NCBI GenBank assembly: GCA_018242725.1
Contig: JAFEBI010000011.1
Span: forward strand, 248,001 to 312,000
Length of the DNA: 64,000 bases
From: Nitrospira sp.
GTDB taxonomy: Bacteria > Nitrospirota > Nitrospiria > Nitrospirales > Nitrospiraceae
Reading direction: 5' to 3'
Below the pieces are notes generated by a model. That model made no database searches. It was not told the origin of the DNA and saw only the letters and a list, made by a program, of their open reading frames with translations. The position numbers and the translations under genes were made by a program. Numbering within the stretch: position 1 is the first letter of the stretch; each line of letters begins with the position of its first letter. Positions 1 to 64,000 of the stretch are shown one piece after another.

Positions 1-1
1 G

Positions 2-589
2 ACCGGGTATCGAGTGACGTGGGGCGGATCATTTGAAAATATGGAGCGGGCGATGGCGAAGCTACAAGTCATCGTGCCGATTACCATCGGACTGATTTTC
101 TTCCTCTTGTATTCCACCTTCAACTCTCTCCGGCAAGCGACGCTGATCATCTTGAACCTGCCGTTTGCGTTGATCGGGGGAGTGGTGGCGTTGTGGCTGA
201 CGAAAGAGTATCTCAGTGTGCCGGCCTCTATCGGATTCATCAACCTGTTCGGTGTGGCCGTGCTGAATGGCATCGTGCTGGTCTCGTATATGAATAAGCT
301 GCGGGAAGACGGACACAGCTTAGATGAGGCGGTTACCTCAGGGGCGTTGCTCAGATTGCGTCCAGTCCTAATGACGGCCTTGGTTGCGCTGTTAGGGCTT
401 GTTCCGCTCGCGTTTGCTCAAGGGATTGGGTCGGAGGTTCAGCGCCCGCTGGCCATTGTCGTCATCGGTGGATTGGTTAGTTCGACACTACTGACCCTGA
501 TCATGCTGCCCGTCCTCTATCAATGGCTGGAAGGTCGCGCACAGGATCCAAGGCAGGCGGGAGGTCCACCGACGGGATCGGCCGGTTGA
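2..589 (+). CDS. Heavy-metal RND efflux permease (CzcA-like), C-terminal fragment cut by the window edge
   Basis: This is the last ~195 codons of an inner-membrane RND permease of the heavy-metal (CzcA/CusA) type. These proteins use proton flux to export metal ions through a periplasmic adaptor and an outer-membrane channel. The reading frame is open from base 2, so the gene begins outside the window and the in-frame Met/GTG near base 14 is internal. The N-terminal residues (GYRVTWGGSFEN) match the conserved stretch before the last transmembrane bundle. At least four hydrophobic segments follow, with the typical LRLRPVLMTALVALLGLVPLA helix region. The tail ends in a short polar, Gly/Pro-rich segment. 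Family assignment is solid; the metal cannot be inferred. No intact partner genes follow it in the window. Confidence 0.85.
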   Translation, partial: TGYRVTWGGSFENMERAMAKLQVIVPITIGLIFFLLYSTFNSLRQATLIILNLPFALIGGVVALWLTKEYLSVPASIGFINLFGVAVLNGIVLVSYMNKLREDGHSLDEAVTSGALLRLRPVLMTALVALLGLVPLAFAQGIGSEVQRPLAIVVIGGLVSSTLLTLIMLPVLYQWLEGRAQDPRQAGGPPTGSAG

Positions 590-707
590 ACTATCCCATA
601 CCGTTGGTGACCGGCATCATAAAAACGGCGGACCACGGTTCACGCACCGCCCAGGCGAGATCCCATCGACATGATGGATAACTGATCCGGAAAAGGTTGG
701 TCTTGAT

Positions 708-976
708 ATGTGGAGGAAGCCCATTGAAATGGTTGCTGCAGCAGGAGCCATCATCGTGAGCAGTCAGCTCGCGATGGCAACGCCGAAGGAGACGGATACC
801 TGTTGCTAGGGCCTAACCCGGCCAATCTGAAGAGACTCGCCACTCAAAACAGGTCTGATGCGTTGTTGCTCCTGACAATCCATGAAGGCAAGCCCAATAT
901 GCCGTCATGAAAGGGGCGCTTGTCCGAAGATGAGAGTCGAGCGGTCCTGGCTTACATTCGGGCGATGAAAAAATAA
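708..976 (+). pseudogene. Degenerate small c-type cytochrome gene
   Basis: Reading from ATG 708 gives a signal-peptide-like start (MWRKPIEMVAAAGAII...) that hits a stop after a TCC pair near base 809. In other frames the sequence continues with GKPNMPS, a stop where Trp would be expected, then KGRLSEDESRAVLAYIRAMKK and a terminal TAA at 974-976. The last segment is the usual C-terminal helix of small class I cytochromes c (Met-Pro axial-ligand region followed by LS-x-x-E...YIR). The heme-binding CxxCH is not intact. I read this as a decayed cytochrome c gene carrying at least one frameshift and two stops; its original partner is unknown. Confidence 0.55.
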
Positions 977-2051
977 TCCTCTAAACAGTTTCCTCAGAGC
1001 GCGCTTGAGGTCTTTCAAACACTTCAGATTATGCGAAGTGGTGAAGGTGCCACAGGCTTCCCACAAGTCTCGCCATCATACTGATGATGATCTTTCGATA
1101 TCAGCAGAATTCTGATGGGATAGGCGAAATGTGGTGCCGAGGGACAGAATCGAACTGTCGACACCAGCCTTTTCAGGACAAGAAGAAAGGGAACAAGATC
1201 AAATAGATAAGCTTAAAACGCAGTGCAAAGAGTGACATTTCATGTCATGACAAATCAATGAGTTACAGGAGTAGGTGCCACTGGTGGCACCTGGATTTTG
1301 CGAGTTCTCAGGCCTAAAAAAGTATAGACCCACAACCCGTCCCCTTCCTCTTCAAGTTCCAATGGCACGGGATCTCCATCAAAGAGGTCTGCTCTGCATG
1401 CTTGACCACTCCGACTTTAGGAATTGCCCCTGAAGGCCTCTCCGAGAGGAGATTCTTGCAGTCAAACTTCTGAGGCACCGCGTCCCGAGACGCCGTGCTG
1501 TCTGGAGTCCGGCACCGTCGTGTCGCGCAATGCGACTCGACCGTGCCAAGAGAACAGTCGTCGCCATTGAGGGGTGTGGTCACGCCCGTGGCAACCGCGC
1601 CACCGAGGAACGTGTCACGGGTGCAGTCGGGCGTGACCACAGACTCGGAGATTCTGTTGCGCCCCGATGTGGGTGAGGGGCGCAACACGATGTTGAGAAG
1701 AGGTTGTTGTGCGATTCCGGTGTCCGAGTCCGCTCATGGTCGGCTCAGCTTTTCGAGGGTGATCGAAGAGCAGAGTGAAGGGCAGCATCACTGGGGCGAG
1801 GAACAGAGCGTGCCACGTCAGAAAGTTGGCTGTGCTGTATGCTCACGGCGACATCCTGGTGAGAAGTGGTGAATGGCCAGTTCACGTCCCTTTTATCTTT
1901 TCGGTAAATGAGTTCGCACATCGACCTTTGCGCACCGGATGGGATACATGGCAAAATTGAAAAGACGATGCGTGGCAAGAAATAGGTACACCCCAGACTG
2001 GTTGGATGAAAAATGCATTGAAATCATTCCGAATGACGAAGGAGGTTTCGT
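977..2051. other. Gene-poor stretch around the tRNA fragment
   Basis: Apart from the tRNA-Phe 3' half, I see no supportable gene in these ~1.07 kb. Two overlapping opposite-strand open frames (about 1314-1688 minus and 1495-1872 plus) have odd composition, no ribosome site and no family I recognise. I treat them as chance frames. Confidence 0.5.
1132..1176 (-). tRNA. 3' half of a tRNA-Phe gene (fragment, possible attachment-site scar)
   Basis: On the minus strand the segment starts in an anticodon loop CTGAAAA (anticodon GAA), then a 3' stem, a variable loop GTGTC, a T arm with a perfect GACAG/CTGTC stem around TTCGATT, an acceptor 3' strand and an encoded CCA. The lengths match a normal tRNA-Phe from the anticodon loop to the CCA end. 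The 5' half is absent: the bases beyond 1176 do not form an anticodon 5' strand, D arm or acceptor. A 3' tRNA half next to mobile-gene debris is what is left when an integrative element uses a tRNA 3' end as attachment site. Confidence 0.6.
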
Positions 2052-2270
2052 ATGATTCGTATGCTATGCGCGCTGCCCCTTGCTGTTCTGGCGGGTGCCA
2101 TGATCGCTGGTTGTGCCGATGACTCCTTTTCGGGGCGGCAACGGCCTGCGCCTGGTTATGACAACGTGAATATGGGATCGTCGCAGCCTGGTCAACAGCC
2201 TCGTTACGACGAACCTCCGCCGGCTTCACAACGTGATCCTTATAGCCGGAGCCAGCCTGGATACTATTAG
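2052..2270 (+). CDS. Small putative lipoprotein, 72 aa
   Basis: A 72-residue protein with a classical lipoprotein signal: short basic start, hydrophobic stretch and lipobox IAGC near residue 20, so it should be lipidated and anchored in a membrane. The mature part is short, polar and rich in Pro, Gln, Tyr and Ser (QPGQQPRYDEPPP and similar), so probably unstructured. A strong ribosome site (GGAGG at 2041-2045) lies seven bases before the ATG. No family is recognisable and neighbours give no hint, so function is unknown. Confidence 0.6.
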   Translation: MIRMLCALPLAVLAGAMIAGCADDSFSGRQRPAPGYDNVNMGSSQPGQQPRYDEPPPASQRDPYSRSQPGYY

Positions 2271-2419
2271 CAGGACGCCCTGACCCCTGGGGTTGTGATG
2301 TGCTGAATTCTCAGTATCCGTCAGGAAACGAGAGGAGGGGCGTGTTCTGAGGAATGATAGGGAACGTCCGGTTCATCTCCTTAGGAGAGGGAGCACCTTC
2401 GCAAGAGAACGCTCCGTGC

Positions 2420-2755
2420 TTACGGTAGCGCCAGCATCAGATGTCCGATGCGGGCAGAGGCTGGCCGAACTTTAATTTCAATATCGTAGCCAAGCCGATT
2501 CAGGCACTCCATCAGTTTGCGTTCGGAGACATTGGAGAAGTCCCCACGCATCATGCTGGAAACCTTCGGCTGTGTGAGTCCCATCCGCGTAGCGGCGGCT
2601 TGCTGGGTCAGTCCTTGTTGGCGAATCGCTCGCCGGATCTCGATCACCAGCCCGGTCTTGATCTGGAGTGTCTCAGCATCTGGCAGATCCAAGTCTGCGA
2701 AGACATTGCCAGACCCGCGAGAGACCTCAATCCCTTCAATGACTCGTTTTTTCAT
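2420..2755 (-). CDS. XRE/HigA-type antitoxin, 111 aa
   Basis: DNA-binding antitoxin of the XRE helix-turn-helix class found with Gp49/HigB-like toxins. The HTH lies at about residues 40-95: RRAIRQQGLTQQAAATRMGL is helix 1-2 and TQPKVSSMMRGDFSNVS the recognition region. It is encoded directly after the toxin and overlaps its 3' end by 20 bases, implying translational coupling in the toxin-first order usual for this subfamily. It should bind and neutralise the toxin and repress the shared promoter through the palindrome at 3121-3140. Length and domain layout are normal, so the pair looks intact. Confidence 0.85.
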   Translation of the reverse strand: MKKRVIEGIEVSRGSGNVFADLDLPDAETLQIKTGLVIEIRRAIRQQGLTQQAAATRMGLTQPKVSSMMRGDFSNVSERKLMECLNRLGYDIEIKVRPASARIGHLMLALP

Positions 2756-3113
2756 GTCGTCGCTCCTTGGCCAGCGCCTCAGCCACTTTCAGCCTGGCGC
2801 GGATGATGGCGAGATCCTCTTTCGGCGTGGCGATGCCATGCTTACTCTTTTTTTGGAAACAATGCAGGACGAAGACCGCCTCCTCGAACTTCACGGTATA
2901 CACCGCTCGATAGGTGCCGCTCCTGTCGTCTTCGACCACCTCAAGCACACCCGCGCTGCCGAATCCCTTGAGCACCTTCGCGTCATCATGTTGATCGCCT
3001 GCTTGAGCCAACGACAACGCGTACCCGAAGAATCGCCGAACCGCAACCGGCAACGCCATCAAATCTTTATAGCTACTGCCAATCCATTCGAGTGGCCGTT
3101 CCCGACGCGCCAT
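2736..3113 (-). CDS. RelE/HigB-like toxin (phage-derived Gp49-like family), 125 aa
   Basis: Toxin of the Gp49-like branch of the RelE/ParE superfamily, whose members typically cleave mRNA on the ribosome. Visible family marks: EWIGSSYKDLMALP near the N terminus, GSAGVLEVVEDDRSGTYRAVYTVKF as the central beta strands with the conserved Arg, and VFVLHCFQKKSKHGIATPKEDL near the end (HxFQKKS-KTP-type motif). It is the first gene of the module. Its ATG lies only six bases from a consensus -10 box, so the message is predicted to be leaderless. No frameshift is seen. Confidence 0.87.
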   Translation of the reverse strand: MARRERPLEWIGSSYKDLMALPVAVRRFFGYALSLAQAGDQHDDAKVLKGFGSAGVLEVVEDDRSGTYRAVYTVKFEEAVFVLHCFQKKSKHGIATPKEDLAIIRARLKVAEALAKERRHEKTSH

Positions 3114-3147
3114 AAAGAAATTATACCTGAACAGGTATAATTGTCAA
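3114..3147 (-). promoter_or_regulatory. Toxin-antitoxin promoter with perfect palindromic operator
   Basis: On the minus strand TTGACA (3142-3147) and TATAAT (3120-3125), both perfect sigma-70 boxes, are separated by 16 bases. The palindrome TTATACCTGAACAGGTATAA (3121-3140, 9-bp arms, 2-bp centre) covers the spacer and most of the -10 box, so a bound antitoxin would block RNA polymerase. Only six bases separate the -10 box from the toxin ATG. Confidence 0.85.
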
Positions 3148-3754
3148 ACACTCCTCGGCGACGCATTGGCAGTCATCATCGACTCTGGATTGGGCTGTCG
3201 GGTGTTGATGATCTCACCCCAGCTGCTATATGGACAGCCTATCTCACCGTCTCTCGCCGCCATTCACAGGATGTTCGCCAATGGCCTCGCACGGGCCGTT
3301 CGGTCTTCTACTGCGTTCAGCAACCATCAAGCCAGGTGCATCGTCGCCTGCCGGCCGACTACCGCGTCACGCTCAAGACTGTCTCGGAGCAGACTCGTTG
3401 ATCTTCTTCCACCTTCGTGAATTGGCGTAGTCTCGGTCTCTCTGAAACGGCCCTTCTCGCCTCGTCAGTGAATCTGCTCTGCAAAGACTTGCTACCCTGA
3501 GCGGGGCCAGCTTGTGGTTTTAGGTCCGGTGCCTGTGCGCATCCGGCCGTCGCCCTGGCTTTCCACCGACGGGCTGCGTCGATCATGCCCGCGCGCCACC
3601 TCTGAGGCGGCCCCTTTGCGCGGGCATTCCTCGGCTTCGCGCCCGCCGGCACGCCAGGTGCCGACGGCCTCTCTGTCTCCTTTGTCGTCGCTGTGTGGCC
3701 TCCACTGCCTCGTGAGAGGCCAACACATCAACTCTAACTCAAGGAGACAACACT
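3148..3754. other. Non-coding stretch upstream of the small island genes
   Basis: No supported gene. Several open frames of 60-140 codons exist on both strands here, but they overlap each other, lack ribosome sites and have no recognisable domains. From about 3500 to 3730 the sequence is very GC-rich and resembles leader DNA of plasmid or island genes. A good ribosome site (AAGGAG) for the gene at 3755 is at its end. Confidence 0.45.
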
Positions 3755-3997
3755 ATGGCACCTCAAGACAAGAAACCCCAGCCGGTCACCACGGTTCGAT
3801 GCAGCCGCATCAAGGCGAGCATCTGGAAGAAAGAGGGCATGAACGGTTTGTTCTACAACGTCACCCTCGCCCGCTCGTACAAGGACCGGGATGGAGTCTG
3901 GAAGAATTCCGAATCCTTCGGAGTTGCAGACCTTGACGCGCTGATCGTCGTCGCCCAACAGGCGACACGCTGGATCGCGGAGCGGTCGGATCGCTGA
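3755..3997 (+). CDS. Small conserved hypothetical protein of island/plasmid type, 80 aa
   Basis: A soluble, basic 80-residue protein with no signal peptide or membrane segment. The core reads VRCSRIKASIWKKEGMNGLFYNVTLARSYKDRDGVWKNSESFG, then a C-terminal helix ending in ATRWIAERSDR. The pattern (R-x-IKA-IW...YNVT..R.YKD...W.-S-SFG) is one I associate with small uncharacterised proteins on plasmids and genomic islands. An AAGGAG site lies about nine bases before the ATG. The next gene starts 66 bases downstream across a strong hairpin. Function unknown. Confidence 0.7.
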   Translation: MAPQDKKPQPVTTVRCSRIKASIWKKEGMNGLFYNVTLARSYKDRDGVWKNSESFGVADLDALIVVAQQATRWIAERSDR

Positions 3998-4003
3998 CCA
4001 TCA

Positions 4004-4039
4004 CAGGAAGCCTCCGGCCCTCGCGCGGGGGGCTTCCTG
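4004..4039 (+). terminator. Strong intercistronic hairpin without a T-tract
   Basis: CAGGAAGCCTCC (4004-4015) pairs fully, with one G-U, with GGGGGCTTCCTG (4028-4039) over a 12-base loop. No run of T follows, so it may be an RNA-processing or stability element between the flanking genes rather than a true terminator. Confidence 0.5.
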
Positions 4040-4063
4040 CATCTGAAGAAAGGAAACAAGACA

Positions 4064-4489
4064 ATGAACAGTTATCAGGAATTTGCGAAACATCTCGTTC
4101 AGTTGCTTGGCGGCGCTCATGCCGTTCGTATCACCGTGCCCGAGTACATGCCACTCTCGGTCGAGGAGATTGGATCGAGTGGAGACGGAGACCGGCTGGT
4201 GTCCTTATGCCACTACGGCCAACAGAACGGTGACCTCATGCGAGATTCCGACATCGTGTTTCTGTTTCACAATGTATCCGATGGCGAAGCAGCCGAACCG
4301 GTGTCGTTCCGGAATGACTACCTGTGGATCGTTCAGGAGGGCTATCGGTATGATGAGACGGGCAGACGTACGCACGTCGTGGCCTCGCTCAAACAGGAGT
4401 TGAAGGAGCTCGCCGAGAGCTGGTTTGCCAATCTGAAGGATCAGGGATTCTTTGCCTCTACCGCGGTTCGAGAGATCCTGTCCCCGTGA
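4064..4489 (+). CDS. DUF6908-like protein, 141 aa
   Basis: A soluble 141-residue protein. The central block YMPLSVEEIG...VSLCHYGQQNGDLMRDSDIVF...EPVSFRNDYLWIVQEGY matches my memory of the DUF6908 family, which occurs on plasmids and integrative elements beside anti-restriction and mobilisation genes. I cannot name a biochemical activity. A ribosome site AAGAAAGGA precedes the ATG at 4064. It follows the small protein at 3755 in the same direction and is closed by the palindrome at 4508-4535, so the two probably form a small cargo operon. Confidence 0.65.
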   Translation: MNSYQEFAKHLVQLLGGAHAVRITVPEYMPLSVEEIGSSGDGDRLVSLCHYGQQNGDLMRDSDIVFLFHNVSDGEAAEPVSFRNDYLWIVQEGYRYDETGRRTHVVASLKQELKELAESWFANLKDQGFFASTAVREILSP

Positions 4490-4507
4490 TCTGGTCGAGC
4501 CATTTCA

Positions 4508-4535
4508 GGGGCATGATGTGATCACATCATGCCCC
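4508..4535. terminator. 28-bp perfect palindrome after the DUF6908-like gene
   Basis: Positions 4508-4535 read the same on both strands without a mismatch (arms GGGGCATGATGT / ACATCATGCCCC around GATC). It sits 19 bases after a stop codon and 56 bases from the 3' end of the broken lipoprotein gene on the other strand, fitting a bidirectional terminator. There is no T-tract, so a protein-binding site is an alternative. Confidence 0.55.
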
Positions 4536-4590
4536 CGTCAAATCTCCCGTCAAATAAAACAATCCAGAGCGAACAGTGAACCGGTGAGGC

Positions 4591-5359
4591 TTACCGCTTC
4601 GTCCCGAGAAAGAGAAAGCTGGTGGTCCTGGCGCTGTTGAGCGATGCACTGTACGACCGGTTGGTCGCGGCATCGTAGAAGGTCACCCCTGTGAGCGTCT
4701 CGGTTCCCTGGCGACAGGCGTCCCCTCCGATTGTCCCCGAGGTATGAAAGACATTTCCCTTACTCCGAGGAGACAAGGTTCCCGCAACGGCGCATCCATC
4801 TGATACATGACCCGAAAGCGTCCCGGCTGCATCCACAGTCACCGTGACCGTGTGGTTGTCGGTAGGGAGCCCAGCATAGGTTCCGGCCAGCAGATTCCTG
4901 TCCGGGGCCGACTCAGAGTCCCCATCGTAGGTACTCGTAAAGTGCTCTGTGTCTCCATTGACGTAGGCGATCGTGCCCTAAAAGCACTTGTTGGGCACAT
5001 AGCTGCCAGTCATCGTCGCCGCACGAATGCCAGCGCCTTCCACATTGAAATCTCTCGTATTCGAGGAACCGAAGGAGCCGGAGTGCGACGTGCCTATTCC
5101 CTGAAGCAATCCACCCAGGACGGCGGGATTGTCCCTTGCCGTATAGAACACCCAATACGAGCCGTCCTCGAGAATCAGTCAAACGGTGGTGCGACCTGTA
5201 GAAGTCGTACCCGTCCAGCGACCTTCCGCCGAGCTCGCCGTGGGCGGCGGAAGCGAACCCACTATTGAAGCAGTTGGCGAAGCTCCCACAAGCAACGATC
5301 CCACTCATTAAGCCGAGTGCCAGAAGGTATCGAAGACTGGCTGTCAAGGGCAGGCGCAT
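4591..5359 (-). pseudogene. Frameshifted lipoprotein gene
   Basis: The minus-strand start at 5359 gives a good lipoprotein signal (MRLPLTASLRYLLALGLMSG, lipobox IVAC). Soon after the Cys the frame shifts. A continuous polar beta-rich protein can be followed in another frame (AEGRWTGTTSTGRTTV, DGSYWVFYTARDNP, FTSTYDGDSESAPDRN, GTLSGHVSDGCAVAG) down to SFLFLGTKR and a stop at 4591. Two in-frame stops remain, one after GRTTV and one after PNKCF. The original was likely a secreted lipoprotein of about 250 residues with repeated beta units (GTLSG, GTYAG). I recognise no named family. Confidence 0.65.
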
Positions 5360-5627
5360 CGGGGGGGCTACTCAACACGAGAAGGACACGCACAAGGTGT
5401 GCCCTCTGTCCCAAAATAACAAGAAGATCTTCCCCAAGAAATGGGGACCCTGTATTGCTGGAAACCGGACCAGCCGACCGGCGGTTCAGGGATACCGAGC
5501 GGCCGGAGGCTTCACCGACCGGCCGATTCATGGCCCATTTCTGCGGCCTGTATGCAGCGTGAACGGTGGATCCGGAGGGTAGATCTGTATCGGCATGGGC
5601 ACAATGTAGGACCGATTTTAAGAGGTT

Positions 5628-5635
5628 GCAGGATA
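5628..5635 (-). other. Candidate oriT nic site upstream of mobC
   Basis: The minus strand reads TATCCTGC, an exact fit to the YATCCTG-Y nick consensus known for RP4-like MOB-P relaxases. It lies about 140 bases upstream of the MobC start, where an oriT is expected. I found no convincing inverted repeat beside it, and an 8-base match can arise by chance. Confidence 0.25.
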
Positions 5636-5777
5636 TGGCTGTTGCCCGTAGTTGTCTTACATTATGCGTTTATATTATTCTTGCTGCCTATGCCTGTTGA
5701 CCATCCAGTGAGCAGAACCGGACACAGGTCGGTGAGGGAGGGTGGATGTCTCAATTTGGGCTTGCGCAGGTGACCTG

Positions 5778-6329
5778 ATGGGGCAGCGTGTGAAACGAAC
5801 GACCACGATCACGGTAGATCTGGGGGAACTGAAAGCACCCTGGCAGGCCTGGTGTCAGGCCCACGGGGTCACGCCGAGTCACGCCCTCCGGAGCGCCCTT
5901 CGGCAGGCCATGGATCGAAAGGCGACCCAGGCTCCTGCGCCTCGGCTGCCAGTCACCCAGAAGCGAGAAAGAGCCACCGCCCGCATCGAACTAAACCTGA
6001 CGATCTCAGAGCTCGCTGCCCTGAAGAAGATGGCTGGTCACGAAGGCTACGTGCCGACGAAATGGCTGGTGGCGATGGTGCGCACGAAGTGGACCGGGCA
6101 GCCACAGGTTGGACAGCCGGAATTGGAGACCTTGGCCCGGTCGAATCAGCAACTGCTGGCCTTGGGCCGGAACCTGAACCAGATTGCCAAGGTCCTGAAT
6201 ACCGCCCCTCAGGACCGAGTCGCCTTTCTGGTCGAGGTCATCACCGAACTCTCCCGCGTGATCCAAGCCCATACGAAGAAGGTGTCCGATGTCTTGCGCG
6301 GGACTGTGGAGCGCTGGCACATCCAATGA
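5778..6329 (+). CDS. mobC: MobC-like mobilisation (relaxosome) protein, 183 aa
   Basis: Relaxosome accessory protein that binds oriT and helps the relaxase nick DNA. Support is the C-terminal motif LLALGRNLNQIAKVLN, characteristic of MobC-type proteins, after a segment ARIELNLTISELAALKKMAG typical of the ribbon-helix-helix-like region. The N-terminal half is basic. The frame is open from 5742, but the ATG at 5778 fits the family start better. The stop overlaps the next start (ATGA at 6326), as in mobC-relaxase operons. The gene looks intact although its relaxase is truncated. Confidence 0.8.
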   Translation: MGQRVKRTTTITVDLGELKAPWQAWCQAHGVTPSHALRSALRQAMDRKATQAPAPRLPVTQKRERATARIELNLTISELAALKKMAGHEGYVPTKWLVAMVRTKWTGQPQVGQPELETLARSNQQLLALGRNLNQIAKVLNTAPQDRVAFLVEVITELSRVIQAHTKKVSDVLRGTVERWHIQ

Positions 6330-6694
6330 GTTCGACAGGCAGGCAGATTGACCAGAAGTTGGATGAGTGGGGGAGTCGGCTCTTCAATGTCTCAACGGAG
6401 ACCCTCCCACGCCCACGTCGCAGCAAGAGTGTTCGTATGGGTTCCGCCAAGTTCGCGAGTACCGGCGGACGGCTCAGCACGTCACAAGCTCGGGCGACCT
6501 ATGTGCGGCAAAAGCTCCAGGCCATGGTCCGGCGTTCGCCACAAGTGTTGGTGAAACTCGTCAGGGCGTCGAAAGGGATGAAGGGGATCCCGAGCAACCT
6601 CACCTACATTTCGCGGGATGGGGAACTCGAGATTGAAGACCAAGATGGTCAGGTGATTCAGGGCAGACCTTGTCGAGTTAACGTGATTGGATAA
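6326..6694 (+). pseudogene. Relaxase (VirD2/MobA-like), truncated after the N-terminal segment
   Basis: The frame starts in the ATGA overlap with mobC and ends after 122 codons. Residues ~70-110 (KLVRASKGMKGIPSNLTYISRDGELEIEDQDG) match the start of the MOB-P relaxase domain, normally followed by the HxH metal site and the rest of a protein several hundred residues long. All of that is missing: the frame ends in RPCRVNVIG and no downstream frame resembles a relaxase. The element can therefore no longer mobilise itself. Confidence 0.7.
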
Positions 6695-7137
6695 TCAAAA
6701 TGTTTCTGTTGCCACAGAGTCTTGGTAGCGGGAACCATGTGGATTGCCATTAGCACACTTGGGATAGAGTACTCCACGGCTCAGCGGATCGGTGATGATT
6801 GCTTTCATGTCATTCTCCAAAAGACCGTTAAGGATATCGACGCTCTCCACCCGCTATGACTGTATTACCGTCAAGCCTAGCCAGGTATAGGTGAGGACAG
6901 TAACCGGCGGGAAAGCGCATAACGAGATTTATTTGGCTCGGTGTAAACCAATCACGGCAACGGCACCTGAGACGCTAACTCCACCACATGAAACTGCTTC
7001 TGAGAATTCACCGACCGGGCGACGCGTCCATATGAAGACACTCGGGTAGTAAAGAGGTCTCGGTAAACCAATGGCCAAACGGTGGGGGATGTTATGGTCG
7101 TGTGAACGACTCGGGGCTTTGAGCGAGGAAATCCACG
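6695..7137. other. Intergenic, nothing recognised
   Basis: About 440 bases between the truncated relaxase and the 3' end of the porin gene. I see no open frame with a ribosome site, no RNA gene and no strong repeat. The lost part of the mobilisation element presumably ended here. Confidence 0.5.
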
Positions 7138-8679
7138 CTAGAGCCTGACTCGCATGGAGGCATAAAAGTAATCACTGTCCTTGTTTCCTCCCGCTGGCAA
7201 ACCGGCAGAGGAAGGCAGCCGGTCAAAATAGGATCCCTTGAACCAATGCACGTAGCCAGCATCGAATTCTAAGTTGGAGTTGATGATCCATTGTACTTGG
7301 AGATCCACGTCCTGTCCCAGTGAGGTGCCTGCTTGCCCTGTGGAGTCCCGTAGACCGGAACTGCCGAAGAAATCCTTGTTCTGCGCTAGGTGCCAGATGC
7401 GGTGCTTCACTTGTAAGGTCCACCCTGATGCAGGCGTGACGATGATTCGCCAACCCGGGGAATTCAGGTTTGTTCTGGAAAAGGGACCCCAGATACTGGT
7501 CGGCTCATACTCAAACCGTCGAGCCCCAAATAAGGTATCGAATCCTCCATCATGGTTATCACCGGGCTGATGATCTCCACTGGCATAATCGTAGTGAAAC
7601 ACCAATCGAGGGGTCCAGGGAAGATTGAACGTAAATCCGAAATCCAGATGCTGAAGATGCCCGAAGTGGTTGGTTTCGCCTCTTGTACCGAACTGCCATG
7701 CTGTCTCGATTTCGTAGTCGAAGCCACCCGGGTTGGGGTCTTTAAAGAGACGACCACCAAATGTGGAATACGCACGGTGATTGATCACTGTAGCGATACG
7801 CTGATCATTGATCCCCATATAATACACATCGATCTGGAACTGGGAGAAATGCCGGCTTTCAAAATACGTTCCCCAAAAAACCGAAGTGTGATATTGCCGA
7901 TCCAGATTTTCTTCGTCTCTGACAACCGGTTCCACCACAAATGCCCTGAGTCGCCACGTCTTGTCCCGAGCGACTTGCCAATGAACTCCGTCGAACGCGG
8001 TTGAGGCATTTCGAAAATTACTCCGCGCAATAAGACGACGACGGCCGAAATCACTTGTCCAACGTCCAAAATGTAAATCGGTTCTCAACCCGCTTCCCGC
8101 CAGGTTCTTCAACGTCAAGGTCCCGAATAACTGCAAGATATCGAATTCATCGACTGTGGTGGTGTCTCGAAAATCGCCTGGGTCGTCATTGAGGAAAGAC
8201 CGTGCATCCTGTCCCTCGAACAGGAATCGCAATGGGCCATTGCCGCCTAGTCCAAAACGAAGCCGTGACCGTAAAGGAACTTGTGCATCTGTCCGTCCAT
8301 TCCCAATTACTTGGTTAGTTCGCCAGGGATGACTGTACGACTCAAACCGAGTCCTATTTTCCACTCCCAGATCCACCCAGTCTGGCAGGTGCAGCGCAGC
8401 TTTTAAATAGCGAGTCCATTCAAATTCTCGCCGATTGTTGATGAGAATCGTATCCGCCGTATCAGGTTTGGCTTTACCGCGCTGTTCTGCCACGACTGTA
8501 TATTGCTCATTGGCGATCCAATTGGTGCCATACAGATGTTTGAACCAAGAATCTTGCGACGGTTTGGTTTGTTCTCCTCGGTCTTTCTGAATTTCTTTGC
8601 CATAGTCGACTGCATGTGTGGAACTAATTCCTGCAAGAAAAAATATTGCAAGCCAGAGTAAGAACCGTGTCCTCACCAT
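7138..8679 (-). CDS. Alginate-export-family outer-membrane porin, 513 aa
   Basis: Outer-membrane beta-barrel of the alginate_exp (AlgE-like) family. It has a cleavable signal peptide (MVRTRFLLWLAIFFLAGISSTHA). LPDWVDLGVENRTRFESYSHPWR is the family's first barrel strand (...R-x-R-x-E). Alternating beta strands follow to the end, finishing in FYASMRVRL with the outer-membrane-like C terminus. Length (~510) is normal. A TTG codon at 8682 is in frame, but ATG 8679 with GAGGAG four bases upstream is the better start. Substrate is unknown; the family is widespread and need not export alginate. It stands alone, with mobile-gene debris on both sides. Confidence 0.85.
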   Translation of the reverse strand: MVRTRFLLWLAIFFLAGISSTHAVDYGKEIQKDRGEQTKPSQDSWFKHLYGTNWIANEQYTVVAEQRGKAKPDTADTILINNRREFEWTRYLKAALHLPDWVDLGVENRTRFESYSHPWRTNQVIGNGRTDAQVPLRSRLRFGLGGNGPLRFLFEGQDARSFLNDDPGDFRDTTTVDEFDILQLFGTLTLKNLAGSGLRTDLHFGRWTSDFGRRRLIARSNFRNASTAFDGVHWQVARDKTWRLRAFVVEPVVRDEENLDRQYHTSVFWGTYFESRHFSQFQIDVYYMGINDQRIATVINHRAYSTFGGRLFKDPNPGGFDYEIETAWQFGTRGETNHFGHLQHLDFGFTFNLPWTPRLVFHYDYASGDHQPGDNHDGGFDTLFGARRFEYEPTSIWGPFSRTNLNSPGWRIIVTPASGWTLQVKHRIWHLAQNKDFFGSSGLRDSTGQAGTSLGQDVDLQVQWIINSNLEFDAGYVHWFKGSYFDRLPSSAGLPAGGNKDSDYFYASMRVRL

Positions 8680-8689
8680 CAAACTCCTC

Positions 8690-9153
8690 AGGGCTGACCT
8701 AGGCCTGCATCACCACAGGGGGTATGACATTTGAAAGCGCTCGGTGGATGGAACTCGATCTTCGTGAGGTGCTGTTTCTTTCGGTGATTCGTATATCTAT
8801 GATGAAGAGGATCTGCCGAGTTCGCGATGGCATGTATGTAACGAGGGAAAGATACCAGCTGGCCTCTGTTTAGAATCACTGTAACCTAATCATAAGCGAA
8901 GTATTCTACGTGATAGTTCTCAAGTAGGAAGTTGTCATTCTTAGTAAGAAATGGCTGTGCTTACGTTTCAAGATGTATAGACATGTCCATTGCAGTCGTT
9001 CTGCTTGGAAGAGTATGGACTGTTAGCTGACAACGCTGAGGTTCGAAGAACTCGATGCTCCGGTGTTGAGCTCTTTTCCCTATGGTTAAAGTTATGTTCT
9101 GCAACCATCGCAATGTCATGCGGAAGAAGTCCATAAATGCTTCCTACTGATTA
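8690..9153. other. Intergenic, AT-richer than surroundings
   Basis: About 460 bases upstream of the porin gene. It should hold that gene's promoter on the minus strand, but I could not choose one. A 63-codon minus-strand frame at 8688-8879 has no supporting features. Confidence 0.45.
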
Positions 9154-9249
9154 AGTTAAAAGATTGGTTGGGGAGAACACTTTGTCGATATGAGAACTGA
9201 AGCGCTCAGCTATAGCATTGTCAGATGAGGGGCCGTGAGCGAGACTTAT
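9154..9249 (-). pseudogene. IS3-type transposase C-terminal remnant
   Basis: The minus strand encodes SLAHGPSSDNAIAERFSSHIDKVFSP and then a stop. This matches the end of rve-type (IS3/IS481) transposases, where S-x-x-G-x-x-x-DNA-x-AE-x-FF carries the last catalytic Glu. Only about 30 codons are left, abutting the 3' end of the Slp-PhoD gene. Confidence 0.5.
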
Positions 9250-11228
9250 TGAGCCATCAGTTGATGCGAGAACCGTGTTCTGCCGCTTTCATCGATTATT
9301 GTGACTTCGAGAACTGTGCCGTGTATTGATATTTCACCAAAGTTCAGGGAGCCGCTCTCGTTAAATAACGTCGTGGGATGGAATGTGGAATCGGGAAGAA
9401 GGGGAGTCTTAGACGCGCCTGAGAGCGGCCCTGCGATGAACTCATGAAAATCATTCACGCCATCGCGGTTTACGTCATAGGCATTGGCCTGCATATAGTG
9501 AACGTCGGCAGCGAGCCAAACGACATTCCGAATGGGATGTGAAAGAATGGTCTGTACGATCAGGCGTAACTCGTGTTGAAAACCTGTTCCATCTGCCCCC
9601 CGCGTCCAGCTATCATTCCCTGGACTCATCACGCTCCCGGGCTTCGGTGTGGATAAGGGCACGCTCGTGGCAATGACTTTCCACGTGGCGGTAGACTGAG
9701 CAAGACCATTAATGAGCCATGCGAGTTGGGTTGTCCCCAACATTGTTTTGTTCGCCCCATCGAGATCCGAGTTACGGCTTCTGTACTGACGCGTATCTAA
9801 GAGGAAGATTTCAAGATCGGTGCCGTAGCGGACATGTCGATAGAGCCGCGTCGGATCATCTGAGGCATGGCGAATCGGCCAGTATTCGAACAGGGCCTGC
9901 CGCCCCAGTGGCATGCGAGGCTCGTAAGGGCCGGAGAAGTTATTAGTTACATCATGATCATCCCACATGGCCCAGATGGGCACGGATGCCAGAAATTGTT
10001 GGAGAGCAGACGAACCGTGCTGATAGCGATGTTTTGTTCGATACTGACTCAGCGTAGACGCGGTGAACTCATTCCCAGTGGCATTCGGCGGAGACGGACA
10101 GCGGTCATCGCCGTAAATCAAATCCCCCAGTAGAATCATAAAGTCCAGATGTTGGCTCTGAAGTCTCTCGAAAATGGGGTAACCTGCACCGTCATCCCGA
10201 CAACGTTGTTGTCCTCCCAAATCCGCACTCCATGCAAAGGTAATCGGCATAGACTGACTTACAGCTGGTGCGGTCATAAATTCGCCTTGCGTGAACCTTC
10301 TGGTCGAGTCAGTCGACGGTTGAGGCGGAATGGTTTGAACCACGTAACGATAGTGGGTAGCGGGGCGCAACCCGGCCAGTTGAACTTGCATAGTGAAGTC
10401 CTGCGCGGCGTTCGTGGAGAAGCGGTCGGTTTTCAGTCGAGAAGCGCGTTCCCAGTCGTCTACGGCCGCGAAGTGAACCTCAACCTGGGCCGGCCCGTCT
10501 GTCCGAAACCACAGCACCGCCGCGTCACTAGTCACATCGCCGGTCGCGATGCCATGAGACACTGCGCCGGTTGATTGGACAGAAGCTTTATCAAAAGCGG
10601 AGGCGGGATCGAGCGAGCTATTCAAGCAATAGGTCTGGTGTCGTAAGGTGTAGTAGCCGGTTGGTAAGTGAGGGAAATCACGAACCTCGTAGCGGCCGGT
10701 CTTCCAGACATGCAGACAACGAGCCATCACCAAGGGCAAAGGCTTTCGGGCACTTGGCGGGGTGACGGTGGAGGAATCAGTGAGAACTCCTACCACAATC
10801 AGTTTGTTCCCTCGCTCGAGCGCAGAAGGGTCGAGGTGTTGGGAATATTGAAGGACAAACGAGCCGGTGGATGGTGCGGATTCGATCACCATGGTCCTGG
10901 ATTTATTCAGGGGGAGCGCCTCAACGGTAATCATCGAACCGTCGACCGTTTTCTCAACGTCACTAATCCGGCCGCCGACTTGAATCAGGTGATTCGTGAG
11001 ATAGGTTTCAGCTTCAGGATTAAAAATGTCCATCTGAAGCGAGGGGTCGAGCGCCTTCGTCACATCAGGAGGAAATAAGGGGTGGGTGCAGGCTGCCAAA
11101 GAATACAGGAGGAGTATGCCACATGGGAGACTCAGAAATTGCACCCACCAAAACGACGTCACACGCAGGCAATAGGGTGAGCGTGCGCCGGTTTGATATC
11201 TCCATAGGCTCACGTCGGTGGCTACTTC
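9246..11228 (-). CDS. Slp-domain / PhoD-type phosphatase fusion lipoprotein
   Basis: Two-domain secreted lipoprotein. After a signal with lipobox LAAC comes an Slp-like outer-membrane lipoprotein domain: GGRISDVEKTVDGSMITVEALPL, then GSFVLQYSQHLDPSALERGNKLIVVGVL and CLHVWK. The C-terminal ~430 residues are a PhoD-type phosphodiesterase/alkaline phosphatase: AVLWFRTDGPAQV (Ig-like part), then SADLGGQQRC, LGDLIYGDDRC, MWDDHDVTNN, LLDTRQYR and WLAADVHYMQ, which include the metal-binding Asp, Asn and His residues. The frame is open to 11372. I prefer ATG 11228; GTG 11162 would give a compact 25-residue signal. The active-site blocks look complete, so a surface or periplasmic phosphoesterase is likely. 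The fusion itself is unusual. Confidence 0.8.
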   Translation of the reverse strand, partial: EVATDVSLWRYQTGARSPYCLRVTSFWWVQFLSLPCGILLLYSLAACTHPLFPPDVTKALDPSLQMDIFNPEAETYLTNHLIQVGGRISDVEKTVDGSMITVEALPLNKSRTMVIESAPSTGSFVLQYSQHLDPSALERGNKLIVVGVLTDSSTVTPPSARKPLPLVMARCLHVWKTGRYEVRDFPHLPTGYYTLRHQTYCLNSSLDPASAFDKASVQSTGAVSHGIATGDVTSDAAVLWFRTDGPAQVEVHFAAVDDWERASRLKTDRFSTNAAQDFTMQVQLAGLRPATHYRYVVQTIPPQPSTDSTRRFTQGEFMTAPAVSQSMPITFAWSADLGGQQRCRDDGAGYPIFERLQSQHLDFMILLGDLIYGDDRCPSPPNATGNEFTASTLSQYRTKHRYQHGSSALQQFLASVPIWAMWDDHDVTNNFSGPYEPRMPLGRQALFEYWPIRHASDDPTRLYRHVRYGTDLEIFLLDTRQYRSRNSDLDGANKTMLGTTQLAWLINGLAQSTATWKVIATSVPLSTPKPGSVMSPGNDSWTRGADGTGFQHELRLIVQTILSHPIRNVVWLAADVHYMQANAYDVNRDGVNDFHEFIAGPLSGASKTPLLPDSTFHPTTLFNESGSLNFGEISIHGTVLEVTIIDESGRTRFSHQLMAQ

Positions 11229-11562
11229 CATTTGCAGGTCTCTTGTTGTCATCTGCCGTCGTTGGTGGCAACCAGTCCCCAAATAACTTAAAAAAATCTT
11301 GTGAAATAAACGTAAATCTAGTAGCAATAAACGGCACATTCTCCTACTAGTGAATACCCTAGACACAAACATCTGTTTGGTGTCGTCTGATGTAGAGATG
11401 GGTGGCTTGGAGAGAAGAAACGACTATAAGGCCAACTGGCGGAAGCATAGACTTGAAGCGTGGGCACTTCTTCATTGGCCTGTTGGACTAGGCTCAGGAC
11501 TCATTAAATGTTCGATTGCCTGACGGCATCGATCTGTGGTGCACGTGTGGCAGGAGGGTGCC

Positions 11563-12240
11563 GTGAGTGACATGTTTCTGTTGAGCCGAGCGCAGTTGAA
11601 GAGAGTCCAACCTTATTTCCCCGTATCCCACGGTATTTCAAGAGTTGATGATACGCGTGTGATCAGCGGGATCATCTATGTCATTCGGTACGGCCTTCAA
11701 TAGGAGGATGCGCCGAAGGCCTACGGGCCCTACAACACGCTGCGCAACCGCTTCATAGGCTGGAGCCGAGCGGGAATATTCGACACGATCATCTGTGAAC
11801 TGTCGCGGGTGCAAGGTCCAGCCGACTGTCTGATGATCGACGCCACGCATCTGAAGGCTCATAGAACTGCTGCCAGCCTGCTCAAAAATGGGTCCTTCCC
11901 CCTGTATTGGCCGCACGAAAGGCGGCCTGAACTCGAAACTGCGTGCCGTTTGCGATGGCGCTGGCAAGGCGGTGCGTCTGTTGTTGTCAGAAGGGCAAAT
12001 GTGCGATTACACGGGAGCCCGCTGTCTCCTGCCGGGCCATCCCAAGCCAAACACTTGAGCGCCGACCGCGGCTATGACGCGGATTGGCTCATCGCCGCCT
12101 TGAAGAAGCAGGACGTCACCCCGTGTATCCCTCCCCCGCGCAAGCACCGAACGCCACGGCGCCGCTATAGCAAAAGCCTCTACAAACAGCGATTCTTCTC
12201 TTTCTTAGCCTCTTCGCTCTGCCGATTCCGTCACTCCGTC
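11563..12240 (+). pseudogene. IS5-family transposase, broken
   Basis: From GTG 11563 or ATG 11572 the frame reads MFLLSRAQLKRVQPYFPVSHG, typical of an IS5-family N terminus. It then meets TAG at 11701 where the family has Trp, continues DAPKAYGPYNTLRNRFIGWSR and MIDATHLKAHRTAASLLKNG (first catalytic Asp region), shifts frame near 11896 and returns to frame near 12050 as ADRGYDADWLIAALKKQ and CIPPPRKHRTP. The end (normally a K-x-E motif region) is not intact. At least one stop and two frameshifts make it non-functional. I could not define terminal inverted repeats. Confidence 0.75.
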
Positions 12241-12369
12241 TATGTCCCATCGCGCTGAAGCAAGCGTGTTTATTTGTCATCATCGGTCGATCGAAATTGT
12301 TCGGCCATGTCCGGCCGGTGGCCTGCCGCAGCATCCGCGCCACGACCGATCTGTCACGGCTGCCGCTGA

Positions 12370-12790
12370 GTGCCCATCCGCCCGTGCTGCTTTGGCCGTC
12401 CTCGTCCTGTCACCTCCGTTGCCGTGGCCGCAGCACTTAGCCCATGCTTTGCTGATCTCGATCGCGAGCAATTCCTCGTCTGTTGTCTCAATGCTAAGAA
12501 CATGTGTATTGGCGTGAATATCGTCTCGATCGGGACACTCACTCTCAGCCTTGTGCATCCCCATGAAGTGTTTAAGCCTGCAATCCTCCTTAACGCCTGT
12601 GCAATCATTGCTGTGCACAAAATGATCCGTCAGGAGATCCTACACCGAGCCAGGAAGATCAGACGCTTACCACGCGACTACGGGAAGTTGGCGATCTACT
12701 GGGCATCAGTCTACTAGACAATCTCATTCTCGGTGACGACCGTCTCTACAGTTTTGCAGATCAGGGCTGGCCGCTGGGAGGCGACAGCGA
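12370..12790 (+). pseudogene. RadC/JAB-domain protein, frameshifted
   Basis: One frame gives ADLDREQFLVCCLNAKNMC, SIGTLTLSLVHPHEVFKPA and NACAIIAVH. A one-base insertion near 12616-12620 (an extra A) then shifts the sense frame, which continues NDPSGDPTPSQEDQTLTTRL, LLGISLLDNLILGDDR and YSFADQGWPL. Together these are the JAMM/JAB metalloprotease-like domain of RadC-family proteins (motif H-x-H-P-SGD-x-x-PS-x-x-D), though one motif His reads Asp. RadC homologues of this sort are common island cargo. The reading frame is broken. Confidence 0.75.
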
Positions 12791-13403
12791 CCGTCCTGGC
12801 CTACTTCCCGACAATAATTATTTTGAGCAGATGAGGCCTGTGGACACATTTGGAAGATTTCAGGTTCATGCCATAAGTGGCGGTCTGCTTCTGACACAGC
12901 GGACGCCTAAAAAATATTTATCATGCGGAAGAGGCTAGGATGTGCTGTCGCTCGATTGCTCAAGTCGAATTATTCACTTCTAGGGGGAGAGGGGAATGAC
13001 GCGGTGACACAGATTTAGAAAGTGTTAGGACGACAGAAAATCCCTCGTGGCAGTCATCAATTCCATTGTCGCAAAGCCATTTTCTCACGCATAGCATCGA
13101 ACTTGATGGTATCGGCCAGATTGCTTAAGGAGCATACATTGCTTCATAGTGTCCTTTATCAGCCATACTGATATTGTTTGGTAAACCACACCTGATAACT
13201 ACTCTTCAGTTCCCGCTTTAGGTTTTGTTGCGGTCGGTAAACTAGTCCGCAAGTCAAGTCCCCAGCAGAATCCATCGCTAGCCGTGCATTCTAGTACCCC
13301 CTTCTTCTGACTGGGTACGCTGTTCAAACAAGCACAACTTCGGTTCCGAAGGCTTGGACTACTGGAATCTATTCTATTTCTTCGTGATTAATTGTGCGGT
13401 AGG
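12791..13403. other. Intergenic boundary between island debris and the iron locus
   Basis: About 600 bases with no gene I can support. It separates the last mobile-element relic (RadC) from the RND efflux operon. Confidence 0.5.
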
Positions 13404-13428
13404 TGAGGTTTCTATCTGATTGCTCGTC
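13404..13428 (+). promoter_or_regulatory. Possible ECF-type promoter before the RND efflux operon
   Basis: TGAGGT (13404-13409), 15 bases, CGTC (13425-13428). It resembles the TGAGG-R/16/CGTC pattern before the receptor, NRPS operon and exbB but has 15 rather than 16 bases. It lies about 70 bases upstream of the first efflux gene. It is the weakest of the four matches. Confidence 0.35.
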
Positions 13429-13496
13429 TTCTATACGACGGGGTGTAATGTCCCGACTCTGCTCTGATGGGGTGAAGGCTGGGGCGACAACGAGTC

Positions 13497-14567
13497 GTGA
13501 ATATGAATGTCAGAAGTTTGATCATTGTGATTGGCATCGTTGCCGTGATTGTCCTCATCACAATCAGATTGGGAAGCCGATCACCCAGCGAGTCATCGAC
13601 GACAGCTGCGTCCGACAAACTTATTTTGGTCGATGTAGCCCCCGTCACCGTCGGGTCCATCACGGAGTCCATCCAGGCCGTCGGCACGCTGGAAGCCGTT
13701 GCTTCCGTCACATTGAGACCTGAGATTGCGGGGGTCATTCGCCGGATTCATTTTCAAGATGGTCAGGTGGTCGAACGGGCTGCTCCGTTGGTGGAACTCG
13801 ACCAGGAAGAACTCCAGTCGCAGGTCACGCAAGCGGCGGCAGAGGAGAAGATGGCGGTGGTGACCTATGAGCGGCTGAAGCGGATTACGGACGAGCAGTC
13901 CGCAATCGTGCCGGCTCAACAAATGGATGAAGCCAGGATGGCCTGGCACGCAGCGTCTGCGAACAGTCGCCTCTATGAGGCTCGTCTGAAGAAGACCGTG
14001 ATCCGTGCCCCGTTCAGCGGAACGCTGGGGCTCCGGCGCGTCTCGGTCGGTGATTACCTTCAGCCGGGGCAGGACATCGTCAATTTGGAAGACTTGCGCA
14101 CCCTACATGTGGATTTCAAGGTGGCAGAAGTTTGGTTGAGCCGCCTGCATGTCGATCAGACATTGATCGTCATGACGGATGCGTTCCCAGATACGAGATT
14201 CAAGGGACGGGTAACGGCCATTGATCCGAGAGTCGATGCCGTGAATCGAACCGTAGCAGTGCGAGCGGTGATTCCCAATCCAGAGGGTACCCTCCGACCG
14301 GGCCTCTTTGTCACTGTTCGGTTGACCCTAGGAGAAGACGCCCGCGCGCTGCTTATCCCGGAAGAGGCGGGATTTCTTCGGCAGGAGAAGACCATGGTGT
14401 TCCAAGTCGAGAGACAGACGGCCAGACTGAAAGAAGTGGCGCTGGGCGAGCGTGAACATGGGATGGTCCACGTGCGAGCTGGGTTGAAAGAGGGGGATGT
14501 CGTGGTTCGAACTGGTCTCCACAAGCTCCATGACGGCGATCTTGTCTCAATTAAATCACCTGAGTAG
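13497..14567 (+). CDS. RND efflux periplasmic adaptor (membrane fusion protein), 356 aa
   Basis: Periplasmic adaptor linking an RND permease to an outer-membrane channel. It has an N-terminal signal anchor (MNVRSLIIVIGIVAVIVLITIRLG), a barrel-sandwich lipoyl half (SVTLRPEIAGVIRRIHFQDGQVV), an alpha-helical hairpin at ~100-160, the second lipoyl half (ATVIRAPFSGTLGLRRVSVGDYLQPGQD-type sequence near 160-190) and a beta-barrel domain (FKGRVTAIDPRVDAVNRTVAVRA). Length is normal for HlyD_D23/AcrA-type adaptors. The first start is GTG 13497, with ATG 13503 two codons later. It is the first gene of the efflux operon, 57 bases ahead of the permease. Context points to siderophore export, but substrate is inferred. 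Confidence 0.9.
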   Translation: MNMNVRSLIIVIGIVAVIVLITIRLGSRSPSESSTTAASDKLILVDVAPVTVGSITESIQAVGTLEAVASVTLRPEIAGVIRRIHFQDGQVVERAAPLVELDQEELQSQVTQAAAEEKMAVVTYERLKRITDEQSAIVPAQQMDEARMAWHAASANSRLYEARLKKTVIRAPFSGTLGLRRVSVGDYLQPGQDIVNLEDLRTLHVDFKVAEVWLSRLHVDQTLIVMTDAFPDTRFKGRVTAIDPRVDAVNRTVAVRAVIPNPEGTLRPGLFVTVRLTLGEDARALLIPEEAGFLRQEKTMVFQVERQTARLKEVALGEREHGMVHVRAGLKEGDVVVRTGLHKLHDGDLVSIKSPE

Positions 14568-14624
14568 CAGCCGGCCGATTTCGCCCGGCGTGAGTGTGTC
14601 GTTCTTATATCGTCACGAGTAGAC

Positions 14625-17600
14625 ATGCGTCTTTCCGAGACCTGTATCCAGCGACCGGTGTTCGCGATCGTGATGACGCTGTTGCTGGTGTTGTTCGGGA
14701 TCTTGAATTTCCTGCGATTGCCCGTTCGTGAGTATCCGGACATCAAGCCGCCAATCGTCTCGGTCAGAACGGTGTATCCGGGGGCTAGCGTCTCCGTTAT
14801 GGAGTCGGACGTCACGACACCGCTTGAGGACGTGCTCAGCGGTATTCCAGGGCTTCGGACGATCAGTTCCGCCAGCCGCGAAGAAGTCTCCTCGATTACG
14901 ATGGAATTTGAACTAGGGCGAGATCTGGACGGGGCCACCAATGATGTCCGTGATCGGGTGTCTCAAGTTCGCCCGATCTTGCCGTTGGGCATTCTTGAGC
15001 CTCATGTCGAAAAGGCCGCGGCGGAGAATACGGAAGTCTTATGGCTGGCTGTGTCCAGCGGTCACCATTCGGAACTAGAGTTATCCGACATCGCCGATCG
15101 ATTTATCAAAACACGATTGGCCATGATCCCCGGCGTGTCGTCGACCTATCTCGACGGGGAACGACGCTATGCCATGCGGATTTGGCTGGACCCCGATCGA
15201 CTGGCGGCTCGCCGCCTGACTATTGAGAACGTGGAAGACGCGATTCGTAATCAGAATGCGTCGATCCCAGCCGGCCGGATCGAAAGCCATCAGATGGAAT
15301 TCAGCGTCTCTCTCAAAGGAACTCTGCACAACCCGAAGCAGTTCGAGTCGCTGATTGTGGCCTATCGTGACGGATACCCCGTCCGTCTGGAAGATGTTGC
15401 GCGTGTGGAACTGGGTGCTGAGGATACCCGCAAGTTAGTTCGGTTCAACGGCAAGTCATCGCTGGGAATTTCCGTGTCTCGTCAATCGAAGGCGGACACC
15501 TTGGCCGTCGTGCGTGCCGTCAGAGAGCAACTTCCCTCCATTGCGACGGGGTTACCGAAGGGGATGGACCTGACGCTGGCGTGGGACAGTTCGACGCCGA
15601 TCGAACGGTCGTTGGAGGAAGTGTATGTGGCCTTGGGCCTATCGCTGTTCCTGGTCGTGCTGGTCATTTTTTGTTTTCTAGGAAGCCTGCGGGCAACCTT
15701 GATACCGGTAGTCGCAATCCCAACCTCGATTATCGGGACGTGCACCGTTATGGCGGTGACCGGGTGTTCGCTGAACATCCTGACCCTGCTGGGTCTTGTG
15801 CTCGCCGTCGGCCTCGTGGTGGATGATGCCATCATCGTCCTCGAAAATATTCATCGCCGGATCGTCGCCGGCATGCCGCCTCTGCGGGCTGCTATCGAGG
15901 GGACCAACGAAATCGCCTTTGCCGTCATCGCGACAACGATTTCGCTGGTCACCGTCTTCATCCCTATCGCCTTTTTAACCGACCTCATCGGTAGACTCTT
16001 TGCGGAATTGGCCATAGCCATTGCATCAGCGGTGCTCTTGTCCGGTTTCGTGGCATTGACCCTCACGCCGATGATGTGTGGGCGGCTGCTTCGCCAGGAC
16101 GGTGGACGGTTCACTCGATTTCGATTCGCTGCGGGGCTTGCGGATGCCGTGACCCAATGCTACCGCCGTGGTCTTGAATGGGCTATCAACGCGAGAACGG
16201 TGGTTGTCATCGTCGCTGTCGGATCCAGTGTGGCGAGTCTTTTTATCTTCACCCGACTCCCTTCCGAATTAGCGCCACTTGAAGACGTGGGGTGGTTTTC
16301 CGGCTTTCTCACGGCGCCCCAAGGCGCCACGCTTCGCTACACTGACACCTATGCCAAAGAGTTGGAAACGTTGCTCCAGGGGGTTCCTGAGATTGCCCAT
16401 ACGTATATGATGGTGGCTCTCGGCGACCGTCCGACGAGGGTCAACCGTGCCGAGAGTTGGGTGACGTTGAAGGATTGGGACGAGCGCACGAGGAGTCAGC
16501 AGGAAATCGTCGCAGATCTGAATCACAAACTCGGTAGGTTGACCGGGGTGAGGGCCTATCTGCTCAATCCCTCCTCTATCGGAGATTGGTTGGAGAAATC
16601 CCCCGTGCAGTTCGTCCTTGGGGGATTGGACTATCAGGAACTACAGCAGGTTGCCGACGAACTGGTGGCACGATTGGCGAGCCACCCAGGATTTGTGGCG
16701 CCTGGGATGGATGTGGCGTTGAGTACGCCGCACCTGACGGTGGAAACGCATCGCGACAAGAGCGCCGATCTCGGTGTGTCCATCGCCTCCATCGGCCGGA
16801 CGCTGGAGACTTTGCTCAGCGGAAGACCGGTGAATACATTCATGCAGAACGGTCGACAGTATAAGGTGATCGTGAAAGTCGACGACCGACATCGCGAGAA
16901 ACCATCCGACATCAGTCAGCTCTATGTGCGGGGGAATGATGGGGCATTGGTTCAGCTAAACAATATCGTGACGATCAAGGAAGTGCCGGCGCCGGAAACG
17001 TTGAACCATGTCGATCGCATGCGTGCCGTTACGATCAGCGCGGGGTTGGCCGAGGGGTTCACGCTGGGACAGGCTTTGAACTATCTGGATGAAACATCGA
17101 AGGAGATCATCAAGCCCGGTATGAGGACCGCCTATGCCGGAGAGTCCAAGACCTTCGCAGAGAGCAATCGGAATCTGCATATGACGTTCGTATTGGCACT
17201 GGCGGTCATCTTTCTGGTGCTCGCCGCGCAGTTTGAAAGTTTCCGGCATCCCTGGACGATTCTCTTGGCGGTGCCACCGGCTTTGTCGGGAGCGATGTTT
17301 TCCCTGACGGCGATTGACGGGACCTTGACTATCTATAGCCAAATCGGACTGGTCATTCTGATCGGACTAGTCACGAAGAATGCGATCCTGATCGTGGAAC
17401 TTGCCAATCAGCTTCAGGAACGTGGCATGAGCGTATCTGATGCTGCCATCGAAGCCGCGATGTTGCGCCTTCGTCCGATTTTGATGACAACCTGTGCGAC
17501 GATTCTCGGGGCTTTGCCGTTGGCGTTAGCCACCGGCGCAGGAGCGGTCGGTCGTCGGCAGATCGGCGTGGTGATCATCGGGGGGCTGTTGATCTCAACT

Positions 17601-17687
17601 CTCGTGACGCTCGTACTGGTGCCGGCCGGTTACGTGATCTTATCGAGCCGCGGCAAGATTTCTGATGTCCCACGCGCAGGAGTATAG
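14625..17687 (+). CDS. RND efflux permease (HAE-1/AcrB-MexF type), 1020 aa
   Basis: Inner-membrane proton-driven exporter of organic molecules. Length 1020 fits AcrB-type pumps. TM1 is VFAIVMTLLLVLFGILNFLRLPVREYPDI, followed by the porter-domain start PPIVSVRTVYPGAS. The TM4 region with the proton-relay acidic pair reads VLAVGLVVDDAIIVLENIHR near residues 395-410. The second half repeats the fold, ending in the last TM bundle (GLVTKNAILIVELANQLQERG, RLRPILMTTCATILGALPLA). No truncation is seen. It is co-directional with adaptor and OEP genes and just upstream of exbB-exbD-tonB, suggesting a secretion route for the siderophore made downstream (inference). Confidence 0.92.
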   Translation: MRLSETCIQRPVFAIVMTLLLVLFGILNFLRLPVREYPDIKPPIVSVRTVYPGASVSVMESDVTTPLEDVLSGIPGLRTISSASREEVSSITMEFELGRDLDGATNDVRDRVSQVRPILPLGILEPHVEKAAAENTEVLWLAVSSGHHSELELSDIADRFIKTRLAMIPGVSSTYLDGERRYAMRIWLDPDRLAARRLTIENVEDAIRNQNASIPAGRIESHQMEFSVSLKGTLHNPKQFESLIVAYRDGYPVRLEDVARVELGAEDTRKLVRFNGKSSLGISVSRQSKADTLAVVRAVREQLPSIATGLPKGMDLTLAWDSSTPIERSLEEVYVALGLSLFLVVLVIFCFLGSLRATLIPVVAIPTSIIGTCTVMAVTGCSLNILTLLGLVLAVGLVVDDAIIVLENIHRRIVAGMPPLRAAIEGTNEIAFAVIATTISLVTVFIPIAFLTDLIGRLFAELAIAIASAVLLSGFVALTLTPMMCGRLLRQDGGRFTRFRFAAGLADAVTQCYRRGLEWAINARTVVVIVAVGSSVASLFIFTRLPSELAPLEDVGWFSGFLTAPQGATLRYTDTYAKELETLLQGVPEIAHTYMMVALGDRPTRVNRAESWVTLKDWDERTRSQQEIVADLNHKLGRLTGVRAYLLNPSSIGDWLEKSPVQFVLGGLDYQELQQVADELVARLASHPGFVAPGMDVALSTPHLTVETHRDKSADLGVSIASIGRTLETLLSGRPVNTFMQNGRQYKVIVKVDDRHREKPSDISQLYVRGNDGALVQLNNIVTIKEVPAPETLNHVDRMRAVTISAGLAEGFTLGQALNYLDETSKEIIKPGMRTAYAGESKTFAESNRNLHMTFVLALAVIFLVLAAQFESFRHPWTILLAVPPALSGAMFSLTAIDGTLTIYSQIGLVILIGLVTKNAILIVELANQLQERGMSVSDAAIEAAMLRLRPILMTTCATILGALPLALATGAGAVGRRQIGVVIIGGLLISTLVTLVLVPAGYVILSSRGKISDVPRAGV

Positions 17688-17925
17688 GCTTCCCGGCATG
17701 GGCACACATAGTAATGTCCATAACTCGTTACGAATTTGTCCTTCCATTCCTCGATTCGCGACGCGCAGCAAGAACAACACTACCAGTGGATGTGCGGACA
17801 AGACTAAGCTATTTCGTCTTATTAGGTAGGAATGAATGATGAGTCCAGAGGTGGCGAGTGCGTCCTTTTGTGTTTGGCAGGGTCGGTCGGCTGGTGACTG
17901 GGACTTGATCTATGAAGGGAATGTA

Positions 17926-19488
17926 ATGGTTCGTGGAGTGACCGTTCGCCATCGGCTTGCATTCATTATAATCGCCAGTCTGTGGGCCTGGTTGGTTCCA
18001 ACCTCGAGTTGGAGTCTGGAGGTCACACAACCGATGCCTTCGGAACGCTCAGAACATATCTCACTGGCAGAGGCAACCGTGCGTGCCCTGCAGCACAATC
18101 TCGATATCAGCATCAGCCGCCACACGAAAGAAAGCCGGTTGGCCGATATCGTGATCGAACAAGCAAGGTTTGATCCAACGTTGAGTGTGAACGGGCGGTA
18201 TCTGCGGACGGTTGATCCTCTTGAGCGACCCGTGTTCGGTGCAACAGGAAATCTCCTGAATCAGATCCAGAGGTTCGACCAGCGCAACCATTCCGTAACC
18301 GTCGATGCGTCGACCAACCTCGTGACGGGCGGCAATGTCGGAGTGATCTATAATCCGGCACGGAACAGTGTGAATCAGGATCTTGCTGAGGGGTTCTTGT
18401 TTAATCCAGCCTGGACCGGCGGCCTCTCGTTCAGCCTAACCCAGCCGGTATTGAAGAATGCCGGGATCGGGGTCAACCAGACCTTTATCAAGGTCGCCCA
18501 AAACAATGCGATTGTCGAGCAGCACATCTTTCAAGATCAGGTCCTGACCGTCATCGCGTCCGTGGAACAAAATTATTGGGAACTGGTATATGCCCGAGAA
18601 AATGTGAAGGTCGCCCAAGCCGCGTTGAAGGCTGCCGAGGAATTGCTGGCGACGAACAGGATCAAGGCCAAGGCTGGGGTGATGTCGGTGGTCGATGTGC
18701 TTCAGGCCGAGGCCGCCGTCGCATCCCGAGTAGAACAGGTCTTGGTGGCTGAAAAAGCCATTCGGGATGAGGAGGATCAACTGCGAACCCTGCTCAATCC
18801 GGGTGAAGCTCAGCTGCGGCAAACGGTCCGCCTCATAACACTTGACGCGCCTATCACCTTTATGGAAACGCTCAGTCTTGAAGAGGCCATTGAGACTGCC
18901 ATCGAACAACGGCCGGAAATTGCGCAAGCCAAAAAAAATATCGAGTCCAGCGAGTTGAATAGGAAATTCGCCCGCAACCAGTTGCTGCCCACACTCTCTG
19001 TGCAGGGAACCGTCGGACTTTCCGGATTAGGAACTGATTTTGGTAACTCGTTTACCAGAAACTTCAGCGGCGATTTCTATAACTACGGGGCGGGGTTGAT
19101 GTTCAGCTATCCGCTTGGCAACCGTTCCGCTATCAGTGCCTACAACAAACGCAAATTAGAGGCTAAGAATGCCGAAGCCTCCCTGGAGCGTGTCCGTCAT
19201 CAAATCATTCTCGTGGTGCGTGAGGCGGTGAGGCGGGTGGAGACCGACTTCAAGCGTATCGGAACCACCCGCTCGGCACGCATGTTAGCTGAGAAACAAC
19301 TGCAAACCGAGCAGGAACGGTTACGTGTCGGGCTGAGTACGACCCGCTTTGTTCTTGATTTTCAGCGAGACTTGGCCACGGCGCAGGGGAATGAGCTGCG
19401 GGCGATTGTGGATTACAATAAGTCCCTCTCCAATCTTGAGCGTCAAAAGGCCACGACACTTGACCGCTATCATCTTGAATTGTCGTAA
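17926..19488 (+). CDS. TolC-family outer-membrane efflux protein, 520 aa
   Basis: Outer-membrane channel completing the tripartite pump. After a signal peptide (MVRGVTVRHRLAFIIIASLWAWLVPTSSWS) come two OEP repeats, each with long helices: ISLAEATVRALQHNLDI near the start and LSLEEAIETAIEQRPEIAQAKKNIESSEL for the second, the usual internal duplication. The frame is open to 17836, but ATG 17926 has GAAGGGA upstream and directly precedes the signal, so I use it. The gap from the permease is 238 bases, so an extra promoter is possible. Length and repeats are typical. Confidence 0.88.
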   Translation: MVRGVTVRHRLAFIIIASLWAWLVPTSSWSLEVTQPMPSERSEHISLAEATVRALQHNLDISISRHTKESRLADIVIEQARFDPTLSVNGRYLRTVDPLERPVFGATGNLLNQIQRFDQRNHSVTVDASTNLVTGGNVGVIYNPARNSVNQDLAEGFLFNPAWTGGLSFSLTQPVLKNAGIGVNQTFIKVAQNNAIVEQHIFQDQVLTVIASVEQNYWELVYARENVKVAQAALKAAEELLATNRIKAKAGVMSVVDVLQAEAAVASRVEQVLVAEKAIRDEEDQLRTLLNPGEAQLRQTVRLITLDAPITFMETLSLEEAIETAIEQRPEIAQAKKNIESSELNRKFARNQLLPTLSVQGTVGLSGLGTDFGNSFTRNFSGDFYNYGAGLMFSYPLGNRSAISAYNKRKLEAKNAEASLERVRHQIILVVREAVRRVETDFKRIGTTRSARMLAEKQLQTEQERLRVGLSTTRFVLDFQRDLATAQGNELRAIVDYNKSLSNLERQKATTLDRYHLELS

Positions 19489-19559
19489 CTCCTTCAGCTT
19501 ACTCACAGTTACCAGCAGCACTGACCTTCATAGGATCGCAAAATTGTCCAGAGAGAGGG

Positions 19560-19585
19560 TGAGGGATTAATGAGACGGATTCGTC
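19560..19585 (+). promoter_or_regulatory. Putative ECF-type promoter before exbB
   Basis: TGAGGG (19560-19565), exactly 16 bases, CGTC (19582-19585), the same pattern and spacing as before the receptor gene and the NRPS operon. It lies ~130 bases before the exbB ATG. The CGTC is also inside a 7-bp-arm dyad (TGAGACG-GATT-CGTCTCA, 19571-19588), so a regulator site or a weak terminator of the upstream gene is an alternative reading. Confidence 0.45.
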
Positions 19586-19715
19586 TCACTCATAACTGTA
19601 TTGGTTGGCCACTTACCGATACAGGATGGGGACGTGTGTGCAAAGTTGATAGGTGCACCTTGAACAGGGGCTCACCGGCTGAGTATTCGTTGATTCATAC
19701 ATAGGGAATGACAAG

Positions 19716-20141
19716 ATGGATGCACTCAAGAACTTGGTGGATTACGGCATTATTGGACTGCTAGTCGTGTTGAGCCTGTGGGCATTCGCCGTGGCAGTAG
19801 AGCGGTGGCTGTATTATCGGCGCGTGTCACCGAAACAGTTCGACAACATTCAGTTATTGGAAATGGCATTGACGAAACGGCTGGTCGTCATCGGCACGGT
19901 CGCTGCCAATGCGCCGTACATTGGGCTCCTCGGCACCGTGTTGGGGATCATGTTGACGTTTCATACGATGGGGACATCGGGAACGATGGCGGTCGGTGCG
20001 ATTATGGTTGGGCTGAGCCTGGCGCTCAAGGCGACGGCCATCGGGCTGTTGGTGGCGATTCCCTGCGTCGTGTTGAATAACATCCTCCGGCGTCGTGTCT
20101 CAGAGCTAATCACGCTGTACAAGGTGCAGCATGGAGCGTGA
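19716..20141 (+). CDS. exbB: ExbB, type-2 short TonB energiser, 141 aa
   Basis: MotA/TolQ/ExbB proton-channel subunit driving TonB. At 141 residues it is the short form (ExbB type 2, as in Helicobacter-like systems). It has an N-terminal TM (GIIGLLVVLSLWAFAVAVERW), then APYIGLLGTVLGIMLTFHTMG as the conserved second TM, and MVGLSLALKATAIGLLVAIPCVVLNNILRRR as the third. The classical periplasmic extension is missing. The stop overlaps the exbD start by 11 bases, implying coupling. A CATAGGGAATGACAAG leader precedes the ATG. Confidence 0.9.
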   Translation: MDALKNLVDYGIIGLLVVLSLWAFAVAVERWLYYRRVSPKQFDNIQLLEMALTKRLVVIGTVAANAPYIGLLGTVLGIMLTFHTMGTSGTMAVGAIMVGLSLALKATAIGLLVAIPCVVLNNILRRRVSELITLYKVQHGA

Positions 20142-20505
20142 GCTGAACCAAATCAATGTCATTCCTCTCGTGGATGTGATGCTGGTCCTTCTGGTTATTG
20201 TGCTGACCACGGCGACCTTCATTTCAACCGGACAGGTGCCGGTCGAATTGGCGAAGGCCAAGGAGGTGAGCGATCACAAGGATGTTCCGCTGATGATCAC
20301 CTTGACGGCCGATGGCCGGCTGTTTGTGAATGATCAACCTATTCCAGACAATGGGCTATCGACTGTTTTGAGCGGGCACCCGCGCGAGTCTGCCGTCGTG
20401 CTTCGGGCTGATCGAGTGACTGTTTTGGAACGATTCGTGGGCGTCGTCGATGAGGTGAGAGGGATGGGATTTCGGCAGGTGAGCCTGGAGGTGCTCCGAT
20501 CATGA
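20131..20505 (+). CDS. exbD: ExbD, TonB energiser subunit, 124 aa
   Basis: Partner of ExbB in the proton-driven TonB motor. A short cytoplasmic start contains NQINVIPLVDVMLVLLVIVLTTATF, the single TM helix with the essential Asp (IPLVDVMLVLL). The periplasmic domain follows, with KEVSDHKDVPLMITLTADGRLFVNDQPI and a C-terminal VVLRADRVTVLERFVGVVDEVRGMGFRQVSL typical of ExbD/TolR. It overlaps exbB by 11 bases and tonB by 4 bases, so the three proteins are probably made in step. Confidence 0.92.
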   Translation: MERELNQINVIPLVDVMLVLLVIVLTTATFISTGQVPVELAKAKEVSDHKDVPLMITLTADGRLFVNDQPIPDNGLSTVLSGHPRESAVVLRADRVTVLERFVGVVDEVRGMGFRQVSLEVLRS

Positions 20506-21344
20506 CCACCTCGATCTCTGATCACGGCAGTATAGGGGGAGCCGATCAAGCAAGAGGGTGGTTGACGTCTGTGATCGTGCATGGTCTCGGGATCACCGCG
20601 GCGCTATTTGTGATGGGGGCGATCGAGCAACCGCCTGCGCCCGCACTCTTTCAATGGGACATTGCCATGGTGGAATCACCGGTACAACCTGAAGCGCAGT
20701 CGGCTGAACCGATCGTGCAACCGCCATCCCCCCCTGTCAAACCGAGTACTCCCGTTCGGCAGACCAAGCCACGAGTTGCAGAACCGCCGCCGCGTGTGCA
20801 TCAGGACGTGACGGCTCCAGTGGAAACGAGCCAAGTAGTAAAGGATGTCGTCACGAATGCTGAGCCGGTTGTGGAGTATACCGCTGTGGCCGCGACCGAG
20901 AGTGAACCGGTGATCGCGCCAGCTGTCGTGGAAACGCCGGTCGAAACGTCGGAGCAGCCCGTCACTGAGGCCCGCGAACCAGTTGAATCGGTCGCCTCAC
21001 GCACCGAGTATCGTCAGGTGGAGTATCGGCAGGTACAGCATCGGGAAACGCGGGCAGACTTCGGTTGGCTCAGGGATGCGCTCTGGGGAAGGATCGAAGA
21101 GCTGAAACGGTATCCGGCTCTGGCCAGGATGAATCATTGGGAGGGCAAGGTCGTGGTGTCGGCCATCATTCGCGATGATGGCGAGGTAATGGGGGTGCAG
21201 ATCGCCGAAACGTCCGGCCGGGCAGTGTTGGATGAGGAGGCCATGGCGGTGATGAAAAAGGCTTCGCCCTTGAGACTCAAACACCCTCTTGGTCAACGAC
21301 AGATCACCATACTCATTCCTATCAGCTATCGTTTAGACGGGTAA
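20502..21344 (+). CDS. tonB: TonB, 280 aa
   Basis: Energy transducer that contacts outer-membrane receptors. An N-terminal signal-anchor (SVIVHGLGITAALFVMGAIE) is followed by a long Pro/Glu/Val-rich spacer at ~45-165 and the C-terminal TonB domain: RYPALARMNHWEGKVVVSAIIRDDGEVMGVQIAETSGRAVLDEEAMAVMKKASPL. The Y-P-x-x-A-x-x-x-x-x-x-GxV pattern is present. Just before it lies a small tandem repeat (YRQVEYRQVQHRE). The start overlaps exbD by ATGA. It most likely energises the receptor at 26903. Confidence 0.9.
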   Translation: MTTSISDHGSIGGADQARGWLTSVIVHGLGITAALFVMGAIEQPPAPALFQWDIAMVESPVQPEAQSAEPIVQPPSPPVKPSTPVRQTKPRVAEPPPRVHQDVTAPVETSQVVKDVVTNAEPVVEYTAVAATESEPVIAPAVVETPVETSEQPVTEAREPVESVASRTEYRQVEYRQVQHRETRADFGWLRDALWGRIEELKRYPALARMNHWEGKVVVSAIIRDDGEVMGVQIAETSGRAVLDEEAMAVMKKASPLRLKHPLGQRQITILIPISYRLDG

Positions 21345-21374
21345 ATTCGAATTGAAGAAGGAAGAAGGAGATCG

Positions 21375-21848
21375 ATGATGAATCGCTGGACGATCACTCG
21401 AACGACAATGCATGTGACTCAAGTCGTGCTCGTTATCGGAGCACTCTGGATGCCGAGTAGCTCGGTCTGGGGCCAGAGCAAACCAGACGGTCGAGCAGAC
21501 AAGGTGTTTCATGCCTCTGCGATAGATGCCAAAGGCATCGAGACGGATCTAAAAAACGTTATCTTCTACTGGGAGGAAAAAATCAGTGAGACGGCCTTCG
21601 TGCCACATGAACTCAAAGAAGTGCCGGTCAAACGGGGGACGGCCACGGTTAAAATTAAGTTCGACAGTATCAAGCTTATCGATCTCAAGCCATCAGGGAA
21701 CGGCTCGCTTCCTAATGTCTCTATCACACTGGCGGATGGCAAGACGGGCGACTTTGTGTTGGCCATTGCCGGAAGCTTTAAAGGGCAATCTGATTTCGGA
21801 GAAGTGGAACTAGCGGCGTCTGAGCTGAAGAAATTGACCTTCAAATAG
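21375..21848 (+). CDS. Putative periplasmic protein of unknown function, 157 aa
   Basis: A signal peptide (hydrophobic segment then SSSVWGQS) is followed by a ~130-residue beta-rich domain: NVIFYWEEKISETAFVPHELKEVPVKRGTATVKIKFDSI, then VSITLADGKTGDFVLAIAGSFKGQSDFGEVELAASELKKLTF. The strand pattern suggests a small extracytoplasmic beta sandwich. I recognise no family. It lies 30 bases after tonB in the same direction with its own GAAGGAG-like ribosome site, so it is probably co-transcribed and serves TonB-linked transport. Function is open. Confidence 0.7.
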   Translation: MMNRWTITRTTMHVTQVVLVIGALWMPSSSVWGQSKPDGRADKVFHASAIDAKGIETDLKNVIFYWEEKISETAFVPHELKEVPVKRGTATVKIKFDSIKLIDLKPSGNGSLPNVSITLADGKTGDFVLAIAGSFKGQSDFGEVELAASELKKLTFK

Positions 21849-21989
21849 AGAGCGCGATGTAGCCTCGACGTGCAGGTGACAGGTTGATATCGATGATCAA
21901 GGCATGAAATTTTAGCTGGGTGCAGTGTCTCCAAGGCTACAAGCTCATTATTGGACCATCAGTTCGTCAGCAGGAATGAGGAAGTTGTG

Positions 21990-22172
21990 ATGCGGGGGGG
22001 CTCTGCAAGGTCGAGTGTCGATGTCCGGTGCCGGTGCGGCAAGCTCGTGGCGCGCTGGCAGGGAGACGACCTCGTGATCAAGTGTACTAGGTGCGGGCGC
22101 TTCGTTTCTATTCATCACTCAGCCATCCAAGGGATGCCGCCCGTCGACATAAGTCCTGGTGATCGTCAGTAA
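21990..22172 (+). CDS. Small zinc-ribbon protein, Com-like, 60 aa
   Basis: A cytoplasmic ~60-residue protein with two Cys pairs: VRCRCGKLVARWQGDDLVIKCTRCGRFVSI. The spacing (C-x-C-G-K-L-x...I-x-C-x-x-C-x-R) matches the Com family of phage Mu, a zinc-ribbon that binds mRNA to control translation. The frame opens at 21951, but GAGGAAG before the ATG at 21990 favours that start. It sits between the TonB genes and the PepSY gene. Whether it binds RNA here is unknown. Confidence 0.65.
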   Translation: MRGGSARSSVDVRCRCGKLVARWQGDDLVIKCTRCGRFVSIHHSAIQGMPPVDISPGDRQ

Positions 22173-22263
22173 GTGGTTCCACTCCACCTTTTGCAATTCC
22201 AACGTATGCAACGGCCCTCTGTGTGCTCAGTAGGCCTGTGCGCGGTGTGTTTGTACTAGATCG

Positions 22264-23514
22264 ATGCGTCTCATGTTTATGATGAAACGCGACAATGCCA
22301 TGCCCTCTGCACCCAGCTCACCAAGGGTCATGGTTCTGTTGGACGAGGGCAGGGTGTCGCTTCTGGCTCAAGCCGTTCCTCGGTATTCCCCCAGGCGGTT
22401 CTGGTTACGCACACATCTGTACCTTGGACTATTCGGAGGGGCGCTGTTCGTCTTGATAAGCCTCACGGGTAGTTTCTTAGTGTTTTATAAGGCTATCGAC
22501 GAATGGATCAATCCAGCACAGTTGACGACGAGCGGCTCAGGTCCCTACAAGTCGTTAAACGAAGTGGTCGAGACAGCGCAGGCCGCGGCCCCTCCCGGCG
22601 GTTGGCTGGACAGCCTTGAGTTGCCATCGCAGGAGCGCGACGTTTTTCACGCCTGGTTCAAGCTACCAAAAACCAAACTCGATCAGGTCATGCAGTATCA
22701 GGTCACCATCGATCCGTACAGCGGGACAGTGCTGAGTCAAGCTCGAGAATGGGGTGGGTACTTTGTCTCGTTCGTCTATGAGTTGCATCAGTCACTGCTT
22801 CTGGATCATCTTGGGGAGACGATTGTCGGTTTGGTGGCCATCGCTCTGCTCATATCGATCGGAACGGGTGTGTATCTCTGGTGGCCAAGCCCTAGTCGGA
22901 TTCGTGAGGCCTTCACATTCAAATCAGGTGGCACAGTTATCCGTCACCACTATCAGTGGCACAAGGTGAGTGGTCTTTACAGCGCCATCGCACTCGCGAC
23001 GCTGGCGTTTACAGGAGTGTATCTTCAATTCGGCGAATACCTTATTCCGATTGTCCAGTTCTTTTCCCCGGTCCAAGAGTTCTCTGAGGTGCATTCGATA
23101 CCTATTCCAGGTACGGCTGCCTTGTCCGTCGAACAGGCTGTCACTCGGGGGCGTCAAATCTTTCCCGCTGGAGAGTTACGGTACATTGGCCTGCCTCACG
23201 ACGACACTGATATTTATCAGTTGACATTTCGTCAGTTAGGCGAGGTGAGGAAATCAGGTGGGCAAAGTGAGGTCTGGCTAGATCAGTATAGCGGAAGTGT
23301 ACTTCGTGTTGTGGACTGGAATCGGTTCAGCTCTGGGGAGACCTTTCTGGCTTGGCTCTTTCCACTGCATAATGGGGAAGCGTTTGGGTTGATCGGCCGC
23401 TGGATTGTGTTTGTCTGTGGATTCGTTCCGCTCATCCTCTATGTCACAGCCCTTCGCATGTGGTGGCTCAAGCGACAGGCCCATCGGCGAATGAACCGAA
23501 GGCTGACTGTTTAA
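22264..23514 (+). CDS. PepSY-associated membrane protein (FpvG/PiuB-like iron-siderophore reductase candidate), 416 aa
   Basis: Inner-membrane protein of the PepSY_TM family. Four TM helices are visible: HLYLGLFGGALFVLISLTGSFLVFY (~51-75), IVGLVAIALLISIGTGVYLWW (~190-212), the segment after HHYQWHKVSGLYSAIALATLAFTGVYL (~228-255) and WIVFVCGFVPLILYVTALRMWW (~380-402). Two PepSY-type periplasmic regions lie between (QYQVTIDPYSGTVLSQ and EVWLDQYSGSVLRVVDW). Conserved His residues in HQSLLLDHLGE, HHYQWHK and PLHNGEAFG could bind heme. Relatives such as FpvG reduce ferri-pyoverdine, which fits the siderophore genes nearby. Exact start is uncertain (several Met). Confidence 0.85.
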   Translation: MRLMFMMKRDNAMPSAPSSPRVMVLLDEGRVSLLAQAVPRYSPRRFWLRTHLYLGLFGGALFVLISLTGSFLVFYKAIDEWINPAQLTTSGSGPYKSLNEVVETAQAAAPPGGWLDSLELPSQERDVFHAWFKLPKTKLDQVMQYQVTIDPYSGTVLSQAREWGGYFVSFVYELHQSLLLDHLGETIVGLVAIALLISIGTGVYLWWPSPSRIREAFTFKSGGTVIRHHYQWHKVSGLYSAIALATLAFTGVYLQFGEYLIPIVQFFSPVQEFSEVHSIPIPGTAALSVEQAVTRGRQIFPAGELRYIGLPHDDTDIYQLTFRQLGEVRKSGGQSEVWLDQYSGSVLRVVDWNRFSSGETFLAWLFPLHNGEAFGLIGRWIVFVCGFVPLILYVTALRMWWLKRQAHRRMNRRLTV

Positions 23515-23630
23515 TCAATCCTTATTTACAGAATGAAGCCAGCTTCACTGTCGACTTGTTGATCTTTGTCCCGCGGGTTCCCTCGAAGACACATCGGAAA
23601 CCAGTTTGGTGAAATTAAAGTGAAGAATCC
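23515..23630. other. Short spacer before the first Fur-box RNA
   Basis: No gene seen. It separates the PepSY stop codon from the TTGACA box of the first Fur-box promoter. Confidence 0.4.
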
Positions 23631-23671
23631 TTGACAGCCTCTCATTTAAATGATATTGAGAAGCTATATCA
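23631..23671 (+). promoter_or_regulatory. Fur-box-overlapped promoter, copy 1
   Basis: TTGACA (23631-23636) is followed at normal promoter distance by a dyad with the 19-mer GATATTGAGAAGCTATATC (23652-23670). Against the Fur consensus GATAATGATAATCATTATC it matches in the F-F-x-R arrangement (GATATT, GAGAAG, C, TATATC), imperfectly in each hexamer. An almost identical site, also behind TTGACA, is found at 24852-24892. The Fur box would cover the -10 region and repress when iron is plentiful. Confidence 0.65.
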
Positions 23672-23781
23672 AATAGATGAATAAGACAGGAAGTGAAACA
23701 CCTGTCACGCACGAACAGTTGTGAGGCCAGAGGTCGTAAAGACCGGAGCCCAAGGTATCAATAGATACTTTGGGCTTTTTT
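23664..23781 (+). ncRNA. Putative iron-regulated small RNA or leader RNA, copy 1 (start approximate)
   Basis: Between the Fur-box promoter and a strong terminator lie ~118 bases with no open frame. The 3' part matches a second copy at 25022-25082: identical GAGGCCAGAGGTC, a GGTC/GACC mini-hairpin with a variable loop, identical AGACCGGAGCCCA, then the terminator. The terminator stem keeps all pairs between copies although bases differ, which supports a selected RNA. It lies just before the bfd gene. It could be a free sRNA like RyhB/PrrF or an attenuating leader; the sequence alone cannot decide. Start is estimated from the promoter. Confidence 0.6.
23747..23781 (+). terminator. Rho-independent terminator of RNA copy 1
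   Basis: A 13-bp stem (23747-23759 with 23764-23776), loop AATA and a T-run through 23781. It ends the putative iron-regulated RNA 60 bases upstream of the bfd start. Confidence 0.9.
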
Positions 23782-23840
23782 ATTGGGACACGGCTATGAG
23801 GCCGTGCGCTTGGTATCACTGATTAGCCAAGGAGATGCGC

Positions 23841-24044
23841 ATGTTCATTTGTATCTGTAAGGGAATCAAGGAATCCGAGTTTTTCACTCTGGCATCACGT
23901 CACGGAGTTTGTCCGGACGCGATGAAACAAGCGATGGGGCTGGATGACTCTTGTTGCGGCCGATGCGAGGCTAACTTGGAAACCATGATCGAGCGTATCG
24001 GTGAGGGCCAGTTCGGGCCTTCGATGAGATCCTGGGTCCATTAA
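23841..24044 (+). CDS. bfd: Bacterioferritin-associated ferredoxin (Bfd)-like [2Fe-2S] protein, 67 aa
   Basis: Small [2Fe-2S] protein that in other bacteria donates electrons to release iron from bacterioferritin. The BFD fold is marked by Cys4 and Cys6 (CICKG) and Cys38/39 and Cys42 (SCCGRC), with ATAIDEAA-type helix replaced by SRHGVCPDAMKQAMGL. An ATG at 23835 is in frame but abuts the AAGGAG at 23829-23834. ATG 23841 has correct spacing, so I chose it. No bacterioferritin gene is in the window. Position directly after a Fur-box promoter fits expression in iron starvation. Confidence 0.85.
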   Translation: MFICICKGIKESEFFTLASRHGVCPDAMKQAMGLDDSCCGRCEANLETMIERIGEGQFGPSMRSWVH

Positions 24045-24109
24045 CAGATATCCTGGTCGCTTACGTTTGATCGAAGGTTATCGAGGCGAACAGCAAGGAT
24101 GGAGGAATG

Positions 24110-24286
24110 ATGACATCGAACTGTGGACGATGTGGCGGGTATGTTATTGGTGAATGCGCCCCCGACTATTATCGAGCACGGCGCTGGAGATGTATCAATT
24201 GCGGATGGTATCGCGAGGATGTCTTCGTGTTACAGAGTCGGGCCGTCCCAATGGCCAAACGAGGGAGCTATCAGCTCCGTGGGTAA
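24110..24286 (+). CDS. Tiny zinc-ribbon protein, 58 aa
   Basis: Short protein with two CxxC knuckles: SNCGRCGGYVIGE near the start and WRCINCGWYRED in the middle, a zinc-ribbon arrangement, then a basic tail (VPMAKRGSYQLRG). GGAGG at 24101-24105 precedes two adjacent ATGs at 24107 and 24110; the second has better spacing. Another, overlapping frame in this stretch has no such features. Function unknown; it is the second small zinc ribbon in this iron region. Confidence 0.6.
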   Translation: MTSNCGRCGGYVIGECAPDYYRARRWRCINCGWYREDVFVLQSRAVPMAKRGSYQLRG

Positions 24287-24349
24287 CGAAAAGTTTGATC
24301 GATGGAAAGGATCACTCACATGAAGCAGGTATTTGGTAAGGAGAACCCA

Positions 24350-24538
24350 ATGAAGCTGGTATTATGCGGATGCGGAAAACTGCACCTGACATGCGGTGCG
24401 GTCACGCTCCATCTGACTCGAGATGAATTTCTTGTTTTTTCTGAGTCTGTTCGGCGCTTGGCCGTGATCGTCGCGCAGCCAGCTACGGAACAGTCGTTAG
24501 GGGCAGCACAGCCGACTCACAGTGCAGTGTGTCACTAG
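24350..24538 (+). CDS. Small Cys-containing hypothetical protein, 62 aa
   Basis: Starts MKLVLCGCGKLHLTCGAVTL, with Cys6, Cys8 and Cys15 and His12, then HLTRDEFLVFSESVRRLAVIV, a helix. This looks like a small protein that could bind a metal, of a type I have seen near bfd and siderophore genes. AAGGAG (24338-24343) is correctly spaced for ATG 24350. The frame continues upstream to 24302 without a better start. Likely co-transcribed with bfd and the tiny zinc ribbon. Confidence 0.6.
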   Translation: MKLVLCGCGKLHLTCGAVTLHLTRDEFLVFSESVRRLAVIVAQPATEQSLGAAQPTHSAVCH

Positions 24539-24609
24539 CCGAACGGTTGCGGTATAGGACTCAACAAAGCCGGTGCAACTGAGACTGAACGTTTGATGGA
24601 GGAGTGAAG

Positions 24610-24753
24610 ATGAGCAGACGTTATCTTCAATCGAGAGATGATGTGGCCATATTTATTAGTTTGGCGACGGCGCTCGGTATTCTCTTATCAGCGATTGTTG
24701 TCATGTGGATATGGTCAAGTGCCAATGCAGAAAGAGGATTGGCCATTTCGTAA
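24610..24753 (+). CDS. 47-aa single-pass membrane peptide
   Basis: A short frame encoding MSRRYLQSRDDVAIFISLAT and then a hydrophobic helix LGILLSAIVVMWIWSSA, ending NAERGLAIS. One TM helix with basic residues at the N side suggests an N-in orientation. GGAGG about eight bases upstream supports translation. It closes the bfd-linked cluster of small genes. No family recognised. Confidence 0.5.
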   Translation: MSRRYLQSRDDVAIFISLATALGILLSAIVVMWIWSSANAERGLAIS

Positions 24754-24851
24754 AAGCGTATAGGAACGTAACATTCATATTATCGAATACCCTAAACCTC
24801 TGCAGTAGTTTGCAATTCTGAGTTAATGCCGCAGCCACAAGAAAATAGAGG

Positions 24852-24892
24852 TTGACAGCGGGGCGATGTAGATGATATTGAGAAGTCATATC
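24852..24892 (+). promoter_or_regulatory. Fur-box-overlapped promoter, copy 2
   Basis: TTGACA (24852-24857), then GATATTGAGAAGTCATATC (24874-24892). This differs from copy 1 in two bases of the dyad; the spacing from TTGACA is one base longer. Flanks are otherwise unlike copy 1. It lies upstream of the ECF sigma gene with a terminator between. Confidence 0.65.
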
Positions 24893-25082
24893 AACTAGAA
24901 ATAGGTGTTGATGAATCTAAAATAATTGATCCAAATGCCGCAATGCTTCTAGAGGAGACGGTTCAATCAAGACGTTTCAGGCCAGGTGCAAAACGCGTCT
25001 AAAGAACAATCACCATTAAACGAGGCCAGAGGTCATTGAAGACCGGAGCCCAGGGTGTCGAAGGACATTCTGGGCTTTTTTT
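24886..25082 (+). ncRNA. Putative iron-regulated small RNA or leader RNA, copy 2 (start approximate)
   Basis: About 197 bases without an open frame. The 3' 60 bases (25022-25082) match copy 1. The unique 5' part is longer and can form AGACGTTT with AAACG/CGTCT pairing around 24969-25001. It precedes the sigma-factor gene by ~30 bases. As with copy 1, trans-acting sRNA and cis attenuator are both possible. Confidence 0.6.
25047..25082 (+). terminator. Rho-independent terminator of RNA copy 2
   Basis: A 13-bp stem (25047-25059 with 25064-25076), loop GAAG and a T-run to 25082. Compared with copy 1, two A-U pairs are G-C here and one G-C is G-U, so the helix is conserved by paired changes. Confidence 0.9.
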
Positions 25083-25114
25083 ATTGAAAACGCTGGAGCT
25101 AAGGGAGATAGGCA

Positions 25115-25708
25115 ATGACGACACACAGCACACATCTCGCTGAAGCACAACTCATGGCTTCCCGAGACATTTCCAATGTTGGGTCTGCACTGCGTCTCAC
25201 GTATGCGCAGATCGCCTCGCTGTTTCAACAGTACCGTGAGGAATTGACGCGTCGGCTGGTCGGTATGGTGAAGTCGCACGAAACGGCTGCCGACCTTGTA
25301 CAGGATACCTATGTGCGGTTGCTTCGTCTCGGCGATACGCAGGTGGTTGAGCAGCCGCGTGCGTTGCTCCATCGCATTGCAGCGAATTTGGCGATTGACC
25401 ATCTGCGGAGAGAAAGAAATAGCGTCCAAGCCTTCGATGGCATGGATGCCGCAACGGCGGTCCCCAGTCAGGCGCCGTCGCCGGAACGGGAGTTGCTCGG
25501 TAAGCAGCGGCTTCGTTTGTGCCTCCAGGCGATCGAACAGCTTCCTCCCCGCAGCCGTGAAGCCTTTGTGCTGTGCCGCGTGTATGGGTACTCTTATCAG
25601 GAAATTGCCGTACGGATGGGTATTTCGGAGAGCGGGGTAGAGAAGTTACTGATGCGAGCGCTGGATCAAAGCTGTGAGGCACTCGAGGCCATCGATCACC
25701 AGGAGTGA
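25115..25708 (+). CDS. fecI: ECF sigma factor, FecI/PvdS-like, 197 aa
   Basis: Extracytoplasmic-function sigma factor of the iron-starvation group. Sigma-2: FQQYREELTRRLVGMVKSHETAADLVQDTYVRLLRL and the -10-binding LHRIAANLAIDHLRRER (residues ~40-105). Sigma-4: LPPRSREAFVLCRVYGYSYQEIAVRMGISESGVEKLLMRAL (residues ~140-185). The first ~30 residues are a non-conserved extension. A GGGAG site precedes ATG 25115. It is followed after 75 bases by its FecR-like anti-sigma and preceded by a Fur-box promoter, the classical fecIR arrangement. Likely targets are the TGAGG-R/CGTC promoters in this window. Confidence 0.9.
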   Translation: MTTHSTHLAEAQLMASRDISNVGSALRLTYAQIASLFQQYREELTRRLVGMVKSHETAADLVQDTYVRLLRLGDTQVVEQPRALLHRIAANLAIDHLRRERNSVQAFDGMDAATAVPSQAPSPERELLGKQRLRLCLQAIEQLPPRSREAFVLCRVYGYSYQEIAVRMGISESGVEKLLMRALDQSCEALEAIDHQE

Positions 25709-25783
25709 GGATCTTGGTTCGTTCAATCGTCACACTGTATACTAGCCCCGGTTTTGGTGAACCATGGCCGACCGGACTGATTC

Positions 25784-26767
25784 ATGCAGTGCCTGGACGA
25801 TTCAGACGACATGGCGCAATCCGAGGAAAACTTTCGACTCAGGAAAGAAGCTGTCGCTTGGGTCATTCGTTTACAGAACAGCCGCGTTACGCAAGAAGAG
25901 CAGCGAGCATTTGAGGCCTGGCAGGCGCAGAGTCCTCAACATATCCTCATCTATCGCACGGTTTCCAGAGTATGGGATAGTCCGGAGCTGACTGCGGCTG
26001 CTTGTGCCGTGGCGGGGGCAAGTCCGTCCTGGCTTGAATCAAAGCCGACGTTTTCTCTGCGATGGCCCGTCCTAGCAGTTGCGTGCCTTATCTTCGTGGT
26101 GCTCCTCGCCGATCATTTTGATATTTCCATCCGCTGGCAGGCTGACCATCAGACGGGGGTAGGGGAGCGGCGCATTGTCGAGTTGCCCGATCAGTCGATT
26201 GCCACGCTCAATACCCAGACAGCCCTCGCGCTCTCATTTGACGGAACGACTCGCCGAATCCGTGTGCTCAAGGGTGAAGTGTTACTCAACGTCCGGCATG
26301 ACGCGGAACGGCCGTTTATCGTTGAGAGTACTGACACCACGGTTCGAGCGGTTGGAACGACATTTGTCGTACGAACCGACCCAGAGGGAGATCGTATCAC
26401 CGTGCTCGAAGGTACTGTCGAAGTTGAATCGAAAGGCGAGACAGACGCTCCAGTCGCTGTGACTGCGGGATCGCAGATCCAGGCGGAGCCACATCATCTC
26501 GGCCGACCGCAGGCCACCGATGTCGTGACTGCCTCCTCATGGATGCGCGGTCGGCTGGTCGTCGAGGGAGTTCCATTTAAACAGGTGATCGGGGAATTGC
26601 AACGGTATCATCCTGGCAGCATCGTACTGCTGAATCAGCAGGTTGGCCAAATTAAGATAACTGGAACATATAACGTAGACGATCCTGTTGGTGCGCTCGC
26701 GGTCCTCTTGAAGACAGTCCCTGTCTCTACGATCGGCTTGGCTGATCGGCTTGTCATTCTTTTTTAA
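25784..26767 (+). CDS. fecR: FecR-family anti-sigma/sigma regulator, 327 aa
   Basis: Single-pass inner-membrane protein passing the receptor-occupied signal to the ECF sigma factor. N-terminal DUF4880-type domain (KEAVAWVIRLQNSRVTQEEQRAFEAWQAQSPQH, including the conserved W-x-x-x-x-P-x-H pattern), TM helix WPVLAVACLIFVVLLADHF (~88-106), then the periplasmic FecR domain: GERRIVELPDQSIATLNTQTAL, GEVLLNVRHDAERPFIVE and VRAVGTTFVVR. A C-terminal STN-like segment (FKQVIGELQRYHPGSI) follows. ATG 25784 or ATG 25811 could start it. It is co-transcribed with the sigma factor. Confidence 0.9.
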   Translation: MQCLDDSDDMAQSEENFRLRKEAVAWVIRLQNSRVTQEEQRAFEAWQAQSPQHILIYRTVSRVWDSPELTAAACAVAGASPSWLESKPTFSLRWPVLAVACLIFVVLLADHFDISIRWQADHQTGVGERRIVELPDQSIATLNTQTALALSFDGTTRRIRVLKGEVLLNVRHDAERPFIVESTDTTVRAVGTTFVVRTDPEGDRITVLEGTVEVESKGETDAPVAVTAGSQIQAEPHHLGRPQATDVVTASSWMRGRLVVEGVPFKQVIGELQRYHPGSIVLLNQQVGQIKITGTYNVDDPVGALAVLLKTVPVSTIGLADRLVILF

Positions 26768-26806
26768 TCTTCAATCCTCAAAATTGCCGTCTGGCTCCTG
26801 AGCAGC

Positions 26807-26832
26807 TGAGGAAGAGTTCGTATTGTTCCGTC
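26807..26832 (+). promoter_or_regulatory. ECF-type promoter before the siderophore receptor gene
   Basis: TGAGGA (26807-26812), 16 bases, CGTC (26829-26832), with the longer block TGTTCCGTCTA shared with the NRPS-operon promoter. Located ~70 bases before the receptor ATG, just where a FecI-type promoter should be in a fecIRA locus. Known iron-starvation ECF promoters of the PvdS type also use a CGT core in the -10 box. Confidence 0.65.
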
Positions 26833-26902
26833 TACATGGGGAAGGATAAGGCCATGAGGCCCTAAGAGTAGAGTATGAACTAATGGATGGAAATGATTAA
26901 AC

Positions 26903-29497
26903 ATGAACGATCACAGAGAGAATTCACGATACATGGAACGTACGGCAGGGCGGCCACATCCTTGGCCACGGTATCTCGACTGGGGTTTGTTTCTCTTCAT
27001 GCTGGTCGCGACGGCAGCTGGTCAGGCCTTCGCGCAAGACACTGTTTCCCCAGTGGCGTCAAGCGCTCCCATCGAGTTCAATATCCTTACGCAACCGCTT
27101 GGTAGTGCGTTGAATGCCTTCGCTGAGGCTACGGGCTGGCAGGTCAGTGTGCCGTCCGAGTTGATCGCCGGCAAGACGTCGTCCGGTATGACGGGAAGGC
27201 ACCAGCCTGAAGAGGCCCTCCAATCGCTGCTAGCAGGGTCTGGCCTCACCTACCGCCTGACGGCTACGAATGCCGTGACGCTCGTACAGGGTGGCGTCCC
27301 AACGTCACCCGCAGAAATCCAGCCGGTACTGGCGGAACCGAGAAGCGAGGCACCTCCGGCCATCGCTGATTCCAAGCCTGTGAAGGTGCCGGAAATTGTG
27401 GTGAAAGAGACGAGGCGACGAGAGAACCAGGCGTATACCGTCGAAGAGGTATCCAGTGCGACAAGGATTCCTGTTCCGGTTCATGATACGCCTCGTTCGG
27501 TGGAAGTAGTGACCAAACAAGTGCTCGAAGATCAAAAGGTGATCCGGTTCAGTGACGCCCTGCGGAACGTTAGCGGGGTATCTCAGTTCAGCACGCAGGG
27601 TGGCCAGGGTGGTAGTGTCATGATTCGCGGATTTGTCTCAGATCTGAATGTTTTTAAAAATGGGTTCCGTGACGACAGTACGTTTAGCTCCCGAGCCCAG
27701 CGCGATATTATCAATATAGAAAGCATCGAAGTAATCAAGGGGCCACCGTCTTATTTGTTTGGCCGATCCGATGCCGGTGGCGTGATCAATCAAATCACGA
27801 AAGCGCCGTTAAAGAATCCGTACTACTCTGCAGAAATGATTCTCGGCAATTACGATCTGTATCGCCCCACCATCGACATCGGTGGGCCTTTGAACGAGAG
27901 CAAAACCCTCACGTATCGGTTCAATGGCCTATACGAATCTGCCGGCAGTTATCGGGACGGCGTGCGCTCACAACGGATTTTTCTCGCACCGACCTTTGGA
28001 TGGGAACTGGGACCGCGGACGACGTTTCGATTCGAAGCAGAATATCTCTACGATAGGACACCCATTGATCGCGGCTTGGTAGCCATCGGCGGTGGGGTCG
28101 CGCCGATACCGGTCAGTCGTTTCTTGGGCGACCCGACAAGAAAAAGCGAGAGCAATAGTGGAAAAGCTACGCTGACCTTGCTGCATGATTTCAATGACAT
28201 GTTCAGGTGGCGCACTGCGTTCAGAGCGGCTGTCACGCGCAGTCGGTACTCCAGTCTAGAATCCAATTTTCTGGTAGGAGATGAAACCGATGGAATATTG
28301 AATTTGGCAAGGTACGAAATTCCAACAACCGTTCAAAGCCACTACTTGCAGAATGAACTGCACGGAAAGTTTGAGACCGGCCCGCTCAAACACAAGACGA
28401 TTGTCGGAGTCGAACTGGGACGTGAAGTCTCTTCCGCTTCGGTATCTGGGGATTTCGGCGGGGATACCTCAGACCCAGGTGTCATCCCTTTCAGCTTTAT
28501 CAATATCTTCAATCCCGCTGACCGGTTGTTTCTGAATACGCCTCTGACGAAATTTAGCAATACCAAGAACGTCAACGATATTTTGGGTGTCTATTTTGGC
28601 GATCACGTGAGTCTTCTGGAAAATCTGCATCTGCATGGCGGCGGCCGATTTGATTACTTTAAGCAAAAACTCGTCAATCGTCCCAACGATTTTGATTCAA
28701 ATCAGACGGAAGATAGCAAAACCGACCTCGCGTTCAGCCCGTCGATTGGATTGACGTATCAACCATGGAAGCCTATCGCGCTGTTTGCCAACTATACAGA
28801 ATCATTCGCCCCACCGACAGACGTGCCTAGGAGTTTCAATGGTAATCTGTTCAATCCTGAGCGAGGGAAAGCCTATGAGGGCGGCGTCAAGTTCCAATTC
28901 TTCGAGAACCGGCTGCGAGCGAAAATTGCGGCCTTTAATATAAAGAAAAAAAATGTCTTGACCGCCGATCCATTGAATGGATTTGCTTTTTCCGTGGCAA
29001 CCGGTGAACAGCGCAGCCAAGGCATCGAGTTTGACATAGCCGGAAGAATCTTGCCGGGCTGGGATATCATTGCCACTTATGCGTATATCGATACCCGAGT
29101 CACCAAGGATTTGTTGTTCCTCGAAGGAAGCCGAGTTCCCAACTCTGCTTTACACCAGGGCAGTCTCTGGACTACCTATTTTTTACAGGAAGGTCCGCTG
29201 AAAGGCCTTGGTGCCGGACTTGGCATGTATGCGCAGGGCAAGCGAAACGGAATATTCCAGTGTACGGATCCGGCTAATTGTCAGGCACCGTTTGAGCTTC
29301 CAGGGTACGTTCGGATGGACGCCGCCGTGTACTACCGCAGGCCGGAAGTGTTTACCCGGACGAATCTAATCGCCGCCTTGAACTTCACCAACGTGTTGGA
29401 TCAGCGGTATTTCACCGGCACGCAAAACTTCAGGGAGATCATCTATACCGGCGCGCCGTTTACGGTGATCGGCTCGGTGAAGCTCGAGTTCAACTAA
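26903..29497 (+). CDS. TonB-dependent siderophore receptor with STN signalling domain, 864 aa
   Basis: Outer-membrane receptor for a ferric siderophore. A signal peptide (ending GQAFAQ) is followed by an STN domain at ~55-135 (FNILTQPLGSALNAFAEATGWQVSV), which signals to FecR. The TonB box and plug follow (EEVSSATRIPVPVHDTPRSVEVVTKQVLEDQ, IRGF, IESIEVIKGPPSYLFGR, GGVINQITK). Then comes a ~620-residue beta barrel ending in PFTVIGSVKLEFN with a terminal aromatic side chain. Family features are those of FpvA/FecA-type transducers. Proximity to fecIR and to the NRPS operon points to uptake of the locus's own product (inference). Small stem-loops follow the stop. Confidence 0.93.
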   Translation: MNDHRENSRYMERTAGRPHPWPRYLDWGLFLFMLVATAAGQAFAQDTVSPVASSAPIEFNILTQPLGSALNAFAEATGWQVSVPSELIAGKTSSGMTGRHQPEEALQSLLAGSGLTYRLTATNAVTLVQGGVPTSPAEIQPVLAEPRSEAPPAIADSKPVKVPEIVVKETRRRENQAYTVEEVSSATRIPVPVHDTPRSVEVVTKQVLEDQKVIRFSDALRNVSGVSQFSTQGGQGGSVMIRGFVSDLNVFKNGFRDDSTFSSRAQRDIINIESIEVIKGPPSYLFGRSDAGGVINQITKAPLKNPYYSAEMILGNYDLYRPTIDIGGPLNESKTLTYRFNGLYESAGSYRDGVRSQRIFLAPTFGWELGPRTTFRFEAEYLYDRTPIDRGLVAIGGGVAPIPVSRFLGDPTRKSESNSGKATLTLLHDFNDMFRWRTAFRAAVTRSRYSSLESNFLVGDETDGILNLARYEIPTTVQSHYLQNELHGKFETGPLKHKTIVGVELGREVSSASVSGDFGGDTSDPGVIPFSFINIFNPADRLFLNTPLTKFSNTKNVNDILGVYFGDHVSLLENLHLHGGGRFDYFKQKLVNRPNDFDSNQTEDSKTDLAFSPSIGLTYQPWKPIALFANYTESFAPPTDVPRSFNGNLFNPERGKAYEGGVKFQFFENRLRAKIAAFNIKKKNVLTADPLNGFAFSVATGEQRSQGIEFDIAGRILPGWDIIATYAYIDTRVTKDLLFLEGSRVPNSALHQGSLWTTYFLQEGPLKGLGAGLGMYAQGKRNGIFQCTDPANCQAPFELPGYVRMDAAVYYRRPEVFTRTNLIAALNFTNVLDQRYFTGTQNFREIIYTGAPFTVIGSVKLEFN

Positions 29498-29516
29498 GGG
29501 AATAGCACGCCCTGAT

Positions 29517-29636
29517 CGTGATGGAGCCATCACGGGGAACCAGACTCTACTTGCGAATGGCATCGTGCCGAGGATTTGAACCTTCCTCCACCTTCCTTTC
29601 TCAAACTCCAGGGTGAGCCTCATTCGTAGGCTCACC
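29517..29636 (+). terminator. Two stem-loops after the receptor gene
   Basis: CGTGATGG-AG-CCATCACG (29517-29534) and a 10-bp stem GGGTGAGCCT/AGGCTCACCC (29610-29619 with 29627-29636). Neither has a clear T-tract, but together they are likely to stop or stabilise the receptor mRNA before the NRPS promoter. Confidence 0.55.
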
Positions 29637-29729
29637 CCGCTCTCATGCAAAGAACAGCGGATAATATACGACTGTTCCTATTTGCAGGCGAGCGGAGTGA
29701 CTCTCTCAGGAAAAATGCTTTTGCTGAGG

Positions 29730-29755
29730 TGAGGGAAATAATTTCGTGTTCCGTC
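29730..29755 (+). promoter_or_regulatory. ECF-type promoter of the NRPS/PKS operon
   Basis: TGAGGG (29730-29735), 16 bases, CGTC (29752-29755). The stretch TGTTCCGTCTA is shared with the receptor promoter at identical spacing from the -35-like box. It lies ~190 bases before the FAAL gene start. No second promoter was obvious in the operon, whose genes overlap or are spaced closely. Confidence 0.6.
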
Positions 29756-29944
29756 TAAGTAGTACACGACGACTCAGTCATCAGAGAGGGGACGCGGTTC
29801 CGCTACCACGCTAGTCCTATTCTCCTCGATGCAGATGGCCTTCGAGCCCACCGACTGAGACAAGAAAAGAAACCCACGAGAGGTTCCCACGATTCAGCAT
29901 ATGCGGGTGTTCGCCCCACACGCTACGGGTGTATCCCGCATAGG

Positions 29945-32900
29945 GTGGAGTTTGGATTGGCATTCGATCAGCTCAAAAATATGAGGACCCTCGTCGATCT
30001 CGCTCGTCAAAGAGCGGACGGTACTGCTCGCGGGTCCGCGTATGTGTTCTTGACTGACGGCGAGTCTGAGACTTCGGAAATCTCGTACGGCGAATTGGAT
30101 CGCCGGGCTCGGGCCATCGCCGCGTGGCTTCAGTCGCTAGGGGCGCAGGGGAAACGTGCCATTCTCCTCTATCCGCCAGGTCTTGACTATATTTCGGCAT
30201 TCTTCGGTTGTTTGTACGCGGAAGTCATTGCCGTCCCAGCCTATCCTCCGCAGCGAAAGCGAACATTGGGAAGATTGAAAGCCGTGCTCGCGGATTCAGG
30301 AGCGGAGTTTGCCTTGACGACCGCGAAAGTTCACGCCAGCGTCGACCGGCTTTCTCGCCAAGACCCCGGAATGGACACATTCAGGAAAGTGCAATGGATT
30401 GAAACCGATGCACCTCCCCTGGGTATTGAGGATAGCTGGCAGACGCCTGCAGTGAGCGCCCAAACGCTTGCCTTTCTCCAATACACCTCTGGTTCGACCG
30501 GATCTCCGAAAGGAGTCATGGTCAGTCATGGAAACCTGTTGCACAACCAACGGATGATCCAAGAAGCGTTCGGCCATACAGCGGAAACAACGGTTCTTGG
30601 GTGGTTGCCGCTCTATCACGATATGGGACTGATCGGGAACGTCTTGCAGCCGCTGTATCTCGGCAGACCCTGCGTGTTGATGTCACCAGTGCATTTCATG
30701 CAGAAGCCGTTTCGATGGCTCTCCGCTATTTCCCGGTATCACGCCACAACAAGCGGTGCGCCCAATTTCGCCTATGACCTCTGTGTCCGTCAGATTTCCC
30801 TGGAAGAACGAGAACAATTGGATCTCAGCTCCTGGTCGGTAGCGTTCAACGGAGCTGAACCCATTCACGCGGGAACGTTGGATCGCTTCGCGGACATGTT
30901 CGGTTCCTGCGGGTTCAGGCGTGAAGCCTTTTATCCCTGTTACGGGTTGGCTGAGGCAACATTGTTTGTGTCAGGTGGTGAGCATGGGGCGGCGCCCATT
31001 CTCAAGCTTGCTGAAAAGGCTGCGCTGGAGAAGGGCGAAGTGATCGCGGCCTCCCGGGTCGACAGCTCCGCGACTCGACTGGTCGGGTGTGGGCGCACTG
31101 CCGTTGATCAGCAAATGATCATCGTCAATCCGGATACCTGCTTGCGCTGTCTTCAGGGTCAAGTCGGAGAGATTTGGGTCAAGGGCGCCAGTGTGGCGCG
31201 GGGATACTGGAATCGCGAGGAACCCACGGCACAGACATTCGCCGCCACGCTCACGGATACCGGAGAAGGTCCATTTCTTCGAACAGGCGACCTCGGAGTG
31301 ATTCACGATGACGAGCTGTTCATTGTCGGCCGATTGAAGGATTTGATCATCATTCGTGGCCGGAACCATTATCCGCACGATATCGAGGCGACGGTACAGG
31401 ACAGTCATTCTTCACTCAGGTCAGGTTGCGGCGCGGTGTTCTCCATCCCGGTCGATGGTGAGGAACGATTGGTGGTGGTACAGGAAGTGGGCGGTCATTC
31501 GTCGATCGCTCTCGATTCTGTCGCTGCGGGAGTCGGCCGAGCGGTCACGGAACATCATGAAGTTCAGGTGTATGCCGTCGTCCTGATCAAGCCCGGCACG
31601 CTACCCAAGACCTCAAGCGGGAAAGTTCAGCGGCACCTCTGCCGCGCGAAGTTTTTAGCCCATGAACTGGAGGCCGTTCACACCACGTTGCATGATGGGC
31701 AGGTGGAAAGAGAGGCCGATGTTGCTGCTGCTGATGTCGATGATGAGACGGTTGCACGAGTGGCTGAAGTCTGGGCTCAGGTGCTTGGCCGTCCTCACGT
31801 GGGGCCTCACGACAATTTCTTTGAGCTTGGCGGAGATTCGCTGCGGGGAACACAACTGTTGGCCAAGCTGCAGGAAATCTATGCGGTCGATCTCCCTCTT
31901 GAGTCTCTATTCGATGCTCCGACGGCAGCGGGTCTGGCGGCGCAGATCAAATCAGGATGTCGATCAACGACGACACTCTTGCCAAGACGACCGGAGCCGG
32001 AGAACAGAAACGGCGTCGCACCCTTGTCTTTTTCACAGGAACGATTCTGGTTTTTCGATCAACTTTCGCCTGGCAGTTCATTCAACAATATTCCGGTTGC
32101 GCTGATGGTCAGAGGAGCGCTCGATTTTACGGCGCTTCATCGTGCTCTCGCTGAAATCGTCCGACGCCACGACACCCTCCGCGCGAGATTTGTCATCGAT
32201 CATGGTCGCCCTGGTCAGATCATCGACCCACACCTTGAGCTTCCTTTCTCGGTCGAGGATCTCACGGACCTGTTCGGGCCAGCTCAGGAAGAACAGGTCA
32301 AACTGCTGCTGTCCAATGAGGCTCATCAATCGTTTAATTTGGCGACGGGACCTTTGATTCGAGCGCGGCTTCTTCGATTGAGTCAAACAGAACATGTCCT
32401 CTTGCTCACGATTCATCACATCGTCTCCGACGGCTGGTCGATGCGCATTTTCGGCCATGAGCTGGGGCGCCTGTACGAGTCGTTCAGAAAAGGGCTCGAT
32501 CCTCTTTTGCCCGCTCTGTCGAGTCAATATCTGGATGCGGTCCTGCATCAACGTGACTGTGTGGGCGGTGAGGAATGGAAGCGGCAGGAAATGTACTGGC
32601 GCCGGCACATGGAATCTGTGCCGCCTGTGCTCACATTGCCGTTCGATTGTCCTCGTCCTGCTGTGCAAGGGCAAAGGGGCGAGCGATATGTCTGGACGGT
32701 AGACGCGGAGGTCGGGAGACGACTTCACGCAATAGGTCGAGGGCAACAAGCGACACTGTTCATGACTCTCCTCGCTGCGCTCAACGTGCTCTTGGCCCGT
32801 TATAGCGGACAATCAGAGTTTTGCGTCGGCACGCCTGTCGCCAACCGATCTCAGCCGGGATGCAACTCAATGATCGGCTGCTTCGTCAACACTGTCGCAC

Positions 32901-35332
32901 TGCGCGCTGATCTGTCGGGTAATCCGTCTTTTCTTGAGTTGCTGGCTCAAGTACGGAAGACCGTGCTCGGAGCGCAGGCGCATCAAGATCTTCCTTTCGA
33001 GCGATTGGTCGATGCGCTGCATGTGCCGCGCAGCCTCAGCCATACGCCGCTGTATCAGGTCATGATGACGTTGGAGGACGATCAGTCCGATCTTTGCCAG
33101 CTGGACGGTCTGGATGTCCGCCGGATGAAGACGAACACGCAAACTTCGGTTTTCGACCTTACCCTTGAACTGGTCGCGATGAAAGATCGGGCTTTGGAGG
33201 CGACGTTTGAGTACAGCACGGATCTGTTCGCGGGTGAAACCATCGCGCGTATGGCCGGACATTTTCAGGAATTGCTGAGTCAGATCATCATGAATCCGGG
33301 AGCTTGCGTAAGCGAGTTCTCCATGCTTTCCAAGGATGAAAAAAGGCAATTGCTCCTGGAGTGGAACGATACGGCGTCCAACTATCCGCGCGAAAGCTGT
33401 CTCCATCAGCTGTTCGAGCAACAAGCGAAGCTCGCACCGGATGCGGTTGCGATGATGTGGAACGGCGTTTCGTACAGTTACCGATTTCTCAATGAGCGAG
33501 CCAATCAACTTGCCCGGTATCTCAGATCGCAGGGCATCACGATGGAAAACCGCGTGGCGCTTTGTATGGAACGTTCCCTGGAGATGGTGACGGCTCTGCT
33601 GGGAGTCTTGAAAGCCGGAGCGGCCTACGTGCCGATTGATCCGCTGTATCCTCAGGAGCGATCGGCTTTGATGATCCGCGACAGCGGCGCGCGATTGCTG
33701 CTCACCCAAACGCAATTTGCCGAAAACTTTCAAGGTCGGAAGGTCCCGGTCATCGCGTTGGATGCGATTTGGCCGTCCCTGGTGTCCTTACCCGACACCG
33801 ATTTTCCCTCGAACACCGTTCCCCAGAGCCTGGCGTATGTTTTGTACACCTCTGGGACCACCGGTGAACCAAAGGGGATCGAGATCACACACGGTGCATT
33901 GGTCAATCACAGTATAGCCATGGCGAAGCACTACGGCCTTCAACCGAGTGATCGTGTGCTGCAATTCGCCTCGATCAGTTTCGATGTTGCGGCTGAGGAA
34001 TGCTTCCCGACCTGGGCGGCAGGCGCGACGGTCGTGTTGCGGCCCAATGAGCCGGTTCCGGCGTTTTCTGATTTGCGACAGTTTATCGAGGACCACAGTC
34101 TCACCGTCTTAAACCTGCCGACGCCTTACTGGACTGAGTGGATTGACACGGATGAGCAGAGCGGAACGGCTCCTCCGAATTCGATCCGCTTGGTCATCGT
34201 GGGAAGTGAGAAAGCCCTGCCGGATAGTCTGGCTCGCTGGCAACGACTCGCAGGTGATCGCATCGCCTGGTGCAACTCGTATGGACCGACCGAAGCCACG
34301 ATTACGGCGAGTTATTTTGTTCCCGAACCACAGACGAATTGGCACTCGATGTCTACCGTGCCGATCGGCCGACCCATTGCGAACGTCGAGTTGTACGTTC
34401 TCGATGCTGCCTTACAGCCGGTTCCGATCGGGGTCACAGGAGAGCTCTACATCGGTGGGATGGGTTTAGCCAGGGGATATCATCGTCAGCCGGCTCGGAC
34501 GGCCGAAAAGTTTGTCCCGCACTGTTTCAGTCAAGAACCGGGCCATCGATTGTATAAGACGGGCGACAGGGTTCGACGACTGGCGGATGGCAACGTGGAG
34601 TTTCTCGGTCGATATGACGACCAGGTCAAGGTTCGGGGATTTCGGGTGGAGCCAGCTGAGATTGAGTTTTGGATGAAGCAACATCCAGCCGTGAAAGATA
34701 CCCGCGTCTTTCAGGAATTGAGCAAGCAACCTGGCTCACCGGTTGGCACAACGGAAGAGTCACGATTGGTCGGTTATATCGTGCCTCGGGCGGAGATGGC
34801 CGTGACTGCGCAGGATCTTCGTCATTTCCTGGGAGATCACCTGCCCGGATACATGATTCCGTCCGCCTGGGTCTTTCTTGATGCCTTTCCACTGACCTCG
34901 CGTGGGAAGGTGGATCGTCAGGCTCTCAAGGGTCTTACCGGACAGATCCAGGAGAGAGAATCGGTTTCGGCACCTCTCCAGACCGATACCGAGCGAGCCA
35001 TTGCAGAAGTTTGGAAAGAAGTTCTCGGCCTCCATACAGTCGGTCGGCAAGACAATTTTTTTGATCTCGGAGGGCATTCCCTGCTCCTCGGCAAGGTGCT
35101 GACTCGAGTTCGCTCACTGAGTAAGCGGCCGGTGATGATGGTGGATTTGTTCAAGTATCCCACAGTCCAAACTCTTGCCGCATATCTCACCGGCGATGAT
35201 GCCTTGGTCGAAAATCGTGGATCGTTCGACCAGGCTGAATCGACTGAACAGGCAAAGGAACGGCGAGTAGCGGGTGCACAAAGATTGAAACGGCAGCGAG
35301 AACAACGACGGACGATCACGCGCGGAATCTAA
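29945..35332 (+). CDS. Hybrid loading/first-module synthetase FAAL-ACP-C-A-PCP, 1795 aa
   Basis: Starts the assembly line. A fatty acyl-AMP ligase (~10-590; YTSGSTGSPKGVMVSH, WLPLYHDMGLIGN, FYPCYGLAEATLFVSGG) activates a fatty acid. An ACP (DNFFELGGDS, attachment Ser632) receives it. A condensation domain has HHIVSDG at 824-830. An adenylation domain (YTSGTTGEPKG at ~1301, A4 region FDVAAEECF) and a PCP (DNFFDLGGHS, Ser1712) follow. The A-domain pocket reads about DVENVVSITK, for which I know no match. FAAL-first layout equals that of PvdL, which makes an N-acylated pyoverdine precursor. The start is GTG 29945 with a weak ribosome site; ATG 29981 is an alternative. Confidence 0.9.
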   Translation: MEFGLAFDQLKNMRTLVDLARQRADGTARGSAYVFLTDGESETSEISYGELDRRARAIAAWLQSLGAQGKRAILLYPPGLDYISAFFGCLYAEVIAVPAYPPQRKRTLGRLKAVLADSGAEFALTTAKVHASVDRLSRQDPGMDTFRKVQWIETDAPPLGIEDSWQTPAVSAQTLAFLQYTSGSTGSPKGVMVSHGNLLHNQRMIQEAFGHTAETTVLGWLPLYHDMGLIGNVLQPLYLGRPCVLMSPVHFMQKPFRWLSAISRYHATTSGAPNFAYDLCVRQISLEEREQLDLSSWSVAFNGAEPIHAGTLDRFADMFGSCGFRREAFYPCYGLAEATLFVSGGEHGAAPILKLAEKAALEKGEVIAASRVDSSATRLVGCGRTAVDQQMIIVNPDTCLRCLQGQVGEIWVKGASVARGYWNREEPTAQTFAATLTDTGEGPFLRTGDLGVIHDDELFIVGRLKDLIIIRGRNHYPHDIEATVQDSHSSLRSGCGAVFSIPVDGEERLVVVQEVGGHSSIALDSVAAGVGRAVTEHHEVQVYAVVLIKPGTLPKTSSGKVQRHLCRAKFLAHELEAVHTTLHDGQVEREADVAAADVDDETVARVAEVWAQVLGRPHVGPHDNFFELGGDSLRGTQLLAKLQEIYAVDLPLESLFDAPTAAGLAAQIKSGCRSTTTLLPRRPEPENRNGVAPLSFSQERFWFFDQLSPGSSFNNIPVALMVRGALDFTALHRALAEIVRRHDTLRARFVIDHGRPGQIIDPHLELPFSVEDLTDLFGPAQEEQVKLLLSNEAHQSFNLATGPLIRARLLRLSQTEHVLLLTIHHIVSDGWSMRIFGHELGRLYESFRKGLDPLLPALSSQYLDAVLHQRDCVGGEEWKRQEMYWRRHMESVPPVLTLPFDCPRPAVQGQRGERYVWTVDAEVGRRLHAIGRGQQATLFMTLLAALNVLLARYSGQSEFCVGTPVANRSQPGCNSMIGCFVNTVALRADLSGNPSFLELLAQVRKTVLGAQAHQDLPFERLVDALHVPRSLSHTPLYQVMMTLEDDQSDLCQLDGLDVRRMKTNTQTSVFDLTLELVAMKDRALEATFEYSTDLFAGETIARMAGHFQELLSQIIMNPGACVSEFSMLSKDEKRQLLLEWNDTASNYPRESCLHQLFEQQAKLAPDAVAMMWNGVSYSYRFLNERANQLARYLRSQGITMENRVALCMERSLEMVTALLGVLKAGAAYVPIDPLYPQERSALMIRDSGARLLLTQTQFAENFQGRKVPVIALDAIWPSLVSLPDTDFPSNTVPQSLAYVLYTSGTTGEPKGIEITHGALVNHSIAMAKHYGLQPSDRVLQFASISFDVAAEECFPTWAAGATVVLRPNEPVPAFSDLRQFIEDHSLTVLNLPTPYWTEWIDTDEQSGTAPPNSIRLVIVGSEKALPDSLARWQRLAGDRIAWCNSYGPTEATITASYFVPEPQTNWHSMSTVPIGRPIANVELYVLDAALQPVPIGVTGELYIGGMGLARGYHRQPARTAEKFVPHCFSQEPGHRLYKTGDRVRRLADGNVEFLGRYDDQVKVRGFRVEPAEIEFWMKQHPAVKDTRVFQELSKQPGSPVGTTEESRLVGYIVPRAEMAVTAQDLRHFLGDHLPGYMIPSAWVFLDAFPLTSRGKVDRQALKGLTGQIQERESVSAPLQTDTERAIAEVWKEVLGLHTVGRQDNFFDLGGHSLLLGKVLTRVRSLSKRPVMMVDLFKYPTVQTLAAYLTGDDALVENRGSFDQAESTEQAKERRVAGAQRLKRQREQRRTITRGI

Positions 35333-35333
35333 G

Positions 35334-38300
35334 ATGGATCGAAACACGAACGATCAGACGAACGAGCACGACGGATTGGACATTGCCGTCATCGGACTGG
35401 CCTGTCGCTTCCCCGGCAGCCAGGACAGCACGGCATTCTGGACAAACCTGCGCAACGGTGTGGAATCCATTACCGTTCTCGGCGAAGAAGATCTCCGAGC
35501 AGCCGGTGTCCAAAAACGTCTGCGTCAGGATTCGAACTATGTTCGCATGCGAGGCATCATCGACGGGATCGATCTGTTCGATGCCGATTTCTTCGGCGTG
35601 ACACCCAAGGAAGCCGAGCTCATGGATCCGCAACATCGGCTGTTTCTCGAATGTGCATGGGAGACATTCGAGCATGCGGGATACGACCCGGAGCGGTTCG
35701 ATGGATCGATCGGCGTCTATGCGGGATCGAGCACAAGCGGCTATCTGTTCAATCTTTTCCCTCAGGGCGTGCTGTTGCAGTCGGCTTCCGATATGGCGGG
35801 TGTTCTCGGCGTGGAGAAAGATTCGCTCCCCACCCGCGTGTCCTACAAGTTGAACCTCGAGGGGCCGAGCATCGCGGTGCAAACCGCCTGTTCCACATCT
35901 TTGGTCGCCGTTCACTTGGCCTGTCAAGGCCTGCTCGCAGGCGAATGCGATATGGCGCTGGCCGGAGGAGTGTCCATCAACGTGCCACAAAAGGTCGGCT
36001 ATCTCTATCAGAAGAGCGGGATTGCCTCACCGGATGGTCACTGCCGGGCGTTTGATGCGGATGCTCGCGGCACGGTCGGCGGAAGCGGTATCGGTATCGT
36101 GTTATTGAAGCGATTCGAGGATGCGGAGGCCGACGGCGACCATATTTGGGCGCTCATCAAGGGCACCGCGATCAATAACGACGGAGCGCAGAAGGTCGGG
36201 TACACCGCGCCGCGAGTTGAAGGACAGGCCAAGGTGATCCGGGCGGCGCATGTGGCGTCCAGGATCGAGCCTGAGTCCATACGATATGTCGAGGCTCACG
36301 GAACGGGGACACCCATGGGCGATCCGATAGAAGTGGCGGCTCTCACACAGGCATTTCGTACCGGAACCGACAGAAACAGTTTTTGTGCCATCGGGTCGGT
36401 GAAGACCAACATCGGGCATCTCGATGCAGCGGCAGGAATCGCAGGGCTGATCAAAACCGCCCTTGCTCTGTCTCATAAACAGATTCCTCCCAGCCTGCAT
36501 TTCTCATCCCCGAATCCGGAAATCGATTTTGCCGAGACGCCGTTTTACGTCAATACAAAACTGACCGACTGGGGTTCGCACGACTTTCCTCGTCGGGCCG
36601 GTGTCAGCTCGTTCGGTCTCGGCGGCACCAATGCCCATGTGGTCATGGAAGAAGCGCCTGTCTCCGAGCACGAGAATCACCGGGTCGATCACCGTCGTCG
36701 ACTTATCGTGCTGTCCGCTAAATCTGAATCGGCATTGAATGAGATGTCGGTCAGACTGGCGGCACATCTTCAGCAACGCACCGCGATAGATCTGGCGGAT
36801 GTCGCCTACACCTTGCAGACCGGCCGAAAGGCATTTCTCCATCGGCGATGGGTCGTGGCCGACACTGTCGAAGCTGCGGCGCGCGCCTTGAGTCGGCCGG
36901 ATTTCGTGAAAACGAGCAGTCGTGCCAGCGAACCGAGGCCGGTCGTATTTCTGTTCCCGGGGCAGGGTGCGCAGTATCGGACGATGGGCCGCGACCTCTA
37001 CGCGCAAGAACCGGTTTTTCGTGAACAGGTGGACCGATGCTCGGACGCTCTCGCTCCCCACATTGGGTTGGATATCAAGTCCATTCTGTTTGATGAGTCC
37101 ACGGCGAATCCTGAGAGCCTCAGCCGTACCGCTTTTACGCAACCGGCCTTGTTTGTCATGGAGTATGCCCTTGCCAAGCTCTGGATGAGTCTCAATGTGC
37201 ATCCTTCCTGCATGATCGGACATAGCGTCGGCGAATACGTCGCTGCCTGTCTGTCCGGGGTCTTCTCACTTGAGGATGCGTTGCGACTCGTCGCGGTTCG
37301 TGGTCGACTCATGCAAAGTACGGCGTCCGGTTCGATGCTGGTGGTGTCGATGTCGGAAGCCGATGCAACATCCCTCCTTCACGCCGGTGTGGATCTGGCG
37401 GCAGTCAACGCATCAAATCAGTGTGTTCTGTCGGGGGCTCAGCCCACGATCACGAATCTGCAAGAAACATTGGCGAAGAAAGGCATACAGAGCGTACGAC
37501 TCCAAGTTTCCCATGCGTTCCATTCATACATGATGGACCCCATCCTGGAATCCTTCAATGCACAGGTTACCGGCATCGCGCGTCACGCGCCGACTATTCC
37601 CTGGGTTTCCAATCTGACCGGCGAGTGGATTACCGCCGACCAAGCCCAGGATCCGTCGTACTGGACTAATCACTTGCGTCGGACCGTCCGCTTCGCCGAC
37701 GGCATCAAGACCGTGTGTCGGAAGCCCGAGCGGATTCTTCTCGAAGTGGGCCCGGGACAGACCTTGCGTGCTTTGGCTCAGCGACAGATTGATGGACGTC
37801 CGGTGATGACTCTAACCTCTTTGGGCAAACCAGGAAACGGATCATCGGCTACATCCGAACACTCGAACTTTCTGGAAGCAGTCGGGAATCTCTGGACGAT
37901 CGGCATGGCAATTGACTGGTCGGCATTGTATCGAGGCGAACGTCTCCGACGACTTCCCCTCCCAACCTATCCATTTGAACGTCGACGGTTCTGGGTCGAA
38001 CGCATCAAACAGGCAGGTGAGCCGGATCAGAGCACAGAGCTGACCAAGAAGCCGAATATCAGCGATTGGTTCTATGAACCGTCGTGGAGACGATCGACGA
38101 CGATTCTACGGACCGACGCTGCCAAGGGGGACACGTGGCTGGTCTTTGTCGGTGAACTAGATGAGGGGGCCGGTATTGTCCGGCAATTGGAATCTGAAGG
38201 AAGGCCAGTCGTGACGGTGTCAGCCGGTGAACGATACGAACGGCTGAAAAAAGCAATGTATTCGATCCGCCCGGCGGTTCGTGAAGATTATCACAAACTG

Positions 38301-39926
38301 ATTCAGGATTTGCGGGAGCAGGACCTCTGGCCGAATCGAGTGATGCATTGCTGGAACCTGCAATCCATTCACGGTTCGATGTCGCTCGAAACGTTTCGTC
38401 ACGCGCAAGACCGAGGCTTTCACAGTCTTCTGTTCCTCTCGCAGGCTTTGGGAAGCAGAATTTCAATGGACCCGACAGACATATGTGTTCTGACATCAGG
38501 ACTCCATGATGTGACCGGTGAAGAAGCGCTGCGTCCGGAACCGGCGTCGGGCGCCGGAGTCTGTCGGGTCATTCCACAGGAATACACCAACCTCACCTGT
38601 CGTGTAGTCGATCTCGAAGCGCCGAAGAACGAAGAGAATCTGTTGTCGCCGAGCGTGATCGACAGACTCTTAGCTGAAAACACCGTTCGAAAGGATGAAC
38701 CTGTCATTGCGTATCGGGGAACGCATCGGTGGGTTCAAACATTCCAGCCGGTGAAACTGGAACATCCGAAGGGGCAGCCGTCTTTGCTTCGAACTCAAGG
38801 TGTCTATCTCATTACCGGAGGGCTTGGAGGAGTGGGTCTTCAGCTCGCCGAGTATCTCGTCCGAACCGTCAAGGCATGCCTTGTCCTGATCGGTCGGTCC
38901 AAGCCGACGGAAGAACAAACGCTGCGGTTGAAGACACTCGAAGAGCTGGGCGGAGAAATTGTCACCATACAGGCGGATGTGGCAAGCGCGGATCAGATGC
39001 GTGTTGCGCTGGCGCAGGCTTTTGAACGGTTCGGCTCTTTGCACGGAGTGATCCATGCAGCTGGTATAGCGGGCGGAGGACTGATCGACCTCAAAACCAC
39101 GGAAGCTGTGGAGACAGAGTTTGCTCCCAAGGTAGTCGGAGCCTTCGTTCTGGATCATGTCCTTCGCAATGTAGCGCTGGACTTTATCTGCTTTTGTTCC
39201 TCCCTGAACGCGCTGACCGGTGGAGTAGGGCAAAGCGGCTATTGTGCCGCCAATGCCACATTGGACGCGATGGCTCACGCGTTCTCGAAGCGCGGATCGC
39301 GTGTCATCTCCATCAATTTCGATCGGTGGAATCAGGTGGGAATGGCGGTACAAGCCGAAGCCCGGCTGAAAGCCTTACGGATCGATGCGTCGGAATTCGA
39401 CGGCATGTCGGCGTCGCAGGCGCAGGATGCATTCGGCCGGATCTTGCATGGATGGACGTCTTCACAAGCCATCGTGTCCGTTCGTGACTGCTCCTCCATA
39501 GTGGAGCAGAGCGCCAAAACCAGACTGTCGCAGGTCGTTGGTATGACCGTCAGTGGAAAAGATGCGGACAAAGAGTCGATCCGCGGCAAAGCCGACTTGA
39601 TGGGAGATGCGACGATTGAGGAAAAGATCACGCTTGTCTGGAAGCAAATTCTCGGTGTTGATCACGTCGGTTTGCATGACGACTTTTTCATGTTGGGCGG
39701 AGAATCACTGGCCGCGCTACAGATCTTGAACCGCCTGCAGGAAGTTGTCGGCATGGAGGTCTCTCTCAAAAAGTTTTTTGAAGGTCCTACGGTCGCGGGA
39801 CTGTCCGAACAGATTCGTCGTCAAAAAGAGGTCGGCATCACGACGGTGCCGGACATTGTTCCGCTTCCTCGAAAAACTCGCTCTCAGATGAGTTCCATAC
39901 GCTCGGACGACTCGGGTAGACCGTAA
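35334..39926 (+). CDS. Type I polyketide synthase module KS-AT-KR-ACP, 1530 aa
   Basis: One modular PKS extension. KS with active Cys186 (TACSTS), His322 (EAHGTGT) and His362 (KTNIGHL). AT with GHSVGEY Ser631 and the malonyl-type HAFHS motif. KR with GGLGGVG at ~1162 and catalytic Ser/Tyr region (SSLNALTGGVGQSGY, Tyr1303). ACP with GGES Ser1458. No DH, ER, methyltransferase or TE. It should add a C2 unit and leave a beta-hydroxyl. Since it follows an NRPS module, the expected product is a statine-like gamma-amino-beta-hydroxy unit. The ATG is one base after the previous stop, so translation is coupled. Confidence 0.92.
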   Translation: MDRNTNDQTNEHDGLDIAVIGLACRFPGSQDSTAFWTNLRNGVESITVLGEEDLRAAGVQKRLRQDSNYVRMRGIIDGIDLFDADFFGVTPKEAELMDPQHRLFLECAWETFEHAGYDPERFDGSIGVYAGSSTSGYLFNLFPQGVLLQSASDMAGVLGVEKDSLPTRVSYKLNLEGPSIAVQTACSTSLVAVHLACQGLLAGECDMALAGGVSINVPQKVGYLYQKSGIASPDGHCRAFDADARGTVGGSGIGIVLLKRFEDAEADGDHIWALIKGTAINNDGAQKVGYTAPRVEGQAKVIRAAHVASRIEPESIRYVEAHGTGTPMGDPIEVAALTQAFRTGTDRNSFCAIGSVKTNIGHLDAAAGIAGLIKTALALSHKQIPPSLHFSSPNPEIDFAETPFYVNTKLTDWGSHDFPRRAGVSSFGLGGTNAHVVMEEAPVSEHENHRVDHRRRLIVLSAKSESALNEMSVRLAAHLQQRTAIDLADVAYTLQTGRKAFLHRRWVVADTVEAAARALSRPDFVKTSSRASEPRPVVFLFPGQGAQYRTMGRDLYAQEPVFREQVDRCSDALAPHIGLDIKSILFDESTANPESLSRTAFTQPALFVMEYALAKLWMSLNVHPSCMIGHSVGEYVAACLSGVFSLEDALRLVAVRGRLMQSTASGSMLVVSMSEADATSLLHAGVDLAAVNASNQCVLSGAQPTITNLQETLAKKGIQSVRLQVSHAFHSYMMDPILESFNAQVTGIARHAPTIPWVSNLTGEWITADQAQDPSYWTNHLRRTVRFADGIKTVCRKPERILLEVGPGQTLRALAQRQIDGRPVMTLTSLGKPGNGSSATSEHSNFLEAVGNLWTIGMAIDWSALYRGERLRRLPLPTYPFERRRFWVERIKQAGEPDQSTELTKKPNISDWFYEPSWRRSTTILRTDAAKGDTWLVFVGELDEGAGIVRQLESEGRPVVTVSAGERYERLKKAMYSIRPAVREDYHKLIQDLREQDLWPNRVMHCWNLQSIHGSMSLETFRHAQDRGFHSLLFLSQALGSRISMDPTDICVLTSGLHDVTGEEALRPEPASGAGVCRVIPQEYTNLTCRVVDLEAPKNEENLLSPSVIDRLLAENTVRKDEPVIAYRGTHRWVQTFQPVKLEHPKGQPSLLRTQGVYLITGGLGGVGLQLAEYLVRTVKACLVLIGRSKPTEEQTLRLKTLEELGGEIVTIQADVASADQMRVALAQAFERFGSLHGVIHAAGIAGGGLIDLKTTEAVETEFAPKVVGAFVLDHVLRNVALDFICFCSSLNALTGGVGQSGYCAANATLDAMAHAFSKRGSRVISINFDRWNQVGMAVQAEARLKALRIDASEFDGMSASQAQDAFGRILHGWTSSQAIVSVRDCSSIVEQSAKTRLSQVVGMTVSGKDADKESIRGKADLMGDATIEEKITLVWKQILGVDHVGLHDDFFMLGGESLAALQILNRLQEVVGMEVSLKKFFEGPTVAGLSEQIRRQKEVGITTVPDIVPLPRKTRSQMSSIRSDDSGRP

Positions 39927-39945
39927 CCATGAGGAATGCGCGACA

Positions 39946-41613
39946 ATGAGTTTGATCCGCTTTTTGTACCGTAACTCCTGGCGACTGGTCATGCTCTCCA
40001 TGTTCGCCGGACTGATCAGCGGGCTGGCAAGCGCGGGAATCATCGCTTTGATTAATTCGGGTCTGGAGGAAAGTCAGCGCACCGTAGCCCTGGGCTTGAG
40101 TTTTCTGGGAGGAGTCGTCCTCGTGGTGGTCACGAAGGCGTTTTCAGAGGTGGTGCTGACAAGATTAGGCCAGGATATCATCGCGCGGCTGCGTCTCCAC
40201 CTCAGTGAGCAGATCCTTCGGGCTCCTCTCCGACACGTGCAGGAACTTGGTCGCCATCGATTGCTGGCGGCGCTGAATGAAGACACCGATGTCATTGCTC
40301 AGGCCTATGTCCAAATTCCGTTGATCTGCGTGAACGGCGCGACAGTCGTCGGATGTCTAGCATATCTCGGGTGGCTCTCCTGGTCGATGCTGGCCATCGT
40401 CCTTAGCTTCATGGTTTTCGGGGCACTTTCGTTTCAAGCGCAGGAACAGCGAGCCCTCCTGTCGTTCAAACAAGCTCGAGAAACCAACGATGCACTGTTC
40501 CGCCATTTTCAATCGATCTTGGAAGGCATCAAGGAGCTCAAGCTTCATCGGGAACGCCGCCAGGCATTTCTCGCCACCGCTCTCCGTCCGACGGTCACGG
40601 CGTATAAACGGGACTTCGTCAAGGGAATGACGGTGTATGCCATCGCCACAAACTGGGGCATGTTCTTGTTCTACGTGGTGATCGGGCTTGCGCTGTTTAT
40701 TGTTCCTGAATGGCTGGCGCTGACTCCTCAGGCTATTGCGGGCTCGACACTCGTGCTTCTCTATATGATGGGGCCGTTCGCACAAATCGTTGAAACCCTT
40801 CCGGCGGTCGGCCGCGCGGATGTCGCGCTGGAGAAAGTGGAGGCCTTGGGACTGTCGCTGAAAACGGCTTCCCTGCAGGACCAGATTGAGAGACGTGACC
40901 ACAAGGGGGCAAAAGTTCCACGCAGGCCCATCCTCAACGTCACGTGGAAACGGCTCGAAGTAGTCGGTGTGACGCACCGGTACTATCGAGAACAGGAAGA
41001 GGGCAGTTTTCATCTCGGTCCGATCGACCTCAGCTTCAGCCCGGGTGAGCTGGTGTTCCTCGTCGGCGGCAACGGCAGCGGAAAAACAACCCTGGCTCTG
41101 CTCCTATTGGGCCTCTATGCACCGGAATCGGGGACGATTCGCCTGGATGATGTCCCGATCGACGAAATCAATCGCGAGAGCTATCGACAGCTTTTCTCCG
41201 CCGTCTTCTCTGATTACCACCTTTTTGACGTGCTGTTCGGATTACAACAGGACGGCCTCGATGCGCGAGCGAGCGAGTACGTGGACCGGTTGCAGCTTCG
41301 CGAGAAAGTCAGGATCAGAGATGGGGAGTTTTCCACACAGGCTCTTTCACAGGGGCAACGCAAGCGTCTGGCATTGTTGACCGCCTATCTCGAAGACCGT
41401 CCGTTCTATGTGTTCGATGAGTGGGCGGCGGATCAGGATCCGGTCTTTCGCAGGGTGTTCTATGAAGAGCTTCTGCCCGAATTGAAGGCTCGCGGAAAAA
41501 CGGCACTCGTCATTACCCATGATGACCAATACTTTTCGATCGCGGATCGATGTCTGCGGATGGATTTGGGGAAGATCACAACTGTGACGGAAGGGGTGGG
41601 CGCATTTCGGTAA
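39946..41613 (+). CDS. Cyclic-peptide/siderophore ABC exporter, PvdE/SyrD-like, 555 aa
   Basis: Inner-membrane half transporter with fused ATPase. Six TM helices lie in the first ~330 residues (from WRLVMLSMFAGLISGLASAG). The nucleotide-binding domain has Walker A GGNGSGKTT (374-382), a signature LSQGQRKR and Walker B YVFDE (488-492). The family (cyc_pep_trnsptr, PvdE/SyrD) carries NRPS lipopeptides or the acylated pyoverdine precursor into the periplasm. A GAGGA site precedes the ATG, and the gene follows the PKS gene by 19 bases. Substrate is inferred from context. Confidence 0.92.
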   Translation: MSLIRFLYRNSWRLVMLSMFAGLISGLASAGIIALINSGLEESQRTVALGLSFLGGVVLVVVTKAFSEVVLTRLGQDIIARLRLHLSEQILRAPLRHVQELGRHRLLAALNEDTDVIAQAYVQIPLICVNGATVVGCLAYLGWLSWSMLAIVLSFMVFGALSFQAQEQRALLSFKQARETNDALFRHFQSILEGIKELKLHRERRQAFLATALRPTVTAYKRDFVKGMTVYAIATNWGMFLFYVVIGLALFIVPEWLALTPQAIAGSTLVLLYMMGPFAQIVETLPAVGRADVALEKVEALGLSLKTASLQDQIERRDHKGAKVPRRPILNVTWKRLEVVGVTHRYYREQEEGSFHLGPIDLSFSPGELVFLVGGNGSGKTTLALLLLGLYAPESGTIRLDDVPIDEINRESYRQLFSAVFSDYHLFDVLFGLQQDGLDARASEYVDRLQLREKVRIRDGEFSTQALSQGQRKRLALLTAYLEDRPFYVFDEWAADQDPVFRRVFYEELLPELKARGKTALVITHDDQYFSIADRCLRMDLGKITTVTEGVGAFR

Positions 41614-41689
41614 ACGGTGTTGCGGTCAGCCTGCGGCAATCGGCTCAATGGCCGTGGAATTGCCGTACTTGTGAAGGAGGGAGCGCATC

Positions 41690-43096
41690 ATGACGGTTGA
41701 TATAAATGACATGAGAAAGATGTTTCCGGCGAAAACGTACGCGGCGGTGGAGGAAAGAGAAAATAATCCCTACCTGGAGCGTCAGGCGGAGCGGGAGTCA
41801 AACGCCCGCAGTTATCCAAGGAGGCTCCCCTTGGCGCTCAGCAAAGCCAAGGGCATCTATGTACAGGATACCGACGGCCGCACCTATATCGATTGCCTGG
41901 CCGGTGCGGGTGCGTTGACGTTGGGGCACAACCACGCGGTGGTATTGGAGGCCATCCAGCACTTGCTGCAGGAAGGCGTTCCCTTTCAAACGCTGGATCT
42001 CACGACGCCCGTCAAAGACCGCTTTGTCGATGCGCTCTTCGGTGCCCTGCCGAAAACGTTTGCGGAAGATGCGCGGATCCAGTTTTGCGGACCTTCCGGT
42101 GCAGACGCGGTGGAGGCCGCCGTCAAACTCGTCAAGACGGCGACCGGACGGCGAACAATTCTTTCGTTTCACGGTGCCTATCACGGAATGACGCACGGCG
42201 GTTTAGCGTTGACCGGTCATCTGGGACCGAAAGCCGCCGTCAGCGGCCTGATGCCGGATGTCCAGTTCCTTCCGTATCCCTACGATTATCGTTGTCCCTT
42301 CGGCGTGGGCGGCGAGAAAGGGCATCGGCTATCCAGCACCTATATCGAGCGGTTACTCGATGATCCGAACAGCGGTGTCGTCTCGCCGGCCGGTGTGATC
42401 TTGGAAGTGGTTCAGGGTGAGGGAGGCGTGATTCCTTCACCGGATGCCTGGCTCCGGGACATTCGTCGGATTACCAAAGAGCGTAACATTCCCCTCATTG
42501 TCGATGAGATCCAAACGGGGTTGGGACGAACCGGTTCGTTGTTTGCGTTCGAACGCGCCGGGATCATACCCGATGCGGTCGTGTTGTCCAAGGCAATTGG
42601 AGGCGGACTGCCGTTAAGCGTAGTGGTGTATCAGGCTGAACTGGATCGATGGCAACCGGGAGCCCATGCCGGGACCTTCCGTGGAAACCAGATGGCCATG
42701 GCCGCGGGAGCGGCGACCATTGAATTCGTCAGGACCCATCGTCTCGATCAGCACGCTCAGGTCATGGGAGAGCGCCTCTTATCACATTTGCGCACCGCGC
42801 AGACATCGCTGCGTAGTTTCGGTGACATACGTGGACGGGGTTTGATGATCGGGGTCGAAATCATCGATACCGACGGTCAGCCCGACGCCCGAGGAACCTT
42901 TCCCGCAGCTCCGGAGCTGGCGCGAAAGATTCAATCGCAGGCCCTCAGTCGCGGCCTGATCCTCGAATTGGGCGGACGTAACGGCAGCGTCGTGCGATTT
43001 CTCTCGCCGCTTATCGTCACAGCCGAGGAAGTGGACACGATTGCGTCCATCTTCTGCGATGCCGCTCGGGCAGCGGAGCAAGATTCACGTTTATGA
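41690..43096 (+). CDS. L-2,4-diaminobutyrate:2-oxoglutarate aminotransferase, PvdH-like, 468 aa
   Basis: Class-III PLP aminotransferase making L-2,4-diaminobutyrate (Dab) from aspartate semialdehyde and glutamate. Features: YIDCLAGAGALTLGHNH, FCGPSGADAVEAAVKLVKTATGR, the SFHGAYHGMTHG block, IVDEIQTGLGRTG with the PLP-binding Asp, and the Schiff-base Lys301 in VLSKAIGGGLP. Length and motifs fit the EctB/DABA-AT branch, including PvdH of pyoverdine producers. A strong GAAGGAGGG site precedes the ATG. Two downstream A domains carry a Dab-type code, so the enzyme feeds the assembly line. The stop overlaps the next start (ATGA). Confidence 0.9.
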   Translation: MTVDINDMRKMFPAKTYAAVEERENNPYLERQAERESNARSYPRRLPLALSKAKGIYVQDTDGRTYIDCLAGAGALTLGHNHAVVLEAIQHLLQEGVPFQTLDLTTPVKDRFVDALFGALPKTFAEDARIQFCGPSGADAVEAAVKLVKTATGRRTILSFHGAYHGMTHGGLALTGHLGPKAAVSGLMPDVQFLPYPYDYRCPFGVGGEKGHRLSSTYIERLLDDPNSGVVSPAGVILEVVQGEGGVIPSPDAWLRDIRRITKERNIPLIVDEIQTGLGRTGSLFAFERAGIIPDAVVLSKAIGGGLPLSVVVYQAELDRWQPGAHAGTFRGNQMAMAAGAATIEFVRTHRLDQHAQVMGERLLSHLRTAQTSLRSFGDIRGRGLMIGVEIIDTDGQPDARGTFPAAPELARKIQSQALSRGLILELGGRNGSVVRFLSPLIVTAEEVDTIASIFCDAARAAEQDSRL

Positions 43097-45537
43097 AACG
43101 CGCTCTTTGCTCAGTGATCATCGTCTGCCTCATTCTTGCTGCCGGTCTAGGCTACGTCGTGGTCATAATTCGAGCCTCGTTGCCGGTGTTGGAAGGAAAA
43201 GTGACCGTCACCGGGCTGCAGAGGCCGGTGACGGTCACGTCGGATGCCTACGGTATCCCGACCATTGCGGCAGATTCACGAGCAGATGCGACCCGTGCAC
43301 TCGGCTATGTCACCGCGCGCGACCGGCTTTTTCAAATGGATCTTCTGCGTCGCGCCAGCGCCGGACGGCTGGCCGAGGTGCTTGGTGAGACGATGCGCGA
43401 AACGGATGTGAAGCAACGAACTTTTGGATTTAGTGAGACAGCTCGAGCGATTGCCGCTCGACTGCCTCAAGATCAAGGGGAAGTCCTCGAGGCCTTTACA
43501 GAGGGCGTGAACGACTATCTGACGCAGATGAAAACATCGCCGTTCGAGTTCTTGCTCCTTGGATATGAACCTGAGCGTTGGAAAGTGGAAGATAGTCTTC
43601 TGATCTTGTTGGGAATCTTCCAGATGTTGAGCGGTGTCGAAGAAGAGGAGCGAATGCGGACGGTGATGGAGCAGACGTTGCCTTCCGAAGTCGTTTCATT
43701 TCTCGTTCCCGAGACGGATTCGTATACGGAAGCATTGTTGAACAAGAAGTCCCATCTTTCCGTTCATTCACCGATTCCCGTGCAGGCGCTGACGGCCTTA
43801 CGGAGACCGATCGATCAGATACAAGACCGCAGGACGACCAGGGTTCGTTTCGGGAGGAGCGGATTGGGTTCGAACGGGTGGGCGGTTCATGGAGCCAAAA
43901 CGGTCGATGGACGCGCCGTTCTCGCAAACGACATGCACTTGGACATGGCTGTTCCCAATATCTGGTACCGAGTCCAGCTTCGATATGAACAGATCGAACT
44001 CACCGGGGTCGTCGTTCCCGGCATTCCGGTCGTCGTCGCCGGCACCAACGGCCATGTGGCTTGGGGCGTGACGAATGTCGAGGGAGATTTCCTGGATCTC
44101 GTACGACTGGAGCTCAATCCTGCCGATTCTAACGAGTACAGGACTCCGGGAGGCTGGAAACGATTTGCGAGCAGGCGTGAAATCATCAAGGTGAAAGATG
44201 CTCCTGATTTTGCGGCGGAATTCAAAGAGACCATCTGGGGACCGGTTTCACAGCACTCGTTGCTGGAGAACCCAGTGGCCGTCCGTTGGACTGCGCTTGA
44301 TCCGGAGGCCGTTGATCTTGGACAGCTCGCAATGGATCGGGTTCGGTCGGTCAGGGAGGCTATCACGGTGATGAACCGCGCCGGAGGTCCAGCAAATAAC
44401 GTGATTCTCGCTGACAGCGACGGCCATATCGCCTGGACCTACACGGGAAAGATTCCCATGCGCCGGGGATTTGACGGCTCGGTCAGTGCCTCTTGGGCGG
44501 ATGGGCGCATTGGGTGGACGGGATACGTGTCTCCGGATGCCATCCCGAAAGTGTTCGACCCCCAGTCCGGATTTGTCGTCAGCGCCAATCAACGCATGCT
44601 GGATGGTTCTTATCCCTACGTGGTCGGCCACTCCTTTGCCAATGGGTATCGTGCGTTCAGAATCGCGCAGCGATTGGAGACCATGACGCAAATCCAGGAG
44701 CGGGATCTGTTAGACCTGCAATTGGATTCGACGAGCCAATTCTATGAGTTCTACCGGCTGCTTGCTCAAGAGTCGTTGACCGATGACGTGATCCAACGTC
44801 GACCGTATCTGGCGAAGGCTCGCCATGCTTTCGAGGCGTGGAATGGGAAGGCCGATGCCGACAGCCGTGGTTTCGCGCTCATTCACCGATTTCGACAGAT
44901 GCTCGCACGCTCTGTGTTTGCTCCTTATTTGTCCTCTTGTCGGGATCGGGATGCGGAGTTCAGCTACGACGGCGATCTGGATACCCCCTTGCGGCATCTC
45001 CTGACGACAAAAATTGCTGAACTGAACCCGGATCCCAACCACTTTGCCAGTTGGTCGGAGTTTCTTGTGAACGCGGTGGTGCAAAGCGTCCGGGAGTTGG
45101 AAGCGGAACATCCTTCTGTTCGAGTGGATGAGCTGACGTGGGGACATCTGAATCGCGTCAGGATCGAGCATCCTCTTGCCGGAGTCGTGCCGGGACTGAA
45201 TTACATCCTCAATATGCCGGATGAACCTGCATCGGGATGCGGGCAATGTGTTCGGGTGATGCAGGATGGCCTCGGGGCCAGCCAGAGACTCGTGGTGTCC
45301 CCCGCCCATCAGGACGAAGGCATTCTCCATATGCCCGGCGGGCAGTCCGGGCATCCATTTTCGCCGCACTATCAAGATCAGCACCATCACTGGAACAATG
45401 GGACGCCGCTCCCATTCTTGGCCGGAATTCCGGTCCATACGCTGATCCTGGTTCCCCACTCACAAACCACACAGATGGTTGCCGGACAGAAACGGATATC
45501 CGGTGAACATCAATTACACCAGGAGGAGAAACGATGA
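43093..45537 (+). CDS. Penicillin-acylase-family Ntn hydrolase, PvdQ-like, 814 aa
   Basis: Periplasmic N-terminal-nucleophile amidase. It has a hydrophobic N-terminal export segment ([20 protein letters not shown]). An alpha chain starts at about [34 protein letters not shown]. The self-cleavage site and nucleophile are Gly259-Ser260 in GLGSNGWAV. Further beta-chain marks are VLANDMHL and GGPANNV (a beta-strand Asn) and [12 protein letters not shown] near the C terminus. PvdQ removes the fatty acid from the pyoverdine precursor. With an FAAL and a PvdE-type exporter in the same operon, the same step is likely here. Ordinary beta-lactam or homoserine-lactone acylase activity remains possible. 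Confidence 0.88.
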
Positions 45538-45776
45538 ACAGCGAGGAACGCGAAGATACCACTGTGTATAAGGTCGTCGTGAATCATGAAGAGCAATACT
45601 CGATCTGGCCGTCCTATCGCGAGAATCCTCTGGGCTGGAGGGACGAGGGCAAAACGGGGCTCAAGGCCGAATGTCTGGCCCATATCGCGGAAGTATGGAC
45701 CGACATGCGTCCGTTGAGTTTGAGAAAATGGATGGACGAGCAAGCAAGCGCACAAAAGGCGACGCCCTCATGCTGA
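45534..45776 (+). CDS. mbtH: MbtH-like protein, 80 aa
   Basis: Small chaperone that binds and activates NRPS adenylation domains. The family core is complete: [29 protein letters not shown] and [21 protein letters not shown], including the conserved Ser-x-Trp-Pro and the two Trp of the A-domain-binding cleft. It overlaps the acylase by 4 bases and the thioesterase by 7 bases. It likely serves the Dab and Ser adenylation domains downstream. Confidence 0.95.
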
Positions 45777-46534
45777 CGGTCTCACGCTCGTCTCGATGGA
45801 TCGTGACTCATCGATCGGTCGAGTCCGGGCTGCGCTTGATCTGCTTCCCATATGCAGGAGCAGGAGCTTCTATGTTCCGGAGTTGGGCCGGCAGTGAATT
45901 CTTACCGGATATCGAAGTCTGTGCCGTTCAGCTTCCTGGGCGAGAAGCCAGAATCACCGAGTCGCCTGTCGGTGACATCAGACAGCTGGTAAACACGTTG
46001 CGCGAGGAATTGGAGCCCTACCTGGAGCGGCCCTTCGCTTTTTTTGGTCATAGCATCGGTGCGTTGGTAAGTTTCGAACTGGCTCGCGAGTTACGCCGGA
46101 GTGCGGGAGTCCAACCACGTCATCTTTTCGCGTCCGGTTGTCCGGCTCCTCATCTTCCTGGTTCAGAACGGATCTTTGACCTGCCCGACGACGAATTCCT
46201 TGAACGATTGCATGGATTCAACGGCACCCCGCCTGAAGTGCTCAACCATCTGGAATTGATGCAATTGATGCTTCCCGCGCTTCGTGCGGACTTCTCGCTC
46301 CGTGACCGATACCTCTACGGGGAGGAACCGCCGTTGACCTGTCCCATCACGGCATTCGGAGGGATGAGCGATCACCTTGTGGACAGTCAAATGTCGCGGG
46401 CTTGGGGACGGCATACCAAGCAGCGATTTCAGTTTTGGCTGTTTCAAGGAGACCACTTTTTCCTGAGGAACGCGCAAGAAACCATGCTCGAAACGTTGTT
46501 CTCCGAGTTGGCAACCCACGGGAGCGTACGATGA
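45770..46534 (+). CDS. Type II thioesterase, 254 aa
   Basis: Editing thioesterase clearing misprimed or stalled carrier proteins (GrsT/SrfAD group). Marks: [27 protein letters not shown], the nucleophile motif [14 protein letters not shown] (Ser95), GGMSDHLV with the acidic residue and FQGDHFFL with the His. The frame is open upstream to 45671 within mbtH, but ATG 45770 aligns with the family start. It overlaps the PPTase start by ATGA. It is not the release domain of the assembly line, which lies outside the window. Confidence 0.92.
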
Positions 46535-47349
46535 ACGCCACATCTGCAGAGCGGTCCGGTGGTTCGACGAGGCCGACGCCGGCGTCTCTCAAGGACGGGG
46601 ACGTACATGTCTGGTGCGCCGACTTGCGGGAACGATGGCCGGAATCCGCTCTGTACGGGTTGCTCAGCAAAGAAGAACAGACTCGCGCATCGCGCTTTGC
46701 GTTTGAGGAAGATCGTCGACGGTACGTTCACGCGCACGGCCTGCTGAGGATTTTGCTCGGGCGGTATCTCGGCCGTTCGCCGGCATCAATCCACTTCATG
46801 ATCGGGCGCCACGGGAAGCCATGTTTACGGTCGGAGAATGAGACGATGCATTTCAATCTGTCACATACGCGGGCTCTCGTTCTCTGTGCCTTCGCGCGCG
46901 ATCGAGAAGTCGGGGTCGATGTTGAATGGCGCGATCGTGAATTGTCGTGGCACGACGTGGCTGCGTACACCTGCTCGAAACGGGAGCAGGCAATATTGTC
47001 ATCCTTGGTGGAGTCTGCGCAGGTCGATACGTTTTATTCTTGGTGGACGCTGAAAGAAGCCTACGTCAAGGCTGTCGGAGCCGGTTTGACTCTGCCCTTG
47101 AATCAAATCGATGTGGCCGGTCGGTCGGGGTCTGAGGTCGCGACTCCGGCAGACGGTGATATCAGAGATCCTCATTGGGCCATGCTGACCCTTCCCTTGT
47201 GGTCCGAGTATGCCGGAGCACTGGTGACGGAAGGTCGTGCTGCAAAGATCCGTTGTTTCCAATGGCGGTGGGATTCGGCAGCGATCCCGGTGACCGGATC
47301 AGACACGAGCTGCGGAGAACGGGAGGTCCATCATGCACACCGATCATAA
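46531..47349 (+). CDS. Sfp-type 4'-phosphopantetheinyl transferase, 272 aa
   Basis: Loads the phosphopantetheine arm onto carrier domains. Visible motifs: FNLSHTRALVLCAFARDREVGVDVEW (Mg-binding Asp130 and Glu132) and FYSWWTLKEAYVKAVGAGLTLPL (W-x-x-KEA, Lys175-Glu176). The first ~25 residues are low-complexity (SGGSTRPTPAS). The frame opens at 46402 but ATG 46531 overlaps the thioesterase stop and fits the family. Dedicated to the ACP/PCP domains of this operon. The C-terminal ~50 residues are Ser/His-rich and not conserved. Confidence 0.92.
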   Translation: MNATSAERSGGSTRPTPASLKDGDVHVWCADLRERWPESALYGLLSKEEQTRASRFAFEEDRRRYVHAHGLLRILLGRYLGRSPASIHFMIGRHGKPCLRSENETMHFNLSHTRALVLCAFARDREVGVDVEWRDRELSWHDVAAYTCSKREQAILSSLVESAQVDTFYSWWTLKEAYVKAVGAGLTLPLNQIDVAGRSGSEVATPADGDIRDPHWAMLTLPLWSEYAGALVTEGRAAKIRCFQWRWDSAAIPVTGSDTSCGEREVHHAHRS

Positions 47350-48355
47350 CAATGCCGCACCCATGTCCGTAGAAACCTGCGAAGAAGCAAACAGTCAGGT
47401 GTTTTGCCGTGTGAGTTACTTGTCACAGGACACGTTGCTTCCTGTCCTGATCAGTCCTGTGGAGACGCGGTCGTTGGCTGAATACCGGGACGTCGTCGGC
47501 CGAATGATAAGCACGTATCTTTGCACCGTCGGTGGAGTATTGTTCAGGGGGTTTCCGATCGAATCAGTGACGGACTTCGACAGGTTCGTCAGGATGATCT
47601 CGCCCGACTTGGCGTCCTATGAGTTCGGATCGACTCCTCGCTCCCAGGTGCATAACCAGGTGTATACGTCTACGGAATACCCGCCGCATCAACACATTCC
47701 GTTGCACAACGAACAAGCCTATACCACCGAATGGCCGATGAAAATCTGTTTCTATTGCTCCCAGTCGTCCTCGGAAGGAGGCTACACCCCGATCGCGGAC
47801 AGCCGCAAGGTGTATCAACACATTCCGGCTCGCATCAGGGAACGGTTTATTCAGAAGGGTGTGATGTACGTGCGCAACTACGGGAACGGATTGGACGTAC
47901 CGTGGAACAAGGTGTTCAACACGATGGATCGCAGGGTCGTTGAACAATATTGCCGGTCGGCCGGTATCGGGTATGAATGGAAGGCCGACGGAGAATTACG
48001 CACACGCCAGGTCTGCCAAGCCGTCGCCGTACACCCCCGGACTCTGCAAACGGTCTGGTTCAATCAGGCGCATTTGTTCCATGTGTCGAATCTGGAACCG
48101 GCCGTGAGAGAAGCGCTGCTGTCCTTTGTCAACGAAGAGGATCTCCCGCGGCAAGCCTTCTATGGAGACGGGACGCCGATCGAAACGACGGTATTGGATG
48201 AAATCCGTGATGTCTACCGCAGTCATGCGGTCCAGTTTCCTTGGCACGAAGGTGATGTGTTGATGCTGGACAATATGCTGGTGGCGCATGGACGCACGCC
48301 GTTCAAGGGAACAAGGAAAATTCTGGTGGCAATGGCCGAGTCGAACAAGGACTGA
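47333..48355 (+). CDS. SyrP/TauD-type Fe(II)/2-oxoglutarate hydroxylase, 340 aa
   Basis: Non-heme iron dioxygenase likely hydroxylating a carrier-bound amino acid. Metal ligands: His125 and Glu127 in HNE, and the distal His319 in VAHGRTPF. The 2-oxoglutarate Arg is in GTRKILVA. The region PPHQHIPLHNEQAYTTEWPMKICFYC is SyrP-like. SyrP and its relatives hydroxylate the beta carbon of Asp, giving an iron ligand in several lipopeptide siderophores. No Asp adenylation domain is seen in the window, so the target module may lie downstream. GGGAGG precedes the ATG; the gene overlaps the PPTase by 17 bases. Confidence 0.85.
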   Translation: MHTDHNNAAPMSVETCEEANSQVFCRVSYLSQDTLLPVLISPVETRSLAEYRDVVGRMISTYLCTVGGVLFRGFPIESVTDFDRFVRMISPDLASYEFGSTPRSQVHNQVYTSTEYPPHQHIPLHNEQAYTTEWPMKICFYCSQSSSEGGYTPIADSRKVYQHIPARIRERFIQKGVMYVRNYGNGLDVPWNKVFNTMDRRVVEQYCRSAGIGYEWKADGELRTRQVCQAVAVHPRTLQTVWFNQAHLFHVSNLEPAVREALLSFVNEEDLPRQAFYGDGTPIETTVLDEIRDVYRSHAVQFPWHEGDVLMLDNMLVAHGRTPFKGTRKILVAMAESNKD

Positions 48356-48357
48356 CG

Positions 48358-51300
48358 ATGAATCCGACGCATACCAATCCATGCATCATCGGCGCACCGG
48401 CGTCGGCTGCGAGTTCAACGAACGTGGATGTCTTTCCCGCGAGCTTCGCGCAGAAGCGATTATGGTTTCTTTCACAGCTGGAGCCGGACAGTGCCTCGTA
48501 TAACACGGCACTGGCAGTGCGACTACGGGGTGCTCTCAACCGGGAAGCGACGGTATCGAGCCTCAACGAAATCGTTCGGCGGCACGAGATTCTCCGCACG
48601 ACCTTCGATGAAGTAGACGGACAGTTGGTTCAAGTCATCGCCGAGGATCGTCCAATCGATTTACCGGTAGTGGATTTTAGCCTCAAGTCGCCGTCCCAGC
48701 GTGAGGTTTCGGCCGCCGCCGCGGCGCAGGCTGAGGCACAACGGCCGTTCGATCTTCGCCGCGGACCTGTGATGCGGGTGCGTCTGCTCAAACTGAAACC
48801 GCAAGAGCACATCTTGGTTCTCACGCTGCATCATATCGTCTGCGACGGGTGGTCGTCGCAGATACTCGCGCGTGAATTCGGAGCGCTTTACGAGGCGTTC
48901 GATGCAGGCTTATCGTCACCGCTTCCTCCGTTACCGATCCAGTACGCGGATTATGCAGTCTGGCAGCGTGGATGGTTGCAGGGATCGGTGATCGAGGAAC
49001 GGCTGGCCTATTGGAAAGAGAAATTGAAAGGGAAACTGCCGATACTCGACCTGCCGACGGACCGTCCGCGCCAGGCCATCCAGAGTGACCGGGGCGCGCG
49101 TCTTCCGTTTTCGGTGTCGCGCGACATGATCGACCGGCTGCACGCATTGAGCCGCACTCAGGGTGTGACGCTGTTCATGACGCTCCAGGCCGCCTTTCAA
49201 GTGTTGCTGATGCGGTACAGCGGACTCGATGAGTTTTGCCTCGGCACCCCGGTCGCAAACCGGCCGAAGCGGGAAACGGAGTCGTTGATCGGCTTCTTCG
49301 CCAATACGCTCGTGCTGCGTGCGAACCTTTCGGGCAACCCGACATTCACCGATTTTCTGGTTCGCGTACAGGAAACGGTGCTGGGCGCGCAGGCTCACCA
49401 GGATTTGCCGTTCGAGCAATTGGTGGACGCGCTGCAGCCGGTCCGAGCGCTCAGTCATACACCGCTGTTCCAAGTGATGTTCGCGCTGCAGACCTCGCTG
49501 GCCCGAAGCCTGGCGATCACGCAGTTGGAAGTGAGTGCGATGGAGTTGGATGCGGGTGGCGCCAAGTTCGATCTGTCGCTCGACATGACGGAAGACGAGA
49601 CCGGATTGGACTGCGCGTTCGAGTACAACCAGGATCTTTTTGATCAGGTGACCGTAGCCAGGATGGCAAGCCATCTGAAGCGACTCCTGGAAGGTATTGC
49701 CGACAATCCACAGGATCGTCTTCACGAACTCCCGATGCTGATGGAGAAGGAGCGACGGAAGATTCTGATCGACTGGAACGACACGGCCGCTGCCGGAGCC
49801 GCAGAAGGGCAAGTTGCTCGCCTCTTCGAAGAGCAGGTGGCGAGGTCTCCACAAGCTGTGGCGCTCTCCTGCGGCGGGGAAACTCTCAGTTACCGTGACT
49901 TGAACGACCGTGCTGATCGCATTGCTCGCGCGCTTTCGAGCGTCGGGGTCGGTTGTGAGTCCATCGTTGCGGTGCTCGGCGACCGAAGCCTCAACTATGT
50001 GGCCCTCATGATCGCTCTATGGAAACGCGGCGGAGTCTACTTGCCGCTCGACCCCGGACACCCGCCGTCACGGTGGACGTCCATCCTCGAAACGAGCCGG
50101 GCATCGATGGTTGTGACTACGGAAGACTGGGCCTCCAGGGCAAATGACGCGATCGGCCGATTGCCTGAAGCTGGGCGGCCGGGAATACTCACAGTCGAGG
50201 CCTGTCTCTCCGAGAATCCGGCTCCGGCCGATGATGGAATGGCTTGGCCGTCCTCGAAACTGGCTTATGTCATCTACACGAGCGGATCGACCGGTATTCC
50301 GAAGGGAGCAATGGTGACGGAGGGCGGTCTGATCAATCATCTTCGGAGCAAGATTTCCATGCTCCGGTTGGGTCCGAACGATGTTGTCGCGCAGACCGCC
50401 TCTCAGGGATTCGATATTTCAGTCTGGCAACTGACGGCCGCACTTCTGTGCGGCGCCAGCATCCTCGTGGTGCCTGATGAGGTGGCTCGCGATCCAGAGC
50501 AATTGCTCCGCTATGCCGACGCGCAAGAAGTGACCGTCCTCGAAACAGTGCCGGCGTTGCTGCAAGGCATGCTCGACAGTGCGGCATCGATCGGAAAGGA
50601 GGCGCCGAGGTTGGCTCGGTTGCGATCGTTATTGCCCACCGGCGAAACGCTGCCGCCCGCCCTCGTTCGCCGATGGTTTGAGCGATACCGGCACGTGCCG
50701 TTGATCAACGCCTACGGGCCGGCCGAATGCGCCGACGATGTGGCGATGGCGACGATTACGGCGCCCCCCGACGACACCCATGCCCATTCTCCGATCGGCA
50801 AACCCATCGTCAATCTCCGTCTGTATGTGGTGGACGACTGGTTGGAACCGGTCCCGATCGGAGCCGTGGGCGAACTGTGCGTGGCGGGAGCGGGGGTGGG
50901 GCGCGGCTATCTGTATGATCCGGCCAGAACCGGCGAGGTGTTTGTGCCGGATCCCTTTTCAGGTGAACCGGGCTCTCGTCTGTATCGAACCGGCGACCGG
51001 GTTCGTCATCGTTCGGACGGCACGATGGAATTTCTTGGACGTCGCGACCATCAAGTCAAAGTCCGTGGCGTGCGCATTGAGTTGGGTGAAATTGAATTGC
51101 GTCTGCAGGCTTTCCCAGATGTCCGCGAAGCGGCTGCCGTGGTACGCCAGGACCATCCGGGGCAGAAACGATTGGTCGCCTATGTGGTACCACGCGACGG
51201 GGCGTCATGCGATTCGGATGTTCTTATCCGATTGCTGCGGGAGCAATTGCCTGAGCCGATGGTCCCCTCTGCGATCGTCAGACTTGAGATACTTCCTCGT

Positions 51301-54300
51301 AGCGTCAACGGCAAAATCGACCGGGAGGCTTTGCCTCAACCGGAACAGGTGGCCGCCAGAGAATGGACAGCACCCCGCACGCCGACGGAAGCGCAGTTAG
51401 CGGCGGTCTGGGCCGAAGTGCTGGGGGTGGAGCGAGTCGGCGTGCACGACAATTTCTTCGAGCTGGGAGGGGATTCCATCCTGAGTTTACAGGTGATTTC
51501 GCGTGCCAAGGCACAAGGCCTGCCGCTCACACCGCGACATCTGTTCCAGCATCAGACGATCGCCGAACTGGCGGAGGCTGCAGGTGGACGGATTGAGGGA
51601 GTCGATTCGAAACCGGTGATCAAGGTCCAAATTCAGAGACCGACCGATCCGGCCCTTCTCGAAGCAGCACGGCGAGTATATCCCACAACCGAAGAGGTCT
51701 ATCCGCTGACTCCGTTGCAACAAGGATTGCTGTTTCACAGTCTGTACGAACCGCAATCCGGCGTCTACATCGAGCAGCTGAGTTGCCTTCTTCGCGGCGA
51801 CCTGGATCATGCCGCATTCCTCGATGCCTGGCGGATGGTGATCACGCGGTCCACCCCGCTCCGTACCGCGTTCGTGTGGCAGGAACTCGACAAGCCCGTG
51901 CAGGTCGTGTTGCCGGCCGAGGCGCCGCCCATTATCGAACTCGATTGGCGCGACGCAGCCGAATCAGAGCAGAGACGACGACGACAAGAATTCCTCCGGA
52001 ACGATCGACTGACGGACTTCGACCTGACCAAGCCACCGCTGATGCGCCTCGCCTTGATCCGTGTGGGAGATGACGCACGCTATCTGATCTGGACGCATCA
52101 TCACATCGTCCTGGATGGGTGGTGCCTTCCCATTATTCTGGGCGATCTATTCGCCTGCTATGCCTTCATCAAAGGTGGGCCAGAGCCGGGCGAGCCACAG
52201 TCGCAACCGTATCGAGATTATGTCGAGTGGATTGTCTCGCAGGACCAGACAGCGGCGGAACAGTATTGGCGTAAGACTCTGTCAGGCATCACCTCAGCCA
52301 CGCCCCTTCCAACGGATCGCTCACCGGACGCCGCGCAGACGGATGCCGGCTACGGCATGCATCGACTGACGATCTCAGCCGCCAGGACTTCTGCCATCCA
52401 TGACTTCGCCTCTAAAGAGCGCATCACGGTCAATACTCTGCTGCAGGGAGCTTGGGCGTTGTTACTGAGCCGTTATTGTAGCGAAGAAGACGTGTTGTTC
52501 GGCACGACGGTATCGGGGCGCTCCGCGGATGTCCCGGGTATCGAGACGATGCTCGGGCTCTTCATTAATACCTTGCCGCTCCGAGTCACCGTGTCACCGG
52601 ACGCCCTTCTGCGGGATTGGTTGCGAGGAATGCTGCAGCAGAACGCCGAGCTGCGTCAATACGAGCACACCTCGCTCGCGGAGATTCAGAGCTGGAGTCA
52701 GATGCCGCGCGGCACTCAACTATTCGATAGCCTTCTGGTCTTTGACAACCATCCGACCGACCGTACTCTGGATGACGGTGGTGCCGGTTTGAGCGCGCAT
52801 GATGTCTATTTGGAAGGCCAGACCAATTATCCGTTGACCGTCAACGTCGTGCCGGGCGAATCGCTCTCGTTCCTTCTCTCCTATCAGCAGAAGCGCTTTT
52901 CTTCTGAACGCGTGCAACGTATCGCAGCACATCTGGACGTGGTGCTGAACCAGTTGGTCGCGCGGCCGGACTTGCGTCTCTCGGCGATCGAGATATTGGG
53001 GACGGGAGAACGGCGGCAGGTGGTAGAGGAGTGGAACACCACACGACGCGCGTATCCGACAGACGCGACCGTGCCGGAATTGATCTACGAGCAGGCACAG
53101 CGTGCACCGGCAACGACAGCGGTACGGCTGGACGAGCAGGCGCTGAGTTATGACGGACTGTGGCGCCGGAGCGCAGTGCTGGCAGCCGAGTTGCGACGAC
53201 AGGGCGTCGGGCCCGATGTGCTGGTGGGCATCTGCGCCGAGCGGTCTCTGGAAATGGTCATCGGTCTGTTGGCCATTATGCAGGCCGGCGGAGCCTACGT
53301 GCCGATCGATCCGAGTTATCCGGCCGATCACATCGCCTATATGTTGGCTGACGCGGCGCCGTCGGTGCTGCTGACCCAACCGGCTCTGCGGGTGCGACTG
53401 CCGCCGTTCGCCGGAGTATGTCTGGAATTGTCCGCCGCGACGCTCGATGAATTTGAACCGGCGGATCTTCCGCCGTCACCGGTACAGTTGAACCATCTGG
53501 CCTACACGATCTATACGTCCGGTTCCACCGGGCGCCCCAAGGGGGCGTGCAACACGCATGGTGGATTACTCAATCGGCTGCAGTGGATGCAGGAGTATTT
53601 CAGCCTCACGCCGGCAGACCGTGTGTTGCAGAAGACCCCGTTTAGTTTCGATGTGTCGGTGTGGGAGTTGTTCTGGCCCTTGATGACCGGCGCGGAGTTA
53701 GTGCTGGCCCTGCCGGATGAACACAAGGACGGATTGCGGCTCAAAGAGCGGATCGTCAATCAGCAGATCACGACGATGCACTTCGTCCCGCCGATGCTGC
53801 AGGCGTTTCTGGAGACGCCCGGAGTGGAGGTCTGTGCCGGCACGTTGCGGCGTATCATCTGCAGCGGGGAAGCGCTGAGTGACACGGTTCAGCGGCAGTG
53901 TTGGAAACGGTTGCCGGGCGTCGAGCTCCACAATCTCTATGGGCCGACGGAATCGGCGATCGATGTGACGGTGTGGTCGTGTGATCCGATCGCGCCGGCC
54001 GATCCCATCCCGATTGGGCGACCGATCGCCAACACCCAAATTTATGTTCTGGATCGACGAGGCGAGCCGGTTCCCATCGGCGTACCGGGTGAAGTGCATA
54101 TCGGCGGCGTGAACGTAGCGCGGGGCTATCACCGGCGACCGGCGTTGACGGCGGAGCGATTCGTGCCGGATGCGTTCAGTGCGGAGCCGGGTAGGCGGGT
54201 GTACCGGACGGGAGATCTCGCTCGGTATCGCCCGGATGGCCCCATCGAGTATTTGGGCCGGCTGGATCATCAGGTGAAAATCCGAGGAGTCCGCATTGAA

Positions 54301-54927
54301 CTGGGCGAGATCGAGAGCTGCCTGCTCCACCATCCGGCTGTGCACGAGGCCGTCGTTGTGGCACAGGAGAGCACGGCCGGACACAAACGGCTGGTCGGCT
54401 ACGTGGTGCCTCGGACTAGTCACGAGCTATCGGGTGAGGCCCTACGGGAATGGGTCGGGGCGCGGCTCCCGGAGGCGTTCGTCCCGAGCGTCGTGCTGAC
54501 GCTCGAAGCCCTGCCGCTGACACCCAACGGCAAAGTCGACCGCAAGGCGTTGCCGATACCCGATCTGCAAGCGTTGCGGAGTCAGGCGTACGAAGAGCCG
54601 GTCACGGAATTTGAACGAATCCTGGCGACAATCTGGGCAGAAGTGCTTGGCCAGCCGCGCGTGGGCCGGCTCGACAACTTCTTCGAGCTCGGCGGCGATT
54701 CGATCAATACGCTGCAAGTCTTGGCACGCGCCCATCAGCGCGGCATGAAACTCACCCCCAAACAACTGTTCGAGCATCCGACCGTGGCCGCCGCCGCTGG
54801 AGTGGCGGTGCCGGCTGAGGTGCCGGCTGAAGAAGATACGCAGGCCGAACGGACGGGGGGCAACGGGCTCGTGGGCATCGAGCTGTCCGACGAGGACATG
54901 AGCAACCTGCTGGAAGAATTGAAATAG
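48358..54927 (+). CDS. NRPS C-A(Dab)-PCP-C-A(Ser)-PCP, 2189 aa
   Basis: Two modules. Module 1: C with HHIVCDG (158-164), A with code DIWELTADDK (my alignment), which is the code recorded for 2,4-diaminobutyrate, and PCP GGDS Ser1040. Module 2: C with HHIVLDG (1248-1254) of a different subtype (begins YPLTPLQQGLLFHSLYEPQ), A with code DVWHISLIDK, one residue from the Ser code DVWHLSLIDK, and PCP Ser2115. The A-PCP part of module 2 is almost the same as that in the next gene (see repeats). No E or TE domain. ATG 48358 is three bases after the hydroxylase stop. Confidence 0.93.
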   Translation: MNPTHTNPCIIGAPASAASSTNVDVFPASFAQKRLWFLSQLEPDSASYNTALAVRLRGALNREATVSSLNEIVRRHEILRTTFDEVDGQLVQVIAEDRPIDLPVVDFSLKSPSQREVSAAAAAQAEAQRPFDLRRGPVMRVRLLKLKPQEHILVLTLHHIVCDGWSSQILAREFGALYEAFDAGLSSPLPPLPIQYADYAVWQRGWLQGSVIEERLAYWKEKLKGKLPILDLPTDRPRQAIQSDRGARLPFSVSRDMIDRLHALSRTQGVTLFMTLQAAFQVLLMRYSGLDEFCLGTPVANRPKRETESLIGFFANTLVLRANLSGNPTFTDFLVRVQETVLGAQAHQDLPFEQLVDALQPVRALSHTPLFQVMFALQTSLARSLAITQLEVSAMELDAGGAKFDLSLDMTEDETGLDCAFEYNQDLFDQVTVARMASHLKRLLEGIADNPQDRLHELPMLMEKERRKILIDWNDTAAAGAAEGQVARLFEEQVARSPQAVALSCGGETLSYRDLNDRADRIARALSSVGVGCESIVAVLGDRSLNYVALMIALWKRGGVYLPLDPGHPPSRWTSILETSRASMVVTTEDWASRANDAIGRLPEAGRPGILTVEACLSENPAPADDGMAWPSSKLAYVIYTSGSTGIPKGAMVTEGGLINHLRSKISMLRLGPNDVVAQTASQGFDISVWQLTAALLCGASILVVPDEVARDPEQLLRYADAQEVTVLETVPALLQGMLDSAASIGKEAPRLARLRSLLPTGETLPPALVRRWFERYRHVPLINAYGPAECADDVAMATITAPPDDTHAHSPIGKPIVNLRLYVVDDWLEPVPIGAVGELCVAGAGVGRGYLYDPARTGEVFVPDPFSGEPGSRLYRTGDRVRHRSDGTMEFLGRRDHQVKVRGVRIELGEIELRLQAFPDVREAAAVVRQDHPGQKRLVAYVVPRDGASCDSDVLIRLLREQLPEPMVPSAIVRLEILPRSVNGKIDREALPQPEQVAAREWTAPRTPTEAQLAAVWAEVLGVERVGVHDNFFELGGDSILSLQVISRAKAQGLPLTPRHLFQHQTIAELAEAAGGRIEGVDSKPVIKVQIQRPTDPALLEAARRVYPTTEEVYPLTPLQQGLLFHSLYEPQSGVYIEQLSCLLRGDLDHAAFLDAWRMVITRSTPLRTAFVWQELDKPVQVVLPAEAPPIIELDWRDAAESEQRRRRQEFLRNDRLTDFDLTKPPLMRLALIRVGDDARYLIWTHHHIVLDGWCLPIILGDLFACYAFIKGGPEPGEPQSQPYRDYVEWIVSQDQTAAEQYWRKTLSGITSATPLPTDRSPDAAQTDAGYGMHRLTISAARTSAIHDFASKERITVNTLLQGAWALLLSRYCSEEDVLFGTTVSGRSADVPGIETMLGLFINTLPLRVTVSPDALLRDWLRGMLQQNAELRQYEHTSLAEIQSWSQMPRGTQLFDSLLVFDNHPTDRTLDDGGAGLSAHDVYLEGQTNYPLTVNVVPGESLSFLLSYQQKRFSSERVQRIAAHLDVVLNQLVARPDLRLSAIEILGTGERRQVVEEWNTTRRAYPTDATVPELIYEQAQRAPATTAVRLDEQALSYDGLWRRSAVLAAELRRQGVGPDVLVGICAERSLEMVIGLLAIMQAGGAYVPIDPSYPADHIAYMLADAAPSVLLTQPALRVRLPPFAGVCLELSAATLDEFEPADLPPSPVQLNHLAYTIYTSGSTGRPKGACNTHGGLLNRLQWMQEYFSLTPADRVLQKTPFSFDVSVWELFWPLMTGAELVLALPDEHKDGLRLKERIVNQQITTMHFVPPMLQAFLETPGVEVCAGTLRRIICSGEALSDTVQRQCWKRLPGVELHNLYGPTESAIDVTVWSCDPIAPADPIPIGRPIANTQIYVLDRRGEPVPIGVPGEVHIGGVNVARGYHRRPALTAERFVPDAFSAEPGRRVYRTGDLARYRPDGPIEYLGRLDHQVKIRGVRIELGEIESCLLHHPAVHEAVVVAQESTAGHKRLVGYVVPRTSHELSGEALREWVGARLPEAFVPSVVLTLEALPLTPNGKVDRKALPIPDLQALRSQAYEEPVTEFERILATIWAEVLGQPRVGRLDNFFELGGDSINTLQVLARAHQRGMKLTPKQLFEHPTVAAAAGVAVPAEVPAEEDTQAERTGGNGLVGIELSDEDMSNLLEELK
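53011..54704 (+). repeat. A-PCP(Ser) unit, copy in the first Dab-Ser NRPS
   Basis: A 1694-base segment closely similar, with no net length change, to 59526-61219. It runs from the A-domain entry (CGGCGGCAGGTGG) to the PCP Ser codon region. The condensation domains upstream and the sequences downstream of the PCP Ser differ strongly. Confidence 0.85.
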
Positions 54928-54935
54928 GTGACGTA

Positions 54936-57900
54936 GTGGCGAAGTCCGCATTACCGGAACATATCGACTCGATCTATCCCCTGTCGCCGATGCAGGAAGG
55001 GATGCTGTTTCATACGCTCATGAATCCCGGCACCGGGATTTATTTGATGCAGAACCGGTATCTGCTCGAGGGCGACCTGAACTACGACGCCTTCGTACGC
55101 GCGTGGGAATTGGTGTTCGACCGACATCCGGTGCTTCGCACGTCGTTCGTGTGGAAGAGCCAGAAGCGTCCGCTGCAAGCGGTGCACAAGCGGGTGGATG
55201 CCCCGATCGTGTCGCTGGATTGGAGAGGGCAGACTCGCCGCGAGCAGATCGCGAGGCTGGACACCGAGCTGGCAGCCGAACTCCGGGAGGGATTCGATTT
55301 CGCCAAGGCGCCGCTCATGCGGCTGTGGCTGATCCGACTGGCCGACGACTGCTATCAGTTCGTCCACAGTTTCCATCACATCCTACTCGATGAATGGTGC
55401 ATTTCGCTCCTCTTGATGGATTTCCTCGCCCACTACGGATCGCTGGTGCGCGGTGAGCAACTCACGCGCGAGAAACCGCGACCCTATCGCGATTACATCG
55501 CGTGGCTGCAAAAACAAGACATCAACGCCGCGGAATCCTTCTGGCGCGGATATCTTCAAAATTTTCCGACGCCGACGCCGCTGCCGTACGATCGGTTGCC
55601 CGAAGGTCTTGCAGATCAGAACGAGGATGCGGCGGATCACTGCCTGCACTTGAGCGCCGACACGTCAGCGACGTTGCTGAATCTGGCCCAGCGCCATCGC
55701 CTGACGGTGAACACATTCTTCCAGGGAGCGTGGGCACTGTTGCTCAACTACTACAGCAGCGAACGTGAGGTCCTGTTCGGTGTGACCGTGGCCGGCCGGC
55801 CCACCGAATTGCCTGGAGTCGAGTCTATCCTGGGCCTATTCATCAATACCCTTCCACTTCGAATTTCCATGCAACCGGACCGTTCTCTGATGGACTGGCT
55901 CAAAGATCTGCTGGCCGAGAACGTCCGGGTGCGGCAGTACGACTATGCGCCGCTCGTGCAGATGCAGCGATGGAGTGAAGTGCCGAGAGGGGAGGCGTTA
56001 TTCCACAGTCTGTTCGTGTTCGAAAACGCGCCGGTCGATCCGGAACTCTGCGAGGGACGAATCATTTTCAAAGCGGAGGAGGAGCAATACCGGGTCCACA
56101 CGAACTATCCGTTGACCGTCATGGGATGGCCGGGACGAGAATTGGGGCTCAAGATTTCCTACGATAAGCGGCTGTTCGATGCCGAGACGACAGGCCGCAT
56201 GATCCGGCATCTCAAGACGCTGCTCGAAGCGATGGCTGAACGGCCGACTGCGCGGCTTGCAGAACTGTTGCCGCTGAAGCAGGACGAGCGAAACGAACTG
56301 CTGACTGAATGGAATCCTGTCTTCAATATCTCCGGTGAGAATGAGTCCGATAGCTTGCCTCAGCTGTTCGAGAAGCAGGTCGAGCATCGTCCGGACTCCG
56401 TCGCGGCTCAGTGCCTCGACGAGAAGGCCACTTATCGTGAGCTGAATCGGTGGGCCAACCGCGTCGCGCATGTGTTGGCCGAGGCGGGTGTGGGACCCGA
56501 TACGATCGTGGCGCTGTTGGACGATCGTGGTCTCAATCTCTTGACGATGATGGTCGGTGTGTTCAAGACAGGCGGAGCCTATTTGCCGCTTGATCCGCAT
56601 CACCCTGTGTCGCGTCTCACGCAAATTCTGAAACTGAGTCGTTCGCCGATCGTACTCGCGTCGCGCAATTATCTCGCGCGACTGCAGGAAGCGATTGCAC
56701 CGATCGATGACACGTCACGTCCCCGGCTCATGGCGATTGAAGGGATGCTCGATGGAGCCGGTCGTGAAGATAATCCGGGATCTCGAGGACAATCCGACCA
56801 TCTCGCCTATGTCATCTATACCTCCGGTTCAACCGGAGTGCCGAAGGGAGCGATGGTGACGAGGCGGGGGATGCTCAACAATATTCGGAGCAAAGTATCG
56901 GGGTTGGCGTTGGGACCGTCCGACATCATTGCGCAGACTGCGTCGCAATGTTTTGACATTTCAGTCTGGCAGTTCCTGACGGCACTGACGTGTGGCGCCC
57001 GGACCAGTATCGTTCCAGATGAGACGTCACGCGACCCTTTTCACTTGCTCACCCATCTCGAACGAACGGACATGACGATCCTCGAAACCGTACCGGCGCT
57101 TCTTCAGGGCCTGTTGGAAGCGGCATCGGAAGCGGGGTCCGATGCCGCGCCTCGGCTGCACAATCTGCGGTGGGTCCTGCCGACCGGCGAAGCTTTGCCG
57201 CCGCCCCTGTGCTGCCAATGGCTGGCCCGGTATCCGGCAATACCATTATTAAACGCCTATGGACCTGCTGAATGCGCCGACGATGTCGCCGTTCATCCCA
57301 TCTTTGAACCGCCGGCAGCCGACATCACGCATATGCCGATCGGCCGCCCGATCGAACACACCCGCTTGCACATTCTCAATGCCTGGCTGGAGCCGGTGCC
57401 GCCCGGAGTCCCTGGAGAATTATATGTAATTGGTGTCGGGGTCGGCCGCGGGTATTTACAAGATCCCGCTCGAACGGCCGAAGTCTTTCTGCCGGACCGA
57501 TTCGGATCGGAGTCCGGCGCACGGATGTATCGGACCGGCGATCTGGCCCGCTATCGCCGGGACGGAGCCATCGAATTCATCGGGCGAGTCGATCAGCAGA
57601 TCAAGCTCCGCGGGTTTCGGATCGAGTTGGGCGAGATCGAAACGCATCTGTTATCGAGTCCGCTCGTACGCGAAGCAGCTGTGCTGCTACATACCGACGC
57701 GCGGGGCGAGAAACGATTGGCGGCGTATCTCGTCGGACATGAGGAAAAAGACCTGAGTGTACCGGCGTTGCGCGATCTCTTAGCGTCGCAGCTGCCGGAG
57801 TACATGGTGCCGACGGCGTTCGTACCGTTACCGGCGTTGCCGCGTACACCGAACGGCAAGATCGATCGCCTCACATTGGCGGCGCTGGATCTGGGCGATC

Positions 57901-60900
57901 AGTTCGCTCGCCCCTATACGGCACCACGCACGGCGACGGAAGAAATTCTGTCAGGCATCTGGTCCGATGTGTTGGGTGTCGAGCGGGTCGGCGTGCACGA
58001 CGATTTCTTCGAGTTGGGCGGCCATTCGCTGTTGGCGACTCAGATCATGTCGCGGCTTCGCAGCGCGTTCCATATCGAGCTGTCGCTGCGGACCGTGTTT
58101 GAATCCACGAGCGTCGCGGCCTTGGCCGCAGCCGTTGATCGTGCTCGAAAAGAGGGTGCAGCCGGCCAGGCGCCCCCGTTGGTGCCGGTCGCACGCACGG
58201 GTCCGCTGCCCACATCTTTCGCGCAGCAACGTCTCTGGTTCCTTGCGCAACTGGAACCGGAAGGATGGTCGTACAATCTCCCATTCGGCATCCGTATCAA
58301 AGGGCCCGTGGATGCTCCTGTACTTCAACAATGTTTTGCCGAAGTGACCCGGCGCCATGAATCGCTTCGTACAACCTTTGCCATCCGAGAGCAGGATCCA
58401 GTGCAGGAGGTGGCGGCACACCTCGAAATCGATCTGCCGATTGTCGATCTGTTGGAGCTCCCCGACGATAAGCGTGAAGAGAACGTCCAGCGCTTGGCCG
58501 AGACACATGCGCATATCGTCTTCGATCTCAGCCGCGGCCCCTTGTGGCACGCCAGGCTTCTTCACGTGCGGACCGAGGAGCACGTTCTCCTGCTCACGCT
58601 TCATCATGTGATTGCGGATGGCTGGTCGATGAACATTTTTCTTCAGGAAGTGCTCTCTCTCTACGCGTCGCTCGTTTCAGGTGAGCCATCGCCGCTACAG
58701 CCGTTGCCAATTCAATACGCCGATTATGCTCAATGGCAGCGGAAGACATTGCAGGGAGACGTGTTGGAGCGGCAGCTCACCTATTGGAAAGAAGTCCTTG
58801 CCGGTGCGCCAACTGTGCTCTCGCTTCCGACCGATCATCCGCGGCCTTCGGTGGAACGCCATCGGGGTGCCCGATTTGAATTCGAGCTGCCTGCCGACTT
58901 ACTCGAACAGTTGAAGACCATGAGCCGCCGTCACGGAGTGACGGTGTTCATGACGCTCCTCGCGGCGTTTCAAGTGTTGTTGTTCCGCCATACCGGCCAG
59001 TCAGATCTCTGTATCGGAACTCCGATCGCCGGACGCACCAGACTGGAAACCGAGTCGCTGATCGGACTGTTCGTCAACACACTGGTGTTGCGGACGGATG
59101 TATCCAAGGTGGTGAGATTTACCGATCTGTTGGATCGCGTGCGGGATGTGGTATTGGGGGCGCAAGCGCATCAGGATCTTCCGTTCGAGTATCTCGTCGA
59201 TGCGCTACAGCCCGCCCGCGATCTCAGCCGCTCTCCGTTGTTCCAAGTCATGTTCGCACTGCAGACACTGCCGGGAGAAGACATCAGCGTACCAGGAGTT
59301 GAGATTTCGAGCTATGACGTGGATCCCGGAAGCGCCAAGTTTGATCTGTCGCTGGAAATGACATTGGAATCTGCGGGACTTCATGGGTTCTTCGAGTACA
59401 ACTCGGACCTTTTCGATCGCGAAACTATCAGACGACTGGACACTCATTACAGACACGTGCTCGACCAAGTTGTCGCGCAGCCGGAGGCGGCCCTGTCGGG
59501 GATCGAGGTGCTGGGGGCGGAAGAGCGGCGGCAGGTGGTGGAGCAGTGGAACGCGACACGCCGAGCGTATCCGACAGCGGCGACCGTGCCGGAATTGATC
59601 TATGCGCAGGCGCAGCGCACACCGGCCGCAGCAGCCGTCCGGTTCGACGAGCAGGTGCTGAGCTATGGCGCGCTGTGGCGCCGGAGCGCAGTGCTGGCAG
59701 CCGAGTTGCGACGACAGGGCGTCGGGCCCGATGTGTTGGTGGGCCTCTGCGCCGAGCGGTCGCTGGACATGGTCATCGGCCTGCTGGGCATTCTGCAAGT
59801 CGGCGGCGCGTACGTGCCGATCGATCCGAGTTATCCGGCCGAGCGCATCGCTTACATGCTGGCTGACGCAGCCCCCTCCGTGCTGCTGACACAACCCGCT
59901 CTGCGGGGGACACTGCCGCCGTTTGCCGGAGTCTGTCTCGACCTGTCCGCCGCGATGCTCGAGGAATTTGAACCAGCGGATCTTTCGCCGACCCCAGTGC
60001 GGTTGGACCAGCTGGCGTACACGATCTATACATCCGGCTCCACCGGGCGCCCCAAAGGAGCAGGCAACACCCATGGCGGATTACTCAATCGGCTGCAGTG
60101 GATGCAGGACTATTTCAGCCTGACGCCGGCCGACCGCGTGTTGCAGAAGACGCCGTTCAGTTTCGACGTGTCGGTGTGGGAGTTGTTCTGGCCCTTGATG
60201 ACCGGTGCGGAGTTAGTACTGGCGCTACCAGACGAACACAAAGACGGAGTGCGGCTCAAAGAGCGGATCGTTGGGCAGAGGATTACGACGCTGCACTTCG
60301 TCCCGCCGATGCTGCAGGCGTTTCTGGAGACGCCCGGAGTGGAGGTCTGTGCCGGCACATTGAAGCGCATCGTCTGCAGCGGAGAAGCACTGAGTGCCGC
60401 GGTTCAGCGGCAATGTTGGGCGCGCTTGCCGGGGGTGGAACTGCATAATCTCTATGGGCCGACGGAAGCGGCGATCGATGTGACGGTGTGGTCGTGTAAT
60501 CCATCCGCGCCCGCCGATCCCATTCCGATCGGGCGCCCCATCGCCAACACCCAGATCTATCTTGTGGATCAACGAGGCGAGCCGGTTCCGATCGGGGTCC
60601 CAGGGGAACTCCACATCGGCGGGGTGAACGTGGCACGGGGTTATCACCGGCGCCCGGCGCTGACGGCGGAGCGGTTCGTGCCGGATGCGTTCAGTGCAGA
60701 GCCGGGGGGGCGGGTGTACCGGACGGGGGATCTCGCGCGGTACCGGCCGGATGGGGCCATCGAGTATTTGGGACGGCTGGATCATCAGGTGAAGATTCGA
60801 GGCGTGCGCATTGAGCTGGGCGAGATCGAAAGCTGCTTGCTCCATCATCCGGCCGTGCACGAAGCCGTCGTTGTGGCACAGGACACTGCATCGGGACACA

Positions 60901-62804
60901 AACGGCTGGCCGGTTATGTGGTGCCTCGGGCGGGGCACGAGCTCTCGGAGGAGACGCTCCGGCACTGGGTCAGCGCGCGACTCCCGGAGGCGTTCGTCCC
61001 CGGCGTCGTGCTAGTGCTCGACGCCCTGCCGCTGACGCCCAACGGCAAGGTCGATCGCAAGGCGTTGCCGGTCCCCGACCTGCACGCGCGGCGGAGTCAG
61101 GCATACGAAGAGCCGGTCACGGACTTTGAACGGATCCTGGCGACGATCTGGGCCGAGGTGCTCGGCCAGCCGCGCGTGGGCCGGCTCGACAACTTCTTCG
61201 AACTCGGCGGGGATTCGATTTTGTCGTTGCAGATCATCGCGCGTGCCAAACAAGCTGGATTGATTCTGACTCCCCGCCAATTGTTCCAATACCAGACTCC
61301 GGCTGAACTCGCAGAGGTTGCGACACAGGAAGCCGCGCAGACGGAATCCAGTCTGATTATGCTTCCCCCCGAACAGGGACCGGTAACTGGCGATGTTCCG
61401 CTGACGCCGGTTCAGCATTGGTTTTTTGAGCAGAATTTGATTGAACCTCACCACTGGAATCAATCGATCCTGTTAGAGATCAAACAGCCGCTGAATCATC
61501 AGGCGTTGGTCAACGCGATGCAGGATCTGGTGCGCCATCATGACATGTTACGCGCTCGATTCGATCGAACCGAGCATGGCTGGCGGCAGTGGGTGGAGCC
61601 GGAAGCGAATGTGGACGTTCATCGCGCTGATCTGTCGGCCTGGTCGACGAATGACTTCATCGAGCAATTCGAGGAGCTTGCCGAACAGTGGCAGACTCGG
61701 TTGCACCTGACAGACGGCCCGCTTTTACGGATCGTCTGGTTCGATCGGGGGCCGAAGGCAACCGGCCGGCTCCTCGTCGTCGTGCACCATCTGGTGATGG
61801 ACGGTGTTTCTTGGCGCGTCCTGCTCGAGGATCTGCAGCAGGTCTATCTGCAACGGCTCCACAGTCAGACTTCGCAGTTGGCAGCCAAGACGACCTCGTT
61901 CCAGCAATGGGCCGTGAGGCTGACCGAACACGCGCAATCGGAGGCCTTGTCGACTGAGGCGTCCTATTGGTTACACGACCTTTCCGACTCGGTTCAGCCG
62001 CTTCCCGTGGACGAACCGGACGGCATGCGAACCGAAAACTCGGTTGGGGCTGTGACCGTCACGCTTGAAGCGGAACAGACCCGCGCTCTGCTGTACGACG
62101 TAGCCGGAGCGTATCACACGAGGATCGAAGATCTGTTGCTCACGGCGCTGACGCGAACGATCACCGAATGGACAGGATGTGCCGAGACCTTGATCGACCT
62201 GGAATGGCACGGGCGCGAAGATCTGTTCCCTGACCTCGATCTGTCGAGGACCGTCGGATGGTTCACGGCAATTCATCCGATGCTGCTGCGCGTAGAAGGG
62301 CAGGACACCGGCGACGACGTCAAATCGGTTAAAGAGCAACTGCGGAGGATTCCCGGTCGTGGCGTCGGATATGGCGTTTTGCGGTATCTGCTCAAGAGCG
62401 AAGCTGAGACTGCATTGCGGCGACGTCCAGGCGCCGAAGTCTGCTTCAACTATTTCGGTCAATTGGACCGTGCAGTGGCCGAACGGTCGATGTTCGACTT
62501 GGCACAGGAATCGGTCGGCAAAGAGCATGGGCCGGACAATCGGATGCCGTATGAGCTGACCGTGAATGCGGAGGTGCTTCGGGATCGGCTGAGCCTCACG
62601 TGGAGTTACAGTCGAAACCGCTATCGACGGACGACGATTGAGCGTTTAGGACATGCCTATGTCGATCATTTGCATACCCTGATCACACATTGCACGTCTT
62701 CCGAGGCGGGTGGCTATACGCCGTCCGATTTCCCCGACGTCGAGATTGAGCAGGATGTGTTAGACACAATATTGGAAAGAATGGATGAGAGCCATGCGAG
62801 ATAA
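54936..62804 (+). CDS. NRPS C-A(Dab)-PCP-C-A(Ser)-PCP-E, 2622 aa
   Basis: Two modules plus an epimerase. C1 begins YPLSPMQEGMLFHTLMNP and has HHILLDEW (147-154), where the usual Gly after Asp is Glu. A1 code is DIWELTADDK (Dab); PCP GGHS Ser1031. C2 has HHVIADG (1223-1229). A2 code DVWHVSLIDK (Ser); PCP GGDS Ser2094. The C-terminal epimerisation domain is typical (HHLVMDGVSW at 2284; RTVGWFTAIHP; NYFGQL), so D-Ser is expected. Start is GTG 54936, eight bases after the previous stop. The 3' end overlaps the next NRPS by 11 bases. Confidence 0.93.
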   Translation: MAKSALPEHIDSIYPLSPMQEGMLFHTLMNPGTGIYLMQNRYLLEGDLNYDAFVRAWELVFDRHPVLRTSFVWKSQKRPLQAVHKRVDAPIVSLDWRGQTRREQIARLDTELAAELREGFDFAKAPLMRLWLIRLADDCYQFVHSFHHILLDEWCISLLLMDFLAHYGSLVRGEQLTREKPRPYRDYIAWLQKQDINAAESFWRGYLQNFPTPTPLPYDRLPEGLADQNEDAADHCLHLSADTSATLLNLAQRHRLTVNTFFQGAWALLLNYYSSEREVLFGVTVAGRPTELPGVESILGLFINTLPLRISMQPDRSLMDWLKDLLAENVRVRQYDYAPLVQMQRWSEVPRGEALFHSLFVFENAPVDPELCEGRIIFKAEEEQYRVHTNYPLTVMGWPGRELGLKISYDKRLFDAETTGRMIRHLKTLLEAMAERPTARLAELLPLKQDERNELLTEWNPVFNISGENESDSLPQLFEKQVEHRPDSVAAQCLDEKATYRELNRWANRVAHVLAEAGVGPDTIVALLDDRGLNLLTMMVGVFKTGGAYLPLDPHHPVSRLTQILKLSRSPIVLASRNYLARLQEAIAPIDDTSRPRLMAIEGMLDGAGREDNPGSRGQSDHLAYVIYTSGSTGVPKGAMVTRRGMLNNIRSKVSGLALGPSDIIAQTASQCFDISVWQFLTALTCGARTSIVPDETSRDPFHLLTHLERTDMTILETVPALLQGLLEAASEAGSDAAPRLHNLRWVLPTGEALPPPLCCQWLARYPAIPLLNAYGPAECADDVAVHPIFEPPAADITHMPIGRPIEHTRLHILNAWLEPVPPGVPGELYVIGVGVGRGYLQDPARTAEVFLPDRFGSESGARMYRTGDLARYRRDGAIEFIGRVDQQIKLRGFRIELGEIETHLLSSPLVREAAVLLHTDARGEKRLAAYLVGHEEKDLSVPALRDLLASQLPEYMVPTAFVPLPALPRTPNGKIDRLTLAALDLGDQFARPYTAPRTATEEILSGIWSDVLGVERVGVHDDFFELGGHSLLATQIMSRLRSAFHIELSLRTVFESTSVAALAAAVDRARKEGAAGQAPPLVPVARTGPLPTSFAQQRLWFLAQLEPEGWSYNLPFGIRIKGPVDAPVLQQCFAEVTRRHESLRTTFAIREQDPVQEVAAHLEIDLPIVDLLELPDDKREENVQRLAETHAHIVFDLSRGPLWHARLLHVRTEEHVLLLTLHHVIADGWSMNIFLQEVLSLYASLVSGEPSPLQPLPIQYADYAQWQRKTLQGDVLERQLTYWKEVLAGAPTVLSLPTDHPRPSVERHRGARFEFELPADLLEQLKTMSRRHGVTVFMTLLAAFQVLLFRHTGQSDLCIGTPIAGRTRLETESLIGLFVNTLVLRTDVSKVVRFTDLLDRVRDVVLGAQAHQDLPFEYLVDALQPARDLSRSPLFQVMFALQTLPGEDISVPGVEISSYDVDPGSAKFDLSLEMTLESAGLHGFFEYNSDLFDRETIRRLDTHYRHVLDQVVAQPEAALSGIEVLGAEERRQVVEQWNATRRAYPTAATVPELIYAQAQRTPAAAAVRFDEQVLSYGALWRRSAVLAAELRRQGVGPDVLVGLCAERSLDMVIGLLGILQVGGAYVPIDPSYPAERIAYMLADAAPSVLLTQPALRGTLPPFAGVCLDLSAAMLEEFEPADLSPTPVRLDQLAYTIYTSGSTGRPKGAGNTHGGLLNRLQWMQDYFSLTPADRVLQKTPFSFDVSVWELFWPLMTGAELVLALPDEHKDGVRLKERIVGQRITTLHFVPPMLQAFLETPGVEVCAGTLKRIVCSGEALSAAVQRQCWARLPGVELHNLYGPTEAAIDVTVWSCNPSAPADPIPIGRPIANTQIYLVDQRGEPVPIGVPGELHIGGVNVARGYHRRPALTAERFVPDAFSAEPGGRVYRTGDLARYRPDGAIEYLGRLDHQVKIRGVRIELGEIESCLLHHPAVHEAVVVAQDTASGHKRLAGYVVPRAGHELSEETLRHWVSARLPEAFVPGVVLVLDALPLTPNGKVDRKALPVPDLHARRSQAYEEPVTDFERILATIWAEVLGQPRVGRLDNFFELGGDSILSLQIIARAKQAGLILTPRQLFQYQTPAELAEVATQEAAQTESSLIMLPPEQGPVTGDVPLTPVQHWFFEQNLIEPHHWNQSILLEIKQPLNHQALVNAMQDLVRHHDMLRARFDRTEHGWRQWVEPEANVDVHRADLSAWSTNDFIEQFEELAEQWQTRLHLTDGPLLRIVWFDRGPKATGRLLVVVHHLVMDGVSWRVLLEDLQQVYLQRLHSQTSQLAAKTTSFQQWAVRLTEHAQSEALSTEASYWLHDLSDSVQPLPVDEPDGMRTENSVGAVTVTLEAEQTRALLYDVAGAYHTRIEDLLLTALTRTITEWTGCAETLIDLEWHGREDLFPDLDLSRTVGWFTAIHPMLLRVEGQDTGDDVKSVKEQLRRIPGRGVGYGVLRYLLKSEAETALRRRPGAEVCFNYFGQLDRAVAERSMFDLAQESVGKEHGPDNRMPYELTVNAEVLRDRLSLTWSYSRNRYRRTTIERLGHAYVDHLHTLITHCTSSEAGGYTPSDFPDVEIEQDVLDTILERMDESHAR
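59526..61219 (+). repeat. A-PCP(Ser) unit, copy in the second Dab-Ser NRPS
   Basis: Matches 53011-54704 over the same 1694 bases. Long stretches such as the region encoding FDVSVWELFWPLMTGAELV are the same at the protein level. This copy is followed by an epimerase domain, the other by the C terminus of its protein. Confidence 0.85.
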
Positions 62805-64000
62805 GAGTCAGATCGAAGCCATGTACTATCTGTCCCCGCTCCAAGAGGGACTCTTGTTTCATCGGGTCGCCGAAGGAGAAGCCGATCCCTACTGGTATCA
62901 ATATGGGTATCGCCTGCAGGGTGATCTGCAGGAAGACCTGTTTGTCCAAGCTTGGCAAGAAGCGGTCCGTCGGCATGCGATTCTTCGCACGGCGTTCATC
63001 TGGGAGGGGGTCGAGCGGCCGTTGCAGGTTGTGCGGCGTGATGTCGATATGCCCATTCATCGGCACGATTTCCGTGGGCTGTCCGTGTCCGATCGGGAGA
63101 AAGCGGTCGAAGCACTTCTCATGAAGGACCGGCAGGACGGCATGGATTTTTTGGTGCCGCCATTGATGCGATTGCATTTGGTCGCGACGTCGCAGGGCGA
63201 GTGGTATTTGTTCAACAGCCATCATCACATCCTTTTGGATGGATGGAGTATGTCGCTGCTGCTCCAGGACGTGTTGTCGATCTACGGTCTGCTCCGGAAA
63301 GGCGGCACTCCTCGGCGTTGTGAGTCGCGCCCCTATCGTGAGTATATTGCATGGAGAAATCGTCAGGACGAGCGGGCGGCGGAGGTCTTTTGGCGCACCC
63401 ACCTGGCCGGATTCCGCACTCCGACCACACTGGCTTTGCCCGGATCGGACGAGCTCGAGACAGACGAGCGCTTGCTCTATGCGGAACAAGAGACACGAAT
63501 CGATCCGTCGCGTTGGAAGATGATGCAGGCCTTCGCGCAGAAGCAGCGAGTGACGATCAATACCCTCATTCAAGGCGCGTGTGCGGTGCTGCTGAACCGG
63601 TACAGCGGCGAGCGGGACGTGCTGTTTGGGGCGACGGTATCTGGAAGACCCGTCGAGCTTGCGGGATCGGACAACATGGTCGGCCTCTTCATCAATACGA
63701 TCCCGGTGAGAGTCGCAGTGGCCGGCGATCAGACAATCGCGGAGTGGTTGAGCGCATTGCAAGTCCACAACAGTACAATCCGCCAGTACGAGTGGACGCC
63801 GCTGACCAAGGTCCAGCGTTGGAGCGAAATCGCAGCCGGCCGGCCGCTGTTCGACACGCTGGTCGTCTTCGAGAGCTATCCGGAACAGGGAGGCGAGGGG
63901 CCCGCGACCGGATTGACGATCAGTTCCCTCAAGACAGGGAGGCATGACGGAACGGAACAGGGCCCCATGCTTACGACCGGCCGGAACAATTATCCGCTCT
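62794..64000 (+). CDS. NRPS, N-terminal condensation domain, cut by the window edge
   Basis: The frame opens at ATG 62794 (overlapping the previous gene by 11 bases) and stays open to the last base, ~402 codons. It begins MRDKSQIEAMYYLSPLQEGL and is a condensation domain of the same subtype as the first domain of the preceding NRPS. The active site HHILLDG (144-150) is complete here, unlike the Asp-Glu variant there. Later blocks RVTINTLIQGA, VLFGATVSGRPVEL and VGLFINTIPVRV are also typical. It follows an epimerase, so it should accept a D-Ser-terminated chain. Its A domain and the release domain lie beyond the window. Confidence 0.9.
   Translation, partial: MRDKSQIEAMYYLSPLQEGLLFHRVAEGEADPYWYQYGYRLQGDLQEDLFVQAWQEAVRRHAILRTAFIWEGVERPLQVVRRDVDMPIHRHDFRGLSVSDREKAVEALLMKDRQDGMDFLVPPLMRLHLVATSQGEWYLFNSHHHILLDGWSMSLLLQDVLSIYGLLRKGGTPRRCESRPYREYIAWRNRQDERAAEVFWRTHLAGFRTPTTLALPGSDELETDERLLYAEQETRIDPSRWKMMQAFAQKQRVTINTLIQGACAVLLNRYSGERDVLFGATVSGRPVELAGSDNMVGLFINTIPVRVAVAGDQTIAEWLSALQVHNSTIRQYEWTPLTKVQRWSEIAAGRPLFDTLVVFESYPEQGGEGPATGLTISSLKTGRHDGTEQGPMLTTGRNNYPL

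Follow-up and report, generated by a model that had tools for sequence, protein, structure and literature searches.

The mechanism of the Slp lipoproteins is described as unknown, a role in acid protection has been proposed, and in Leptospirillum systems with slp are found near mobile elements (PMC7231039). The E. coli SLP is one of several engineered anchors for phosphotriesterase in outer-membrane vesicles (PMC10215610), which suggests that an arrangement with a phosphoesterase anchored through Slp is workable.

In the window, i.e. the 64-kb stretch of Nitrospira sp. DNA analysed here, an Slp, a PhoD_N and a PhoD domain are found in one minus-strand open frame of 661 codons without a stop. 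The features of the locus are as follows.

9246..11231, minus strand: the fusion gene, 661 aa from the preferred ATG (open frame, Pfam, choice of start)
11088..11231, minus strand: predicted lipoprotein signal peptide ending at the lipobox Cys48 (SLAAC, +2 Thr; read from the sequence and aligned with Slp lipoboxes)
10665..11099, minus strand: Slp domain PF03843 (Pfam, 53.6 bits, cut-off 22.5; sister of the REEB81 Slp)
10554..10625, minus strand: junction and linker, from just past Slp Cys202 through the kept mature PhoD N-terminus (placed by aligning the locus with the end of Slp and the start of mature PhoD in REEB81)
10323..10556, minus strand: PhoD_N domain PF16655 (Pfam, 48.1 bits, cut-off 30)
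9315..10187, minus strand: PhoD catalytic domain PF09423 with GDLIYGD, WDDHD, LDTRQYR and ADVHY (Pfam, 204.3 bits, cut-off 27; motif residues; fold)
11524..12255, plus strand: broken IS5-type transposase remnant just 5' of the fusion gene (fragments matching DUF4096 and DDE_Tnp_1, none of which reaches the curated cut-offs)

The stop of the open frame lies at 9246, and the frame extends at least as far as the ATG at 11229-11231, or to 11372 in its longest form. We prefer the ATG at 11231, since the REEB81 sister Slp, see below, begins at the equivalent place. The original prediction, read from the letters of the DNA, had placed the gene at 9246-11228, which is right at the lower end but stops one codon inside this ATG at the upper end. 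It had taken the N-terminal half for an Slp-type lipoprotein and the C-terminal half for a PhoD enzyme, and had proposed a domain search. The search bears out both halves, as the Slp and PhoD profiles all score above their curated cut-offs, with a lipobox just before the Slp domain. In the 660-aa span of the original prediction, Slp covers residues 44-188 (E 2.1e-14, profile positions 1-141 of 153), PhoD_N residues 225-302 (E 1.8e-12) and PhoD residues 348-638 (E 3.7e-60). Numbered from the preferred ATG, Cys48 aligns, read by eye, with the lipobox Cys of other Slps. The protein scores 90.1 bits against the NCBIfam alkaline phosphatase PhoD equivalog NF058638, below the cut-off of 1000, and is thus not that equivalog. 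There is no clear ribosome-binding site at any candidate start of the gene, and its promoter-like matches are not above the counts in shuffled sequence. The Pfam scores together with the orthologous REEB81 pair exclude a chance resemblance, and the architecture of Slp and PhoD in one gene is confirmed as real.

Elsewhere in the window, a C-terminal part of an AcrB-type pump is found at the window edge (14-589, plus strand) with another RND set lying at 13497-19488, and a weak MobC/NikA-like match below cut-offs lies at 5742-6329 (plus strand). A siderophore-type locus extends over 25115-62804 (plus strand) and contains an ECF sigma factor, FecR, a TonB receptor with an STN domain, NRPS and PKS modules, an ABC transporter, a class III aminotransferase, a penicillin amidase, a thioesterase and TauD, including two giant ORFs at 48358-62804; we take it to resemble a pyoverdine cluster. 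Rfam and tRNA scans of the 64-kb window are empty.

The same two parts exist as separate genes in the REEB81 MAG (Nitrospirae bacterium; G406:C49, locus L159), where a sister Slp is followed by a sister PhoD, adjacent and on the same strand. The sister Slp has 50% identity to the Slp half of the fusion and the sister PhoD 69% to the PhoD half, and both are over their Pfam cut-offs (45.4 and 200.5 bits). In the trees, the PhoD half is sister to the REEB81 PhoD with support 100/99 and the Slp half is sister to the REEB81 Slp with support 99/95. The Slp-linked PhoD of REEB81 has its own lipobox-like signal.

The comparison of the two loci locates the join. The REEB81 Slp ends in ...QQTYCLPSVH followed by the stop, while the fusion at the same place reads ...HQTYCLN-SSLDP, and the mature REEB81 PhoD, C-SSPSHPGVPPGSPFDTASSSLTGAVSHG, is aligned with the stretch SSLDPASAFDKASVQSTGAVSHG of the fusion. 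From this it follows that the Slp part of the fusion extends as far as the terminal Cys and that its PhoD part sets in at roughly mature residue 2; the stop codon of Slp, the spacer and the signal of PhoD, as present in the REEB81 pair, are gone. The pair, the paired trees and the position of the join argue against a chimeric assembly. That the Cys at the join is a leftover of the PhoD lipobox was considered and dropped; most Slp relatives of the subclade end in the same Cys. Besides Slp and PhoD, no genes shared between the window and 14 kb of the REEB81 locus were found. A second PhoD of REEB81, on another contig, is canonical (52% identity).

Around the Slp-linked PhoD, REEB81 has four Slp or Slp-like genes (L159:6183-10978), three of them over the Pfam cut-off and the fourth (L159 9631-10242) similar by tblastn only; apart from the sister Slp, three lie within ~4 kb upstream of the pair, two of these over the cut-off. 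The Nitrospiraceae Slps of the subclade (L159, L062-L072) share two Cys, residues 172 and 202 of the fusion, which might form a disulfide. In the same alignment, both are absent from three canonical Slps of the window genome.

Among stand-alone Nitrospirota PhoDs with a readable N-terminus (n=69), a hydrophobic signal plus lipobox is recognised by rule in 66 and a looser form in 3, a count in which 60 and 2, respectively, were assigned by script and the rest by eye, with no signal-peptide program; among the non-Nitrospirota PhoD rows, 0 of 6 have such a signal. As the stand-alone proteins carry lipobox-like signals, a lipid anchor on PhoD would be the usual state here, and, judged from sequence, lipid-anchored PhoD seems to be the usual form in these Nitrospirota. 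A tethering by lipid that is new to the fusion, as put forward in the original prediction, is therefore not supported. In the stand-alone proteins ~20-30 residues separate the lipobox Cys from the PhoD_N domain, and the fusion swaps this linker for an Slp domain between lipid and enzyme. Lipidation and an outer-membrane location of the fusion are predicted from its N-terminus; the +2 residue, Thr and not Asp, is compatible with the latter, and no more. At one of the stand-alone loci (L210, G054:C113:4900-7200), a ~160 aa neighbour gene is in-frame with a truncated second PhoD copy, which adjoins the longer copy.

The original prediction took the fusion for an unfamiliar one, and it is indeed not common. 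In the genus survey, a match at E<=1e-60 is found in 66 of 79 genomes; the one in the window genome is alone in starting before residue 202. The family survey, with at most six candidate places scored per genome, gives a PhoD match at E<=1e-50 in 122 of 175 genomes, and both domains are spanned in one of the 175, the window genome; the matches of G042, G055, G067, G075, G442 and G445 start after residue 300, with the N-termini outside the view. In an even draw across the phylum, with at most three candidate places scored per genome, 87 of 395 genomes match at E<=1e-35 and again only the window genome is seen to span both domains. A search of genome contigs returned 89 relatives, of which 80 were kept; 75 of these have a readable N-terminus and none of the 75 is an Slp-PhoD fusion. 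Fusion candidates were chosen by a match start before residue 202 or a long frame (at least 600 aa) and then read. L073, L078, L089, L096, L143, L145, L038, L019, L048 and L207-L214 were rejected on reading, and for L073, L038, L019 and L207-L214 Pfam gives PhoD in 11 of 11 and Slp in 0 of 11.

A survey of Slp itself covered one phylum. Among the best matches listed the longest frame is 494 aa and the Slp of the fusion is not among them; a further fusion whose Slp part scores weakly could be missing in the same way. With the fusion alone as query, no relatives were found in genome contigs, nor were any found in viral contigs, and none of the 114 plasmid records or 6 phage records with a match covers 80% of the query. 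No Slp was found in the flanks (up to 4 kb) of 80 PhoD loci (tblastn E 1e-4), which indicates that the Slp-PhoD linkage itself is rare, and none was found within 14 kb around the PhoDs of G205, G219 and G149. The linkage is seen in one genome besides the window genome, REEB81, and the fused form in a single genome. Among the papers searched, there is none joining Slp with PhoD as outer membrane lipoprotein, none on an Slp-alkaline phosphatase fusion protein in Nitrospira and none on REEB81. Taken together, this looks like a real and rare gene fusion.

The genomes closest to the window genome help to place its origin. For RpoB (1093 aa), the window genome shows 99% identity to G043, G044, G066, G062, G011, G006 (Nitrospira sp. 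UBA5698), G078 and G089, and 100% to G057 over residues 234-1093, but only 92% to REEB81. A search for AMO gave no match in the window genome, but as its controls gave none either, this negative carries no weight. Seven of these nine relatives have a canonical PhoD (E 5e-146 to 2e-152). None was found in G011, G062 or the window genome. Seven genomes in all were queried for the ~160 aa partner gene of canonical PhoD, which is present in G043, G044, G006 and REEB81 and was not found in the window genome (G000), G011 and G062. As the window genome is 96% complete, its missing canonical locus might sit in a gap. In the tree the PhoD of the fusion branches outside the canonical PhoD clade while the host genome lies inside the genus, which would fit horizontal gain of an Slp-PhoD cassette together with loss of the canonical locus. 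The fused gene thus looks like a horizontally acquired replacement of canonical PhoD, at least from these phylogenetic positions. An old paralogue with many losses, instead of a horizontal gain, is an alternative.

Structurally, the PhoD half is modelled by AlphaFold2 with high confidence, and residues 1-221, the Slp half, have pLDDT <50 and did not fold. The PhoD model aligns to Bacillus subtilis PhoD (2yeq) with Z 37.9 and rmsd 2.9 over 407 residues at 26% identity, i.e. the fold is 2yeq-like. The Bacillus protein is Tat-secreted and is not a lipoprotein. All 32 rows of PhoD alignment A3 share residues G369, D370, Y373, W423-H426, D576 and H578. Asp337 of the fusion sits opposite the position that we take to hold the Fe-binding Cys ligand of BsPhoD, so the metal site might differ from that of BsPhoD; Cys344 is a nearby invariant Cys.

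We suggest, and consider it likely, that the gene is a true fusion of neighbouring Slp and PhoD lipoprotein genes and encodes an exported, lipidated PhoD with Slp as spacer or docking part, replacing canonical PhoD. The starting point would have been two neighbouring lipoprotein genes, Slp first and PhoD second, as REEB81 still has. The loss of ~300 bp (by the REEB81 comparison), with the Slp stop, the spacer and the PhoD signal peptide, would have turned the two into one gene. The product would be exported, cleaved, lipidated at Cys48 and, with Thr and not Asp at +2, probably sorted to the outer membrane. Slp would then lie between the lipid and the PhoD phosphatase/phosphodiesterase and serve, as a folded module, for spacing or docking, the PhoD part would cleave phosphoesters, its putative substrates, at the membrane and the fused gene would take the place of the canonical lipoprotein PhoD.

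Could the fused frame instead be an artefact, in which two adjacent genes as in REEB81 lost ~300 bp during assembly? The unfused pair does exist, and the fused form is seen in one genome only, in a single assembly. However, such a loss must preserve the frame and stop at the PhoD mature start, and the gene is found 257-259 kb into a contig of 475 kb, not at an end; we regard this as highly improbable. Hardly better placed is the idea that the gene, in a region scarred by transposons, is a remnant under decay and yields no useful protein. The broken IS5-type gene 5' of it would fit, as would the branches, which are longer than those of the sisters for both halves (PhoD 0.34 against 0.16, Slp 0.70 against 0.28), but the 661 codons are free of stops, the invariant PhoD motif residues are kept and both halves have a pN well under pS. 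In the comparison with REEB81, pN/pS is 0.294/0.723 for the Slp half and 0.191/0.696 for the PhoD half; as synonymous sites are near saturation, these values reflect constraint since the REEB81 split and not since the fusion.

Two further readings concern what Slp does. It might be a passive signal and spacer without a function of its own, for which any lipoprotein would serve. A short linker suffices for the stand-alone PhoDs, and the E. coli SLP serves as a generic phosphotriesterase anchor in vesicles (PMC10215610). On the other hand, the Slp half exceeds the cut-off of its family and retains both subclade Cys, its pN/pS against REEB81 speaks for constraint, and the REEB81 sister genes are neighbours though unfused. 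We find a purely passive role doubtful, while granting it some chance. It can also be speculated that Slp is a specific outer-membrane partner, which for example docks or positions phosphoesterases, so that the REEB81 pair and the fusion would be the first genetic link between Slp and an enzyme, and that the cassette moved horizontally and replaced canonical PhoD; this we think unlikely. A natural Slp-enzyme fusion together with an unfused sister pair offers a handle on the part that Slp may play for a membrane-anchored phosphoesterase, be it placement, protection or regulation. Ecologically, the protein may serve phosphorus scavenging or phospholipid turnover in nitrifying bacteria.

Compared with known systems, the REEB81 pair is alike in order, strand and the sister Slp and PhoD, but consists of two genes with separate lipobox-like signals, and has extra Slp or Slp-like genes upstream. 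The stand-alone Nitrospira PhoDs (PF09423) share PhoD_N, PhoD and the N-terminal lipobox (51-56% identity for full-length matches), lack the Slp domain and, where the flank was read, adjoin the ~160 aa gene. Bacillus subtilis PhoD has the fold of the PhoD half and, unlike the fusion, no Slp. The E. coli Slp (PF03843) belongs to the same lipoprotein family but is encoded by a stand-alone 567 bp gene without an enzyme domain. The engineered SLP-phosphotriesterase (PMC10215610) likewise anchors a phosphoester hydrolase through Slp, but is man-made, with an enzyme of another family and the E. coli Slp. What would be new is the natural Slp-PhoD fusion; a lipid anchor on PhoD is apparently not new in these bacteria.
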